64,000 nt of DNA from Protoeuglena noctilucae (lineage: Eukaryota; Chlorophyta; Pedinophyceae; Marsupiomonadales; Marsupiomonadaceae), in NCBI GenBank assembly GCA_958009085.1, contig OY253674.1:1-64000 (forward strand), given 5' to 3'. Positions 1 through 64,000 of this stretch are shown here, one piece after another. The number at the start of each line of letters is the position of its first letter. The first letter of the stretch is position 1. A program made the position numbers and the translations under genes. The notes below the pieces were generated by a model, which saw nothing but the letters and a program-made list of their open reading frames with translations, was not told the DNA's origin and ran no database searches.

Positions 1-235
1 CTAACCCTAACCCTACCCTAACCCTAACCCTAACCCTAACCCTAACCCTAACCCTAACCCTAACCCTAACCCTAACCCTAACCCTAACCCTAACCCTAAC
101 CCTAACCCTAACCCTAACCCTAACCCTAACCCTAACCCTAACCCTACCCTAACCCTAACCCTAACCCTAACCCTAAAACCTAACCTAACCCTAACCCTAA
201 CCCTAACCCAAAAAACTAACCCTACCTAACCCTAA
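1..235. repeat. Telomere, CCCTAA repeats (TTAGGG type)
   Basis: Uninterrupted CCCTAA hexamers read 5'->3' from base 1, which is the C-rich strand expected at the left end of a chromosome. The array is nearly perfect to about 175, then degenerates (units lacking a base, an A-rich interruption near 210-216) before unique sequence at about 236. The TTAGGG-type unit differs from the TTTAGGG type usual in land plants and many green algae; some green algae and other protists use TTAGGG. Confidence 0.97.
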
Positions 236-453
236 ACGCGGTTGCGCATGGCGGGAGTGGCGTTGGCGTTGGCGCGCGGCCGCCCCTCTTTTCGGAAATG
301 CCAGGGTGGAGATGATGTCGAGCATGGTCAGGGGCTCGTGGCTGCCAAACCCTCCCTCCCGAGTCTGACTTCCAAGTTTTCAGGTATAGATACGCTTTCC
401 GACTGCTAAATGTAGCAGCGACCCCACAGGGGGAGGTCGCGGGTTCAATCCGC

Positions 454-526
454 GCCGCTGTAGCATAATGGCTATTGCGTTCGCTTCGTAAGCGAAAGGT
501 TGGAGGTTCAACCCCTCCCAGCGGCA
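454..526 (+). tRNA. tRNA-Thr (CGT)
   Basis: Full cloverleaf without intron. The acceptor arms GCCGCTG (454-460) and CAGCGGC (519-525) pair perfectly, the discriminator is A526, the anticodon stem TTCGC/GCGAA encloses the loop TTCGTAA (anticodon CGT), and the T arm GGAGG-TTCAACC-CCTCC is perfect. It lies only about 220 bp from the telomere array. Confidence 0.93.
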
Positions 527-614
527 CTGCGTTTTGCCGCTCCCAGCACCCCCTTTGCCGAGATACGGAGCAGAGCGAAATATATATTGCGTAGTCCATC
601 ACTATCGAAACAGC

Positions 615-686
615 ATCGTTGTGGCGCAGCGGAAGCGTGTGGGGCTCATAACCCCAAGGTCCTAGGTTCGAATCCTAGCAACGATA
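615..686 (+). tRNA. tRNA-Met (CAT), elongator-like
   Basis: Acceptor ATCGTTG (615-621) pairs with CAACGAT (679-685), discriminator A686. The anticodon stem TGGGG/CCCCA holds the loop CTCATAA (anticodon CAT). T arm CTAGG-TTCGAAT-CCTAG. No intron is visible. The first acceptor pair is A-U as in many eukaryotic initiator tRNAs, but the T loop starts with TTCGA, so I favour an elongator. Confidence 0.9.
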
Positions 687-747
687 GCATTTTGCCCGCG
701 AGGGTCTATGTCGGCAAAACGACTCCCCCGGTGTACGGGGGTGCTAT

Positions 748-828
748 CGACAGAGGTGGGATTCGAACCCACGCGTCTTACGACATCCGCTTAGCAGGCG
801 AACCCCATAGCCACTAGGGGACTCTGTC
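748..828 (-). tRNA. tRNA-Ser (GCT), class II
   Basis: On the minus strand the acceptor GACAGAG pairs with CTCTGTC, the discriminator is G, and the anticodon loop CTGCTAA gives GCT. A long variable arm with a GTC/GAC stem follows the anticodon arm and the T arm reads GTGGG-TTCGAAT-CCCAC, so this is a class II serine tRNA. It is the third tRNA gene within 380 bp and is oriented opposite to the other two. Confidence 0.92.
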
Positions 829-1642
829 TTAGGCGACCCGAGGGCAGGGTTGCCGTAGATGTACGTAAAATCATTGTAAGGGATGCCCCCATAGCGACCA
901 CCAAAACGGGCGCCCTGGCAGCGCCGCGCAGCTCCCTCCATCGTCGCCGTCATCGAGGCGGATTTTCCGGGCCGGCGGCAACGATGGAAACCCCGGGGTG
1001 TCAGCTGCCCCGGGGGACGGCACTTCTGCCGCAAGGCGTGGCTCTGAGAGTCATAGCACCCCTTGACTGTTGAATCGCTCATCATCATCGGCCGGCGGCC
1101 CCTCAGTGTTCACGAAGGGTGTGCGCACCCTCGTGCCGCGGTTGACCCACGCTCTAACCCTGCCGGTGTCAGACGTGTTCGGGCTGAACCATTACGCCTT
1201 AAGTCTTGTGGGGGGGGGGGGGGCGGCGGCCCCCTGGAACAGAACCCAGGCGCGGGCGGCCGTGGCGACCCGCTGGGTTGACGAAAGAAAATGACGATGC
1301 AAACGAACGAATCAGAATCAAAGCGAACAAAGCGAACAAAGCCATATACCTAGAGAACCAGCGCCCTCCCGGCCGTCGTCCGGCTCGTCCGGGCGACCGA
1401 TTCGGCGCGCTCTTCCCTCTGCATTCTTAACCGCAGACCGACGCGCACGCGGACACCAGAGCCCGGAGCAAGCTCGCCCAGCACACGACGGACTCGCCCC
1501 CCGCCCCGACGCCACAAGCCCCCCGGAGCCTCGCCCGAGCACACGAGCGGCCTCTTTGTGCCCTCGATTGAGTATTGCCGCTCCGCGCCGCGCTCCCGCG
1601 CCCCCAGCGGGCGCACCCCGGCCCCTTCCTGACCGTTGTTAG
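829..1642. other. Non-coding subtelomeric spacer upstream of the retrotransposon
   Basis: No convincing gene. It contains a 14-G run (1209-1222). A short block at about 1163-1208 (GGTGTCAGAC, then AAGTCTTG) resembles the end of the retrotransposon relic at about 8028-8072, so it may be the 3' remnant of another, more distal element copy. The 3' part could also be the 5' untranslated region of the element that starts near 1643. Confidence 0.4.
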
Positions 1643-4600
1643 CGCACCACGTCGCCCGGGCTGCGCGTTGTGACGCTCAACGTCCGCGGCCTGGGCGACG
1701 GAACCTCCTCCAAGACTCACTTGATCCGCAGGTCCCTGGCCCGCAAGCGGGCGGACATCGCCGTCCTCACGGAGGTTCAGGGCCGCGACGCTGCCAAGCT
1801 TTCCGACGCCTTCTCGTCCTACAAGAGCTTCTGGAACCTCGGCGCCCACGCGGGCGTGGGTCTCCTCTTCCTCAAGAACGGCTCTGCGGCGAATCCCGTC
1901 GCCGTGCCGCCCAGGGAGCCCACCGCCCACGATGACCAGCTGGCCGCCTTGTCTGGCCGCGCTCTGCGCGCCAATTTCGCTTGGAATGGCCTGCCGCTGA
2001 GCCTGATCGGTGTATATGCTCCTGCTTCTGCCTCTGTCGGCGACACGCAGCGCTTCGCGGCGGGGATCCGCCGCTTCCTCCTCCCTGCCAAGCTCGGTGC
2101 CCGCCAACTCCTCCTCGCAGGCGATTTCAACACGACGACGGGCCTGCCGGACGAGCGCCTGTCCAAGAGCTACAAGAAGGACCTCCAGCGCCACGAGGCG
2201 TGGGTCCACCACGTCCTCGGCCCCGCGGGCCTCGAGGACGTCCACCTCAAGATCTTCCCGGCCAGGCCGGCCGCCTTCACCTGGTTTGGTCCCCCCGTGG
2301 CTGGCTCTGTTGCTGCTGCGCGCATTGACCGTGTGCATGCCAGCGCGCCCCTGCTCGCCAAGACGCACCCCGTGGTGTGCCACGTGGCATCCGGGGTCCC
2401 CCGCCTCGACCACCTGGCTGTGGTCCTCACCCTCACGGCGGGGGACCCTGAGCGCGCCCGATCGCGGCGCCGGCCGTACCCTGTGGCTCAAGCGCGCCCT
2501 GCCTTCCCGCTCACCGCGGCTGATGGCTCCCCTTCTGCCCCCGTGGTCACGCTGCGAGCCACTGCCGCGTCCCTCCGCCCCCTCTTCATGCGAGACCCCA
2601 TCCACGCTGGGCGCACCCTGGCCGCTAAAACCCGCTCCCTCTCCGCCGCCCACCGCAGGGAAGAGAACCGTGCTGTCGCTGAGGCCCAGGAAGCCATGAA
2701 GACGGCGCAGGCGCGCCTGGATGCGAGCCCCACGGGCAGCAACGCCGACGCGGTGGTCCAGGCCTCCGCTGTCCTGGCTGCTGCCCACGCCTCCCGGTTG
2801 CAGGCGGAACAGCTGCAGCAGCGCCACGCGGCTCGCCTGGAGGGGGAGCGCCCCAGCCGCATGATGACGGAGCGCATATCGGGCCCCCGAAAGCCCGCCG
2901 AATCCATCGTGGTGCTCCGTTCCCCGCAGGGCAAGACGCTCCGAGGTCGCGAGGCCAAGGAGTTCATGCGGACGCAGTGGGCCGGCCTCTACAAGGCCGT
3001 GCCCCGCGACCCTGCATTGGTGGCAAAGTTCCTTTCTGAGTCGCAGGGTGCCCCCGCCCAGCTCCCTGCCTCAGTCATCACCGCGCTCACGGCCCCTGTC
3101 CTGCCCGCAGAGGCCCGTGAGGCGATTATGGGCCTCCCGGCCCACAGCGTAGGCGGGCTTGATGGTGTCCCCCCCTCGCTCCTGCGTGCAGTCGCGGATG
3201 AGGCGGCGCTTGTCGTGGCTGATGTTGCCAACCGTCTTCTCGAGGGCCACCCTGTTCCCGCTGGGTTCTCGGACGCAGCCATCCGGCTGCTGCATAAGGG
3301 GGGGTCCAGAGCTGACTGGACCAACTACCGACCCATCGCCCTCCTCACCTCCCTCCGCAGGGCGGTGGCCAAGGTCTTTGGCAATCGCCTCCTCCGCAAG
3401 GAGGGGGACGATGCCAGCGTCATGGAGCGCCTGGTCCACGGGGACCAGGCGGCCTCCGTCCCGGGCCGCGATATCATTGCTAATATCGCCACGCTGCAGC
3501 TCCTTGACGAGACCCTGACCCTCGAGAACCGTCCCGCCCACGCAGTGTTCCTCGACATCAAGAAGGCCTTCGATTCATTGGACCATGAGTACCTCCAAGC
3601 CGTCCTCACCCATGCGGGCCTGCCCGCCCCCTTCGTGGGGGCGGCGATGGCCCTCCAGGTGGAGTCGAAGGCTGTACTTGCCTTCGAGAGCGGCTGCTCC
3701 CGGCCCTTTTCTATAGAGCGTGGGGTGAAACAAGGATGCCCCTTAAGTCCCCTCCTGTTCGTCGTTGCCATAGAGCCGCTGGCTTGTCGCCTTCGGTCCC
3801 TCGCCGCATCCGAGCCGCGGGCGCTCGGTGTTTCTCTTCCCCCGGGGTCGTTCGGCAGCCTTCCCCCGCAGGATCTGGCATCGCGCTTCTTCGCGGATGA
3901 CGCAGCTGCCCTGACCGCAGACCTGCCCGCAGCATGGGAAGCGCTGTCGGCGACCCTGGAGGACTTTGCCGCGGCCTCTGGCCTCGAGGTCAATGCAGCC
4001 AAGACGGCAGTCTACCGGCTTGGCAGGGGCGATCACGCCTCATTGGAGGCAGCAGCGGTGGCACGGGGCTGCCGCTGGTCCATGCCCACGGGGTTGGGCG
4101 TGGGCGTGCGTTACCTGGGTGCCCACACCCGCGATGCCCTGCACCAGGCCTGGACACGCACGCAGGGCGTGATGATCCAGCGCGGCACCGCCATCGCAGG
4201 GTTGCATCTGTCCATCCAGGGGAGGGCGGGGGCGGCCAGTGCCTATGTGGCAAGCACGGCGAGTTATCTACTCGAGACGTCCCCCGCCCCCGCCTCTATG
4301 GACCAAGAGGCGGAGAAGCTTGTCAACACCCTGGTGCAGGGCAACCGCGCGGCTGGCTCCCTGTGGCGTCGCACGGCTGACTGCATGGTCTTTGGCCCGC
4401 GCGCTGAGGGTGGGCTGGGGGCGACCCGGCCCACCGTGCATGTCCCAGCGCGCCGCATGCGCACTTTGGCAAAGATTCTCACGGGCGCGCCGGGCTTTGG
4501 CCCGGCTCGCCACGTGCTGGACCGGGCCTTGACGGTCCTGGGCGGCCCTGGCGTGGTATGGCTTGCCCGGGACTCCAGGTTGCCCAGCTCTGCGGGTGCT

Positions 4601-7090
4601 GCCTTGGCTGCTCGCGTCCCTGGTCCCTCCTACCTTGGGGCGCTTTTGGCGGCCCCTGCCGCGCTCGGCTCCCTTGTGGCCCTCCCCCCGGCTCGCTCCC
4701 CTGTCCCTGAGCCCCAGCCTGCTGCCCAGTTGCCTTCCCTGGAGATCCCATTCTCCCCCCTTACCGACGCAGGCTCCTCGGACTTGCTGGTCGACGCTGC
4801 CACTGGGCTGCCTCTCGCTGATGGCTCGTTCCCGCCGCAGGCTCGGAAGATGGCCAAGGTTCGCCTGGGGTGTGTGGGTCACCTCCTTCGTGTGCGAGCC
4901 GCGGCCGCAGGGCTCAAGATGGCCTGGGACTCCCCGGGAGCCGTGGCCTCGGAGGTGCTGGAGGCGTCGTGGTGCGGGCGGCTGTGGGGCACGCGCTGGG
5001 AGCGGCTGCTGCACCTTCGCTTGGGCGACACGACGTCGGCCAAGGACCCCGTCAAAAGGGTAATAATCCAGGTTTGCAAGGCGCTTGAGGGGCTGGGCGT
5101 TGTGGGCGCGCCTGTGCCTCCCCGTGCCAATGCCAGCCGTGTGGTGCTTGAGGGCGTGGCTGAGCAGCTCGTGGGTATCCTGGTTGCGTGGGACCCTTGG
5201 CAGGGCCTGGTTCTGTCCCCTGCGGCCTGCGGCTCCCTCCCTGCTCACCTCCGCTCCCTTGCCGCAGGCCAGGTCCCCTCCCCCGCAGACCTGGCGAGGG
5301 CGGAGCACACACTGGCGGCTTACTGCGCGCAGCAGGACTCTCAACTCCTCCCCCGTCCTTCCCGCCCCCAGGCTGCGCCGGTCGCTGTGCACTCCGCCCC
5401 CCGCCTGGCCCCCGAGCCCGCGTGGTGGGCGGAGCTCAACCTGCCCCGTGTCACCCCCTCCACGCAGTGGGCCCTCGAGCCTCATCGGCGCCCCCACGAA
5501 GTGCCCGTCCCCCTTCCGCTCCAGCAGTACACGGTTCGACATGCGGTGGGGGCGGCCTTCGACCGGGCCTCCATCACCTCGCGGCTTGCCCGCAAGGTGG
5601 AACAGTGGTCCCGGGCCGGGGCGCTCGGGGAGGCCCAGGACGGGCCAGACGGGGTCACGGCGGCGGGCATGCATGCCGCTCTCAAGACCATCAACGCTCT
5701 CCCCCTGTCTCCGCAGATGCACGAGGCGCTGTGGCTGACGCTGGCCGACGCGCGTGCGACCGCATCGCACTGCTACTGGCTCGACCTCACCACGTGCCCC
5801 CTCCTCCGCAGGGATGGCGAGCAGTGCTCCCACGACGACACGGTCGCCCACGCCTTCTGGGCCTGTGACAGGGCCCAGGAGGTGTGGGAGACGGTCAAGG
5901 CGGCCGCGCGGGCCCCGGCCCTCTCGGCGCGGGCGGTGTTCCACCTGGCCCCCCCTCCCTCCAGCCGTTTCACGCAGTACTCGTGGGCGGTCACCGTGGG
6001 CGCGGCTTTCAAGCTCATCTGGAGGCGCCGCCAAGAGCTCCGGGAGAACTGGCGCTCCCCGTCGACGCCCGCAGGCCTCTATGCCCAGCTTGGCGCCATC
6101 GTGGCAGCCGAGGTCCAAGACACTCTGGCTGTCACTGGGGCAGGGCGCCTTGCTGCTCTGCTGGGGAAGCGGGGCGACAGGCTCGTCCTCGCCCACGCCA
6201 ATGGCCGCAGGTTCTCGTGGCGCGGCTTCCCGGCTGCCGAGTGAGCGGCCGGGAAGGTCCGCATTGCAGGTCCGCGTGGGAGGGCGTCCCAGGGGCAGTG
6301 CCAGCAGCTGCAGGTAAGACCCAGGTGAGGCCGCAACAGGTGGGGGCTCGCCAGCGTATTCCATGGCGCCATATGCATGCTTTGCTCTGTCCTGGCGCAG
6401 CTGTACACCTTCTGCTGGCGGGGGACGTGCTAGGCTGCCACGGCAAGGTGCGCCCCACCGGGTCTGCTAGATGGCACTCCTGTGATGGTGTGGGTAGCCT
6501 GCTCGCGCGTGCGCGGGACGTGGTGAGTCTGCACATGTTCTTTCGGTGCTTCTTGGACGTGCAGGAGTTCAAGGTCGCCGGTCCTCCAGGGCCCAAAGTC
6601 CGGGTTCGCTCTCTAGGGACAGTGGTTATTGCCCGTCGGTGCTCGTTCCGGGGTGCCCGCAAGGAAACCTCGGGCGGGCGCCAGCGGGCGGGAGCCTAGC
6701 AGAGTCGGGAGCAGTAGCCGAGGGTTTCACGTCATGTTCGGAGTGTTGCAAAGGCTGCGGCGTCCCCCTCGTGGGACAGAACGGGGGACCCAGGTCCCCG
6801 AGATCCGGTCCCCCCAGTCCCTTGGGCGCGCCACTCCCCTAGCACACGCGTTCAGGTGGCCTGATGACGCTTCCGCCCCCGGGCCGCTTTGCAAAGCTCC
6901 CTCGCACTCTCCGAGTGTGGATCCCTAGGGGCCAGTGGGGGGGTTCGCCCCCCTGTGCCCGGCACCCGAGGCGGGAAATGACGAGCTCGAGATCGTGGTC
7001 CCTCACGGGTCACGGTTGGTGTCCAGAGAAGTGAGAGGCACCCGCGTCTGGCACCAGGTGCTGACGTGTCGAGCTCCGATCCCGCCGCGG
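1643..7090 (+). mobile_element. Subtelomeric non-LTR (LINE-type) retrotransposon, near full length
   Basis: One large open frame encodes an apurinic-type endonuclease, a reverse transcriptase and a C-terminal zinc motif, the standard order for LINE elements. No LTRs are seen. A non-coding tail follows the stop at 6244; part of it (6400-6480) is recognisable downstream in the relic copy at 7700-7800, which supports it being the element's 3' untranslated region. The exact 3' end is uncertain; a T-rich run at 7093-7123 is the nearest discontinuity. Subtelomeric stacks of LINEs are known from Chlorella (Zepp), and this element fits that behaviour. Confidence 0.75.
1670..6244 (+). CDS. LINE polyprotein: endonuclease-reverse transcriptase
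   Basis: About 1,524 residues. The N-terminus is an endonuclease/exonuclease/phosphatase domain: TLNVRGLGD at the start, catalytic Glu in VLTEVQG, LLAGDFNTTTG near residue 147, DRVHAS and a C-terminal LDH. The reverse transcriptase follows (about residues 520-780) with DIKKAFD, KQGCPLSPLLF and the active-site box FADD (bases about 3891-3902). Near residues 1380-1410 a Cys/His cluster (CPLL...C...H...C) resembles the zf-RVT motif. The frame is open back to 1643 but has no ATG at the start; the first in-frame candidate is GTG at 1670. Either the start is non-AUG, or an upstream part has been lost. No frameshift or stop interrupts it, so the copy may be recent. Confidence 0.85.
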   Translation: MTLNVRGLGDGTSSKTHLIRRSLARKRADIAVLTEVQGRDAAKLSDAFSSYKSFWNLGAHAGVGLLFLKNGSAANPVAVPPREPTAHDDQLAALSGRALRANFAWNGLPLSLIGVYAPASASVGDTQRFAAGIRRFLLPAKLGARQLLLAGDFNTTTGLPDERLSKSYKKDLQRHEAWVHHVLGPAGLEDVHLKIFPARPAAFTWFGPPVAGSVAAARIDRVHASAPLLAKTHPVVCHVASGVPRLDHLAVVLTLTAGDPERARSRRRPYPVAQARPAFPLTAADGSPSAPVVTLRATAASLRPLFMRDPIHAGRTLAAKTRSLSAAHRREENRAVAEAQEAMKTAQARLDASPTGSNADAVVQASAVLAAAHASRLQAEQLQQRHAARLEGERPSRMMTERISGPRKPAESIVVLRSPQGKTLRGREAKEFMRTQWAGLYKAVPRDPALVAKFLSESQGAPAQLPASVITALTAPVLPAEAREAIMGLPAHSVGGLDGVPPSLLRAVADEAALVVADVANRLLEGHPVPAGFSDAAIRLLHKGGSRADWTNYRPIALLTSLRRAVAKVFGNRLLRKEGDDASVMERLVHGDQAASVPGRDIIANIATLQLLDETLTLENRPAHAVFLDIKKAFDSLDHEYLQAVLTHAGLPAPFVGAAMALQVESKAVLAFESGCSRPFSIERGVKQGCPLSPLLFVVAIEPLACRLRSLAASEPRALGVSLPPGSFGSLPPQDLASRFFADDAAALTADLPAAWEALSATLEDFAAASGLEVNAAKTAVYRLGRGDHASLEAAAVARGCRWSMPTGLGVGVRYLGAHTRDALHQAWTRTQGVMIQRGTAIAGLHLSIQGRAGAASAYVASTASYLLETSPAPASMDQEAEKLVNTLVQGNRAAGSLWRRTADCMVFGPRAEGGLGATRPTVHVPARRMRTLAKILTGAPGFGPARHVLDRALTVLGGPGVVWLARDSRLPSSAGAALAARVPGPSYLGALLAAPAALGSLVALPPARSPVPEPQPAAQLPSLEIPFSPLTDAGSSDLLVDAATGLPLADGSFPPQARKMAKVRLGCVGHLLRVRAAAAGLKMAWDSPGAVASEVLEASWCGRLWGTRWERLLHLRLGDTTSAKDPVKRVIIQVCKALEGLGVVGAPVPPRANASRVVLEGVAEQLVGILVAWDPWQGLVLSPAACGSLPAHLRSLAAGQVPSPADLARAEHTLAAYCAQQDSQLLPRPSRPQAAPVAVHSAPRLAPEPAWWAELNLPRVTPSTQWALEPHRRPHEVPVPLPLQQYTVRHAVGAAFDRASITSRLARKVEQWSRAGALGEAQDGPDGVTAAGMHAALKTINALPLSPQMHEALWLTLADARATASHCYWLDLTTCPLLRRDGEQCSHDDTVAHAFWACDRAQEVWETVKAAARAPALSARAVFHLAPPPSSRFTQYSWAVTVGAAFKLIWRRRQELRENWRSPSTPAGLYAQLGAIVAAEVQDTLAVTGAGRLAALLGKRGDRLVLAHANGRRFSWRGFPAAE

Positions 7091-7092
7091 GC
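6245..7092 (+). other. Probable 3' untranslated region of the LINE
   Basis: No coding frame of note. Segments match the decayed copy downstream: around 6407-6470 (GGGGGACGTG, GCCACGGCAA, GTGCGCCCC) align with about 7728-7765. A block at 7050-7090 (CACCAGGTGCTGACGTGTCG) resembles those at about 8020-8060 and 1160-1190, marking what may be the shared 3' end of the family. Confidence 0.5.
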
Positions 7093-7123
7093 TTTTTTTT
7101 CTTTTTTTTTTTTTTTTTTTTTT
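7093..7123. repeat. T-rich homopolymer run
   Basis: Eight T, one C, then 22 T on the plus strand, at the junction between the intact element and the decayed copy. A plus-oriented LINE should end in A, so the T run is either the A tail of an element in the opposite orientation or an unrelated junction sequence. Confidence 0.8.
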
Positions 7124-7149
7124 GCCGTGGCGACACGGGCCTCCCAGCC

Positions 7150-8080
7150 AACCACCCTCCCCTCGCGCAACTCCTCACCGTGGTGGACGGCCGAAGTTGC
7201 CGGTGGCCCAGGCTACTGGGCTGCCCCCACCTGACAGCTCTTTCCCCCCGCAAATTCGCAAGATGTCCAAGGTCCATTTGGGGTGCGTGGGTCGCCTCCT
7301 TCGCGAGCGGGCCGCATCCGCAGGGCTCTGGATTGCGTGGGACCCCCCACGAGCCGTAGCCTCGGAGGTGCTGGCGGCCTCCTGGGGCGCGCAGCCGTGG
7401 GGGACCCGTCGGCAGTGCTTCTGCACGTCCGTTTGAGAGACATCACGACTGTCAATGACCCCGCCGAAATGGTCACGATCCAGGTTTGCAAATCCCTGCA
7501 GGGGCTCGGCGGCCACGGCCGCCCTGCCTTGCACTGGTAAGGACGGTGGTCGTCGCTCGGCGGCCTTCTGTCTTATCTGGCGGCGCAGGCAGCAGCTTTG
7601 CGAGAACTGACTGGCGCACCCCTTCGACGCCAAACGCGAGGTCACCAGGACACGGTGGCCGTCACTGGACTGGGGCGTCTCAATGACCCCTTGCACCCTG
7701 TCTCAGCTGCGCCTGTCACTCGTCTGCGGGGGACGTGACAAGCCGCCACGGCAACGTGCGCCCCGCCGGCTCTGCCGGACGGCAGTCCTACACCTGCCAG
7801 AGCGTTGGCCCCTCGGGTGCGCCGCTCCCCACCGCCCGCATCCTGGGTCATGCACTCTGCTTCGTTGCGCTTCAACACTTGCACTCGTGGATCGTGAAAC
7901 CCTCTCAGGGCCTAGCGAAGAGACTCGCGCTGACCCTATGCCCGGCTCCTCTAGGCAAAACGATGAGCCTGGGTCTGCGTCGGTGCCCTCCGGAGGTGCA
8001 GGTGGTGCCACATCTGCGCCCGACACCAGGGGTGTCAGACATGCTCGGGCGCTGATCCCCGCCTCAAGTCTTGCTTTGCT
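7150..8080 (+). pseudogene. Decayed, internally deleted second LINE copy
   Basis: Bases 7233-7540 align with about 4835-5125 of the intact element: the translation keeps KVHLGCVGRLL, GLWIAWD and AVASEVLAASW, then needs a frame change near 7425 to continue with HVRLRDITTVNDPA and IQVCKSLQGLG. The relic then jumps over about 0.9 kb of the parent to the LIWRRRQQL block (about 7565-7600), and after further deletions into 3' untranslated sequence (about 7700-7800). Same orientation as the intact copy, so this is a tandem stack that has been broken by deletions and frameshifts. Confidence 0.8.
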
Positions 8081-8127
8081 GCTCCTCTCCCCCTTGCCAG
8101 CCTCCCAGCCTCTCGCTTGCTCGCACC

Positions 8128-8748
8128 CTACGACGCACGGCCCCACAGGTGTCCGTCCCCCATGCACCGAGAGCACATGGCCAGGCCACTCCCTCGGCAG
8201 ACGGGGCAGAGAGCCCGCGTTTCGACGACCCTGCGACGGCGGGCACCGTTGAGGTGGCAAAACCTACGGCCCTCGTGAGTGTGACCCCCCTCGCGCTGCA
8301 CCCACCTCTCCACAGATGGGAGCCAGACGAGGAGACCCTCCCCGCGGCAGGCCTCGCAGCTGGCGTGCCTCTTCCCCGCACACGCGGAGCACGCCACCCC
8401 GACCCGCCTCTTGTACGCCCGGACGCCCAGCCTGCGTGGGAGCTCCAGGCATGGGTATGCTGACATGCGAGGGCAGCCATCCCGGCACGGACGAACCCGC
8501 TGCCCACCTCACTTGACCCCGGCGAGGAAGACGGTGGAGCCCAGCACCGCCGTGCCGCCAAACACGACCACCGCGCGCACCAAGGCACCCGACCTGTGCA
8601 GCAGCGGGGTCGCTCTCCCTGCAGCCGAGGAGGAGACAGGTGTCGGGGAGGAGACGACTGCGCGCACGCGCAAGGGCCAGCGCCATGCCTTCCGCCGGGC
8701 ACCTGCTGAGGGCTGCGCTGGACCCCCGCGCATTGCTGCGCACAGCAC
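8128..8748 (-). CDS. DnaJ-type zinc-finger protein, probably plastid-targeted
   Basis: Three exons on the minus strand (8748-8513, 8431-8306, 8230-8128; GT-AG introns, phases agree), 154 residues. The N-terminus is rich in Arg, Ser and Ala like a chloroplast transit peptide and is followed by a hydrophobic stretch (LVRAVVVFGGTAVLGSTVF). The rest carries four CxxCxGxG-like motifs: CSACAGKR, CEACRGEG, CPVCRGSG and CSRCMGDG, the zinc-binding cysteine-rich domain of DnaJ without a J domain. Small plastid proteins of this kind (BSD2, PSA2, LQY1 classes) act as thiol chaperones in Rubisco or photosystem assembly. Which class this is cannot be decided; the hydrophobic segment could anchor it in a membrane. 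It shares an upstream region with the LPD gene. Confidence 0.78.
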
Positions 8749-9110
8749 GCCCCCCGTGGGCCCCCCCTAAACTCCCCGCGGTCCTCTAGCTACCCTTGGG
8801 ATCCGTCAGGCGTCGCCCATCGCTCGCCTCCGAGAGCACAGGCGCGAGGAGGGCCGGGCTGCGAGGGCGCACTGGTGCTGGAGTCACCGCTGGTGGGGAG
8901 GGAGGCTGGGGCAGAGACAGCCGGGTCCTCTGAAAGCTCCCGTCACCCACGCGGCCTCTGGCAGCGACACTGCGGCGCTACCTCGCCAATGAAGCGCCAG
9001 CCCGACCTGCATGAAACGCTTGTGCTCTTGGTGCCCCCCCGGGCGAGCAGATCCCGCTGAAGTCTGTCGTTCCGAGGAAGGAGGCCCCTGCTGGATTGCC
9101 GGTCGACGCC
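8749..9110. promoter_or_regulatory. Divergent intergenic region, DnaJ-type gene / LPD
   Basis: 362 bp separate the start codons of two plastid-function genes transcribed away from each other. It presumably contains both promoters. I see no clear TATA element or repeated box. Confidence 0.4.
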
Positions 9111-11642
9111 ATGCTGGCTGTCCGGGCGTCCTGCGCGCCGGCCCTCGGCTCGAACACGAAGGGGTCCCCGGTGGTCGCGCTGCCGATCGCATCAAGGACG
9201 TCGCGCGTCGGTGAGCCTCGGGAGGCGCCCTGGGCGGGTCCCGCGCCCGCATCGGGGAACGGATAGTCCCCGCTGCCAGCCTCCTCGTCGAGGGGTGCCT
9301 GGGCGATCCGACTAGACCAATAATTTTTTGGTGCGCGCTCACTGCCATCTCGCGCGCCGTGAGCCGCGGCCCCGGACCACGCGGGGCGAGGACGCTGGAA
9401 AACTAGCTGCTCGCGCTCCCACCGCAGCTGGAGCCGCTTTCCGAGGCGCCTCCGCGCTCGCACAGGCTAGAAATGCCGCTCCGAGGGCCTATATGAGGGA
9501 TCTGCGGGCCAGGGCCTCCAAGGTTGGGCGGGACAGGGACCGCTCTCGACGCGCGCGCCATCGCAGCGGCCAGCCGGCGTCCCGCGGCCGGCGCGGCCCC
9601 CTCATTGCCATGTACTTGAGCGGTGCGCTTGCGTGTCTCCCTGCAGAACGGCCAATACGACTACGACGTCCTGATCATCGGGTGCGGCGTGGGCGGTCAC
9701 GGAGCGGCCCTGCATGCCGTGGACTGCGGGCTCAAGGTGGCCATCTGCGAGGGCCACGACATCGGGGGCACGTGCGTGAACCGTGGGTGCGTCCCCTCCA
9801 AGGTGACGGCCACGCACAGGCTTGCGCGGGAGGAGGGTCTGCTCTCTCGGCCCCATCTCTCCCGCTTCCCAAGGCTCCACACCCATCGGTCGCGCACCCT
9901 CGCAGGCGCTCCTAGCGGCGTCCGGCAAGGTGCGGGAGTTCCGCGAGGAGCAGCACCTGAAGCAGCTCGGGATCCACCTCAACGGCGCCCGGGTCGACTA
10001 TGACCGGCAGACGATCGCCAACCACGCCAAGGTGGGGCCACGCCACCGCGCCGCCTGCAGCCTCCCGCTCTCCCAGACGCTTCTTCTGACGCCATTTGCT
10101 GCCTCCACCCGCAGAACCTGGCCAACACCATCCAGGGCAACCTGCAGCGGTCGCTGGAGGCGCTGGGGGTGGAGATCCTGCGGGGCAACGCCAAGCTCGT
10201 GGGGCCCAACACGGTGTCGTACGGTCTGCCCGGCCGCGTGGACGTGGGTGGCACCGTCACGGCCAAGGACATCATCATTGCCACGGGGTCCGTGCCCTTC
10301 GTGCCGCCCGGCATCCCCATTGACGGCAAGACGGTCTTCACCAGCGACCACGCCCTGAAGCTGGAGTGGGTCCCCGACTGGTGCGTGGCGTGGGTGTGCC
10401 CGGCTGCTGCCGCTCCGCCTGCCCCCGCACGCAGCGACCTGAGCCACGCATCACCGGCCCCACCCCTCCCCCGTCCCCAGGGTGGCCATCATCGGCTCCG
10501 GGTACATCGGCCTCGAGTTCGCGGACGTCTACACGGCGCTGGGGTCCGAGGTGACCTTCATCGAGGCCATGGACCGCATCATGCCCGGGTTCGACCGGGA
10601 GGTGGCGAGGCTGGCCGAGCGCGTGCTCATCACGCCCCGCAAGATCGACTACCGCACGGGCGTGCTGGCCACCAAGGTCGTGCCGGGCGTCCCCGGGGTT
10701 AAGCCCGTCGAGGTTCACCTCACGGACTTTAAGACCAAGGTGAGGGACCGCGATGGGGCGGGCGGGAAGCAGAGTGACCAGCAACCAGCCGAGGGCGGGG
10801 TTCGGGGCGCGCCGCGCTCAAGTGCCTCGCGCGCTTGCCTCGCCGCAGGAGGTGGTGGACGTGATGGAGGTGGACGCGGTGATGGTGGCCACGGGGCGCG
10901 CCCCGTACACCCAGGGTCTGAACCTCAAGGCGGTGAACGCAGAGACGGACAGGCGCGGGTTCGTGCCCGTGAACGACCTCATGCAGGTGACGCTGTGGCT
11001 GGGGGCGGTGGGGGAGGGAGACCACGGCTGCTGGGGTGCACGGCTGTGTAACGCACGGCCCCATTCGTGTGACGTCCCCAGGTGCTGGACAAGAGCGGGA
11101 ACCCCGTGGAGGGTCTCTGGTGCATCGGCGACGCGAACGGGAAGCTGATGCTCGCGCACGCGGCGTCCGCCCAGGGCATCGCGGTGGTGGAGTGCCTGTC
11201 GGGCCGCCAGCGCAAGGTGAACCACAACGCGATCCCCGCGGCGTGCTTCACGCACCCGGAGGTGAGCTTCGTGGGCCTGACGGAGGAGCAGGCGACGGAG
11301 CGCGCCAAGGCGGAGGGCTTCGAGGTGGGGGTGTCCAAGACGTCGTACAAGGCCAACTCCAAGGCGCTGGCGGAGCTGGAGCCGGACGGCATGGCCAAGC
11401 TCATCTACCGCAAGGACACGGGGGAGATCCTGGGGTGCTGGATCTTCGGCATCCACTCCTCGGACATGGTGCACGAGATCAGCGCGGCCATCAACATGGG
11501 CCAGACGGTCGAGGACATCAAGTTCAACGTCCACGCGCACCCGACGCTGGCCGAGGTGCTGGAGGAGATCATCCGGCACGCCAAGGTCGAGAGGAAGGGG
11601 GGGGCGCGCGCGCAGGCCAAGGAGGTGGCCGCCGCCAAGTGA
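9111..11642 (+). CDS. LPD1: Plastid dihydrolipoyl dehydrogenase (E3 of pyruvate dehydrogenase)
   Basis: Eight exons (9111-9210, 9428-9522, 9647-9802, 9906-10031, 10115-10380, 10481-10739, 10849-10986, 11082-11642), all GT-AG and phase-consistent, 566 residues. It reoxidises the dihydrolipoyl group of E2 in the plastid pyruvate dehydrogenase complex, passing electrons through FAD to NAD. Residues 1-65 form a Ser/Ala/Arg-rich transit peptide over two exons. Then follow the FAD motif GCGVGG (about 77-82), the redox disulfide GGTCVNRGC (Cys108/Cys113), the NAD motif [19 protein letters not shown], and the active-site HPTLAE (His533, Glu538). The length and wording match the cyanobacterial-type plastid isoform of plants rather than the mitochondrial E3. 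The first two exons are the least certain; they were chosen because ATG 9111, phase and composition fit. Confidence 0.92.
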
Positions 11643-12324
11643 GACGGGAAGCAGGGGCGGGGAGGGGGCTGGGGATGGAGGTGGTTGCTGCCACGAGTGA
11701 CGGGGCAGGGGCAGGGGGGTTTGCCCCAGGCGCAGCTGCGGCGACAAGCTCGCGGTAGGCCAGCAGCGCAGACGTTGTGTGTGAAAGCAGACCTGACGGT
11801 GCGCATGGTGCGTGCAGTTGGACCCGCTCCGTTTCATGCCGCACGCGGCATGCGACAACGCCCAGGGCGTCTATCTTGCACAAACGCCTAGGCCATCCAT
11901 CTCACACACACGAAACCGTAATCCGCCTAACCCGCTGCGGCCAGCACCGTCAGCGGCACTGGCAGGAGCGCCCCTGAGGAGCGCCGCTGGGGCAGGTGCC
12001 TGGGGGACTCCCGAGGCAAGAGCCCAGCAGCCAGGGCACGCGACTAACGGGACCAAGAGCACGATACGCGACCGGGGCCCTTGCTGGGCCCTGGCCAGCC
12101 CCCCGCCGATCGGGGCCATCAGGCGAGGGGGCACGCACGTGAGGGGCCGCGACCGGCGCAGGCGGGGCAGGGGCGGCACCCGGAGACAGGGGACGCGCCA
12201 AGGGAGCGGGGGGACGGGCGGGGGTAGGCACAGAGGGCGGGGCAGGGGCAGGAGTGCCGGCGAGGGGCGGGGCAGTGCGCGGCTGGCACACCCGCTCGAC
12301 CGGCACGTGCGTGTCCCTTGCGCT
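11643..12324. other. Convergent intergenic region
   Basis: Sits between the 3' ends of LPD (+) and eRF1 (-). Short open frames on both strands are GC-composition artefacts. No RNA gene or repeat is recognised; polyadenylation signals of both genes must lie here. Confidence 0.5.
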
Positions 12325-14567
12325 TCACATGAAGTCGTCGTCCGTGTCCCAGGCGACGTCCTCCTTCTCCTCGTCTTCCTGGAAATCGTCGAAGTCGTCC
12401 GCGTGGTCCGCCTCCAGCTGCGCCATGTCCACGGGGTAGCGCAGGATGCCCCCGATGCCGCCAAAGCCGCGGCAGAACTGGGAGCCGTTCTCGGACTTGT
12501 TGGTGACGAACTCGAGGGCGCAACCGAACTTTTTGTAGTCGTTCGCCAGCCACTCGATCAAAGGGACCTGGTCCTGCGGGGCACAGGGAGCGTATGGGGG
12601 CGGTGGGGCGGTGGAGGCGGGCAACACAGCAGTGGGGCAGTGGAGTGGGTCAACGCAGCAGTGAGGCAGTGGGATTGTGGAACGAGGCAGCGGGGAACGC
12701 AGCAGCGGGGCAGCGGTGCGATGGAAGTGACCGCGTCGCCCCATGCCACTCACGATGACCTCCAACTCGGTGTTGTCTGCTTTGTTGACGAAGTGGCTCG
12801 AGTCCTTGGCCTGCTCCTCCGTCAAGTGCTTGACGTGCACCTCCCCCTGGGCAGCAACAGGAGAGGGACTGGGTCAGAGCAAGCAATACATGCTCCCATT
12901 ATCCCACACGCCCCCCGCTCCTCGCCTGCGCGTCCCGCAGCGTGAACCTGACGACGGGCAGCTCCTCCCACACGATGAGCGTCTCCACGGCGCCCATCTC
13001 CAGCACGCTGAGCGTGTCCTTGACCCCGAACACGAACTTGCCGTTGTCGACGGAGATCTGCTCGAAGAAGGCGTTGATGAGCTTGCGCTCCTGCACGAAC
13101 TTGACGTTCGCCAGCGTCTCCGAGGCCAGCTCCACTGCCTGGTTGAAACCGTTGTCGCCCCCATAGCTGACGTCCACGATGGCCACCACCGCGTCCTTCA
13201 GCCGCTGGTCGAACATGTCCGACTGCGCCAGGTCGTTCTTGAACTCGGCCGACCCCGCCAGCACCAGGCCCGCCACGTTGGGGCGGTCGTTGGTGATGAA
13301 GTTCTGCACCGCCAGCTCCGCCACCTTGCGGACGTAGTTGTGGCGCTTCTCAAGACGCATGCGCGCGAAACGCAGCGCCGACTGCCCGCCGCGCCCGTGC
13401 TTCTTGGGAAGGTCCACCGTGATGCGCTGCAGCACCTCCTTCGTGTTCCCCTGCACCACCCCGAACAGCGACCCCATGCCGTCCATCACCACGAACCCGT
13501 ACCGCTGGTCGCTCTGCAGCAGCCCCTGCAGCGCCTCCGTGTGGAACTTGTTGTCGCACAGGTACAGCGACGTGTTGATGGGCTTGAAGGGCTCGAAGTC
13601 CACGTTCAGCCGCTTCTCCTTCCCGTCCTCCGTCACCACCGTGCCCGTGTACACCACCAGGCCATTGTCCGGACAACGCGTGTACAGCTTCAGACGCTGG
13701 GGACGAGGAAAGGGAGGGGGACGGCGTCGCCGGAGCCCCGGGCTCTCCACAGCGCACAGGGGAGGGAAGCGCCAGTGCTCCAAACATCGCCCCCTGCTCT
13801 GCCGCGCCTCACCTGTTGTGCGCTGGTGATGGCCGCCAGCACCGACTGCCGATTCACGCGCGACTTGATGTTCGACGCCGTCCCGTACTCGAGCTGGAGC
13901 ATCTGGTTGGTCTTGGCAATGTCCGACTTTGGTGGAAGGATGAGGCTGATCATGGAGGTCCCGTTGCCGCGGGCGTTCTCCAGCGACTTAATCAGCTGCG
14001 GACGCGTGACAGGGCGAGGGAGGCATGTCAGCGGCGGTGCGGGGTGCGGCCCACGCGTGCCCCACGCGGCAGCCGCCCCGCCTCGCGCGCGCTGCCGCCG
14101 GCCATCGCTGACACCGGTCAACCAGGGAGCACGACGAGGGAAGGAAGGGCACGCCCATGCCCATGGGCGGCCGAAAACGGCGAGCCCGGGAATCCCCGTC
14201 ACGGCGCCCGCTGCATCGTGCCCCAGTCTCGCCCGGGTAGCGGACCCGAGGAAACGCGCCACAGGCCAGACCAGCGCCCGACTAGACGCTGGTAAACGAT
14301 CATGGTGTGGCTGTTCTCCCCTGAAACGCCCAGTACTCGGACGGGGCGCAGTGGCTGGCGAAAAGCGAGCGCCGCGTCCCGGCGCAGGGGCGCACGGTAG
14401 CTGATATTTGCATTTTGTGCTCTGAGCTGCGTTGAAACGTCGCTGGGGACGCGTCCACGATCCGCACCGAAACCGTTTGGGCTCCGGGCCGCCTGGCAAG
14501 CGCCACCGCCAATGCTCACCCGCTTGATCTTGAAGATTTCGACCTGCTGGTCGCCCTCCTCTCCCAT
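12325..14567 (-). CDS. ETF1: Eukaryotic peptide chain release factor eRF1
   Basis: Five exons (14567-14520, 13995-13813, 13696-12926, 12846-12754, 12573-12325), 447 residues against about 437 in animals. It recognises all three stop codons in the ribosomal A site and triggers peptide release together with eRF3. Stop-recognition motifs are intact: GTS at 28-30, NIKS at 58-61 and YLCDNKF at 122-128; the catalytic GGQ is at 180-182. The C-terminus ends in an acidic tail ([11 protein letters not shown]) as in other eRF1s. The canonical motifs predict a standard genetic code, and TGA, TAG and TAA all end genes in this window. Intron 3 (12925-12847) has a GC donor (CAG|gcgagg); no in-frame GT alternative fits as well. 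Confidence 0.97.
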
Positions 14568-15151
14568 AGCGGTGAGGGCCGGGGAGGCGGGCCCGACAGG
14601 GCAGAGACTGCGCGGCTCGCTGCGTATGCGAACTGTGCGTGAGGGAAAAGGCTGCTCAATGTGTGTGCGAGGTGTCCAGACCTGCGCCTGAGAGAGGCTT
14701 TTCAGTGCAGCCGGGCCGGGTTTTGCCCCCTTCAGGTTCCCGCGTCAGCGATTCGGCGGGACGTTGCGGCCGCGGCCCGAGCCATCCGTGCCATGCTGTG
14801 GTCGTCCCCTTGTCTACTTCCATGGCTTTCGGGGAGCCCGCATACGCACAGGGGCACGGACACAGGATGCGAGACATGCGTGAGGTGGGTCTAATGCACC
14901 CCGAGGCCCGCTTCTGCCGGACGCCTCGCGGCCTCCTCGGGCTTCGTTGCCGAAATACTAGCGCGCAGGGTCCGCGCAGGGCCATGCTTGCGATCCGCGC
15001 GGGCGTGACATTTTTTGAAGCGGGGCGCTGTCCGGCTCCCACTCGACCTCCCGCCTCTGTTGCGGTCGCAGCATCGTCCGCAACGAGCTTGAGTGTCTGA
15101 CGGCTTCCTCTGCATCCCTCGCCGAGGCTGGCCGGCGGTTGGCGAGGGGCG
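14568..15151. promoter_or_regulatory. Divergent intergenic region, eRF1 / dynein IC
   Basis: 584 bp between two divergent start codons. No additional gene is supported. No motif stands out by eye. Confidence 0.35.
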
Positions 15152-18100
15152 ATGGTGGGCGCGGCGCCCACGGTGGTGGCCGTCCGAAGCGCGGAGGACT
15201 TCCAGGCGCTGAAGGAATGCCAGGACGCGTCGATCGATTTGCGGCTGTCGGACTATGCCGGGGACGGGGATGAGCTGGCCGCGCAGGCGAGGCATCGCGA
15301 CGCCGTGGCATGCGGGCCCTCCTCCCGCCCGCGACGTGGCACGTTCGGCGTTCCCGGCGTCTCCTCGGGCCCCATAAATTTAGGCATTTGCGACGGAGGT
15401 TTTCTGCTGCCCCCGCAGGTGCGCGAGGGGCTCTCGGGCAAGGCCGGGCTGCGGGCGCTGGTGGTGCGGCCCCCCGCGGACCTCTGGCCCGCGCTGGAGC
15501 CTGTGCTGGCCGAGGCTCTCGTTTCTCTGCAGCTCACGCGATTCGCGCTGCTGCCGGAGCGCGCCGTCCGCGTCCCGGACGCCTCGGGGGAGCTGTTTGC
15601 ATGCCTGCCGCGGCTGGCGGGGTCCCTTGCAGACCTGGAGCTGCACCTGCGCCCGGCGGAGGGGTCCGACCACGACTACGCGTGGTTGGCGTCGCTGACG
15701 CAGCTGGAGCGCCTGGTCCTGGCGCCGGGGCAGCGGGGGCAGTGGGACTACCCGGAGCTGGCGACCCCAGGGCTGGCGGCGGCGCTGGGGGCCCTGCCGC
15801 GGCTGCAGCGAGTGACGCTGTCGTGCTTCTGCCTGCCCGAGGGGTCAGGGGTCGAGGCGGGCGGGGACGCCCCGGACCCAGCGGCGGCGCTGCGGTCGCT
15901 GGCGGGGCTGCCGTCGCTGCGTCGCGTGGAGCTGCGCCTGGGGGTGCTGCGGGGCCAGGTGGACGCGCTCGCGAATCCCGGGGAGCAGGAGGCCGCGGGG
16001 GACGCGGGGGGCCCCCTGGGGGTGCGTCTGCGGGGCGTGGCGGAGGCCGTGGCGGGTGCGGGGCTGGAGGACCTCCGGGTGACGGTGGAGCTGCCATCCA
16101 CGACGCCCTGGGTGGGTGAGGAGGAGGGGGAGGGGGGGGAGGGGAAGGGGGTGGCAGCGGAGGAGGAGGACGGGGGAGCGGGGTGGGGCGAGGGGGAGGG
16201 GGGAGGGGAAGGGGAGGGGGCGGAGGAGGGGTGGGGCGAGGGGGCAGAGGGGGACGGTGAGGGAGAGGGGGAAGAGGGGGAGGGCCAAGAAGGAGAGGAG
16301 GGGGACGGAATGGAAGCGGAAGGAGAGGGAGAGGGGGAAGGGGAGGGTGAGGGGGAGGAGGAGGGCATGGAGATGGGCGCAGAGGAGGGCGAGGGTGCGG
16401 GTGAGGGCGACGTCGAGGAGGCGGTTGCGGGAGAGGAGGGCGAGCAGGTGGAGGGGGTGGCTGCCAATGGCCGCGTGGACCAGCGGCTGGTGCTGACGCT
16501 GGCCGACCAGGGCCTGGCCGAGGCGGGGGTGGCGGAGCTGCGGGAGGAGGGGGCGGTGGCGGCGGTGGACGCAGCCGGCCCCGGGTCCCTGCGGGAGTTC
16601 CTGGACTCGCTGCCGGGCCTGCGCGACTGGCGCGTGTCGGTGGTGGACTGGGGCCGGCGGCAGGCGCTGGTGCGCGCGCGCCGCGGTCGTGAGACGGAGG
16701 CGTACGACGAGGCCGAGGCGTCGGGGCTCGAGGACTGGGACGAGGACTTGATGGAGGAGGACGCGGACGTGGGGATGCCATACGCCGTCACGGAAGAGGG
16801 CGAGGTGGGAGAGCGCAAGAGACACGCACTCGCATTCGCAGGGTCACGCCCTGCCACACCCTCTTGTCACGCTGGGCTCTACTGCCACACCTGCCCCACT
16901 CCCCGCTCTCCCGCAGAAGCGCCCCCTGTCCGGCGCCGTGGCGCTGCTCTCCACCCCGACCGGCTTTGAGCGCCTGGGCGTGGCGGTGCTCTACCAGCGC
17001 GTGCAGGCGGCCTTCCAGGACCAGGACGTCTCCGCGTTCCCCAAGATGGCGTGGGTGGCGCGGTCGCTGCTCCTGGAGGACATCCGGTTCCGCGGGGCCA
17101 CGGGGGACTTTGCGGGGATCAAAGCCGAGGTGGAGGCGTGCCCCATGGAGCGGGTGCTGGTGCGCGCGATCGACGACGACGTCTACGGGGACGCGTCCAA
17201 CGTGGAGATCGCCCTCAGCGAGGAGGTGGCGGCCGCGTGGGAGGCGGTCGAGGCCGAGCGCGACCGGCGCAGGCGCAGGGACGCCCTGCTGGCCACGCTG
17301 CCGGCGAGGGGGGCGCGGGGGCCGTCGCAGAAGCGGAAGCGGAGGAAGCGGAAGAACCGGGCAGACTGGTGAGAGACGGGGATGGGGGGATGGGAGGGGC
17401 GATGAGGATGGGTATCGGTTCAACTGTCGAAGATCCCTGCTGACTCGGGATGGGAGCAGGGGTGTGTGTCGGTTCGACTGTCGTAGATCCCTGCTGACTC
17501 GGGATGGGAGCAGGGGTGTGTGTCGGTTCGACTGTCGGAGATCCCTGCTGACTCGGGACGGGGCGAGGGTGGATGGCCGTGCGACGACCACAGATCCCTG
17601 CCGTGACCGCTGCCCGTGGTGGTGTGACTGCAGGCTCAAGGAGCGGACGGGTCCGTACGAGCCGCGGCCGTGGGAGAGCGCGGGGTCGGAGGCGGCGCTG
17701 GCTGCCATGGCGGTGGTGGAGACGCGGGAGCGACTGTCGCTGCGGGCGGAGAAGCCGCGGAGGCTCTTCGGGAGGCCGCTGGAGCTGGGGTGAGTGAGAG
17801 TCATGCGAGATGCGGTGCAGGGTCAGTCGGCTGGCTGGAGCTGGGTGGGTGTGATTTTCTGCGAGGTGGTGTTTCTGCGTCAGTCGGGCCACACGCGTGA
17901 CTGCCTGGTCTCGCTTGGGCAGGCTGACCGATCGCGACCCATCATGCCCCATCGTGACCCATCGCGTGTGTCCCTCTGCCCCCCAGGTCCAAGGACGCCC
18001 AGGAGCTGTGGAACTCGTCCCACATGGGCATCCCCCACTTCCGCGACGACAACTACAGCCTCGTCAGGCGCGAGATGGACGTGGGCGTTCAGGCGGTGCC

Positions 18101-20750
18101 CACCACCGCCACGGCCGCCACCCAGGCGACGGGTGCGTGGGCGTCACGAAGGGGTTGTAAAAGAAAGGGACGCTGTATTGGGGCACTCTTACTCTGAGTT
18201 AACTGCAACCCTGTCATCTCCCCTGTGTTGTCGTTTGCAGGTGCCCGCCAGCGCCCCGCGGCCGTGCAGTACGCCCCCCTTTCCATGGAGGCGGGCACGC
18301 AGGCGGAGGTGATGGCGTCAGAAGAGCTGGCGGACTTCCTTGGGCGGGCGGGGCCACTGGCGGAGGAGGTGCTGCAGATGAACGAGGCGAGGGGCGGGGG
18401 GGAAGGGGGGCTGATGCGCGCGATGTTGCATGGGTGCGGTGGGCGCATGGCTGACCCGTCTCTCCCACTGCTCTGCGTCTTCCAGGTCTTGGACATTTTC
18501 GAGGACGAGCTGGCGTCTCTCGCCAACGACGCCGTGGTGGGCAGCAAGGCCCTGGGCAAGGCGTCCGGTTCGCAGCAGAGCCACGAGGACCGCACCTTCA
18601 ACGCCAACCGGTACACGTCCGGCAAGGTCATCTCGTGCCTGCAGTGGCACCCGGTCAAGAAGGGCATCGTGGCCGTGGCGTGCGTCAGGCCAGACGCATT
18701 CGAGCAGAGAGTGCAGGTGAGGGGTCGCATGGACACGCCTGGTCGGGGGTTGGCGTGGCACTCGCGTGTCGCCACCCCGTGTCACCTCGCCACACCCGCT
18801 GTCACCCCGCCCTTGCCACCCCACGTCGTCACCCCTCTTCGCCACCACTCTTCTTCACACCGTCACCCCACATGCTCCCCCTCCCCACAGACGGCCGGCA
18901 CCCCCGACACGCACCACGTGCTGCTGTGGTCCCTGCGCGACACCATGGGCAACCCGGAGCTGGTGCTGGAGGCCCCCTCCGAGATCGTGTCCTTCGCCTT
19001 CAACCCCGCCAACCCCGATTTGGTGGCCGGCGGGTGCTACAACGGGCAGGTGGTGCTGTGGGACATCTCAGCCCACAGCGCGGCGCTGGACGGGCGGCGG
19101 CGGGCGCAGGGGCCGGGGGAGGCTCGTGAGGAGACGCCACACGTGCCGCACGTGCTGATATCGGAGGTGGAGGCGTCGCACTCCAAGTGCGTGACGGACG
19201 TGCAGTGGCTGCCGGGCGTGGAGGTGGCGCGGAGGGGCGAGGTGGCGGGGCTGGGGGAGGGGGGGGCGCCGGGGCGCGACTGCTTCGTGCTGGCGTCCAC
19301 GGCGCTCGACGGGAACATCGTGTTCTGGGACACGAGGCCGGAGAAGTACCAGGCGAGGCGATGGATAGGAGGGGGGGTGTGTGGGGGGTGCACATGCAAT
19401 GACTGTGCATGTGGGGAGAGGACCCGGAGAGGGCCAACGCCGACGTCTTTTGCACAAAGCCACTTGCATCGCACCCCATCGCATTCCATCATGACATGAC
19501 CCCCCAACACCCCCCCCTCTCCCCAGGCGCGCATCCGCCCCGGCCGCGAGAAGGAGGTGATCGACCCCCGCATGTCGTGGCTGCCGATGCACTCGGTGAA
19601 GCTGATGAACGAGACGGGCGGCGACGTGGGGTGCACCGTGCTGTGCTTCAAGCCCCACCAGGTCACCTCGGACTTCTTCGCCGGCTCCCTCTCCGGCCTC
19701 CTGCTGCACGCCTCCTTCACGGTCCCCCCCGACTCGGGGCTCAACCCGGAGCTGGTCAAGGCGTACATCCAGGCGCACTGCGCGGCCGTGACCACCGTGC
19801 AGCAGTCGCCCTTCTTCCCCGACCTGCGCCTGTCGGTCGGGGACTGGTCGTTCGCGGTGTGGAAGGAGGGGGTGGCGGAGCCCATCTTCCAGAGCCCCAT
19901 GAAGGGCGCGCGGCTGAGCACGGGGAAGCAGGAGGACATGGTGCGGCTGGTCTGCGGGTGCTGGTCCCCCACGCGCCCCGCCGTCATCTTCATCGGCCGC
20001 GAGGACGGCCACTTGGACGTGTGGGACCTGCTGGACCGGTCCCACGAACCCAGCGAGACGAGGGAGATCATCGTGCCGCGCTCCCTCACATGCCTGGGAT
20101 TCCACCCCAGCATCACCTCCGCCCGGTCGGGGGGGGCGCTGGCCACGCTGCTGGCGATCGGCGACTCGGAGGGCACGCTGCACCTCCACAACCTCCGGCC
20201 CAACCTCGTGCGGTGGGGGAACCAGGCGAGTGGTGGTTAGTTAGTTTGGGGTAGCTGATAGGAACCGGCAATGTCCAGGAGGAGTGTTGATACGGATCCC
20301 AGCCAGCAGTGGCTAGATGGGGTGGGGGCGGCAGTGCGTTGCACTATAGTATGACGTCCACCCGTGCGCCGGCATCAGCTGTGGTGCAAGCAAGTGCCTG
20401 ACTTGCTTGTGTTCTCATCGTCTCCGCAGAAGGAGGGCAAGGAGAAGGAGGCGATGGAGGCCTTCTGGGGCCGCGAGGAGGCGCGCATTGCGTACGTGCA
20501 GCGGCACCGCGCGGCCGCCAAGGGTGTGGCCGAGGGGCGTGGCGGGGAGGGGGACGAGGGCGACGGGGATGCCGACGCGGAGGGGGCGCGGGAGGAGCGG
20601 GAGCGCGAGAGGGCGGGCCGCCACGGGGGCGCTGTGGATGAGACCGTGGGCGCGGATCTCTACGACGACAAGGCGCAGCACCGGTACGCGGAGCTGGTGG
20701 AGCGGTACATGGGGCTGTGCGGGCTCAAGCCCAAGGGGGCCGACGACTGA
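15152..20750 (+). CDS. DNAI3: Axonemal inner-arm dynein intermediate chain (DNAI3/WDR63-like) with extra N-terminal region
   Basis: Ten exons (15152-15286, 15419-16804, 16917-17368, 17634-17789, 17987-18132, 18241-18386, 18486-18716, 18891-19352, 19527-20225, 20430-20750), about 1,377 residues. The C-terminal two thirds carry the WD40 propeller of the I1/f dynein intermediate chain: [66 protein letters not shown] and a charged C-terminal helix, in the order seen in WDR63. It would help anchor the inner dynein arm in cilia. Exons 1-2 add about 500 residues that look unlike WDR63: irregular leucine-rich repeats ([30 protein letters not shown]) and a long Gly/Glu tract. Exon 2 joins exon 3 in frame, so I model one protein, but a separate upstream gene is possible. 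Four of nine introns have GC donors (15287, 18387, 19353, 20226). Confidence 0.85.
16112..16460 (+). repeat. Purine-only low-complexity tract encoding Gly/Glu repeats
   Basis: Almost entirely G and A on the plus strand. It translates as an acidic run of GEGEGE and GEEG units inside exon 2 of the dynein intermediate chain model. The mirror reading on the minus strand gives a spurious Pro-rich open frame. Confidence 0.85.
17415..17560 (+). repeat. Three tandem copies of a 54-bp unit in an intron
   Basis: Copies begin near 17417, 17471 and 17525 (CGGTTC...CTGTCG...AGATCCCTGCTGACTCGGGA). They lie wholly inside intron 3 of the dynein gene. Divergence is a few bases per copy. Confidence 0.9.
17778..17846 (+). 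repeat. Duplicated exon-end/donor segment, dynein exon 4
   Basis: The exon end CTGGAGCTGGG plus donor gtgag at 17779 recurs as CTGGAGCTGGG followed by tgggtg at 17835, 56 bp inside the intron. Same pattern as the junction duplications in the filamin-repeat gene. Confidence 0.7.
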
Positions 20751-21307
20751 CGAGAGGGCTAAGGCTAGGGTCACTGGCGCACTGCCGCAGGCAGCTGCTT
20801 TGCAAGTTGCTGGGATTGAACCGACGCATCGCGCGGCAGAGCACCTATATCTGTGGCAAAGTCACTGGATGGTCCGGGCAGAGAGAAAGACTGAAACTGA
20901 AACTAGAGTATCTACCGATCCATGATCGAGGGTGCGAGTTGGGCCAGGGTCGCACTGAGTGTGGGTCAGCGCCCGCGCCCCTGCCGCCGCCCGGATGGGA
21001 CCGACTCCACGCGCGAGCTGACGGGGAGGGCGTGGCTCTGGGAGGGGCCCTTGGCCGGCCGCGCGGGGCCCTCGGAGCGAGCCGCGCCGCTTGGGCGCCT
21101 GCGACGGGGGGTGACGGGGCCGGGAGAAGGCGCCCCCTGCGACTGGGATGCGCCGCTCCTGCCCCGGCTGCGGCCCCCACGCGCATCCTCCTCCTCATCT
21201 TCATCGTCACCGTCCTGCTCCTCGGCCCTGGGAAGCGTTGAAGCAAGAGGAGGTTCGCAGCTGAGTGCAGGTGTCGGCAACATGACACATGCCGCATCCC
21301 CACTGCC
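20751..21307. other. Convergent intergenic region
   Basis: Between the 3' ends of the dynein intermediate chain (+) and the EF-hand gene (-). GC-rich, no convincing coding frame or RNA gene. Confidence 0.45.
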
Positions 21308-22822
21308 TCACCGCAGCCACGAGTACAAATGGAGGGTGAGCTCGTCGACGGTGATGACCCCGGTGCGTCGGTCGTCCAGTTCTTTGAATCGTGTCTCGAA
21401 GACCTTCACCAGGGGCGTGCGCCTCACGCCTGCACTTGACCGTGCTGCCTTGCTCGACGCCCACGCGCCCTGCTTGGCCAGGCCATCGGGGCTCAGGCCG
21501 TGCGCTGAACGCTCACTCTGCAAGCGAGACCAGCCGGCGTGGTCATGTGCATCCTGGGCCATAGGCATGGGGGCGTCACGCAGGCAGGCACCACTTGCGT
21601 CCCGGCTCCACCCCTCACCGTGCTGGGCAGGGACAGGTGTGGCATGCGGAAGCTGCCAGACAGGGATTCGCGGCCGGTGCCCCCCAGTCCCCCTCCCCCC
21701 GAGGCACTCGTGCGCCTGGCGTCAGTCCCCCCCGCCAGTGACACGGTGCTGGCGCGTGCCTCTCTGTCCAGCGCATGCTCCATGGAGCCGCGGCGGGGGG
21801 GGGCGCGCGAGGGCACCTCCCGCAGCGCATGGAAGAGCTCCTTCTGCGATGGGGGAGTCAGAGAGCACACGACAGGGACGTGGTTGACAACACCATTTCC
21901 TCAGCACCAAGACATAGGGACCGCGCGGGGTGACACCGCGGCACCACCAGGTGACCCATACGCCCCATATGTCAGTGACAACACTTCGCTGCCCTCTCTC
22001 TCTGTTCTCTCGCCTTGGTGATGTAACCCCTTGCGAAGAAGTCGAAGAAGTGGAACGCCTCGACCGCAAAGGCCAGCGCCGTGTGCAGGCGTGGGCCGGG
22101 GATGCAGGCCGAGGGGGGGCCCACGTCGCGGGGGCTGCCACCCCCCGCCGCCCTGTCCGCCTCCTCTTCCAAATACATCTCCACGCACAGCAGCACCAGC
22201 GTCGCCAGGTCCACCTGCGAGTCCCCCGCCAGCCCCGCCGCATCGCACGCCCCAACCATGGCGTCATTGCGTGCGCCCCACTCGATCAGGTCGCTGTAGA
22301 CCAGCGCCTGCGGGCAGAGAGGGACTCGGAATGCGACACGCGCTCATCGCTCGCGGGGCGATGGTTGTGGCCGGCTGCAGTGCTGCGCGCCGCACCGAGA
22401 GGGTCGCCGTGCCGGACGGCCCCTTGGCCGAGTCGAACAGCGCCTCCAGGTCCTGGATGCCCTGCACCAGTCGCTTGTGGCCCCGTAGCAGGATTTGGTT
22501 GAGGGACTTGAGGGAGAGGTCGCGGCGCGCGTTGCGGGCCTGCGTGCCCAGGGGAGGGGATGCCGGTGGCGGAGGGACGCGCCCGTCTGGCGAGTCCTCG
22601 CCCTACGTTATCCTTTCGCGCGGCCTGCGGTGCTCGCTGCCCGCAGGCCCGCGCTGGAGAGCGGTACAACCAACTCGACGCGACGCATGGGGGGATGCAA
22701 GGGCGGCTTCACACGCACACGTGCGGCGTGGCATCCTTCCTTGCCTTCAGCAGCTCAATCACACGGGCATGAATCGGCGAACGCAGCCGTTCGTCGACGG
22801 TCCTGCTGCAGCAGCCGCCCAT
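21308..22822 (-). CDS. Myristoylation-site EF-hand protein (calcium-sensor-like)
   Basis: Five exons on the minus strand (22822-22745, 22539-22396, 22307-22014, 21843-21619, 21517-21308), 316 residues, phases consistent. The start MGGCCSR has Gly2 and adjacent cysteines, the pattern of dual myristoylation/palmitoylation, so plasma- or ciliary-membrane attachment is likely. A degenerate EF hand lies at about 163-174 (DFFARGYITKKE) and a better one near the C-terminus at 295-306 (DDRRTGVITVDE, with D1, G6, I8 and E12). The region between is Ser/Gly-rich. Introns 1 and 3 have GC donors (22744, 22013). I do not recognise an orthologue; calcium binding by the first loop is doubtful because key acidic positions are missing. 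Confidence 0.72.
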
Positions 22823-23465
22823 GTCCCCGCAGCACCCTGGCCCCGGGCCCGGGGCCCAGCCAAGCCCGTTGACCAGCCGTGCCGGACCCGAATAGGCCTC
22901 TCTCTGATCGAATTCTTGGGTCACTGGATGAGCTAGGGGTAATTCGCACTGCTGATGCTCTGCCTCGCCAACCAAGCAGTGCCCGCGATTTACTTCTGAA
23001 AAATACGCATCGTTGGATTGGAGCGCAGTAAATTTCTGATCGGCGCTCGGCAGGTTCGACCGGTCTGACAGGCTGACGTCCGCGGAAATTCGAATCCTCT
23101 TGCAGGCGCGCCGCTCGTGTTCGCACGTCGGTTTTTTTTATTGCCAATTTGCACTTTGAGAGGGTCGCACTTTGCACGGGCCCGCGGGGCGTGGCCCTCG
23201 CCGGTACGACTGCCCTGCCTCGCCCTCGCTCCGCTTGCAAGCGCACTGGAACGCGAGATCTATCAACAATTTTGCATGGGCTTTTTGTGTTCGCGGCTTT
23301 GGTCACCTTCCCGCGGCGTCTCCTCTTTCCGTTGTTGACGGCCGTCCTGCTTGGTGTGTGGGCCGACAGAGAGGGCACCGTGACGCTGTAGGAATTCTAG
23401 TGATCTCAACTCTGGGCAGGGGTCCTCGGCGGGCTTGAGAGGGCCCCTGGTCCGCCAGGACCGCG
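22823..23465. promoter_or_regulatory. Divergent intergenic region, EF-hand gene / PPR-like gene
   Basis: 643 bp with locally lower GC (for example 22930-23040 and 23130-23160), which contrasts with the surrounding coding sequence. No gene seen. Presumably both promoters. Confidence 0.35.
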
Positions 23466-25702
23466 ATGCCGCTGCCATGGGCTGATGCGGACACCCGGCC
23501 GCGCCGGCGAAGCCCGACGGCCAGCTCTCGGGCAAAGAAGAAGTCGCATTCTATACCGAGGACGCCCTTCTGCCTCGAAGGCGAAGGTGAGCGGCAAGCG
23601 GCGTTCAAACGCGTGCGACTCGCACGACCAGCCGTGACATCCCATCGCCGGCCGAGGTTCCTGGCGCTCCGCCGCTGCCGCCATCATCTCATGTTTCGCC
23701 GTTCTTGCGCCCGCAGCCTCGTTCATCGACGCCGCTGTGACCCCGTCGCTGGATTCCCTGCCGCACGCACTTAACGAAGGCTTCCGGGATGACTTGGCCC
23801 AGCAGCTGGCAGGCATGGCGGTGGACACGCCCCCGACAGCCCTGGTGCTGGGGGCGCCGGCCCCGTCCGCGTCGCCCGAAGCCACGCCGAGGTATGGCAT
23901 GGCATGGCCTTCGCCTGCCACCCCCGGCCTCTCCATTGCAGCCCACGTCATGAACACTCGCGGCCCTCGCAGCCTCCGCCCGCGTCCCTCGCCTGCCGAA
24001 TTCAGCTTCGCAGCCACGCCGCCCCCGAGGGGCAGCCGGGAGCACCGCAGGCGCCCCAGCAGCCCCGGCCTGCCCCCATGCCCCCGGAGTCCCTCCCCTG
24101 ACCGACTGCTGCCCACCCCGTGCGACGCGAGGTGACGCCCAGCCCTCGCGAGGCTGCGATGCACCCCCCGCGGCGCCTCGCCCGTCGTGAGCCCCCCACC
24201 ACCCCGCATGCCCCCACCGCAGCCCGAGGCGCCGCCCCCCCGGGAGCGTCATACGCCACCGCACGGCCCCGGTGTCCTTCTCGGACCTCTGGGAGGCGTC
24301 CGTCGCCGCCCCCGCGTCCCGCACCCTCGCCGTCCCCGCCCTGGCCCCCGCCGCGTCCTGGGACGGCGCAGCGGACGCCGGGGCCTCGTGGGGCGCGGCG
24401 CCAGCGTGGCCGTGGGCCGCCGCGGCTGCCCCCGCCCCCGCCCCCCGCGCGCCCGTCGGGTCCCTGGGGTCTCTCCCCTCGCATCCCCTCTCGTCCCTTG
24501 GCCTGCCCCCCTCGCGCGACCGCTCCCGCCCCGACAGCCGCCGTAGCAGCCTGGCATCCAAGCGGCGCTTCGAGGCCTCTTTCGGCATGATGCTCGACGG
24601 AGACGACGGACCGAGGAAGCTCTCCCGATCCCCCTCGGTCAAGGCGAGGAAGGCAGAGTCGCAGACAGGGTGGCTGCGTGACAGGCGCACCATCTTGCTG
24701 GCGAGGCCGCCCTCGGACACCGGGCACCCCCCGGCGCTGTCTCCGCAGGGCCAGGGCATGCGGTCGTCCGACGACGCCTCCCTGGGGGGCCTGGGCGCGT
24801 GGGCGGACGCTCTGGGCGCGGCCCTGAACTCCCGCGCTGTGCCGTGCAGCGCGGCGGGGAACCACGAGGGGGCGTCGGGGGTCGCGGGTGTGTTGGTGTG
24901 GCGGTCGTGGTCAGCGGGGGTGACAGCGGGGGAGGGGGAGGTGGCGAGGGGGGCAAGCGGGGTGAGTGCATGGTGATGGGTGAGGTGACGAGGTGCGCGT
25001 GCTGAGAAGCGGTGGCCGCTTTGTGAGTGCAGGGCACGGAAGGGGCGCGCCCCTGGGCCTGGCCGCGTGGCTGGAGCACGACGTGCGTGGAGGGGGGCGG
25101 CACAAGCCGTGCCCCGAGCACGGCATGGGCGGGGGACCAGGGGGACGGGGACGCGTCGGATGCGGACGGGTTCGCTCTGCGCAGCCGCGTGCACGAGGTA
25201 AGCTGAGCGCGGACTGCTACTGCTGTTCAGTAGATGGGGAGCACATGCCCGCGTGTGCGCTCGCATCCACGCCAGTGTGCCCGGTCCCTCCCTGTAGGTG
25301 GCCGACAGCCCCCGCCAGTGTCGCCGCGCGTGGGGCGACGCCTCGGATGCCTCCGCGTCCTCGGACGCCGAGGCGGACCTGTCCCGCTTCAACCGTCGCA
25401 TCCGCCGCGCGGCCCAGAGCGTGGACGTGGAGGGGGTGCTGGGGGTGTGGCGGGAGATGCGGGACTGCCAGGTGTCGCCGTCGCTCCTGTCCGTCAACAC
25501 GCTCCTCCGCTGCTGCTGCTGCGCGGCCGTGACGGGCGGCCTGCCCTCCACCACCGCCAGCCAGGCCGTGGCCATGGCGCTCGACGCGTTTGGGAGGGGG
25601 CGGCTGCAGCCGGACGCGGTGACGGAGCACTGTTTGGAGGAGCTGCAGAGGCACGCCAGGGCGAGGGCGGGGGGGGGGAGCATGTGGGACGCCAGGCGAT
25701 GA
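23466..25702 (+). CDS. Protein with disordered N-terminus and C-terminal PPR-like repeats
   Basis: Seven exons (23466-23586, 23717-23891, 23973-24131, 24223-24643, 24749-24961, 25033-25197, 25298-25702), 552 residues, every junction in frame. Residues up to about 415 are rich in Pro, Ser, Arg and Ala with little predicted structure. The last exon looks like pentatricopeptide helices: FNRRIRRAAQSVDVEGVLGV, WREMRDCQVSPSLLSVNTLL and a second, looser unit (ALDAFGRGRLQPDAVTEHCL). PPR proteins bind RNA in plastids or mitochondria; with only one or two units this one may be partial or diverged. No clear transit peptide is seen. The donor after exon 4 is GC (24644); the acceptor before the last exon is TAG. 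Function unknown. Confidence 0.62.
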
Positions 25703-25900
25703 GACGCGGGGGGTGGGGAGGGGCGGCGGTCGTGTTGATGAGGCTGTGTAGCTGTGGCTATCGCTTGAACGGCCGCGGAGGGCATAAGTGTCGAATTGCT
25801 TAATCTAAGGCAGTCACTTGCAAGCTAGACGACGGCTAGACGCTTAGAAAATGTGTGGTAAAGAGCACGTGCACTCTCTGCCAAATCAGTAACTACGTTC
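25703..25900. other. Short convergent spacer
   Basis: Under 200 bp between two converging genes; locally A/T-richer than the flanks (25780-25890), as expected for 3' untranslated and polyadenylation sequence. Confidence 0.5.
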
Positions 25901-27986
25901 TCACTCCCCCCATCCGCTGGCCCCGCTGCCGTCGGCGTCCCCCGCCCCCCACCCCGCGCGGGGCCATGCGGGGGCGGGGAAGGCCGGGCGTGGCTCCTCG
26001 GTGTCCCAGGCGCCCATCGCCTCGCCCATCCCCAGCACCGCCATCAACACCGCCTCCCTGGGGGCGCACGACGCCCCCCGCTGCGCCAGGACGGCTGGCC
26101 GCGCGCGGCGGGGTCCCTGGGCATCGAGGGCAGCGTTGGCGCCGCGGATGGCCACGTGGAGCATGCCGCTGGGGCCGTGGCGATACACTGGGGGGCGAGG
26201 GTGGGGTGGGGTGGGCGGACATCATGGTGGATAAATGGTGGATTAACACAGGGGTGTCACTGGCAGGGCTGGGACATCTGCATGGCTGATGCATGGCTGG
26301 GGTGTCGATGGCTGTCACGATATCGCAGCCACTTACCAGAGCACGTCTCCTCGTCTCTCTCCACTCTCAGCTCCCCCCTCAGCACTGCGTCGTCACGCCT
26401 CCCCTTATCACCCAGCAGACTCACGCCCACGCCACTGTCGCTCACCGCCCTCTCCCTCTCCCTCTCCCTATCTCTGTCCCCACCCCTCTCCCTCTCCCTA
26501 TCCTTCTCCCCACCCCTCTCGTCACCCCGCCCCTTCTCCCCTCTGCCGCTCCTTGGCTCGTGCCCCTCCATTGCCCGCACTGCCCCAGGCGACAGCGGTG
26601 GTGGGGAGGGCGTGCGAGCCGAGGCGCGGGAGGGGGCCCTGGGGGACCCGGGACTGGCCCCGGCAGCGAAGGGGTAGCCGGGAGCAACGGAGGCATACGC
26701 CTTGAGGGAGGGGCGTGGGCGTGGGGGAGGGAGGGGGTGGGGCGAGGCGGGGGGCGGGAGGGGGGTGGCGGGCGCAGAGGGGGCGCGGGCATCGGTGCGG
26801 CGGTCGGGCCACGGCGGGGGACCTCGCTTCCCCATCACAGCGTCCCCCGTAGATGCCACGCCCCGGGTGGCTGCATCAACGTCCCCGCCTGGCATCCTGG
26901 GCCTGGGAATAAGGCGAGGGTGCGAGCGCAGCGGTCGGGCAACATATCCAACAGAACAAGCAGAGCAGTTGTGGTAGGTATAGAATTGAACAAAGACATT
27001 CCGAATGTGTCAAATGACATGCGACTTGTGCACGCGAGTGGCCTCTCACCTCACAGCCCTGGCGCCCCCACTGTCCCGCCCCCCCACCGCCGCCCCTGGG
27101 CCTTTGCCATGCCCCTCCTCTTCACTCCTACCCACTGCCTCCTCTCCCTCTCCCCTCCGCAGACTCTGCGACAAGCAGCATAGCAACTGTCACGAGGTAG
27201 CATGGCAGGCAGGGCTGCTAACAGTCTCTACTTACACCCACACCCATATGAAGCGTGGGTCATTGCCAAGAATCTCTACTCAGATTTATATTCAAGTGTC
27301 CCCTCACCTGCAGTGGCTGCGGGTCTCTCCCGGCGCCTCCCCCCTCCCTCGGCCACGGCTCACGCAGCCGCGCCAGCACCGCACTCTCCCCCGCGTGCCC
27401 CAGCCTGGAGCCCATCTTGCCGGGTCCATCGGTGTGAGAGCGCGCGATCGCGCGGCCGGACAGCGGGTGTGGCGGGTGCTGGTGGTGGTGGTGGTGGTGG
27501 TGGTGGTGGTGGGTGGCGTGGTCGCGCGTCGCTCCCCCAGGCGCAGTCCCCAGCGCCCGGGTGCCGGGCGGCGGAACAACATCGGCCATAATAGAGCGCC
27601 AGAACCCGGGAATGCCGACGCGGTCCGCCGCGCCCGTTGCCTCGGATGCAGCGCGCGCCAGGGATGGCCGGGAGACGGGGGCGGGGGCGGGGGCGGGGGA
27701 CATGCGGGGGACGGCGGATGCGCGGGGGGCGGGGCCAGCGGATGCGCCTGAAGACATGCGAGGTCTGCGGGGACACGAGAAGCGAGACGGCTTTGATTTT
27801 TGAGTGATGTAGGGCGCGCATAGGTGGCACGGGACCGACGTTGCTGCGGGGACAGCCAGGCACTCACCGACGCTGCGCTGCGGCATCGACGGCCACCACT
27901 CGATCATCAATCACCGTGACTCCCTGCTGTGGCACCTGGGCCGCCCTGCGCAGCGGGGTGACGCATCGCATTGCGTCACATCGCAT
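25901..27986 (-). CDS. Unknown low-complexity protein with polyhistidine tract
   Basis: Five exons on the minus strand (27986-27868, 27764-27308, 27165-27050, 26902-26337, 26187-25901), 514 residues; all phases close. No family recognised. The N-terminus includes QGVTVIDDRVVAVDAAAQ. A run of ten or more His (DNA (CAC)n, about 27480-27510) follows a Pro/Ala/Ser-rich stretch. The middle has a charged Arg/Glu/Asp segment (GGEKDRERERGGDRDRER) reminiscent of splicing or RNA-binding regulators. The C-terminal 95 residues (GPSGMLHVAIRGANAALDAQ and EAVLMAVLGMGEAM) look globular and may be the conserved part. ATG 27986 was chosen because it keeps exon 1 in frame with the rest. Confidence 0.5.
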
Positions 27987-28529
27987 CCCTGCCAGGCGCC
28001 ACGCGCGTCATCTTTCAAAGGCAGTCAGGTGCGATGCACGATGCGGAGCTTTGGAATAAGAGGACACGCACACGCGCCGCAGCGCCGGAGCTCGGCGCTG
28101 TCGAGAGGCCATCGAGAGCGCGCATTCGGCAAAATGACCCCCATCCACCGCACCCGAGAGGACTTGCGCGAGGTGCGCCGGACCCAAACCGCAGTCCTTC
28201 TAACATCAAATCCATATCATGCCCATTCCGGCTCATCGTGGCCCGCTTGGGCCGGGGCCAGAGCTACAGCCTAAAAGCCCATGTTATATGCGACCATTTG
28301 AATGCATTGATGCGTCTTCCTGATGAGATGGACAACGAAGGTGGACTGGGCTTCGCGGGCGCAAAAGGGCGCTCATCTTGCGGCATGGCCTGACACGCAC
28401 ATCCTGCAGCTCGTTTCACGCTCAAATGCGAGGCCCAGAAATCCCAGCAAGCACAAATAACGTATATCAGACTTACCCGCGCGTCCTCGTGCACGTCTAG
28501 CCGCGCATCGCTGCGTGGGATAGCGTGCA
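27987..28529. promoter_or_regulatory. Divergent intergenic region upstream of the RCC1-repeat gene
   Basis: 543 bp between divergent starts. A lower-GC stretch at 28195-28320 contains CATATCATG and AATGCATTGATG-like sequence. No gene is supported. Confidence 0.35.
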
Positions 28530-30679
28530 ATGCCGCCAGGAGCGGCCGCGGCCCGGCGCCGGTTGCTTTTGACGTTCGGATCGGGTCCTCATGGCTGTCT
28601 TGGCCTCGGGTCCCTGTCCACGGCCCTCGCGCCCACGGTAGTCGCCGGTCCCCTGGCGGGCGTGGACGTGGTGCAAGTGTCGTGTGGTGGGGCACACACA
28701 GCATTGGTGGACGGGGAGGGATATGCGTGGACATTCGGCCTCGACGATCGGGGGCAGCTGGGCCGCGGCGGCGACCCCCGCTTGCCTGGGGAGGTGCTGC
28801 TGCCGGAGCCGGTCGTGGCGGTGGCGGCGGGGGGGAGGCGTACGGTGTTTGTCGGGAGGTCGGGTCGAGTGTGGGAGGCGGGGGATGCGGGGCCGCAGGG
28901 AGATGGGATACTGGGGATGCGCAGGAGGGAAGCAGGTGGGAGAGGGGTTGCCAGTGGGTGCGAGGGGGGTAGCGGTGTTGTGATTGCGGGCACTTGTGCT
29001 GGTAATATTAGCTGCGTGGCTGAGTGTGACTGTGGCAACTGTGACTTGTGTCCATCGCAGGTCCCCGCCTTGTGCCTGGGCTGCCGGATGGGGACGCGGT
29101 GGTGGGGGTGGCGTGCGGGGAGTGGCACGCGCTGGCATGCACGGCGGCGGGGCGCGTGCTGGCGTGGGGGGTGGGGCCGTATGGGCAGTTGGGCGGGGGC
29201 AGGCACAACAGGTCGTGGGTGCGGGCGGCGCTGCTGGGATCTGCCAGGGGAGTGCAGGTGAGGAGCGGGGGTGGGTGCGTGTTCGATAAGGAGGGGTGTG
29301 CGAGGATGGCATGGGCGAAGGGCATGCGTGTGCTTGCATCGTTGCCTGCCTGCGTTTCTGTGCTATGCTGAGTTGGCATTCTTATCCATGCAGGAGGCGC
29401 GTGGGAGCTTGGAGGGTCGCGTCGTGAGGGGGGTGGCGTGTGGGGCACACACGTCAGGGGCCATTGATGAGGGGGGGAGAGTGCACCTGTGGGTGAGTGA
29501 GGGTGTGCATCATGTGGGTGGATGTGGATGTGTGTGCGGTGCGCGTGCGCGTGCGTGTGTGCATGTGTGCGGAAGCGGGAATGGGCGAGGGAGGGTGAAA
29601 AACCCATACATGACCTCGACACACCCCATCACTGCATTCGACCCATCCACACCCATACCCATATCCCACCATCCACCCATGCAGGGCCTGGGCACGCATG
29701 GGCAGCTGGCACCCGCACAGAGTGGTGACCACGCCCCCCCCGCCAGCCCCGACAGCGCATGGCAGCCCATCGCGGCATCGATGCCCGCGGTCACTGCTTT
29801 GGCTCTCGGGACCTTTCATGGACTGGCTGCCACGATGGGGGGCGGGGCGGTGGCGTGGGGGACCGACCAGGGGGGGTGCCTGGGGTGAGGGTAGGGTAGG
29901 GGCACAGAGTGATGCTGTTGTGCTATGACGTGGGGGGTGGCCTCGGGTGAGGGAGGGGCATGGAGGGTTGCTCGCTGCCACTGCGGTCAACTAACCATCC
30001 CCGCAGCCACTGCCACTGCACCCTACCAGCCACACCCACTGCTATCTACGATCCGTTCCCCCATCCCCGTACCCACCGCTATGTACTGACTAATCCCAAC
30101 AGCGACTGCCTCCTCCCCCCCCCCCCACAGCCTGGACTCATCGGGCATGCACCTGCACCCCTCCCCCCTCCCCGCCCTGCATGCACGCGCGTTGCGAGGG
30201 GTGGCGGCTGGCATGAGCCACAGTGCGGCCGTGACTGCCATGGGGGAGGTGTATGCGTGGGGGGACGCGGGTCATCTCTCGTCGTTTGCCGATGAGGGGC
30301 GGGCGGGGGGAAGGCTGGGGCTGCCGGGGAGGGGGGGAAGGCGAGTGAGGTTGGGGTGGGGGAGAGTAGTGGTGTGTAGTGCAGGCGAGTGGGTGGGTAG
30401 GAAAGAGGGAGTAGTGGTGTGTAGTGCAGGAGAGTGAGTGGCTGCCATTTCGCACTAAGCATGCAATGGGCGTGGAATGCATTGCATCGCATCGCATTGC
30501 GACACTGCCGCTCCGCACAGCCCCGCATCTGACGTCTCTCAGCTCATCGCTTTCCCCCCTGCTCCAGGTCCATTCCCACGGTTGTCCCTGGGCTTGGGAG
30601 GGGTGCGGCGTGGGAGGCGGTGTCGGTGTCGTGCGGGGCAGCACACACAGCGGTGATTGCAGTGGGAGAGGGGGCGTGA
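28530..30679 (+). CDS. RCC1-repeat beta-propeller protein
   Basis: Six exons (28530-28935, 29061-29257, 29394-29492, 29685-29884, 30131-30340, 30568-30679), 407 residues, the size of a single seven-bladed RCC1 propeller. Repeats show the family signature: LLTFGSGPHGCLGLG, VSCGGAHTALVDGEGYAWTF, GLDDRGQLGRGG, VACGEWHALACTAAGRVLAW, VACGAHTSGAIDEGGRVHLW, VAAGMSHSAAVTAMGEVYAW and VSCGAAHTAV. Such proteins serve as Ran exchange factor, UV-B receptor (UVR8), ciliary or ubiquitin-ligase parts; nothing here decides among them, and the UVR8 Trp cluster is not evident. The donor of intron 5 is GC (30341). The last repeat is closed by a short sixth exon. Confidence 0.8.
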
Positions 30680-31019
30680 GGGGGAGGGGGAAGTGGGGGA
30701 GGTGCTGTTACTGTGTTTGAAAAGAGACGATGGGGAGTGTGAGAAGGCAGCACGTGCTGCTTTGCATGAGGATTCAGTGGCTGTGGGCGTGCATGCTGCG
30801 GCATGGGAAGAGCGGTGCTTGTGCGACCCCTCTCCTGCAGCCGTCGCTTGCTGGTGCTGTTCTAGCGCTAACTTTTAAACGTCCTCTACGCCATGTCAAA
30901 TTCAAATCCGGACAACGAAACGGGCAACGCCAGGCCGGCCCGTCTTACAGGCGCATGCACAAGTCACATACGCAGGTCCAGTCCCTGTGATGCGCACACC
31001 CACAGCAGCCCTGTCGCGT
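30680..31019. other. Convergent intergenic region
   Basis: 340 bp between the RCC1-repeat gene and the membrane-protein gene. Partly lower GC (30860-30920). Nothing recognised. Confidence 0.45.
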
Positions 31020-33870
31020 TCAAGGCAGGTCCAGCCCGTGCGACGCGACCATCCACAGCACCCCTAGCGCCACTTGTGCCGGCCAGGTGCCTGCCATGGC
31101 GCGGCTGGGGCGGCCGTCCCTGCGTAGTGGCATGGGCCGCATGCACAGGGTGAAGAGGGCGAGGATGAGCAGGGAGCGGAGGGGGGTGCCCTCGCGCGTG
31201 GGGGGAATGCGCAGGGCGTGCATGGCGAAGGCCTGGGCGGGAGGGGGAGGGGGGGGGGTGTGGGGGTGTTGTGAGGTGAGGTGAGGGGTGTGGTGCGGTG
31301 AGGTGCGGGTTGCAGTGACGGTAGCAGTTGAGTAAGGTGAGGGGTGCGGTGCGGAATGGTTTGCAGTGAGGGTTGCGTGAGAGTGCCAATGCCAGGCAGC
31401 CACCCCGCATGACAGTACTAGCATGCGCCATCGCCACGCCATCCTCATCGCCCTTTCTTAGTAACTAGTAACTCGCCTTCACGTCCCCCAGCCTGGCCAT
31501 GAGCTCCCCCCCGCTGAGCAGCGTGAGCCCCCCCGTGAGCCCCAGCACAGCGCGCGGCACCCCTCGCCAGGCGCGGCGAGGATGGCCGGGGCAGGTGGCG
31601 TGCATGGAGAGGGCGCCGGCATGGGCGAGCAGCACTGGGATGGGGGGGAGAGAGCGATGGCGGTAAGTGCTAAGTAGCAGTGACGGGACATTAACATTGA
31701 CGTGGTTAAGCGATGGTGGTAACTGCAAGTGACTTCCATGCGAGCGCACACCATGCGTGGCAGTGCCGTGCCCTCACTGCAGCTGCGCGTGGCGGTGGAG
31801 AGTGCTGCGACGGCCATCCACAGCCTCGCCCCGTCTGCTGCCATGGCCACGCCGCCCGCGTTGACCATCGACAGAGAACACAGGCCTGGGGGGTGGGGGG
31901 GAAGGATGGCATGGGGAAACAGTCATGAGACGCATAAGCTCACGAGTATCACATACGATCTCATAGTACTAAGCACACTTGTTGCAAGACACACAACAAC
32001 CAAGCGCGTCATGCGACACCACAAGCACGCTTGCCATAAGTCACAACAACCGAGCCCGTCATGATATGCATGCGCACGCAGATGCGACATGCAGTACAAG
32101 CGGCATGGCCAGCATGTACGCCACACTGCCACACACACTGCCACACCCATAACCCATAGCCCTCCACTGCGTGTGTCTCTCTCCGTCTGTATGCATCCCT
32201 CACCGATGGTCCCAGCCGCGAAGAGTGCCCACGCTGTGCCGGGCAGCAGTGGGTGCATGAGGGCGGCGTGGATGGCGGAGAAGACGCGGTCCTCAATGCC
32301 AGGCTGGGGGTGGGGAGATGGGAGTGGGTATAGTGAGAGAGCAGTGGGGGTGGAAAGGAGAGGAAATTGATGTTGCGTGGGGTGGGGTGAGGGGATGTGA
32401 CAGCGCAAAGGAGTAAATGCAAATGCATGGGGAAAAGACAATTCCTTTCCATCTCTCCCCGTCCACAGCTGCACCTCACCTCCCCTACTCTCACAACACC
32501 ACCACCCCCACCGCTGCCCCCCTCCTTCCCCCCCTCGCCCCTCTCCCCCTCTGCACTCTCTTCCCTCTCCCTCTCCCTCTCCCTATCCACCTCCATGTCC
32601 GCATTGCTCTGCAAGAACATGACGATGCAGATATGTCATTGCATGGTGACCAAGGGTACAGTATATACACACACTGTCACACATACGCACCGCCCCACAA
32701 AACACACCCACACCCACACATGCACCCACACCCCCCCCTCACCCTCTCCAGCGTCCCCCTGAGCCAGAATGCCCCCAGTCCCACCAGCGTGAGCGTCCAG
32801 CACCAGTGGAGCGCCATGGGTCGCAGGGGCGACTGCTGCACGTATGATAGCCAGGCAATGAGGCCATCGGCCACGCTGGGGATGGGAGGGGGGTGGGGTG
32901 GGAGATGGGGTAGGAGATGTGGTGAATGGGGGAGTGCAAATAGGGATGAGTGAGCGATCCCCACATGCATTGCCATACAATGCCCAGCGCATCGCATCGC
33001 CCCTCACGCGTTCTGCATCCTGACGAGCACCGCCAGCAGCTCCCCCAATAGATCGTTGGCGATGGCCCCCGGCAGCAGCTCCAGGACATCCCTAGGGGAC
33101 GCCTCGAGCAGGCGGAGCTCGTCGCGGCGCACCAGGGCGTCACCCTGAGGGGGCATGGAGTGAGAGTGGATGAGTAAAACTGGACTAGTGAGAGTGAATG
33201 AGTGAGAATGGATGACAGCATTGGGTGGGAAATGCGGGGTGGGTGCATGTGGCAGTAAAGTAAGACGGGGAGAGAGGCACATGTTGTCCCACTCTCGTGT
33301 CGTCGCCCCTCGCCTTGTCGCTGGCCACGAGCCTGAGCATGTTGAGGGTGAATGTCTTGGCGACGGTGAGGCTGAGGCCGGTGAGGGCGTCGTAGGCCAG
33401 GGCTGCGAGGCACACGGCCGCGGCGTGCAGGGAGAGCAACGCCGTGGGGACCTGGGGGGTGTTGCAGAGAAGTCCGCGTTGCTTGTATTCTTATGTGTGG
33501 GGATGGGCAGCGTAAAGTTGTGAGTTGCTCATATGTGTGGCAATGTGCAGCGAGTCGGCATGTCGTGATGGCAGAGACGAGAGGTGAGGTCATGTGCCAA
33601 ACTGCCCAGCATCACGTGTCCCGTGCCTTGGGACGCACTCTCACCATGATTAGGGAGAGCAGGCGGGTGATGCCGGCACGGCGGAGGAGGCGGGGATACC
33701 TGCGGGAGTGTTTGGGATGGGTGGAAGTGAACGGACACGATTGCATGGAAAGGAGCAGAGCAGGTGCATGGCAAGCGTGGCGTGCGTGTGATCAGTGCCC
33801 GTGCGTCTGCTCACCGGGGCATGCGTGCCAGGCGTGTCGGAGACTGAGGGCGAAGAGGGAAGGCATCCAT
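31020..33870 (-). CDS. Unknown multi-pass membrane protein
   Basis: Nine exons on the minus strand (33870-33815, 33699-33645, 33451-33314, 33144-33008, 32875-32743, 32303-32204, 31885-31778, 31634-31477, 31232-31020), 365 residues; all eight junctions are phase-consistent. A basic N-terminus (RPQSPTRLARMPRYPRLLRR) precedes about six hydrophobic segments, for example LLSLHAAAVCLAALAY, WTLTLVGLGAFWL, GTAWALFAAGTIGLCS, RAVLGLTGGLTLL, LLILALFTLCM and VALGVLWMVAS. A more polar region (RRDELRLLEASPRDVLELLP) lies between the first and second. I do not recognise the family; the small size and segment number are compatible with an organelle or ER membrane protein. Introns 3 and 8 have GC donors (33313, 31476). 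Confidence 0.62.
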
Positions 33871-34914
33871 GGATCCATCGCGGGAGCCCAGAGGGCCCGG
33901 CGACATCGAGCGGACCTGCAAAGAAGAGTGGGGCACAATGTGAGCGCGAGCGGGTCATCGGAAGGGGCCGGGAAACAGCGTCGCAGATGCAAGATGTCGA
34001 TAAGAGACATCGCAAATGCCGGACGGGGTCGCCGACTGGCAAAGCGACTCGCCTGGCCCGGGGGCAGCGGGGGCGGCTCGCTGTTCTCCTCCCCCGGTCC
34101 CGTGGCCACCATCACGCCCAGAGAGGGGCTTTTCCCCGGCCTTCTCTCCCATAACGTTTCCACGCGCGTCCGTGCCGGCGGTAAGGGAGTCCACGCGACG
34201 CGCGGGGCACGGCTCGACAGGGGGCGCGGAAGACCCCTCCCGCTGCATCCCGCGGGGACGGAGCGACCCGCAGCCAAGGCGAGCGTATCCATAGACATTC
34301 GAACGAAGACGGGAGCAAGTGCAGGCGGCCAATGGCCAGTCAAAACGCGCGTGCAACGAGGTTGACGCGAGCAATCATTCCTTTTGAGCGAAAGACGGTT
34401 GTCATTGCATCGCCGCAAGGCGCTGGAATAACACGAGTTGAGTGGACGAAGCCGGACGTGCACGCTTAACCTCAAGCTCGCTCTTATCGTGTCAGAGAGG
34501 GCGCCGGAAATTCAACAGCTCGACTCAGCCGCAGCGAGGCACCTAGTATGACATCCACAGCTGCATCCCCATACGCATGCCGCGAACCCCGCCAGCGACC
34601 CTCGCCCTCAGCGCCTAGGGCTGCGCGACCGGCGCCACCGCTCCTCCCCGCCCCGCTCGTGCCGCCCGTCATCCCGGCCATCCCTGCCGCGCCTCTCCTG
34701 CTCCCGCCACCCGCGCGAGGGCGACTGGCCGCGCCCCTCCCCCCCCCCGCCCCCGCTCACCCCCCTCGCCCCGATGCCCATGCCCGTACCTCCCCTCCTC
34801 ATCCCGGCCCTCGCGGTCCCGGCGGGGCTCTGCAAAGAGGGACCACTCTTCATCTCAGCATCTCCGATTACAGCCACCTCACGCATCTGCAGCTCTCCCT
34901 CTCCCTCCCCGCCC
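33871..34914. other. Intergenic region with possible alternative 3' exons of the ZCCHC10-like gene
   Basis: About 1 kb upstream of the membrane-protein gene (promoter side) and downstream of the ZCCHC10-like gene. On the minus strand 34608-34730 one frame reads GRDGRDDGRHERGGEERWRR then SRSPRR and a stop, which could be an alternative Arg/Ser-rich C-terminus. The acceptor-like CTTTGCAG near 34836 would allow splicing to it. 33960-34500 shows nothing else. Confidence 0.35.
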
Positions 34915-35747
34915 CTAACCTCGGCTCCCACCCCCCGCCCCCCGCTCCCGCCCCTCCTCCCGCTCCCCTCCCCGCCGCTCCTCCCTGCCCCGCGGCGAAT
35001 CGCCGCCGGACGACGTCGCATCGGAGCTGGCCGAGGAGGCGTCGCTAGAGGAAGACGTGGAGGTGGTGGTGGAGGTGGTGCTAGATGAGGTGGTGCTCGA
35101 GGTGTCGTCGCTGGAGCTGCTGGAGGTCGTGTCCGACGAGGAGGATGAAAGAGATGCAGTCGGCTGTCGCTTCGGGGCTTCAGGCTCCGGCTTCTTGGGC
35201 GGAAGGCGGTCCAGCCACGAGCGACGCTCCGCGCGGTCCTCCTCGAGCAAATCGCCCTCGCCCAGGAGGGGGCCGGCGGCGCGCTGCGGACGCAATAGAA
35301 AGCGAATGTTACAACAAGGTACGCCCGGCAAGGCGCGCGGGCGGCGGGCGGGAGGGGGCACGCGTACCCGGCGAGCGCGGCGTGCGCTGCTCTCCCCGGA
35401 GAGGAAGGTCCTCGGATTCTTGCATTCGTACGACCAATGACCCTGAAAGAAGCGGCGGAGGAGATAAGACGCGGTATCGAAGCCCAAAAGAACGCAGAAA
35501 GGGATGGGAACCGCTGCGCATTGAAAGACGCTGCCCTCAGCCGGCAGGAAGCGAGAACGGCGCTGGCCCGGCGTAGCGACCGCTTACATATCGTAATACG
35601 CTCGATCCGCGCGCTGAACCGCACCTTCTGCAAGCACTTTTGGCACACAGCCGCGGCCGACCTCTCCACGACTACTTTGGCCGGCTGCTTGCCGGAACTG
35701 CTCCGGTTGGCCTGGTGAGCGCCCGATCCCACGAGATTGAGCGTCAT
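34915..35747 (-). CDS. ZCCHC10: ZCCHC10-like zinc-knuckle protein
   Basis: Three exons on the minus strand (35747-35625, 35442-35368, 35283-34915). The defining feature is one CCHC knuckle split by intron 1: CQKCLQK then GHWSYEC, giving C35-x2-C38-x4-H43-x4-C48, with the following KNPRTFLSGESSARRAR, as in ZCCHC10. After a basic linker (RLPPKKPEPEAPKR) the protein turns into a long Ser/Thr/Asp run, again as in ZCCHC10, whose animal form also ends in a serine-rich tail. It is a small nuclear protein of poorly known, probably RNA-linked, function. The C-terminus is uncertain: reading on in the same frame stops at 34915, but a donor near there (GAG|gttagg) could lead to an Arg/Ser-rich tail ending at 34608. 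Confidence 0.78.
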
Positions 35748-35976
35748 GGTGCCGAGGAGACGGTCAGGAGCAGCGCTGCTGGCTTGCAGTGGTACACGGG
35801 GCGCACCACGGCGTCAACGCAGCGTGGCAGCTCCAACCACGCAAGCAACAACGCAAGCAACACTGGATGATCGTCGCAGCAAGTAGGCATCGCCCTGACG
35901 ACGGGGATCGTTCAACAGCTTGGTGACTGAGCCGTTTACTGACTCGGTTCGGACACGCAAGTGTGCATGTTTGGTT

Positions 35977-37227
35977 TTAATTCCCCAGCCGCAGTCCCAG
36001 TGGCACATCGATCGACTCATCCGACGACTCCCCGCCTCCCACGCACCCTTGCCCCCCCGGCAGCTCCCCCAACACACGCCGCGGCCCACCCCGCGCGTCC
36101 CGGGGCTTGCACGCCTCCACTCCCGGCAACGCCTGCACGTGCGCCCCGCCCACAGCCCTCAGCGCCGCCTCGCGCGGGGGCGATCCGCCCGGCCCCGCTC
36201 CCCCCAGCGCCGCCAGCAGGGGCTCCTGCGAGCTCAGCCCCTCCCCCACTGCATGACTCTCTCGGGCAGCACTACCGCTGCCGGCGCCGCCCACTCTGCC
36301 GCTTCCGTGCGCGGGGGGCGAGTGCCCCAGCTGGTCGGCGAGCGTGCCGCCGTACCGGGCACGACGCCGCAGCGCAAGCGCCCTGAATGCGAGAGAGCAT
36401 AACCACGGGTGATGACCCATGCGTGTGAGTGCGGAGGGCTCGTGCTTGGCAGCGAGCCCTGTGCGCGAGACAGCTAGCCGCGCTCGCCTTTCCGCGGCCG
36501 CCTGCCGGATGCGCGGTGCCCCCACCCACCCCGCCGCGCCCCTCTTGGCGGGGATCGCCACTCGCCCCGCCTCAACCCCCGCTGCCGACTGCCTCGCCTC
36601 GGCATGGCCTGAGCCGCGTGCGACATCCAATGCAACAGTTAGTGGTGCAGGGACTGCCCCGGGCGCATCGGGGGCGCTGACGGGGCCCGGGAGGGTCGGC
36701 ACAGGTCGCAGCGCGGGCGGTGCTGCTGGGGCAACGGCCTCTCCGGACCCGGCTGCCCTCTTCGCGGCCTGGGGGATGGGCGGCAGCGGCGCGCCCTCCA
36801 GCAGCGCGCGCGTGGTGGGGTTATTGCGGGCCATCAGCAGCACCTCCGCGGGCGTGACGCGGCTACGGCCGGCGTGCCTGCGTGAGGGGAGGCACGAGGT
36901 GGTCCACAGGCATGGAGGCATAGCGCGGAGTCCCGCTGCGTGCGGCGTGAAGTAGTCGATGAAATGCTGGCAGCGCAAGGCTCACCGCGCGAAGTGCCAC
37001 AGCTCCCTGCTGATGTGGACGGCGAAGTTGGCAGCGACGTCCTGCACCGCGTGCGCGGCGCTTTGGTCGAGGCCGAGGCGGCTCTCTTCGCACGCTTTCT
37101 GCGCCATGAACGTGGCTTGAGCCCGGATGCGGTCCTGCAGCTGCGCCGCTGCGCTCGCCACCTCCTCGGGCGCAGCGCACAGGTCCCCCAGCGCGAAGCC
37201 AGCCGGCCAAACGATGCCCGGGCTCAT
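35977..37227 (-). CDS. CENPS: CENP-S / MHF1 histone-fold protein with long C-terminal extension
   Basis: Three exons on the minus strand (37227-36986, 36877-36488, 36382-35977), 345 residues; animal CENP-S has about 140. The histone fold covers about residues 20-110: RIRAQATFMAQKACEE, the helix VQDVAANFAVHISRELWHFA and, directly after the intron, RHAGRSRVTPAEVLLMARNN, corresponding to the FARHAKR...DVKLLARR block of CENP-S. It would pair with CENP-X in the kinetochore CENP-T-W-S-X complex and in the MHF complex that activates FANCM at stalled forks. The remaining 220 residues are Pro/Ala/Gly-rich with a YGGTLADQLGHSPP patch and end in GLRLGN; they have no counterpart known to me. The second intron has a GC donor (36487). 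Confidence 0.8.
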
Positions 37228-37681
37228 GGCCGCAGCTTCTTGATGTAAAACGATGAGGTAGCAAGCCAAGAATGACGCGCGCGCCTCGGGGAAATTTAAA
37301 AATTCATGCGAGTTTCACAAAGTCGGCTTGAAAACACGGTAAACCTGGCCGCAAACCGAGCGGGTTGCAGGGCTTGCAGTTTGACGCACAGCGGCATTGT
37401 GGTAGCCAGCGGGTGGAGCTGGCCGTTTCGTGCGGCCTGCGACACGTGTTTCTGCGTCAGATAGCTCGTTGCGTGAGACACCCGAAATGTGCGCTCTTGA
37501 ACGCACCAGAGTCATACGAGGGATGACACGCGCTGTTCCCACCTGCGATGTGATGAATATGTGTGTCGCATTTCCAGCAAAACGTGCTGCACCCTCTGCG
37601 CAGCGCCGTGAACATGTGCGCCGCTGACCCTACTCTTTGTCATCCGTCCTTGTCCCAGCGCTTGCCACGCTAGCTCCAGGG
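37228..37681. promoter_or_regulatory. Divergent intergenic region, CENP-S / filamin-repeat gene
   Basis: 454 bp between divergent start codons; the CENP-S side is distinctly less GC-rich (37270-37330). Both promoters are expected here. Confidence 0.35.
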
Positions 37682-40600
37682 ATGGACCACCCCGCCAGCA
37701 CGAGCCCTGCGGGTGAGCGCGCACGGTGTGCGGGGCGCTGGGAGCGTCTCGGCAGGGCTTGACGACGCGCGCCGAGACAGTCCTGCTTTTTTCATCGGCT
37801 CGTCGATGTGTGGGGTCGCGAGGCTCGGTCTGCGCACGCCGCTGCCCTGGGCATGTTGCGTGCCCATGTTCGCCCGCGCCGCGCGCTGATGGCATCGTTG
37901 ATGGGCTCTTTCGTTTGCAACATGCTCGTTTCCCCCCATTCGCAGCTTCGCGCCCCGTGGCGTCTCTGGAGGTCGTCCCTGAGCATGCGGAGCCGCAGTT
38001 CTCGGCCACGTGGGTCGACAACCCGGGCGCCCTGGCAACGGGGAGATCGGAGCAGGTGCGGGGCGCGCTCCGACGATTCACTACCTTTCGTCGCAAGCGT
38101 TGCGCCACCCGGCGGCTCCCGAGAGGCCTCCGCGTCGCGCTCCCTGCCTGCAGTTCCCTCACCCGCCTCCCTTCGCGGGCCTCCGCGCTCAGTTCGACCC
38201 CGCAACGTATGACTCGGAGCCCGACCTGCATTCGTCGCGCGGCGTGGGCCGCGGGGCGTCCGGGCGGGCCAGGCGGCGCGGCTCCCAGTCCCCGCAGTCG
38301 GACAAGGGTGCCCCGGCCTCCAGGCGAGCGCGGAGCAGCGCGCGCGGCACGGTTGCGATGCGACACGCGCTTGGCGGTATGCCAATCTCCGTTGCTTTGC
38401 TTCTTCTTGCCTTCACAGGCGCAGCATGGACCCCGTTACGCGCCCGCTGACGTCGTCTGCAGTCGAGTCCTCCGCCACCACACCGCCCCCGGAGGGGAGG
38501 CGCAGGCGGAGCACGTGAGATGCACGCTGACGAGTCTCTCTTGGTTGTCTCTCACTCATGCAGCGTCTTGTGTCCATGTGGCACGTAGTGCACCGTAACC
38601 ACGTCCCGTCTGCATGAGCGTGCCACATTGCAGGCACACCACTTCCCACGCCATCCACCCTCCCCCCCCCCCACCATCACTCCCAATGCCACCCCCCCCC
38701 CCTTGCAGTGACCAGCCCCTCCGCATCTCCCAGGGCGAGCACTCGGGCCTCTTCGCCCGCGCGGGCCCCTCCCTGCAGTCCCTGCGACCCCAGCTGCCAT
38801 CCAACACCGATGCGATGGACGACCTGCCGCCCTCCGCATCCGCCGCCGCCTCGCGGGGGGCGTCGGCCAAGAGGGTGAGTGATGTGCATGCATGGGGGGT
38901 GACTGTGACTGTGTCGAGCAAGTAAGCTGGACGCATGGATGTGGGGGGCGTCGGCCAAGATGGTGAGGGACAGAAGCATGCATGTGAAGTGACTGGGACT
39001 GTGGGTGTGCTGAGCAAGTGAGCCATGCGCATGCATGTGGGTTGCCCTGTGTCACTGCCCCATACTCCTCTACTCACCACTTGACACAGCGCACTACCGC
39101 AAAGCATTGTGACGCATAGCACTCACGTAGACCTCTCCCTCTCCCCCCCAGGAGCGCCGCCCCCGCGCGTCTCTGCAGCTGGGCCCCGTATTCGGATCCT
39201 CCGCCCCCCGCCCCGGCCAGTCACGCGCGGTGGTGATGCAAACGCAGAAGGGACCACGCACCACGTCGCGACAGGCGCCCTCCCTCACCTCCACCGCGCC
39301 GGGACTCTCCACCGCCACCAGCAGCGAGTGAGAGACGACGAGTGGGGTGTTATAATATGGGTCGTCTTTTTTGCTGTGGGTATCTGCGATTCACATGCGC
39401 ACCCGCTGTTGTGCAGCAAGCCACAGCCACCCCCTCACGCCTCTCGTTGTCGCCACCCCCTCGCCCCGCCCACTGTCATCCAGCACCCCATGTCACCTCC
39501 TCTCACCCCCTCCCACCCCCTCTTCCCTCCATCCACCCCCCACCCCCACCCTGCCCCCCAGGGCCGCGGCCGACGGCGAGCGCGCGTCCCCCCACCTCTC
39601 GGTGCTGGACCGCTACATGCATCAGCTGCAGATGCGGCAGCCCGTCAAGTGCCGGCTGCTCACCCCCAGCCCCCTCGTGGCCGTCGTGGGCATGCCCATG
39701 GAGCTGCACGTGAGGGTGGTGAACCCCGATCTTGACTTTCTGGTCAGGCCGCCTGAGGTGGACGACTTCGCGCTGTATGTCAGGTCGGGACCCGCCAAGA
39801 GCAAGGACTACCGACTGGTCGTGGAGCAGATCAGCGACAGGGACTTCCGGTGAGGCTGAGGGGGAGATGGGTGGTAGCAGGATCGGTGGGGCTGATGGTG
39901 ACATGACATCGACATCAGCATTGACAAGCATACCCTTTCTCTACTGTTCTCCATCGATGCCTGTCGATTTCAATGAATGCGCAGCGACTGTTTCATTACT
40001 CACTCCCGCCACACACGCACACACACACAACGCAGCCACACACCCATGCTACCCCACCATCACCCCTCCCAACCCACTTCCCCCCCCATCCCGCAGCCTT
40101 GTCTGGGGCACGTCCGTTTCTGGCAAGTACTCGCTGGCCATCACGTGCCAGCACCTGGGGGTGCAGGGCTCCCCCATCGAGGTCGACTGCCAGTACCCGG
40201 TCACCGTGGCGCGTCACTCGTGGATCGCATCCTTTAAAGATCTGAGGGCGGGGGTGGCGTCGTCGTTTCGGGTGGTCGCGTGCGACCAGGCGGGGAACCG
40301 GCGCACGAGGGGGGGGGAGGACTTCGAAGTGCGCGTCAGGTGAGATGGGGGGGGGGGTGAGAAGTTGGGTGTGTTTGGTTGGTTGCGCAGTTGTCAGACT
40401 GTCTTTTAGGTAATAAGAGAGAACCAGTTGCCGATTGTGCATGCCGCACTGTACCCGATCAAGACATACCCCACACCCCAAACACCCCAACCGCCCCACA
40501 CCATGCAACACCACATTACCCCCCAGTCCCCCCCCACATACACCACCCCACACCCCCCACACCCCCGCAAACTCCCCCCAGGGGCCCTGCCGCGTTAGAG

Positions 40601-43600
40601 CGTTGCATATTGGAGGACCTGGAGGACGGCCGCTACAGCAACTTCATGGTGGGGTGCGTGGCGGGATCGTATGAAGTGCACGTCACATTCGAAAATCAGC
40701 CATTGCGCAACAGCCCCGTGCCGTTCCGCATCATGCCCGCCGCTGCGTCCGCGGATCACTCGGCGGTGGCGTGCACGCGGTTCTTCACGCCCAAGCAACT
40801 GGCGGTGCTGGACCAGTGAGTGGGGAAGTGGGTGTGGGGGGAATGTGTGTGTAGTGTTAAGCATGCATGCATGTGTGCATGGGGGTGCTGGACCAGTGAG
40901 TGGGTGGATGGGGGGGGAGGGGGGTGGGGGGATGGGTGTGTGTGTGGGTGGTGGTGTGAATGGAGCAGTGGGGAGGTGGGAGGGGTGCGGGAACGTATGC
41001 ATGTCGTGCAATCACTCCGTGCACTTCTTACTGTTACTGTTTCACTACCTTGACGCGCACATTCACTCACTCGCTCCATTCTCATATCTCTTCCCAATGC
41101 AGGTTCTACACCACTACCTTTGACGTGGACATCTATTCATCGGAGGACGACGACTGCCGCGTGCTGCCCTCCGCCTTCAAGACCAACTTCGTGGACCGGG
41201 GGAGGGCGCTGGTGGGGGACGACGTGCACGTGGTGAGTGATGGGGTGCTGTGTGATGTGCATGCATGGGGTAATTGAGTGAGAGAGTGGGATGGGGTGAG
41301 GAAAGTGTTGCGGTGTGGCAGTGGCAGCGCTGTCGTTCTGTCGTGTCGCATTGCACCCTACCCCACCTCCCCTCACCCACCCTTCACCCCACCCTTCACC
41401 CCTCACCTCCACCCCACCCCCACCCCCCCAAACCCAGGTCCCGGCAAAGCAGAACCGCTCCCACACCAAGAAACTCGCCAAAGTAGCCCCAGTGCATGCG
41501 GAGGGCAGCCAGTGGCCGCGACGGGAGCTGCGACTGAGCGCATTGCTGCGCCCACGCAGCCACCAGCGCATCAGGGAGGGCAGCTTGATCGCAGCCGCGA
41601 GGACTGTGCTGGAGGAGGAGGGGGGGGTGGAGCAGCTGTCTGCGTGGGGCAGGTTGAGGCGACTGCGTGCGTTGGCGGCTGAGGGGGCGGCGGAGGGGAA
41701 AAGGCGAAAGGAAGAGAGGAAAAGGAAAAAAGAGGAGGGGGAGGGGGGGAAAGAGAAAGGGGGAGAGGGGGAGGGAGAGGGGGAGGGGGAGGGGGATGTG
41801 GGGGGTGGGGCGGTGGGGGGGAGGAGGGGGAGGGGGGAGCCGGGGGCGGTGAGGGGGGATGGGGTGGGGTGCATGGGGGTAGTGCGAGTAGTAGCAGCGG
41901 CAGTTTAAGTTGCGAGTGGCGAGTGATAGAGTAGCACCAATGGCAGTGGTGCGGGTTGCCGGCACACGCCTGGCCTTTGCATAGCATGCACGCCACACTC
42001 TCGCCTCTCCCTTCCCATGCTAGCATCACACTCACTTCCTCTCCCACCTCACACTCTCCCCATCCCACGCTACCATCGCCCTTGCCCCCCCCATACCAAC
42101 ACCCCGTCTCACTCTCACCTCACCCTCACCCCCCAACCCCAACCCCCCCCAGGCCCGCCGCCGCCGCCACGAGCAGCTGCGCCGTCAGCGCGAAGAGGAG
42201 GCGCGCAAATTCAGCAAGACAGTGCAGCTGACAGACGCACCCCCCGCGGCCATGGACCCGTGTGAAGTGTGGGGGCAGTGCGGGCGACCATTGACGTGGC
42301 GCGTGACGGGCAGGGACCGGTTTGGCAATGCGCTTGTGCACGGGGGGGACGCGGTGGGGGGGGAGGCGGTGTCGATGGAACGGCTGAGGGGGCTGCATGT
42401 GAGGGAGGCGCTGCATGTGCAGGTGAGAGATGAGAGAGTGGGGTGGTGTCGGTTGATTGTGCGTCTCCGTTGCCGCGCTCTCCACAGCACAGCGCTGTAC
42501 CCGCATGTTACATCACGACCTGTCATCCGCACATCGCTGCTCGCCACGCGCACGTCACTCCCCCCTCCACAGCACAACCACGACGGCACCTGGGACGTCT
42601 CGCTGCCCTGTCACCCCCACAACCACTACACAATCTTGTTATCAATCTTATCAACGACACTTACACATTTCCATCTCTAATAACCACCCCAGGACAACCA
42701 CGACGGCACCTGGGACGTCTCACTCCTCCCCCGCCGCGCCGCCACCTACGACCTCTCCCTGACCATCAACGGCCGCCCCGTGCCCCACCTCGCGTTCAAA
42801 GCACGAGTGGTCGCCGGCCACTCCGATCCCGCCGCCAGCTTCGTGGTGGGGAGGAACACGGTCCCCAGCACGTTCCCGGCCGGATCGCGCATCACGCTGA
42901 TGGTGATAGCAAGGGACAAGTTTCGAAACCCGCGGGAGAGGGGGGGCGAGGACTTTAACGTGAAAGTGGCTTTGATTGGAGAGGATGAGGACCGGAAGCA
43001 GCTGGATAAGCCGATCGATGGTTTTGAGAACGTGACGCGTGCGTTGGCCACGAGGCTCACGGCCGCCACCTTCCAGCACATTCAGGACGCGGCGGCGAGG
43101 CATGGGGGGGGGGAGGAAGGTGAGTGTATTAAGGGGGGGGGGTTGTGGCGGGTGGGGAGTGATGTGGTGGGTGGAAGGAAGGTGAGTGAGGGTGGAGGGG
43201 GATGGGGATCGATGGATGGGTGGGAGTGATGGGTGCGGGAGGGGATGTAGGGGTAATAGATGGGCGCAAATATAGATATACTAAGCACCTATGACAGTGC
43301 TGGCATAGATGCGAGCATAGAAGCGCCACACAGGGTCATGCCTCTCGCCTGCCCGTCAGCCTCACTTACACCCACACCAACCCACTCCCACACCCACCCC
43401 CGCACCCACACTCCCCTCTACCTCCCCAGCCCCCCCCCGCCCCCTCCCGCTCCCGCGTGAGCCTGGTGAAGGGCACAGACGCGACACGATCCCGCGCCAG
43501 TCTCGGCATGCCGGCCACGCGCCCCCTCACGCCCGACTCGGAGCCATCGGGCATGAGTGGGGGGAAGAGCCAGGTGAGTGTGGGTGTGCGAGGGAGATCG

Positions 43601-46600
43601 GTGGGGCGAATGAGCTTGGCAGTGTGCTCCCTCTCTATCACTTCTCACCCTCACTGCCACCCTCACTGCTATCCCCACTGCTACCCCCCCCCCTCACCCG
43701 CGCCCCCCACTCACCCCCCACACCCTCACCCTCATCCCCACCCCACATCTCCCTCCCAGACCTCCCAGCCCCCCCGCCGCCTTCCCAAGCTCCCCGCTGC
43801 TATCGATCAGCGATCCGACTGGTCAAGGCGCATGTTCGGCCGCGACGTCGCTCCCGGTTATGAGCAGTGCGTGGGGTGCGAGATCGAAGTGCCTGAGGGC
43901 AGCAAGGAGGGGGGGGGGGGACGGAGGAGGGGCTGGAGCACCTCAAGGCACAGAAGTTCCAGGTGAGAGAGATGGGGAAGTAATTGTGTTATTATATTCA
44001 TACTATTAAAAAAAAATACCATAGAGATGAGATAATTGCATATGACCATCTGCATGGGAGCACCCCACCCTTACTCTCATCCACATATCCCCATTCTTAT
44101 TTATTCTCATCAATTCTTATGTATCCCCAGGACGCCTTCACGAAAGGCCAGAACCTCCCCGGCGTGTCCACTCTCGTCACTGACCTGGGCAATGGTCTCT
44201 ACCAGGTCATCTTGCGCATCGTGAGGGCGGGGAGCTACGAGGCGAGGGTGTGCCTGGGGGACGCGCTGGTCAAGAACGGGGTGGTGAAATTCGAGGTGAG
44301 GGGAGTGGAGATGGAAGAGATGTGAGATTGACTATAGAGATGACACGGAGGAGACGAGATGGAGCTGATGTGGGGAGCGTGACTGGCTGATAAGGCCATC
44401 ACCACCGCCCACCCACCGCACCACTGCCACCCCTCTCCCCTCTCACACCCCAGCAAGTGCACAGATCATCAACACCACCATACGCTTCCCTCTCCCCTCT
44501 CTCCCAGGTCGTCCCGGGAGAGTGCGAGCCCAGCAAGTGCCATTCATGTAACACCCCCCTCTCTTATTGCTATCTCAGGTCGTCCCCGGCGAATGCGAGC
44601 CCAGCAAGTGCAAGAGCAGCGGGGTGGGCATCCGCCGGGCCGAGGCGGGCTTCAGTTCCGCCTTCTGGGTGTCCGTCCATGACAAGTTCGGCAACCAGCT
44701 GCCGCACAGCGCGCCGGAGGTCAAATGCACGCTGGAGGGGCCCGAGAAGATCGAGGCGGTGGTGATTCCGCATCAAGCGGGGCTCTATCGCGTGTCGTAT
44801 TGGGCGCGGCAGCCGGGGGACTACATGCTGAGAGTGACGTGCAATGGGGTGCTGGTGCTGGGCACTCCGAAGCTGCTGCTGGTGTCTCCCCAGCGCAAGC
44901 GCGTGGCGGCGACGATGGGGGAGGGGTTCCGCACCGCCACGTGCGGGCACCTGGCGACCTTCCGCATGGCGGCGCTGGATGTCACGGGTGAGGTATAACA
45001 AATGGGAGATGTGGATTCAGATGTTGGATGGGATGGTGATATTGGATAAGATGGCAGGTGATTGGAGGTGAGGGGTGGTCACCTGGCGACCTTCCGGATG
45101 GCAGCCTTGGATGTGACGGGTGAGTTAGATGGGGTATGGATTGATATGGATTTGGATATTGGATGTGATGGTGGGTGAGTTGAGGTGAGTGAGGGTCAGT
45201 CAGGGGAACGGCAGCAGCACTCGCTCTCACATTAAAGGACCATGCTTGCTCCCACCCCTCTCCACCATCCATCCATTCCACCCCTTTCACTCAACCCTCT
45301 CACCCCCCCAGGCGCCCGCAAGCAGGTGGGCGGCGACGTCTTCCGCGTGACGCTTCACATGGTGCCGGGCACGAGCGCATCCCTGCGACCGCTGCTGCAC
45401 CGATTGCGCAAATCGAGGCAGGCGGATCACCAAGCCAGGCAGCGATTGGGGGGTGGGGGTGGGAGGGGGGAGGAGGGGGGCAGGGAGGGGGAGGGGGAGG
45501 GGGCGAGGGGGGGGGTGACGGAGAGGGAGGGGATTGCGGGGGTGGTGGATGAGATGAGGGCGAGGAGGGTGAGTGGGGGATGGGGAGTGAGTGAGTGATA
45601 ATGAGTGATAATGAGTGACTGATGATGATGGATGGAGCCGGCATTGCTGCATGCGTGCTTGTGTCTGTCTGCATCAGCCCCGGTCGCCGCCCACTGCCAC
45701 CCACTCTCCGCATCTGCCTGCATGTCACCCTATCCATGATAGTTAAAGTACATCCAATTCATATCACCTCACAATTCCCTCTTGCTATCTCTCTCCCCTC
45801 AGGTCGTGGACGCCTTTCTCATGGCCAAGCAGGAGAGCGACAGCCGGAAGGAGGTGGGGCTCACGGCCTCGGAGAAGGAGCTGACAAAGCAAAAGGAGGA
45901 CTCCAAGGATTCGATCGGAGACCTGCCGGGGGACGGGGACGGGGACGGCGCGGTGCGCGAGAGCGCGGAGGAGGCGCGGCTGAGGGAGGAAGTAGAGGCG
46001 ATGGCGGGGATTGAGGCGGCGGTTTGCGACAACAATGACGGCACCTACACCGTCAGCTACGTGCCTGCCGTGGCCGGGCAGTACCGGGTCAGGGTGGAGG
46101 TGAGGGGGGTAGGGGGGGGTTGATGAGAGTGGCAGCGGGGGTGGAGGTGGATGATGTGGGGTGGGCTCAACACTCGTGCTTTCTCTCACATTCTCATATG
46201 CTGTTGGTGTTGATGCTGTCGATGTCAACTTGCAACACTCTCGTGCCCTCTCTCACATACAACAACACCCCCGCAGATGCTGTTGGTGTTGATGCTGTTG
46301 TTATTGATGGGTGTAACACTCGCACTCTCTCTCACACACACTCTCAGATGCTGCTGGGCCCCGATGCGTTGTTAGATCGCGAGAGAGAGGAGCAGGCGCG
46401 GAGAGTGCGGTGTCTGGAAGAGGGAGCGGCGTCGGTAATGGAGAGCCGGGGGGAGGAGGGGGGGCTGTCGTCACACTCATCGGGGAGCGTGGTGAGGGGG
46501 GGATGGGTGTGGGAGTGTGTGTGTGTGTGCGAGTGGTGATGGGGTGGGCGGAATGCGCTGCATGCTGTCGTGTGCAATCCACATGCACACTCCATGTGTT

Positions 46601-49600
46601 CTTATATGTATACTATGTAATAGTTTACACATATAGTCATATAGTCATCCACATCACCCCTGCCATCCCGCCCTCTCCCATCCCCAGAGCAAGGCGGGCG
46701 CCGGTCTCACCCACAGCCCCTCCGCATTGGGCGGCCAGTTCATCGACGTGACCCCTCTGTATATAAACACGGTCAACGCCCCGGTAGTGAGCTGCACGCA
46801 CGCCGAGCCCCACGGGGCTGCTTGCGTGGTGCTGGGCAACAATGCGCTGTCACGCGAGCTGGACCAGCTCATGCCGGACCCGGAGGCCACGGGGCTGGAG
46901 GTGAGTTGTGTGGGGGTATTTGAATCACATGGGGATGCTTGTATTGTCGTTTGCAGGAAGGGTTATGGAAAGAGATGCTGTGCTGTGCTGTGCTGTGCTG
47001 TGGTTTCCCACCCATGCAACCATCGCCCCTCTCCTCTCTTTCTCTCATTCATACACCCCCCCTCTCCTCTCTCTCTCTCACATCCAACCACCCCCCCTCT
47101 CCCATCTCTTTCACAGTACGAGGAAATCGTCAAGGGCCGCCTGCCCGACTGGGAGACGCTGATGGAAGAATGCGGGTTTGTAGAAGAAAGAGATGCAAAT
47201 GAGGAGAGGGGGAGGGCGGGGCAGGCGGCGAGAAGGGGGCCGCCGGTGCGGAGGAGGGGAAAGGTGAGGGGGGTTTGAATCTGTGAGGGATTTGAATGCT
47301 AGAGAGGGGGGAAGTGAGGGGGATTTGAGTGCTAAAGAGGTGGGGTGGTGGTGGCGGCGGTGGTTGCGACGGTGGTAGTGGTGGTGTGTGCAGAGTCAGA
47401 GCCTGCCGTAAGCGTGCATGCTATCTATCCCCAATCCTTCCATTACTCGCAGTCCCAGAGTTTGGAAGAGGAGGTGCTTTTGGAGGTGGAGGCGGGTGCG
47501 CAGGGCACGCTCACGCTCTTCGTGTGTGATCGGTATTTGAACATGGCGACAACTGGATCCGGGGAGCTGGTGTGCGACACGGCGTTGGTAAAAGATGCGA
47601 ATGGGGAGGCGGGTGTGGTGATGCGTCCCGAGGGGGCCCGGACGCTCGAGGGGCTGCAGGCGGTCATACGGCACAGCCCGCAGGTGAGAAGATAATGATA
47701 GTGGATGGGGTGAGAGTGAATGAGAGATGGGAAAGGGCAAGTCAACCACGGGCCTGGCAGCCATGCTCACAGCATCCCTCACAATCATTCACCCTCACCC
47801 ACCCTTACCCTCATCCATCCTCATTCCCCTCCCATTCAGTGCGACGGCACCTTCACCGTCAAGCTCAATTCAATGCATCCCTCACTCATTCACCCTCACC
47901 CCCTCCCTCTCACCCCTTCACAGGGCGACGGCACCTTCACCGTGAAACTGAAAGCCCACCAGGCGGGCCTCTACCGCCTCCGCACCCGCGTGGCCGGCAG
48001 CTTGTGGCGCAACCTGTCCTGCCGCGTGCGCGTGACGCCCGGTCCCATCGCGCCGTCCATGTGCGCCGTGTACGGGCCGGGGCTCAGGCACGCCTACGCG
48101 GGGGAGTTCGCCAAGTTCACCATCGAGGCCAGGTGAGGGTTTGGTCACAAATTGGAATGGCGGTGCGTGTGGCGATCCTTGTTGCTGACCTATTACATGG
48201 TCGCTTCTATCAGTGTGCTTGTATCCAACACAGCCAGTCGCACTCTATGATGTCTCACCCAATGCCTCCCATCACCTCCTCACCCCCCCCTCCCTTTCCC
48301 CCTTCCAAGGGACACCTACGGCAACCGTCTCTTGAAAGGGGGCGAGTCCTTCAGCGTGACTCTTACCCCCGACATGGACAAGGCAGCCACCAGGGCAGCG
48401 AGGGCGGGGGGTGCGGGATTTGAATAACGGGCTGTATGAGGCCACGTTTCAGTGCACGCGCACGGGGCCTTATGCGATTGCGGTCAGCTACGTGGGGGGG
48501 ACGGCGGGGAAGCCCAGGCTGCAGAGCATCGCGGCGGCGCAGGTGAGGGGGGTGGGGGGGTGGGTGTGGGTGGGATGAGAGGGAGGTGATGGTGGATGGG
48601 TGTGTTGCGACGGTCGCGACTGTCGGCACGCAATGGGCTTATATGCACACCATCCATCACCCACTCATTCCCACTCATTCGCTCCCATTTCTCCATCTTT
48701 CTCAGATCACCGTGGATGCCGGCCGCGCGTCCGGCGCCAGCTGCGTGGCCCGCGGCCCCGGCCTCCTCCGGGCCGGCAGCGGCGTGCCAGCGATCGTGGC
48801 CGTGCTCATTCAGGACGACCTGGGCAATCCCAAGAGCGTGGACGACCCGCACAGGGCCGCCAGCACCGTGCACGGGAGGGGGCTGCACGCCAAGATCGAG
48901 AGGTGGGGGTGGGGGTGGGGGGGATGCGTGTGTGGGGGTGGGATAAGATGGGTAGGGGTGGGATGGGATGCGTGGGGTTGGGGGATGTGGACACTATGTG
49001 GCACTCTGACACTGCTGTATCTCTCTTCGCCCATCCTGTTTCTCCATCCCTCTCACATACACCCACCCTGTCACCCTCCCTGCACCCACCCACTCTGGTC
49101 ACCCATCCACTCTCTCTCACACACACCCTCTCTCTCACTCACACAGTTGCGACGACGACCCCCCCTGCCAGGGCATGTGCACCGTCACCCAGGCGTCATT
49201 GCGCAAGGAGCTGCCCAGCGGGGATGTCCTGGAGAAGTACCTGCCGGGGCTGTACTACGTCATATACAGGCGAGAGTTGATTGTAATTATAATTGTAGTA
49301 ATAGTAACACTAGTGGTCTAGTGGTATATGCGATGTCCTGGAGAAGTACCTGCCGGGGCTGTCATATACAGGCGAGGGATGGGGTGGTGGATATTGAGTA
49401 ACAGTAGTAGTAATGGCAATGGAGTATGCGAGGCCGCAGCTGTCAATCAATAGCAAAGACTGAGCTGCACAAGCACCCAATCACTCACTCACTCCCTCCC
49501 TCACCCCCTCCCTCACTCACGCACTTACCCCCACGCACCCTCAACCCCACACCCCCCTTCCCCATCCCCCCAGGGCCCCCCGCCCCGGCACCTTCTCTCT

Positions 49601-52600
49601 GAGCATCCAATTAGACGAGGAGCACATCAGCGGCAGCCCCTTTCAAACCCCCGTGGCTCGATTAGACGTCGACCAATCGCACGGCGACCTATCGGCGCAA
49701 TTGGGCTTCTCGTCAGAACTGGTGTTTGCGTGGGGGAGGGACACGAGCGGCGCGGTGCTGCGTGATCCGAGAGAAGACCAGGACATATACGGCTTCAGCT
49801 CTCTGATGGCAATGATGGATAGGGAAGCGGTCAAGGCGCAGGTGAGGGGGGGGTGCATGGGTTGGTGATATCAGCATGTGTTAGTATGTGAATTGATGTG
49901 TTGGTATGTGATATTGATCATCCAGCTCTCTCATGGCATTGATGGACAGGGAAGGGGTCAAGGCGCAGGTGAGGGGGGAATGGGATGCGGGATGGGACGC
50001 AATGGCTTGTTAAAACACCGCGGATGCGAGGGAGGCAGTTGATACCCATCCCAATCGTCTTAATTCCTGTCAATCAACCAATCCATCCCGGTATCCCTTA
50101 TGACTGCCATCCGCAGAGGGCCGCAGATGCGAGGGAGGCAGTTGATACCCATCCAACTAATGTCAATCAATGCAAATAGTCAATTATCTATATCTCCCAT
50201 CCTCGTCTCTCTCCGCAGAGGGCCGCGGATGCCAGGGAGGCAGCACGGGCGTCGATGGGGGCCAAGGGGGCAGGGGCATCCAAGGTGCTGATGCTGGGGA
50301 ACTTCCAAATCAAACTGGCAGAGATGGGGAAGGAGGGTGGCGGCGGAGGTGGCAGTGGGGGTGGCAGTGGGGGTGCGGATGCGGGTGCGGGTGCGGGTGT
50401 GGGTGGCAATGCGGGTGGTGGCAGCACAGGTGGCAAGGGTGCAACAGTGGGAAAGCATTTGCAGGCATTGGGCGCCGCGAAGCTGAGCCGGTGGCAGCGC
50501 GCGGGAGAACGTGCTTTGGAGCGCGAGCGTGAGGTGACGCAGGTGCAGATCACGCAAGAGGTGTCGCGCGTGATGCTCAAGCCACGCATGCTGACGAAAC
50601 AAGAGAAGTCGAAACGACTGGATAAGGATCTGGATTACCAGGCGCGGCGTCACGTGGCGGTGGTGGCGATGCACGCGAGCAGAGCGGCGGAGGCGATGGG
50701 GGCGGGGGCGGGGGCGGTGGCGGGGCTGGTGGGGGACAGGGCGAAATACGAGGCGCTGGAGGTGAGGGGGTGTGGGGGTTATATGTGACAGTGATCGTGA
50801 TAACTATATGTGATGGATAGCATTGGTAGTGTTGGTGGGCGACAGGGCGAAATACGAGGCGTTGAAGGTGAGGGGACATGTGAATATGTTTGCGTGGCTG
50901 TGTGGCGACCGCTGGCTCTGCATCAACAGCGCACCGCTGTGCCTGAGCTCAGCAACAGGGCGTCGTGGGCCGTCACAGGCGCACACATGGGTACCTGTCT
51001 TCTCTTTGACCCTCCTTTTCCAAACCAACACAACGGACTGACATCTCACCAAACCATCTTATCAATCCCCATTCCCCCATCCCCCCCGGTCCGCGTTGTC
51101 ACCCTACATTGACTCCTCATCTCAATCCCCCTTATCACCCGCAGTCCGCGTTGTCGTCCCGCCCCGAGCCCCGCGTGGTTCGCGAGGACCCCACCACTGC
51201 GGAATTGCTGCCGTGGAGCGACGCCACGCTGACATTCAAATCCCAAACACAGGGGGTGGGGGTGGGGGCGGCGATGGGGTACACGCGGGCCGCGGGGCTG
51301 CAAGTGCTGGCGGAGGAGAGGACCAGGTGAGGGGTGGGGTGGTGATCAATGTGATTGATGTGATTGGGTGAATGGGTGATATTGTAGATGGTGGTCAGGT
51401 GTTGGTGGAGGGGAGGACCAGGTGAGGGGGGTGGGGTGGTGGTGATCGATTGCAGTGGGGGGTAGATGCTATGGTCAGGTGCTGCTCTCACCCTCACCCT
51501 CACCCCCACTCTCACTCCCACTCTCACCACCACCACCCCTATCACTCTTACTATCACCCCCCCCCCCCCCCCCCCCCCCCCCATCACAACCCCAGGCGCC
51601 ACCTTCGCGAGGAGATGCGTCGCGCGGCGGACCCCACGGCCGCGTCATCTGACGTTTCGGAATCCGAGGGGGCGGAGGCAGAGGCGTCTCTGCTGCCACC
51701 CGCGCTGCGCCACATGTACCGACTAAAGCTGCGGGCGGGGAGGGGGGGCGTGGCGGGGAGGGAGGCGGAGGTGGGGGAAGAGGAGGTGAGGGGGGGGGGG
51801 GGGGGGGGTGGGGGTCTGGTTTGATAACTGTGGCAATTGACGACCTGAGACAACTGCCACAGCTAGCAGCTGTTAATGGCTGTGTGCACATGCTGTGGCA
51901 TGGCGTGTCTGTCATCATGTAGATGTAATCAGAGTGCATTGCATTGTTTCCCATCGCTCTTCGCAAACCGTACGTGCTCGCAGGGCAGCTCTGGCGGGAG
52001 TGGCGAGGGCGCCGCGTTGTTGACGGACAGCGAGGGGAGCCGGGCATCGGATCGTTCATCGCAATCGGAGGCGGGGCAGGGGGGCGCGGGGTCGGATGGG
52101 TCGTCGGGGGATGGGAGCGAGGGGAGCGGGGACGAGGGGGATCCCGACGCCAACCTGCTGCACGGGTGAGTGTTACATGAGTGTTATGTAAGTGTTATAC
52201 GAGTGGGGACAGCTGGGATGGCAGGTTGGTAGGATAGATGCTCACATTCTGCACGGGTGAGGGTGGGAGTGGGTGTACAGGGATGGCGTGATGGCACCCC
52301 CCATGGCTGTGTTGTTGTGATCTTCTTACATACCCCTCAGTCACTAACACCCCGCTGCCCACCCTTCCCCCCCCAGCCTTGGCATCACACACACGTCCCG
52401 CATCGTGCTGGGGAGCGAGGTGGCGCAGAAGCTGATGGGCCGGCTGGGGATGGAGGTGCCGCGATATTATGCAAGGACGCATGCGCCGAGGAGGGTGGGG
52501 GCGGAGGGGGAGCCTCCGAAGAGGACGGGGGGGTGCGACAAGCCGTGGGAAGAGGAGGAGAGGGTGAGGGTATGGAGAGGGGGTGTGGTGAAGAGGGGGT

Positions 52601-53355
52601 GTGAAGTGGGGGGAGGGGTGGTGATGGCATGTCATGGGAAGAGGAGGGGAGGGGAAGGTATGGAGAGGATGGTGGAGTGGAGGGTGTAGAGAGACGAGGC
52701 ATCGCGAAGAGCACGTCATATCTCATCGCTGCGTCATCTCTAGTCTTTCTCTCTCCCCGCAGCCCCTGACGCGCCGCGAGGAGCGGCTGCGGGTGCAGGA
52801 CGCGCTGTGGCGTGGACTGGGGGAGGGGCCGCCCGTCGAGGACGCGGTGCGGCAGGGGTCGACGTTCCTCAAGGTGTGAAACGCGATCACTGGCACGTGA
52901 CTGGAGTGGCCCGAACAGAGTGGTGGGGACAGGCACGTAACACACGATCATGCACATTCTGATTGCAGTGTGACGTGCTCTATCACTCCATCTCTTCCAC
53001 GCGTCTCTTTTCACATATGTCTATCTCCCTTTTCCTATATCCGCAGCAATTGGAGGACCAGATGTCGCAGGAGATATCGCTCGTGCCGCACGCGGGGCGC
53101 GAGGCGGCCAAGGGGGCAGGGCGCTACAGCAGGCCCAGCCGGCCCGGCCACCTGTCCTCCGCGGAGGGTGGCTTCGCGGGAGGGGGTGCCGGGGCGGGGC
53201 CGCGGGGGCCGCAGAGCCCGGGGAGGGGCCCAGCAAGGCTCAACACGCTGAGGCCCAGAGGGGCGGGGGCGGTCGCTGCAGGGCCTCCCTCGCCGGGGAG
53301 GGCCGCGGGGACCGCACCGTGGGGATCCGCGCCCGTGCCGCAGCCGCAGCGGTAG
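37682..53355 (+). CDS. Giant filamin-repeat protein, 35 exons
   Basis: Exons at 37682-37712, 37946, 38193, 38419, 38709, 39152, 39562, 40097, 40582, 41103, 41438, 42153, 42693, 43430, 43760, 44131, 44579, 45312, 45803, 46348, 46688, 47117, 47453, 47924, 48310, 48706, 49147, 49574, 50219, 51145, 51596, 51984, 52377, 52763 and 53047-53355; about 2,570 residues. At least nine filamin-type Ig repeats are seen through their end motif, e.g. LEDGRYSNFMVGCVAGSYEV, HDGTWDVSL, GNGLYQVILRIVRAGSYEA, AGLYRVSYWARQPGDYML, NDGTYTVSYVPAVAGQYRV, GDGTFTVKLKAHQAGLYRL and RPGTFSLSIQLDEEHISGSP. Linkers are acidic, Lys/Glu-rich or Gly-rich; both ends are Ser/Pro-rich and disordered. No calponin-homology actin-binding domain is visible. 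A structural or ciliary scaffold role is a guess. Two G-run frameshifts (43909-43920, 48406-48411) and many duplicated junctions are described separately. Confidence 0.82.
38858..38967 (+). repeat. Duplicated exon 5 end + donor (filamin-repeat gene)
   Basis: CGTCGGCCAAGA plus gtgag at 38861 recurs at 38949 (offset 88). Copy 2 has T for G just before the donor. Confidence 0.85.
40805..40904 (+). repeat. Duplicated exon 9 end + donor
   Basis: GTGCTGGACCAgtgagtggg at 40805 recurs identically at 40885 (offset 80), inside intron 9. Confidence 0.85.
42566..42725 (+). repeat. Duplicated acceptor + exon 13 start
   Basis: About 31 bp (acaaccacgacggcacctgg...) follow an acceptor-like cacag at 42573 and are repeated after the real acceptor at 42694 (offset 121) with one or two differences. 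Using the upstream copy would put in-frame residues HNHDGTWDVSLP and then intron sequence. Confidence 0.92.
43112..43190 (+). repeat. Duplicated exon 13 end + donor; downstream copy is the in-phase donor
   Basis: AGGAAGgtgagtg at 43114 recurs at 43176 (offset 62). The first donor leaves phase 1, which clashes with exon 14; the second leaves phase 0, which fits exon 14 read as PPPAPSRSRVSLVKG. Confidence 0.75.
43909..43920 (+). other. 12-G run with apparent frameshift in exon 15
   Basis: Upstream reads EIEVPEGSKE in frame; downstream the natural frame is EEGLEHLKAQKFQ ending in phase 0 before exon 16, but the sequence as given is shifted by one base. One extra G (or two fewer) would restore it. 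Sequencing or assembly error at the homopolymer is the simplest reading. Confidence 0.7.
44501..44612 (+). repeat. Duplicated acceptor + exon 17 start
   Basis: About 39 bp (cccaggtcgtccc...gagcccagcaagtgc) at 44501-44540 recur at about 44573-44612. Both copies start with a usable acceptor; the second continues into the long exon. Confidence 0.93.
44943..45124 (+). repeat. Duplicated exon 17 end + donor
   Basis: About 45 bp (cacctggcgaccttccg...acgggtgag) at 44948 recur at 45080 (offset 132) with four or five substitutions, including the gtgag donor. Confidence 0.93.
46165..46372 (+). repeat. Triplicated acceptor + exon 20 start
   Basis: The exon start ATGCTG... occurs at 46198, 46276 and 46348 (offsets 78 and 72), each preceded by a similar pyrimidine/acceptor segment containing AACACTC and CTCTCTCACA. 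Only the third copy continues into a long open exon (MLLGPDALLDRE). Confidence 0.9.
47836..47954 (+). repeat. Duplicated acceptor + exon 24 start
   Basis: GCGACGGCACCTTCACCGT follows an AG at 47841 and again at 47925 (offset 84). The second copy begins the open exon GDGTFTVKLKAHQ. Confidence 0.9.
48406..48411 (+). other. 6-G run with apparent frameshift in exon 25
   Basis: In frame up to ATRAARAG, then a stop at FE* as given; removing one G continues as VRDLNNGLYEATFQCTRTG, a typical filamin-repeat end. The exon length is also one base too long for the flanking phases. Confidence 0.72.
49219..49378 (+). repeat. Duplicated exon 27 end + GC donor
   Basis: GATGTCCTGGAGAAGTACCT...ACAGgcgag at 49223 recurs at 49332 (offset 109) with seven bases missing near its end. 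Both copies keep the GC-type donor gcgag. Confidence 0.92.
49793..49980 (+). repeat. Duplicated exon 28 end + donor
   Basis: About 55 bp from CAGCTCTCT through AAGGCGCAGgtgagggg at 49796 recur at 49923 (offset 127), with a few substitutions. Confidence 0.93.
50016..50252 (+). repeat. Triplicated exon 29 start
   Basis: A block reading GCGGATGCGAGGGAGGCAG occurs near 50020, 50123 and 50225 (offsets about 102). The last two are preceded by acceptor-like CCGCAGAGGGC; the first two share GTTGATACCCATCC afterwards. Only the third enters the long exon. Confidence 0.92.
50726..50876 (+). repeat. Duplicated exon 29 end + donor
   Basis: ACAGGGCGAAATACGAGGCG plus TGgaggtgagg at 50736 recurs at 50842 (offset 106). 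Confidence 0.93.
51311..51432 (+). repeat. Duplicated exon 30 end + donor
   Basis: GAGGACCAGgtgagg at 51319 recurs at 51413 (offset 94), with similar GTGCTGG/GTGTTGG sequence upstream and GGTGATC downstream in both. Confidence 0.88.
51557..51582 (+). repeat. 26-C run before an acceptor
   Basis: Uninterrupted C run 13 bp before the acceptor of exon 31 (51595). The next intron starts with gtga followed by a 19-G run (51790-51808). Confidence 0.9.
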
Positions 53356-53543
53356 TTGTTGCGTCAGATAAGCGTGCTTGTTTGTGTGTTCTTATACCCC
53401 GCTTGTGTCAATCCGTCTTTGTTCGCCCGCGGCCGTGTCTTCTGGCCGTGTCTTAGCTCTATGTATTAGATACTCGTGAATGAAAGCACTGAGAAGAGAA
53501 CGCGAGCGCACAGTCGCGGAGTAGAGCGAACTAGCACCTCGAC

Positions 53544-54617
53544 ATGGCCAGGGCCCGTCCTTGCGCGTGCTCTCTGCCTCCGAGATCGCGGACCCTGCTT
53601 CGCGCGCATCTCTCGCAGACCGTGTTCGGACCGGCGCCGAGTTGCTGCCCTGCCGCGTCGCACGTCCGCTTTGCCAAGCAACGTGTACGCGCCCAGCGTT
53701 CCGACGATGCCCGCGCGGTCCCGATGCCGGAGGGAAAGGAGGGGGTGGAGTACAAGGACTCCTTGACGGATATCGCCTTCATCGCGCTGTGCAGGTGGCT
53801 GCGCGAAGGGCTGGATGTTGGCCCACGTGAGCCAAGCACTGGCGAGGATGTTACTTAGCGCTCCCGGCTCGCAGGGTCGCGTACGGGAACATTGCTGGCT
53901 TCCAGAGCAAGCAGAGCTGGGTCGACGGCCCTTCCACGTTCCGCGGGATGGTGGAAGTGTCTGCTGCGGTCATGCGGGGGCGGTCAGGGGGCGAGGTGGC
54001 CGAGCGAGTCATCTCTGGGTGCGTCACGTTTGGCATCCACGCCATGTGACACTCTCCCATCCCATCCTAACTCCACTGACTCGCCACTCTTACTGCACGT
54101 GTCATCTCTGGGTGAGACATGTTGTGGCATCATCGCCATGTGACACGCGCCCGCAAGACCACCGACTCGCCACTCTTGCTGCAGGTTCCCCCAGGTGCCG
54201 CCGTGGTTCCGCAAAGTCTTCCCCTACTCCAAGTGGGGCGCGGAGCTCAACGCGCGCATCACGCCCGCGTTCTTCCAGTGGCTCGTGGGCCCTTGCGAGC
54301 CGGTGGACATCGAGGTCCCAGGGGCGGGCACCCAGCGCAGCGGCGTCAAGATCCAACGATGCCGGTACCTTGCCGAGAGCGGGTGCAAGGCCATGTGCGT
54401 CAACCTGTGCAAGCAGCCCACGCAGACCTTCTTCACCGAGCAGCTCGGCATGCCGCTGACCATGGAGCCCGACTTTGAGACATTGGAGTGCACGATGAAG
54501 TTTGGCGTGCACCCCAGCCCAATAGCTGATGACCCCGTCATGCAGCAGCCATGCTGGTCGACGTGCGCGGTCGTCGGCGCGCCCGCCGGGCCGTGCCCGT
54601 CCATCGCGGATCATTAG
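53544..54617 (+). CDS. D27: D27-like beta-carotene isomerase (DUF4033), plastid
   Basis: Three exons (53544-53794, 53875-54018, 54185-54617), 275 residues, close to plant D27 (about 278). D27 is a plastid iron protein that isomerises all-trans-beta-carotene at C9 as the first step to carlactone and strigolactones; algal homologues exist with unclear products. Residues 1-60 look like a transit peptide (ARPCACSLPPRSRTLLRAHL). The core starts at EYKDSLTDIAFIALCR and ends with the DUF4033 signature: RCRYLAESGCKAMCVNLCK, QPTQTFFTEQLGMPLTMEPD, FGVHPSP and the cysteine pair in PCWSTCAVV. Substrate specificity cannot be read from the sequence. Intron 2 consists of two tandem copies of itself. Confidence 0.88.
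53995..54184 (+). repeat. Tandem duplication of an entire intron with its exon edge
   Basis: Copy 1, about 53999-54098, runs GAGTCATCTCTGGgtgcgtc ... CGCCATGTGACAC ... GACTCGCCACTCTTACTGCA; copy 2, about 54099-54184, runs GTGTCATCTCTGGgtgagac ... CGCCATGTGACAC ... GACTCGCCACTCTTGCTGCAG. The used intron is the sum of both; a cryptic AG is lost in copy 1 (gca then c). Confidence 0.92.
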
Positions 54618-54792
54618 GGGTTGCAAGGGCTGTAGGGGCTGTGGTAGCTGATAGGGGCTGCAGGGGCTCTGGTGGGGCCTGTCGGCGCAACGCCAGTCAG
54701 ATCTTCACCCTAGCATGGCTTCCACGCTTGCCCGCTCGCCCGCTCGCACCACAAAATCCTCAAGTGAAGAACAAAGACGTCGCTAAGTCAAG

Positions 54793-55561
54793 ATGATCGG
54801 CAGGATGTCGCTTGCGCGGGTGAGAGGGCTTCTTAGGGTGCTGGTGCCATCGAGGGGCACGCCTGGGCCTTATCCGCGCATCTCGACGCACCGTAATCGT
54901 CTATCGTGCAATGATGTATGATTTAATGGCCATCGATGCCGCTCTCGTGCTCTCCAAGGCCACGTTTGAGCAGATCATGGCGGCATGGAGCCCGTCCCTG
55001 ACCCTGAGGTCCGATCCCGCCATCCACAGGCCGCTGTCGTCCCAGGGACGATGCGTGTCGCGCGCGCCCAGGTCGTGCGCATGTCCGGCGCCAAGCCCCC
55101 CTCCGGGTGTGATGCCGATGCGACGCCATCGCGTGCTCGCTGGCCGCCCCTCGGACGTATCGGGCGCCTCGCATTAACGCTGAGATGGCGCTTGGGCCAC
55201 TGAGACGCGACGCTGCCTCGCATCGCGCCCGGCTCGCAGGTCGGAGGGTGGCAAGTCGGAGGGCAAGCCACTTGGGGAGAAGATGAGCGAGACGGTGCAG
55301 AGCGCGAAGGACAAGACCAGCGAGGCCGCGAGCCAGGCGAAGGAGAAGCTGCAGGAGAAGACCAGCGAGGCGGCCAACAAGGCGTCCTCCACCGTCGGCA
55401 GCGCGAGGGACGCCGCGGCCGAGACGGCGGAGAAGGTCCGCGAGGCGACCGGCGAGGCGGGAACGAGCGAGGGTACTTCGGAGGGCACATCGGAGGGCAC
55501 CAGCGAGGGTACCAGCGAGGGTACCAGCGAGGGCACGAGCGAGGAGGAGGCGAAGCAGTGA
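54793..55561 (+). CDS. LEA-like repeat protein with N-terminal targeting sequence
   Basis: Three exons (54793-54819, 55030-55106, 55240-55561), 141 residues, phases consistent. The last exon is a hydrophilic Ala/Lys/Glu helix built of 11-mer-like units (QSAKDKTSEAASQAKEKLQE, KTSEAANKASSTVGSARDAA), typical of group 3 late-embryogenesis-abundant proteins that protect membranes and enzymes during drying or cold. It ends with a run of GTSE units. The first two exons encode a basic, Ser/Ala-rich, acid-free leader (MIGRMSLARAAVVPGTMRVA) that looks like a mitochondrial targeting peptide. If the upstream exons are wrong, the protein would start at 55283 (MSETVQSAKDK). Confidence 0.72.
55467..55548 (+). 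repeat. 12-bp coding minisatellite (GTSE units)
   Basis: Seven near-identical units of GGTACCAGCGAG-type sequence encode (Gly-Thr-Ser-Glu)n. Synonymous differences between units (ACC/ACG/ACT/ACA, AGC/TCG) show the array is not brand new or is under protein-level selection. Confidence 0.9.
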
Positions 55562-55730
55562 AGTTAACAATCACGCGAGGCGGGCGCTGCGCTTGGTTGT
55601 CGAGGACGGGTTCAGAGATTGAACGCGTGCTCTTCTGACGCAGATCTCCTGGCACAAAGATGATTGCGTAGCTCGCTGCCAGCCTGCGGCACGGGGAGGG
55701 CAATGTCGGCCAGCTGCAGGTCGTGATGTC

Positions 55731-58700
55731 ATGCACTCGCGCACCCACTTACCGCAAAATGACCTCATTTGGAACATCGTCGAGATGGACTCGCCCTACG
55801 AGCTTGAGGATGTGGACGCCGCCGATGCAGAAGCGGACATCGCAGGGACAGGTAACGCGCGTTCGACCGCGCGGCCGCTCGCGGGCCTGCATATCTGCGC
55901 ACGTAATCGAGCTCTGCAGTGTCTGCGGCGCACTGTTGAACCGCTAGGCGGCGGGGAGACGCGCACCGTCTGCTGCTGCGACGGGATTCATGACAAAGTT
56001 GACCCGACGTCACGTTGGCGCCCAGGGCCCCAAGCGGGAGGCCCACGCTCGAGCGGAGGACGAGGGGTCATGACGGAGGGCCTGCGCCGGCTGGGCGACG
56101 CCGTGCGGTCCCGCGCGCCGCTCGGCAAGGTGCGAGCTGCGCGCTCCCACTCTGCTCTGCCTCGAGCGTTTGACGATAAGCGATGCTACGAGCAAGCTTA
56201 AAACGCTCACCGAGCGCTCGTTCCTCCCGCGCAGGTCCTGCCTTCGCGCCCGGGCGACCTGCGCGACCCCTTGAAGGCGATCGGAATGCTCTTAGCCGTG
56301 CGCGTTGCGGGGGCGCTCTTCGGCATGGCTCAGCGGCTCGTAATGCGCGATGACGATTCCGGCGCCGAGAGCGAGACGAGCGAGGTCACGGAGGCGTCCG
56401 AGGAGGCGGCGCAGGCGTTGGACGCTTCAGAAGAGGTCGACCTGGACGAGCTCGAGTCTTACGGCGACGACAACAGGCGCGTAGCGATCGATATAGATGC
56501 TAGTTGCGAGCAGGCGCGCGTGTGCGGCTGTACAGCCGCGCTCACCGGGCGATTGCGACGTGCGCAGTGCCCCGGCGTCGCGGCGTTCGGCGGATTGGGA
56601 AGCGGACGCGGCTGCGTCTCCGGGAGTACTTCACGCGTTTCAGGGAAGCCAAATCATCACGTACATCGGTGAGAGTCCGCGCCAGGAGTGCCTCGCTGTG
56701 ATGCAGATGTTCGCGTGAGTCGGCATGCACACCAATGCACCAGCCAGTGTTTCACCGATTGACCAAGCGACGCTCCTCGACGCAGAGACGGCACACGCGG
56801 ACTCTGCGCGCGCGGCGCTTAGTCGTGGCGTGGATGCCGATGCGGGCGTGTACAACACGGTGATGCCCGTCGAGGCGGGGGGCAAACGCCTGGGGGAGCG
56901 GCAGTGGGCGGCATCAGAGGAGGCGGGGACGGCGGATGCGGGGGAGGGGCGGGGACGCGTCCACACGCCACACAAAGGAGAGGTGTGTGTTGGACGCATG
57001 GTGGCACCGTGCTTGCATGAGTGGGCTAGCTCGGTCAAGTGGGTACCGATATGTCATGCATACTAATGACTCTCCTTTGCCCTCAGAGGCGCGTTCTCGT
57101 CCTCATCTACGCCCCCCGGGACCACGGGGGCTTCAAACAACAGCCGCTGGCCGTGCTGGGGGGCGCCACGCTGCTGCGGCACACGGCCGGCAACGCGATG
57201 GGGTGCACGGCGGCGGCGGCGGTGGCGGTGGCGACAGACGACCCCGAATGCGCGGCGGAGGCGGCGGCGGCGGGGGTGGCGCACGTGGTGACGATGCCCA
57301 AAGAGACGGAGCAGGTGAGGGAACCGGTGGGGAGGGAAGGGAATGGTTGAGGTCTTACCTGCGCAGCAACCCTCGTCAGTCCCGATGATGGGCGCACTGA
57401 GTAACTGTCCGCTTTCTGTCTCACATCACATTTCCCTACCCTTGCCATCGTCATTCACTCCACTCTTCCTCTCTCCATCGCAGTCCTTCATGGCCAAACT
57501 CGACACGGCCGCGTACGTCACGGCGGAGCTTAAGCAACTGCACAACCTGGCATTCCAAGCGGTGGTGGTCATACCCACCACGTGCCCCCTCTTCACGCAC
57601 GAGTGAGGGGGCATGCAGCGCTGGCTGCGTGGTTGCTGTTCGGCACAGCAACTTGTGCTTGGATGTGCGCTGTTGCGCTCATAGAAATCCCCATGTTGCC
57701 CTCCCTATGCACTCCCATGCCATGCCCCATCCATATCAACCATTTACTTACATCAACCATCTTACCGTATCCCATCGATATTCACATGCGCCCCTCTCGT
57801 GCTTTCTCACCCCAGGCACCTGTCAGCCGCGGTGCACCTCTCGCGTCGGTGTGCCGCGGGCGTCCTGGCCCTGCGTCGCCGCGTGGGGGACATCCCGGAC
57901 CTGCACCGTGCCCTGCGAGTGACGATGGACGGGGGCGGGCAGGCCACGCACCTGGTGCGCATGACGGGGCACAGCATGCGAGACGACGACCTAGTCCTGT
58001 TACTGACGGGTATCACGGTCTATGGATCCGAGGTGCTGTCGCTCGCGGGGGTGATCCACGGCACCTACACCGCTAAGCGCATCGGCATTGAGGAGATCAC
58101 TGTGATGGAGTCGGGGTACAGGCTGGGGGTGGAGGAAGTGGGCATGTGGGGGGACATGGGCGTGTGCGAGACGGAGGGGGAGCTGCGGGAGATGCAGGTG
58201 AGGGAGGGGAGAGGAGGGGTGGGGTGGGGGCGTGAGTGGGAGGTGTGATGAGAGTGGTTGGGTTGTTGCATGAGGTGCTGCGGTGTTGCACGTGCACATA
58301 TGTGGCTGTTCGTGTACCCAGCGACACCGTGGACCCAACCCATGCTTGTCTTCCCTCCCTTACCACCTGCATGCTCAGTCACCCCTCGGCCAGCCAGCCA
58401 TTCATCGTCCTGCACGTGGCCCCCATTCGCAGGCTTCCCTCCCTTCCCTCGCTGCATCCTTCCCCAGCACTGTCGGCATGGGCAAGGGGGCGAGCGCTGT
58501 GTCACAGCAGAAGAGGGCCCCGTCGCATGCCGTGAGCCTGGAGAGCGCCAGCAGCGAGGCGGGACGCGAGGGGGAGGGGCGGGCCAAGAGAGGCGAGGGC
58601 GGGGGGGAGAGGGGGGCTGCGACGAAGCAAGAGGGGGCGAGGGGTGGGGAAGAGGCGGGTGCGGTGGGGGCGAAACCACAGGGGAAGGCAGGGGCGGGGC

Positions 58701-60581
58701 TGGCGGGTGCGGGTGATGATCAGAAGGGAGGGGCTGGGTCACGGAAGGATGGAGAAATGAGAACGGGGGAGGCGAAGGGTGCGGGAGGGCACGAGGGTTC
58801 ACGCAAGGGCGAGAGGGAGGGTGAGAGGGAGGGTAGGCAGGGTGCCAAGGTGGTCGACTCATCGGCTATAAGCGGGGATGGAGATGGTCGCCGGGTCGAG
58901 TCGGGTGGTGGCAAGCAGGGCTCGGGTGCGCAAGGCCGGCAGGGTGAGGCGGTGGCGGAGAGCGACGGTGCGGGGAGCGCAGGGGACCAACCGGGGCGGG
59001 AGGCGGCTCATGCGGGACAGAATGGCGTGGCTGCAAAAGGCGCAAGGACAGCAGAAGGCGCCTGTGAGCCCTGGGGCAAAGGGCGCTGGGGAGCCATCAG
59101 CACCGACGGCAAATGGAGGGCCGGCCAAGGGTACTGCAGCTGCGAGTGCCAGCCACGCAGCTGGGTACGCAACTGCACCGGCTCAAGACTCTGGGTCTGC
59201 ACGGGCACAGGCGTCCGCGCACCCGCCATCGCCCACGGTTGCGGCTACAGCTGCGGCTGCAGCTGCGGCTGCGGCTGCGGCTGCAACCATGGCTGCGGCT
59301 GCGGCTGGGCCCGTCCCGGCGCATACTTCCAAAGCCGATGCATCCGCCGCGACCCCCGGGAGTGCTCGGCAAGAGCGGCCTGCGCTGGCCGGCGCGACAG
59401 CCATTGCGGCACTGCCCGGCAAGGGCGGAGGGGCGTTTGGGTCTGGCAGCACACCCGGGGCGGCGGGGGAGGCAAACGGGGTCGCCTTGTCTAATGGAGG
59501 AGTTGCGGCCCAGGGTAAACCCGGCGAGGTCATTGCGATCAGCATGGACGCACGAGGGGCACCGACATTGCTCTCGACAACAGCAACAGCCGCAGCCGCA
59601 GCCCCCGCCGCTCCCCCCGCGTCCATCCCGCGTCTGGCGGCGAGCGAGATCCAGCCGGTCGCCGGAGTCAACAACGCTGCCGCTCTCCCCCCCGTCGCCG
59701 CCCCCATGTCTGCTCCGGTGTCCGCGAGCGGTGGGTGGAGCGCCGCGAGGGCGGCGGTCGCACAGGGCAATTGGAGGCTGGCGTCGTCGGCTGTCAAGGC
59801 AGCCGCGCAGTGGAAGTCGGGGGCGTGGAAGGGCGGTGCAGCAACGGCAGCGGCACCCGCCGTCGCCTCCGCCGCTCCCACGCTGCTGGAGGGGGCAGTC
59901 CCGGGTCCCAACAACACGCTTTCTACCGGCTTCCCGCCGGGATCGAAGGCGGCTGTTCCGGCGCTGGAGGCGGCGGTCCCGGGCTCCAACTTCGCCTCGC
60001 CCACCGCTTCACCCCCGGGGTCCAAGCCTGGGAGTCCCCCTGGCGCGCAGACCTCGGGGAGCGGGAAGGACGCCTCTCCGGAGCAGGCGTCGCCCGTCGC
60101 GTCGTCGATCGCCGAGAAACTGCTGCAGTGGAAGAACAGCGCACTGCGCAAGACGGCGGGCACGGGCAAGGCGGACGCCGAGGCGCCAGGCGGGGCGCGC
60201 ACGAGCGTGGCTTCTTTGGCGAGTAAGCTCATGTCATGGTCGTCGAACGCCAAGGACGGGCAGGGGCAGGTGAGATGCTCGCGGTGGCGGGGGCAGGTGC
60301 ATGTGCCGGCTGCCTGGCCGTCAGCGTCCCCTTCCGCCGCACTTCCGCAGGCCGGGTCTAGCGTGTCGTCGCAGGCCAGCTCGCCAGGCGCCTCGGCGTG
60401 GAAAGACGTCGCTGCGAGCCCCGCTGCGAGCCAGGCCAGCTCCGAAGTCTCGACGGGAACGTGGACCCCGTCAGGCGCGGCGTGGCAGGCCGTGCCGCCT
60501 CCGGCCATACCTGTCGGGAAGCTCGCCTCACAGATCACGCTCAACCGGAGGAGCCGGCTCGTCCAGGGCTCCACGGGATGA
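55731..60581 (+). CDS. Membrane-anchored CMP-sugar synthetase-like protein with long low-complexity tail
   Basis: Exons 55731-55851, 56026-56129, 56235-56476, 56568-56668, 56786-56982, 57087-57314, 57484-57602, 57816-58197, 58433-about 59050 and on to 60269, 60351-60581. The N-terminal part has one hydrophobic segment (LLAVRVAGALFGMAQ) and an acidic patch. The domain from exon 6 resembles KdsB/NeuA cytidylyltransferases: VLVLIYAPRDHGGFKQQPLA, LGGATLLRHTAGNA, VAVATDDPECAAEAAAAGV, VVVIPTTCPLFTHEHL and, at the end, GIEEITVMESGYRLGVEEV and MGVCETEGELREM. These enzymes activate KDO or sialic acid with CTP for wall, scale or glycan synthesis; plant KdsB is also membrane-anchored. The substrate is not inferable. 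A Gly/Ala/Ser-rich tail of about 700 residues follows; within it the frame changes near 59000-59060 with no clean intron, so an indel or missed intron exists there. The third intron has a GC donor (56477). Confidence 0.6.
59215..59300 (+). repeat. GCGGCT/GCTGCG repeat encoding polyalanine
   Basis: Imperfect GCTGCG hexamers. In the favoured frame they give a polyalanine run; in the other open frame they give Cys-Gly repeats, which helps decide that the Ala frame is used here. Confidence 0.75.
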
Positions 60582-60774
60582 GGATTGTGTCTGGCAGCGC
60601 TGACAACGCGAGTTTTGCGCAAGCAAAGCCCTCCGATTTTGGTGTACTTTCCTCTTTTTCATAGTTGTGCCACGCAGCGTCCTCGGCCGTCCCGGTTGAT
60701 CGATCGCGTGTTCGCGCGGGCGCCAGCACCGTCCCTGCTCCCGTTTGCGCTCGCTCGCCCTGTTCTCTTAAGCC

Positions 60775-61403
60775 ATGCTTGCTTGGAAGGGCGGCAAGAG
60801 AAAGGGAGCGCAGGAGCGGGCGGGCGTGAACAAGCATCCCTTGCGGTGAGCTGTTGGCACTGCACGTGCGTGCCTCTTTTGAAGCGACCGCTTGAAGTAA
60901 TGGTGACTGCAAGGCTGCATCGGGCAGCGTGGCCAGGCGTGCGACGCGAGCAGTGGCACGGGCTTCACCGCTGGCCAACCTGCCACCGCCCGATGCCAGG
61001 CTCGATGAGTACCGTTTCGTGCGTGAGGAGGCCCCGAAAGGGAGCAAAGACGGCGACAAGCCGGGAGGAGCAGGCGCGGGCGGCCAGGGCAACGACATGT
61101 ACCAGGAGCTGATCGACCTCGCTCGCAGGTGAGGGGCAGCTGGGGGCATTAGGGCCCTTCTGGCCATTCCCAGTCCTGGCAACACACCTCAATCGTTCGC
61201 TTTGCAGGAAGAAGGAGAAGAATGCGGCCAAGCCACGGAAGCCCAAAGCCGACGCGGGGAAGGCCAAGCCGAAGCCGCTGCCGCCGTGGGGCCTGCAGGC
61301 CCGGGGCCTGAAGCTCCCCCACGGTTCGCTAGACCTGGCCGCGATCGACATCGAGTCGCGGGAGCACGAGGCGCCCGAGAGCAGCGACGACCCTGCGCCG
61401 TAG
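60775..61403 (+). CDS. Small basic protein of unknown function
   Basis: Three exons (60775-60845, 60928-61128, 61208-61403), 155 residues, all phases fit. Basic N-terminus (MLAWKGGKRKGAQERAGVNK, then RRATRAVARASP) compatible with a mitochondrial or nuclear signal, a Gly/Lys linker, a short helix MYQELIDLARRKKEKN and a Lys/Pro-rich stretch, ending LAAIDIESREHEAPE. No family recognised. It converges on the methyltransferase gene with only 126 bp between stops. Confidence 0.52.
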
Positions 61404-61529
61404 CGCTTCAATGGTGGCCGCCTCTTGGGGGCTCTAATGCATGGCTTTGTGTAAGCACCTATCCTCGTCAATGATCATCTCACTCTGAACGACGTACGTA
61501 TTACAGAAGATCCAAGGACGGTAGCAAGT

Positions 61530-63314
61530 CTACCCACCAGGTATCAGGTCCGCGGAAATCCCCCGTCGCACTGCCTGGCGTGCCACTTCCCCATCCTTCA
61601 GCTTGTTCGGCTTGCTGACGCGGCCAGACTTGGTCACAAGGGCGAATCGCTGCATGCTTGCGTCGGCCGCCGCCGTCCGTGGCCTGCGCGGGGGCAGCGA
61701 TGAGTCCAAGTGTGGGAGGGGGCTTGGGCACGTGCAGCGTGCAGCAGGGTGTTGCGCGGTGCGGGCGCCACACACCTGGCTTGGCTGCCCTTGGCGGGCG
61801 TGCTCTGGGGCGTCGGGTCGTCCCCAGCGTCGTTCATCTCCGTCTCCTGCGTCCCTGTCTCCTCCTTCATGGGAACCAACACCGACGATAGCGCTGCTGG
61901 CAAGGGGCCTTCCACGCGCGCCAGCAGCTCGCAGGGCGCGGAGGAGATGCCGCTGAGGCGGAGGCTCGTGCGGCGCCTCCTCCTTTGGAAAAGGTACGCA
62001 CGGAAGGTCTGACCCGAGCCGGCCATCTTGACGGGGGTGTCTGACAGGAGCTCGATGTCTTCAAAGCCCGATGACTTCATGTGCGCAAGGATGTCGTGGA
62101 CTCTCCTGCGACGCGGGGCAGGGTGGGAACATGAACACAGTTCGGAGGGTGGAAAAGCAACGCAACACCCTCGTTGGCGCCCCCCCAGCTCCCCCATGTC
62201 CGCGCCCCCGCACCTCTGCACCACCGCCACCGACTGCAGCGTACTGCTGCTGGTGAATAGCCTCCCAAACGCTTCCTTGGCCGATGGGGGCATGCCCTCC
62301 CAAAAGGCGTAGGCGTGGGTGGCAGGGTCCAAGGTCGCCACCTTCTCAATGGGCGTGCACATGATGTGAGGCGGCGGGGTTAACTTGCTCGGAAGCATGC
62401 CCCTGCGCGCGTGGGAGGGAGACGGTCGCATGGCTGCCTGCCGTCGACAGCGACGGGCGCATGGGGCGTGCTCAGCCCAACGGACACCCACCTCTCGCCC
62501 AGCTTTTCCAACATCACAGAGACCATGTGCTCCCCCTTCATGCACTTCACGTTGTCCACCTCGTAACCCACGGTCTTGCAGCCGCGCGCTACCCAGGCGT
62601 GCAGGAGGGGGCGCCCAACGCCCGCACCCACGTCCACCACCATGCTGTCAGCTCCCAGACCGCAGTGCGAGGTCCAGTCATCCAGCACCTGTTGAAAACC
62701 AGCCTGCGGGAGTGGGCGGAGGCCACCGTCAGGCTTGGCGCGTGCGTGAAGGTGCTGGGGCCGGGAGGCGCGGCTGTCCTGCGCCTTGGGCCCGGTCACG
62801 GGACGAGGAGTGCAAGATGATAGCGATAGCAAGCGGAAAACGCAGCATGGGCACCCAACACCGCGCGAACCGGCGCGGGCGCGGACTCGCGCCAAAAAAC
62901 ATAGCGCAGTACGGGAAACGCTGCGCCGTCGCGACTGGGGTCCGGGGTGCCTCGCTCTTGAGGCAAGCACAAGCTATGCAACACGAAGATGGCAATGGTA
63001 TGGATGAATCGGGAAAACGTGGCCAGGGCAGGCGGTCGAGGGTGCGGCAGGCGGCAAGGCAAGTGAGCGCTGGGGCGAGCCCCGCGTCGCACAAAGAGAT
63101 CTCTGCGGCCCGCCGCTTGGCGGAGAAGATCAGCAAGCTGCAATGCATGCATCAGCGCCGCGAGACTCGCCATGGTGATGGTCCCGTAGAGGCCGTCCAC
63201 GCCCTCGCCGCCCCCAATCTTGCTCTCGAGCGATTGCATCAGCGATTGGAGGGTGCGCAGCTGCAGGGCCTTCTTCTCCGCCACGTCCGCCCCTTCATCT
63301 GCCCCCACACACAT
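61530..63314 (-). CDS. Class I SAM-dependent methyltransferase
   Basis: Five exons on the minus strand (63314-63093, 62703-62492, 62402-62214, 62105-61776, 61683-61530), 368 residues. The SAM-binding motif I is VVDVGAGVGRPLLHA (about residues 96-110), followed by the acidic motif II in TVGYEVDNVKC. The later IMCTPIEKVATLDPATHAYA, FWEGMPPSAKEAFGRLF and SVAVVQR match motif IV-V positions and the helix after it. The layout resembles DOT1-like and related protein methyltransferases, but the substrate is unknown. The N-terminal 74 residues are helical; an in-frame upstream Met at 63566 is possible, and I chose 63314 because it leaves a normal intergenic distance to TRAPPC1. The C-terminal tail (KSGRVSKPNKLKDGEVARQA) is basic. 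Confidence 0.72.
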
Positions 63315-63814
63315 CTCGGCGACCGGCGCAGTTCCCCTGCCACCAAGGGGGCTCCCCGAGCCCCTCCACCACCCCAAGAATCCCAGAATCGACGACGTGG
63401 TCCAAACGTTATGCAATAGAGAAGTGCGCCGGGAGCGCCGCACGCGCCGTGGTGTCGCTATCGCGCGCGCCGGGGCCCAGCTCACAACGAGATGGCGGGA
63501 ACGGGAAACGCTGGGGAGAGTGCGCGTCGATGCCTGCTCAGCTACTGCCAAACGCTTTTGGCTCATATATACGCTGGGGGGCTGCGCGGCGTCGACAAGA
63601 GGGCTGTGTTTGCCGCGTCAGGAAACGGTCACACTGGCAGCGCGAAACGGACGCCATGAGAGCGGCCCAGCACGCTAGGACCCATCCAGGGCGGTGACGT
63701 CGAGTCAAGGACGCGGCTGGGAGGGCAGTGGCGGTGGGGACACGCCTGCGCTGATGGCATGACACGGCCGCTCCCCAACTGCGCGCCCCCGGCGGACGCG
63801 ACGGCCTGCTAGCG
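63315..63814. promoter_or_regulatory. Divergent intergenic region, methyltransferase / TRAPPC1
   Basis: 500 bp between divergent start codons. If the methyltransferase starts at 63566 instead, only 248 bp remain. No gene seen. Confidence 0.35.
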
Positions 63815-63904
63815 ATGCCAGCTCTGTGTCTCTACATCTTCAACCGAGCGGGCACGTGCCTGCATTACAAGGAGTGGAACAGGCCGCGGGGACCGGTCGG
63901 GAAG
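63815..63904 (+). CDS. TRAPPC1: TRAPPC1 / Bet5, first exon (partial, runs off window)
   Basis: 30 codons from ATG 63815 to a GT donor at 63905 (GGGAAG|gtacgc). The start MPALCLYIFNRAGTCLHYKE followed by W is the conserved first strand and loop of TRAPPC1/Bet5, a core longin-fold subunit of the TRAPP tethering complexes that activate Rab1/Ypt1 at the Golgi. The final bases (ctgcgca) may be the start of the next acceptor. The rest lies beyond 64000. Confidence 0.85.
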
Positions 63905-64000
63905 GTACGCCCCTCTTGTTCGCGCCCGCTGCTCGACGCCGCATCGACAGGGCAGGGCGTTGAGTAGTTACTGCCCTTCCTCACCGCGTCGTGCTGCGCA

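Follow-up and report, generated by a model that had tools for sequence, protein, structure and literature searches.

Several described systems come close to what we report here. In Daphnia pulex, new introns contain internal direct repeats, which are attributed to staggered double-strand breaks; as described there, direct repeats occur above chance in 55 of 90 new introns and in 100 of 617 established ones (PMC4202315). In an RdRp gene of potato, an intron was gained by a tandem duplication that spans a junction, and an 83-bp duplication is located in the first intron of this gene (PMC4974935). A tandem-duplication model of intron gain goes back to Rogers 1989 and Hellsten 2011 (both as cited in PMC4974935), and near-intron pairs are described in Drosophila (PMC2891723). 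Also, direct repeats near intron splice sites are reported from all domains (PMC11782384).

We analyzed a window of 64,000 nucleotides from Protoeuglena noctilucae (Chlorophyta; contig OY253674.1, positions 1 to 64,000), in which a filamin-repeat gene was predicted to carry second copies of its exon edges. Each copy that we studied is located in the intron that adjoins the exon edge it repeats. Zhuo et al. 2007 reportedly found human introns that are alternatively spliced and derived from tandem arrays; those arrays reportedly have several splice sites, as do the ones here. As in Daphnia, there are direct repeats inside introns, including repeats of terminal exon bases, and passive intron growth has been proposed (PMC4202315). 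However, the exon-derived repeats described in Daphnia are 4–12 bp and mark the birth of an intron (PMC4202315), whereas the exon stubs here are mostly 15–58 bp, with offsets of ~50–130 bp, in introns that may be of any age. The unit in the potato gene covers the 3' end of an intron and the 5' end of an exon, like our acceptor-side copies, but it created a new spliced intron (PMC4974935), while we see only longer introns. The Rogers/Hellsten model and the Drosophila pairs also involve local tandem duplication with splice signals (PMC4974935, PMC2891723). In the Rogers-type model, though, the intron is made from an exonic AGGT repeat (PMC4974935); here, existing introns were apparently extended. 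The repeats reported from all domains are likewise at or near intron/exon borders, but that comparison, as described, is between the 5' and the 3' border (repeats of 4–30 bp, mean 11.4), and the repeats are read as insertion marks (PMC11782384); here, one border is repeated into the adjoining intron. The original prediction knew of no described system of this kind, yet there are precedents in potato, with its junction-spanning duplication (PMC4974935), and in Daphnia, where new introns have grown and bear repeats (PMC4202315). Beyond the precedents named here, we did not find the pattern described in titles and the beginnings of abstracts, with subscription papers mostly outside this scope.

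Our self-trained gene model gives the filamin-repeat gene 33 exons and 32 introns, and PF00630 matches at 44594–44869, at 46001–46108, and in one segment of the predicted protein. The gene and its copies are as follows.

38426–53352, + strand: filamin-repeat gene, 33 predicted exons and 32 introns (self-trained gene model and PF00630)
38855–39041, + strand: full tandem duplication, donor side, offset 88 (copy A 38855–38945, copy B 38943–39041)
40800–40918, + strand: donor-side copy, offset 80 (A 40800–40842, B 40880–40918)
42564–42724, + strand: spaced acceptor-side copy, offset 120 (decoy 42564–42604, true 42684–42724)
43103–43253, + strand: duplication on the donor side, offset 62; uncertain position of the exon boundary
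44499–44611, + strand: acceptor-side copy, offset 71; 3 exon-part mismatches, 3/3 synonymous
44945–45198, + strand: full tandem duplication, donor side, offset 132; 6 exon-part mismatches, 6/6 synonymous
46195–46357, + strand: acceptor-side array; clear copies at 46195 and 46274, weak third at 46345
47251–47328, + strand: low-complexity donor-side pair, offset ~53 (score 15.5)
47772–47952, + strand: tandem duplication, acceptor side, offset 84 (junction) to 103 (far end)
49223–49376, + strand: spaced donor-side copy, offset 109; aligned exon bases 40/40 identical, 7-base deletion
49796–49978, + strand: spaced donor-side copy, offset 127; spacer single-copy in genome-wide search
50018–50243, + strand: three-copy acceptor-side array, offsets 103 and 102
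50727–50875, + strand: spaced donor-side copy, offset 106; spacer single-copy in genome-wide search
51089–51155, + strand: claimed acceptor pair 51090/51145, weak, 12 bases (score 12.0, p = 0.012)
51304–51441, + strand: donor-side copy, offset 95
52158–52264, + strand: claimed donor pair 52158/52249, weak, 16 bases (score 13.5, p = 0.002)
52527–52687, + strand: donor-side tandem duplication, offset 88

The original prediction listed 19 relations between copies (11 donor-side and 8 acceptor-side, counting each step of two triplets). We aligned copy to copy, taking as the control a maximum of 500 segments from other introns, and 16 of the 19 stood, with scores of 15.5–46 (p = 0.002–0.008). The other three are weak: the two pairs marked as such above, and 46276/46348 (score 10.5, p = 0.03). 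The 16 well-scoring relations sit in 14 of the 32 introns, instead of about 17 of 34. Among them, 47258/47303 scores 15.5 but is of low complexity, and its offset is closer to 53 than to 45. The duplication at 43114/43176 (offset 62) also scores well, but there the exon stops at 43094 in the gene model, and either copy may be the exon edge.

To look beyond this gene, we ran a scan of exon edges against their own introns on 352 introns, using exon-edge 30-mers and a score of at least 16. We found 33 matches (17 on the donor side and 16 on the acceptor side). The controls gave, for donors and acceptors, 0 and 0 with the reverse complement, with the shuffled intron, and with the next intron, and 1 and 0 with the previous intron. 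Two similar copies within one intron or junction therefore far exceed the controls, as expected if introns grow by local duplication. Exon bases 31–60 from the junction were rarely copied (2/343 upstream and 0/342 downstream, score of at least 14). Across 264 kb, 39 of 368 predicted introns (about 1 in 9) contain a junction copy, and similar events are present on a second chromosome (C3), so the copies are not confined to one gene as first described. The filamin gene is richer in them under one common filter (9/32 introns versus 30/336 elsewhere; Fisher p = 0.003). A filamin paralogue on C21, with nine predicted introns, has zero events at a score of at least 16, so the pattern is absent from some intron-bearing genes. 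Compared with Daphnia and potato, junction duplications look unusually common in the examined part of this genome.

The original proposal that introns grew by local duplication agrees with their lengths: the median is 277 for introns with a junction copy and 173 for those without, and 189 for the former once the offset is removed. The offsets have a median of 85 and a 5–95% range of 54–128 (57 events). At offsets of 251–1500 there are far fewer matches (12 that involve an intron, with complex sequence and a score of at least 20, not classed for junctions). By footprint, 48 events include 20 full tandem duplications, 19 spaced direct repeats, and 9 intermediates. Spaced direct repeats around non-homologous filler (19/48) would be the footprint expected of staggered-break repair with filler, of the Daphnia type. 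The spaced class is no more diverged in its exon part (mismatches 49/570 versus 69/588).

Although the duplicated unit was thought to span the junction always, we count 16 interior events among the 64 in introns. The remaining 48 exceed the 37.1 expected by random placement of units of 50–130 bp in introns of ~180 bp (P = 0.0017), and we ascribe this raw excess to detection. Among the 30 events that are detectable by intronic sequence alone, 14 span a junction, versus 15.5 expected. After correction for geometry and detectability, placement fits random, and a mechanism aimed at junctions is not supported. By our count, homology reaches further on the exon side than on the intron side in 17 of the 19 spaced copies (an outcome favored by the minimum of 6 exon bases set for this class). 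The copies thus seem to end close to the splice site more frequently than would be expected of random breakpoints.

We also asked how the exon stubs diverge, using synonymous counts under a fixed complexity filter; the contrast between donors and acceptors was noticed post hoc. On the acceptor side, 42 of 59 mismatches are synonymous versus 22.5 expected. None of 20,000 simulations reached this count, and even a threefold rate at exonic synonymous sites leaves the excess at P = 0.008. On the donor side, 48 of 100 are synonymous; equal rates would give 37.4 (P = 0.02), and a twofold rate at exonic synonymous sites would give 47.2 (P = 0.48). Unfiltered for complexity, the synonymous to non-synonymous counts are 57:83 for donors (57/140, P = 0.30, at the null) and 45:25 for acceptors; an alternative filter (31 pairs) gives 31:26 and 27:9, and the small sample from C3 alone gives 1:5 and 4:2. 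A count of 82:42 was set aside as biased because it omits pairs judged visually to be of low complexity (9 or 10 of them), in which non-synonymous changes were frequent. An unconstrained copy would decay to nearly what we see on the donor side. On the acceptor side, the synonymous share is too high for such a copy, and these stubs look coding-constrained.

As predicted, the copies include decoy splice sites with a stub of exon, and most of those examined still score within the range of true sites: 21/26 donors (one borderline) and 10/14 acceptors exceed the 5th-percentile score of the predicted true sites, with 9 of 49 pairs excluded by eye as low complexity. We rejected a potato-like combination of decoy and new intron, as no good donor follows the 14 acceptor decoys that we scanned (best score 2.7, others at most 1.3; the 5th percentile of true donors is 2.7). 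In an RNB-domain gene, the gene model called a stub a micro-exon, but the profile match splits into two stretches there, so we took it as a decoy.

These duplications are probably scars of local events of ~50–130 bp that lengthen introns, with overlap of junctions by geometry. A unit anywhere in the intron or at its edge would be tolerated while the outer splice site works. Because the length of a unit is close to that of an intron, over half of the units would overlap an exon end and would add an exon stub with a splice site to the intron. Exon ends would thus be caught by geometry, and their copies would stay recognizable because the exon copy is constrained. For the duplicated units that we observe, with their sizes, placement, and gain in length, we infer an origin by break repair (fill-in at staggered double-strand breaks, with or without filler) or by replication slippage, with the stubs as by-products. 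Several observations run against reading them as scars. Acceptor-side stubs are over-synonymous, there is the raw junction excess (P = 0.0017), and spaced copies seem to end near the splice site. Also, intergenic DNA should accumulate the same scars, yet we found 5 events in 100 kb of it versus 78 in 84 kb of intron.

Exons have 13 events in 140 kb. With a density ~19 times higher in introns than between genes, the equal frequency of the two expected under a strictly neutral form is not seen. The original prediction set junctions apart from random positions: intron interiors behave like junctions, which goes against it, but intergenic DNA does not. Introns are skewed and of low complexity (the first half is G-rich and the second half is C-rich), and their mean absolute GC skew is 0.43, versus 0.17 for intergenic DNA and 0.22 for exons. 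Duplication coverage climbs with skew in introns and intergenic DNA alike, and in windows with skew of at least 0.6 the two are similar (39% of 483 and 45% of 22), so strand skew explains part of the intron excess. It could be that skew and low complexity lead to slippage linked to replication or transcription, which would make duplication a property of introns and give breaks no special role, and short-period repeats (12–39 bp) on C7 are distributed accordingly (62 intron, 4 intergenic, 22 exon). We consider this unlikely: on C3 the same repeats show no clear intron excess (5 intron, 3 intergenic, 5 exon), introns are still enriched in windows with skew below 0.2 (6.2% of 418 versus 0.2% of 1720), and slippage is not an obvious source of repeats that are separated by unrelated sequence.

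The scores of most examined decoys and the apparent coding constraint on acceptor stubs would fit with duplicated splice sites that are used or bound, with selection keeping stub and site for alternative or regulated splicing. However, the decoy core is retained (GT/GC in 24/29 donors, AG in 13/18 acceptors) about as often, by our estimate, as expected for decay at the divergence that we see, and donor stubs are near neutral decay. Offsets modulo 3 are mixed (remainders 0, 1, and 2: 5, 9, and 7 acceptors; 11, 16, and 9 donors), and splicing at a decoy would thus usually change the reading frame. Functional decoys are therefore doubtful. It is just as doubtful that acceptor stubs are translated, with the upstream duplicated acceptor used in part of the transcripts and the stub under amino-acid constraint; if true, a sizeable set of long-lived double-acceptor introns would form a genome-wide layer of alternative splicing from local duplication. 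Unequal exchange between diverged alleles or with a hybrid partner, whose exon edges would differ synonymously from the start and whose introns would never have been alike, would account for the synonymous divergence of the exon parts and for the lack of homology between the intron parts of spaced copies. But it predicts the same pattern for donors and acceptors, which have 48:52 and 42:17 (Fisher p = 0.005 for this post hoc contrast), it requires allelic synonymous divergence of ~0.2–0.3 (pS is 0.22 for donors and 0.33 for acceptors), and it predicts broad offsets instead of the limited ones seen (mostly 54–128), which makes it very unlikely. Introners, which are intron-forming mobile elements inserted with target-site duplication, would explain why direct repeats flank an insert; they are reported in 5% of surveyed species (PMC9860276), and massive intron invasion is described in the green alga Micromonas (PMC3879977). 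An introner origin is largely contradicted by the spacers: three of the 19 had only self-matches in a genome-wide search that skipped simple repeats and very common words, and 18/19 had no non-self match in 332 kb of sampled DNA (the other had a weak one). Exon edges match other introns in just 1/3580 and 3/3540 comparisons, and repeat lengths are variable, so we give introners very little credence. An assembly artefact or a cDNA-derived insertion is hardly credible: short tandem repeats are hard to assemble, and nothing else favors it, while there are substitutions between the copies, and exons and intergenic DNA have far fewer of them than introns do. Six introns were flagged for a copy across an exon-exon junction, as a cDNA origin would leave, and none was convincing on inspection.

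Intron lengthening and the origin of spare splice sites are usually inferred from single cases. In this compact genome, about one tenth of the sampled introns still display a duplication, and each exon stub could serve as a built-in clock, with a constrained copy beside a free one. Such a genome would allow the rate of intron growth, the footprints of repair routes, and the fate of duplicated splice sites to be measured together.

Contig C7, whose first 64 kb make up the window, is 1.27 Mb long and belongs to a genome assembly of 26.3 Mb in 26 contigs. We sampled C7:1-264000, C3:1610001-1670000, and 8 kb of C21. Genes were predicted with a small hidden Markov gene finder trained on C7, and all exon boundaries are predictions without RNA support. 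C7:1-264000 yields 70 predicted genes with 368 introns; five predicted segments match the filamin, clathrin, RNB nuclease, phosphodiesterase, and bestrophin families. The 360 predicted introns of at least 60 bases have a median length of 183 bases, with 303 GT and 57 GC donors. Provided the models are correct, this is a high share of GC-AG introns (57/360).

The original prediction listed pairs of exon edges and imperfect intronic copies ("junction copies") in the filamin-repeat gene. We confirmed 16 of 19 copy relations; the remaining 3 are weak. In an ungapped scan, this gene has 12 complex local repeats, and we judged 11 of them to include a copy of an exon edge. Across the sample, 30-mers at donor-side exon edges match their own intron in 29/358 cases (score of at least 14), versus 1/3580 in other introns; for the acceptor side, the counts are 18/354 versus 3/3540. 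The next 30 exon bases inward are seldom copied (2/343 donor, 0/342 acceptor, same threshold). At a score of at least 16, exon edges have 33 matches to their own introns versus 0, 0, 0, and 1 in four controls.

Junction copies are not confined to the filamin gene: they occur elsewhere on C7, and the 111 predicted introns of the C3 sample give 10 events that join an exon part to an intron copy, with offsets between copies of 59-100 and a single exception of 238. We found no such event in the filamin paralogue on C21 (9 introns). Filamin-repeat matches at C9:36-42 kb and C18:21-31 kb sit in very long unbroken frames (reaching 3148 and 4608 residues), whereas the window's filamin gene is rich in introns.

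Median intron length is 173 without a junction copy, 277 with one, and 189 once the offset is subtracted. The excess length is about the offset (median 85, 5-95% range 54-128). Junction copies are a real trace, found on two contigs, of intron lengthening by local duplication.

A gapped scan of the C7 sample (offsets 40-250, score of at least 18, complex events only) gave 80 events: 45 pair a junction with an intronic copy, 3 pair two junctions, 16 are intron-interior, 9 lie within exons, and 7 are mixed or intergenic. Contrary to the original prediction, the duplicated unit does not always span the junction. Usable geometry was available for 64 intron events; 48 of these span the junction, versus 37.1 expected from random placement with the same unit sizes and intron lengths (P = 0.0017). 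An exonic copy makes a junction event easier to detect; with the threshold applied to intronic sequence alone, 14/30 span the junction versus 15.5 expected. Therefore, we conclude that the junction is not targeted, and spanning is largely explained by geometry. Tiling of introns with 30-mers (333/3408 versus 22/3409, score of at least 14) was left out of this test, as it contains short-period repeats.

Such duplications might instead be equally common away from junctions. This holds inside introns, where placement agrees with chance once geometry and detection are allowed for, but not in intergenic DNA, with 5 events in 100 kb versus 78 in 84 kb of intron. Strand skew explains part of this excess: mean absolute GC skew in C7:1-264000 is 0.43 in introns versus 0.17 in intergenic DNA, and filamin-gene introns, as read, have a G-rich 5' half and a C-rich 3' half. 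Other features of the window are:

1-235: tandem repeat of 41-bp units (98% identity) at the extreme start of the contig; possibly subtelomeric
454-828: cluster of three tRNAs (Thr, Met, Ser)
1643-6244, + strand: open frame of 1533 residues containing a reverse transcriptase domain and an endonuclease/exonuclease/phosphatase domain, probably a LINE-type retrotransposon

On another contig, C26 (100,950 bases), we saw two identical genes that appear psbA-like from their translation, and a third family member, which fits a photosynthetic eukaryote, probably a green alga.

The 48 junction events comprise 20 full tandem copies, 19 spaced copies, and 9 in-between. Spaced events copy the exon edge and a few intron bases, and the sequence between copies does not align. 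Exon-part divergence is no higher in the spaced class (8.6% versus 11.7%), so the missing homology is not simply due to age. Three spacers searched against the genome had no match beyond themselves. Spaced repeats are the expected product when staggered breaks are repaired with inserted filler; a study of Daphnia neointrons attributes their repeats to staggered breaks (PMC4202315).

Most duplicated splice sites examined still score within the range of true sites (21/26 donors, one borderline, and 10/14 acceptors), so the spliceosome meets duplicated signals in many introns. In the RNB-domain nuclease gene (C7:229759-229943), an acceptor-side copy is followed by GT, and the gene finder called the stub a micro-exon; by eye, this 34-base stub has 1 mismatch to the exon.

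If the intronic copy is free to change and the exon copy is free at synonymous sites only, ~37-38% of differences should be synonymous. We observed 48/100 on the donor side (P = 0.02) and 42/59 on the acceptor side, which was equalled in 0 of 20,000 simulations; the two sides differ (Fisher test, 0.005). By eye, third codon positions hold most of the differences among the intronic copies in the three-copy arrays at 214921 and 220898, but not in the array at 227709. As most offsets are not multiples of three, the protein would not survive simple use of the decoy. The synonymous excess might come from use of the upstream acceptor, from unequal exchange between diverged alleles, or from faster synonymous change in exons; we have no satisfactory account of it.

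The original prediction knew of no described system of this type. Intron lengthening or duplication of the same kind is known from Daphnia and potato; we found no report, in the literature we searched, of a density like that in the sampled P. noctilucae DNA. The specificity for introns and the acceptor-side synonymous pattern merit a planned test.
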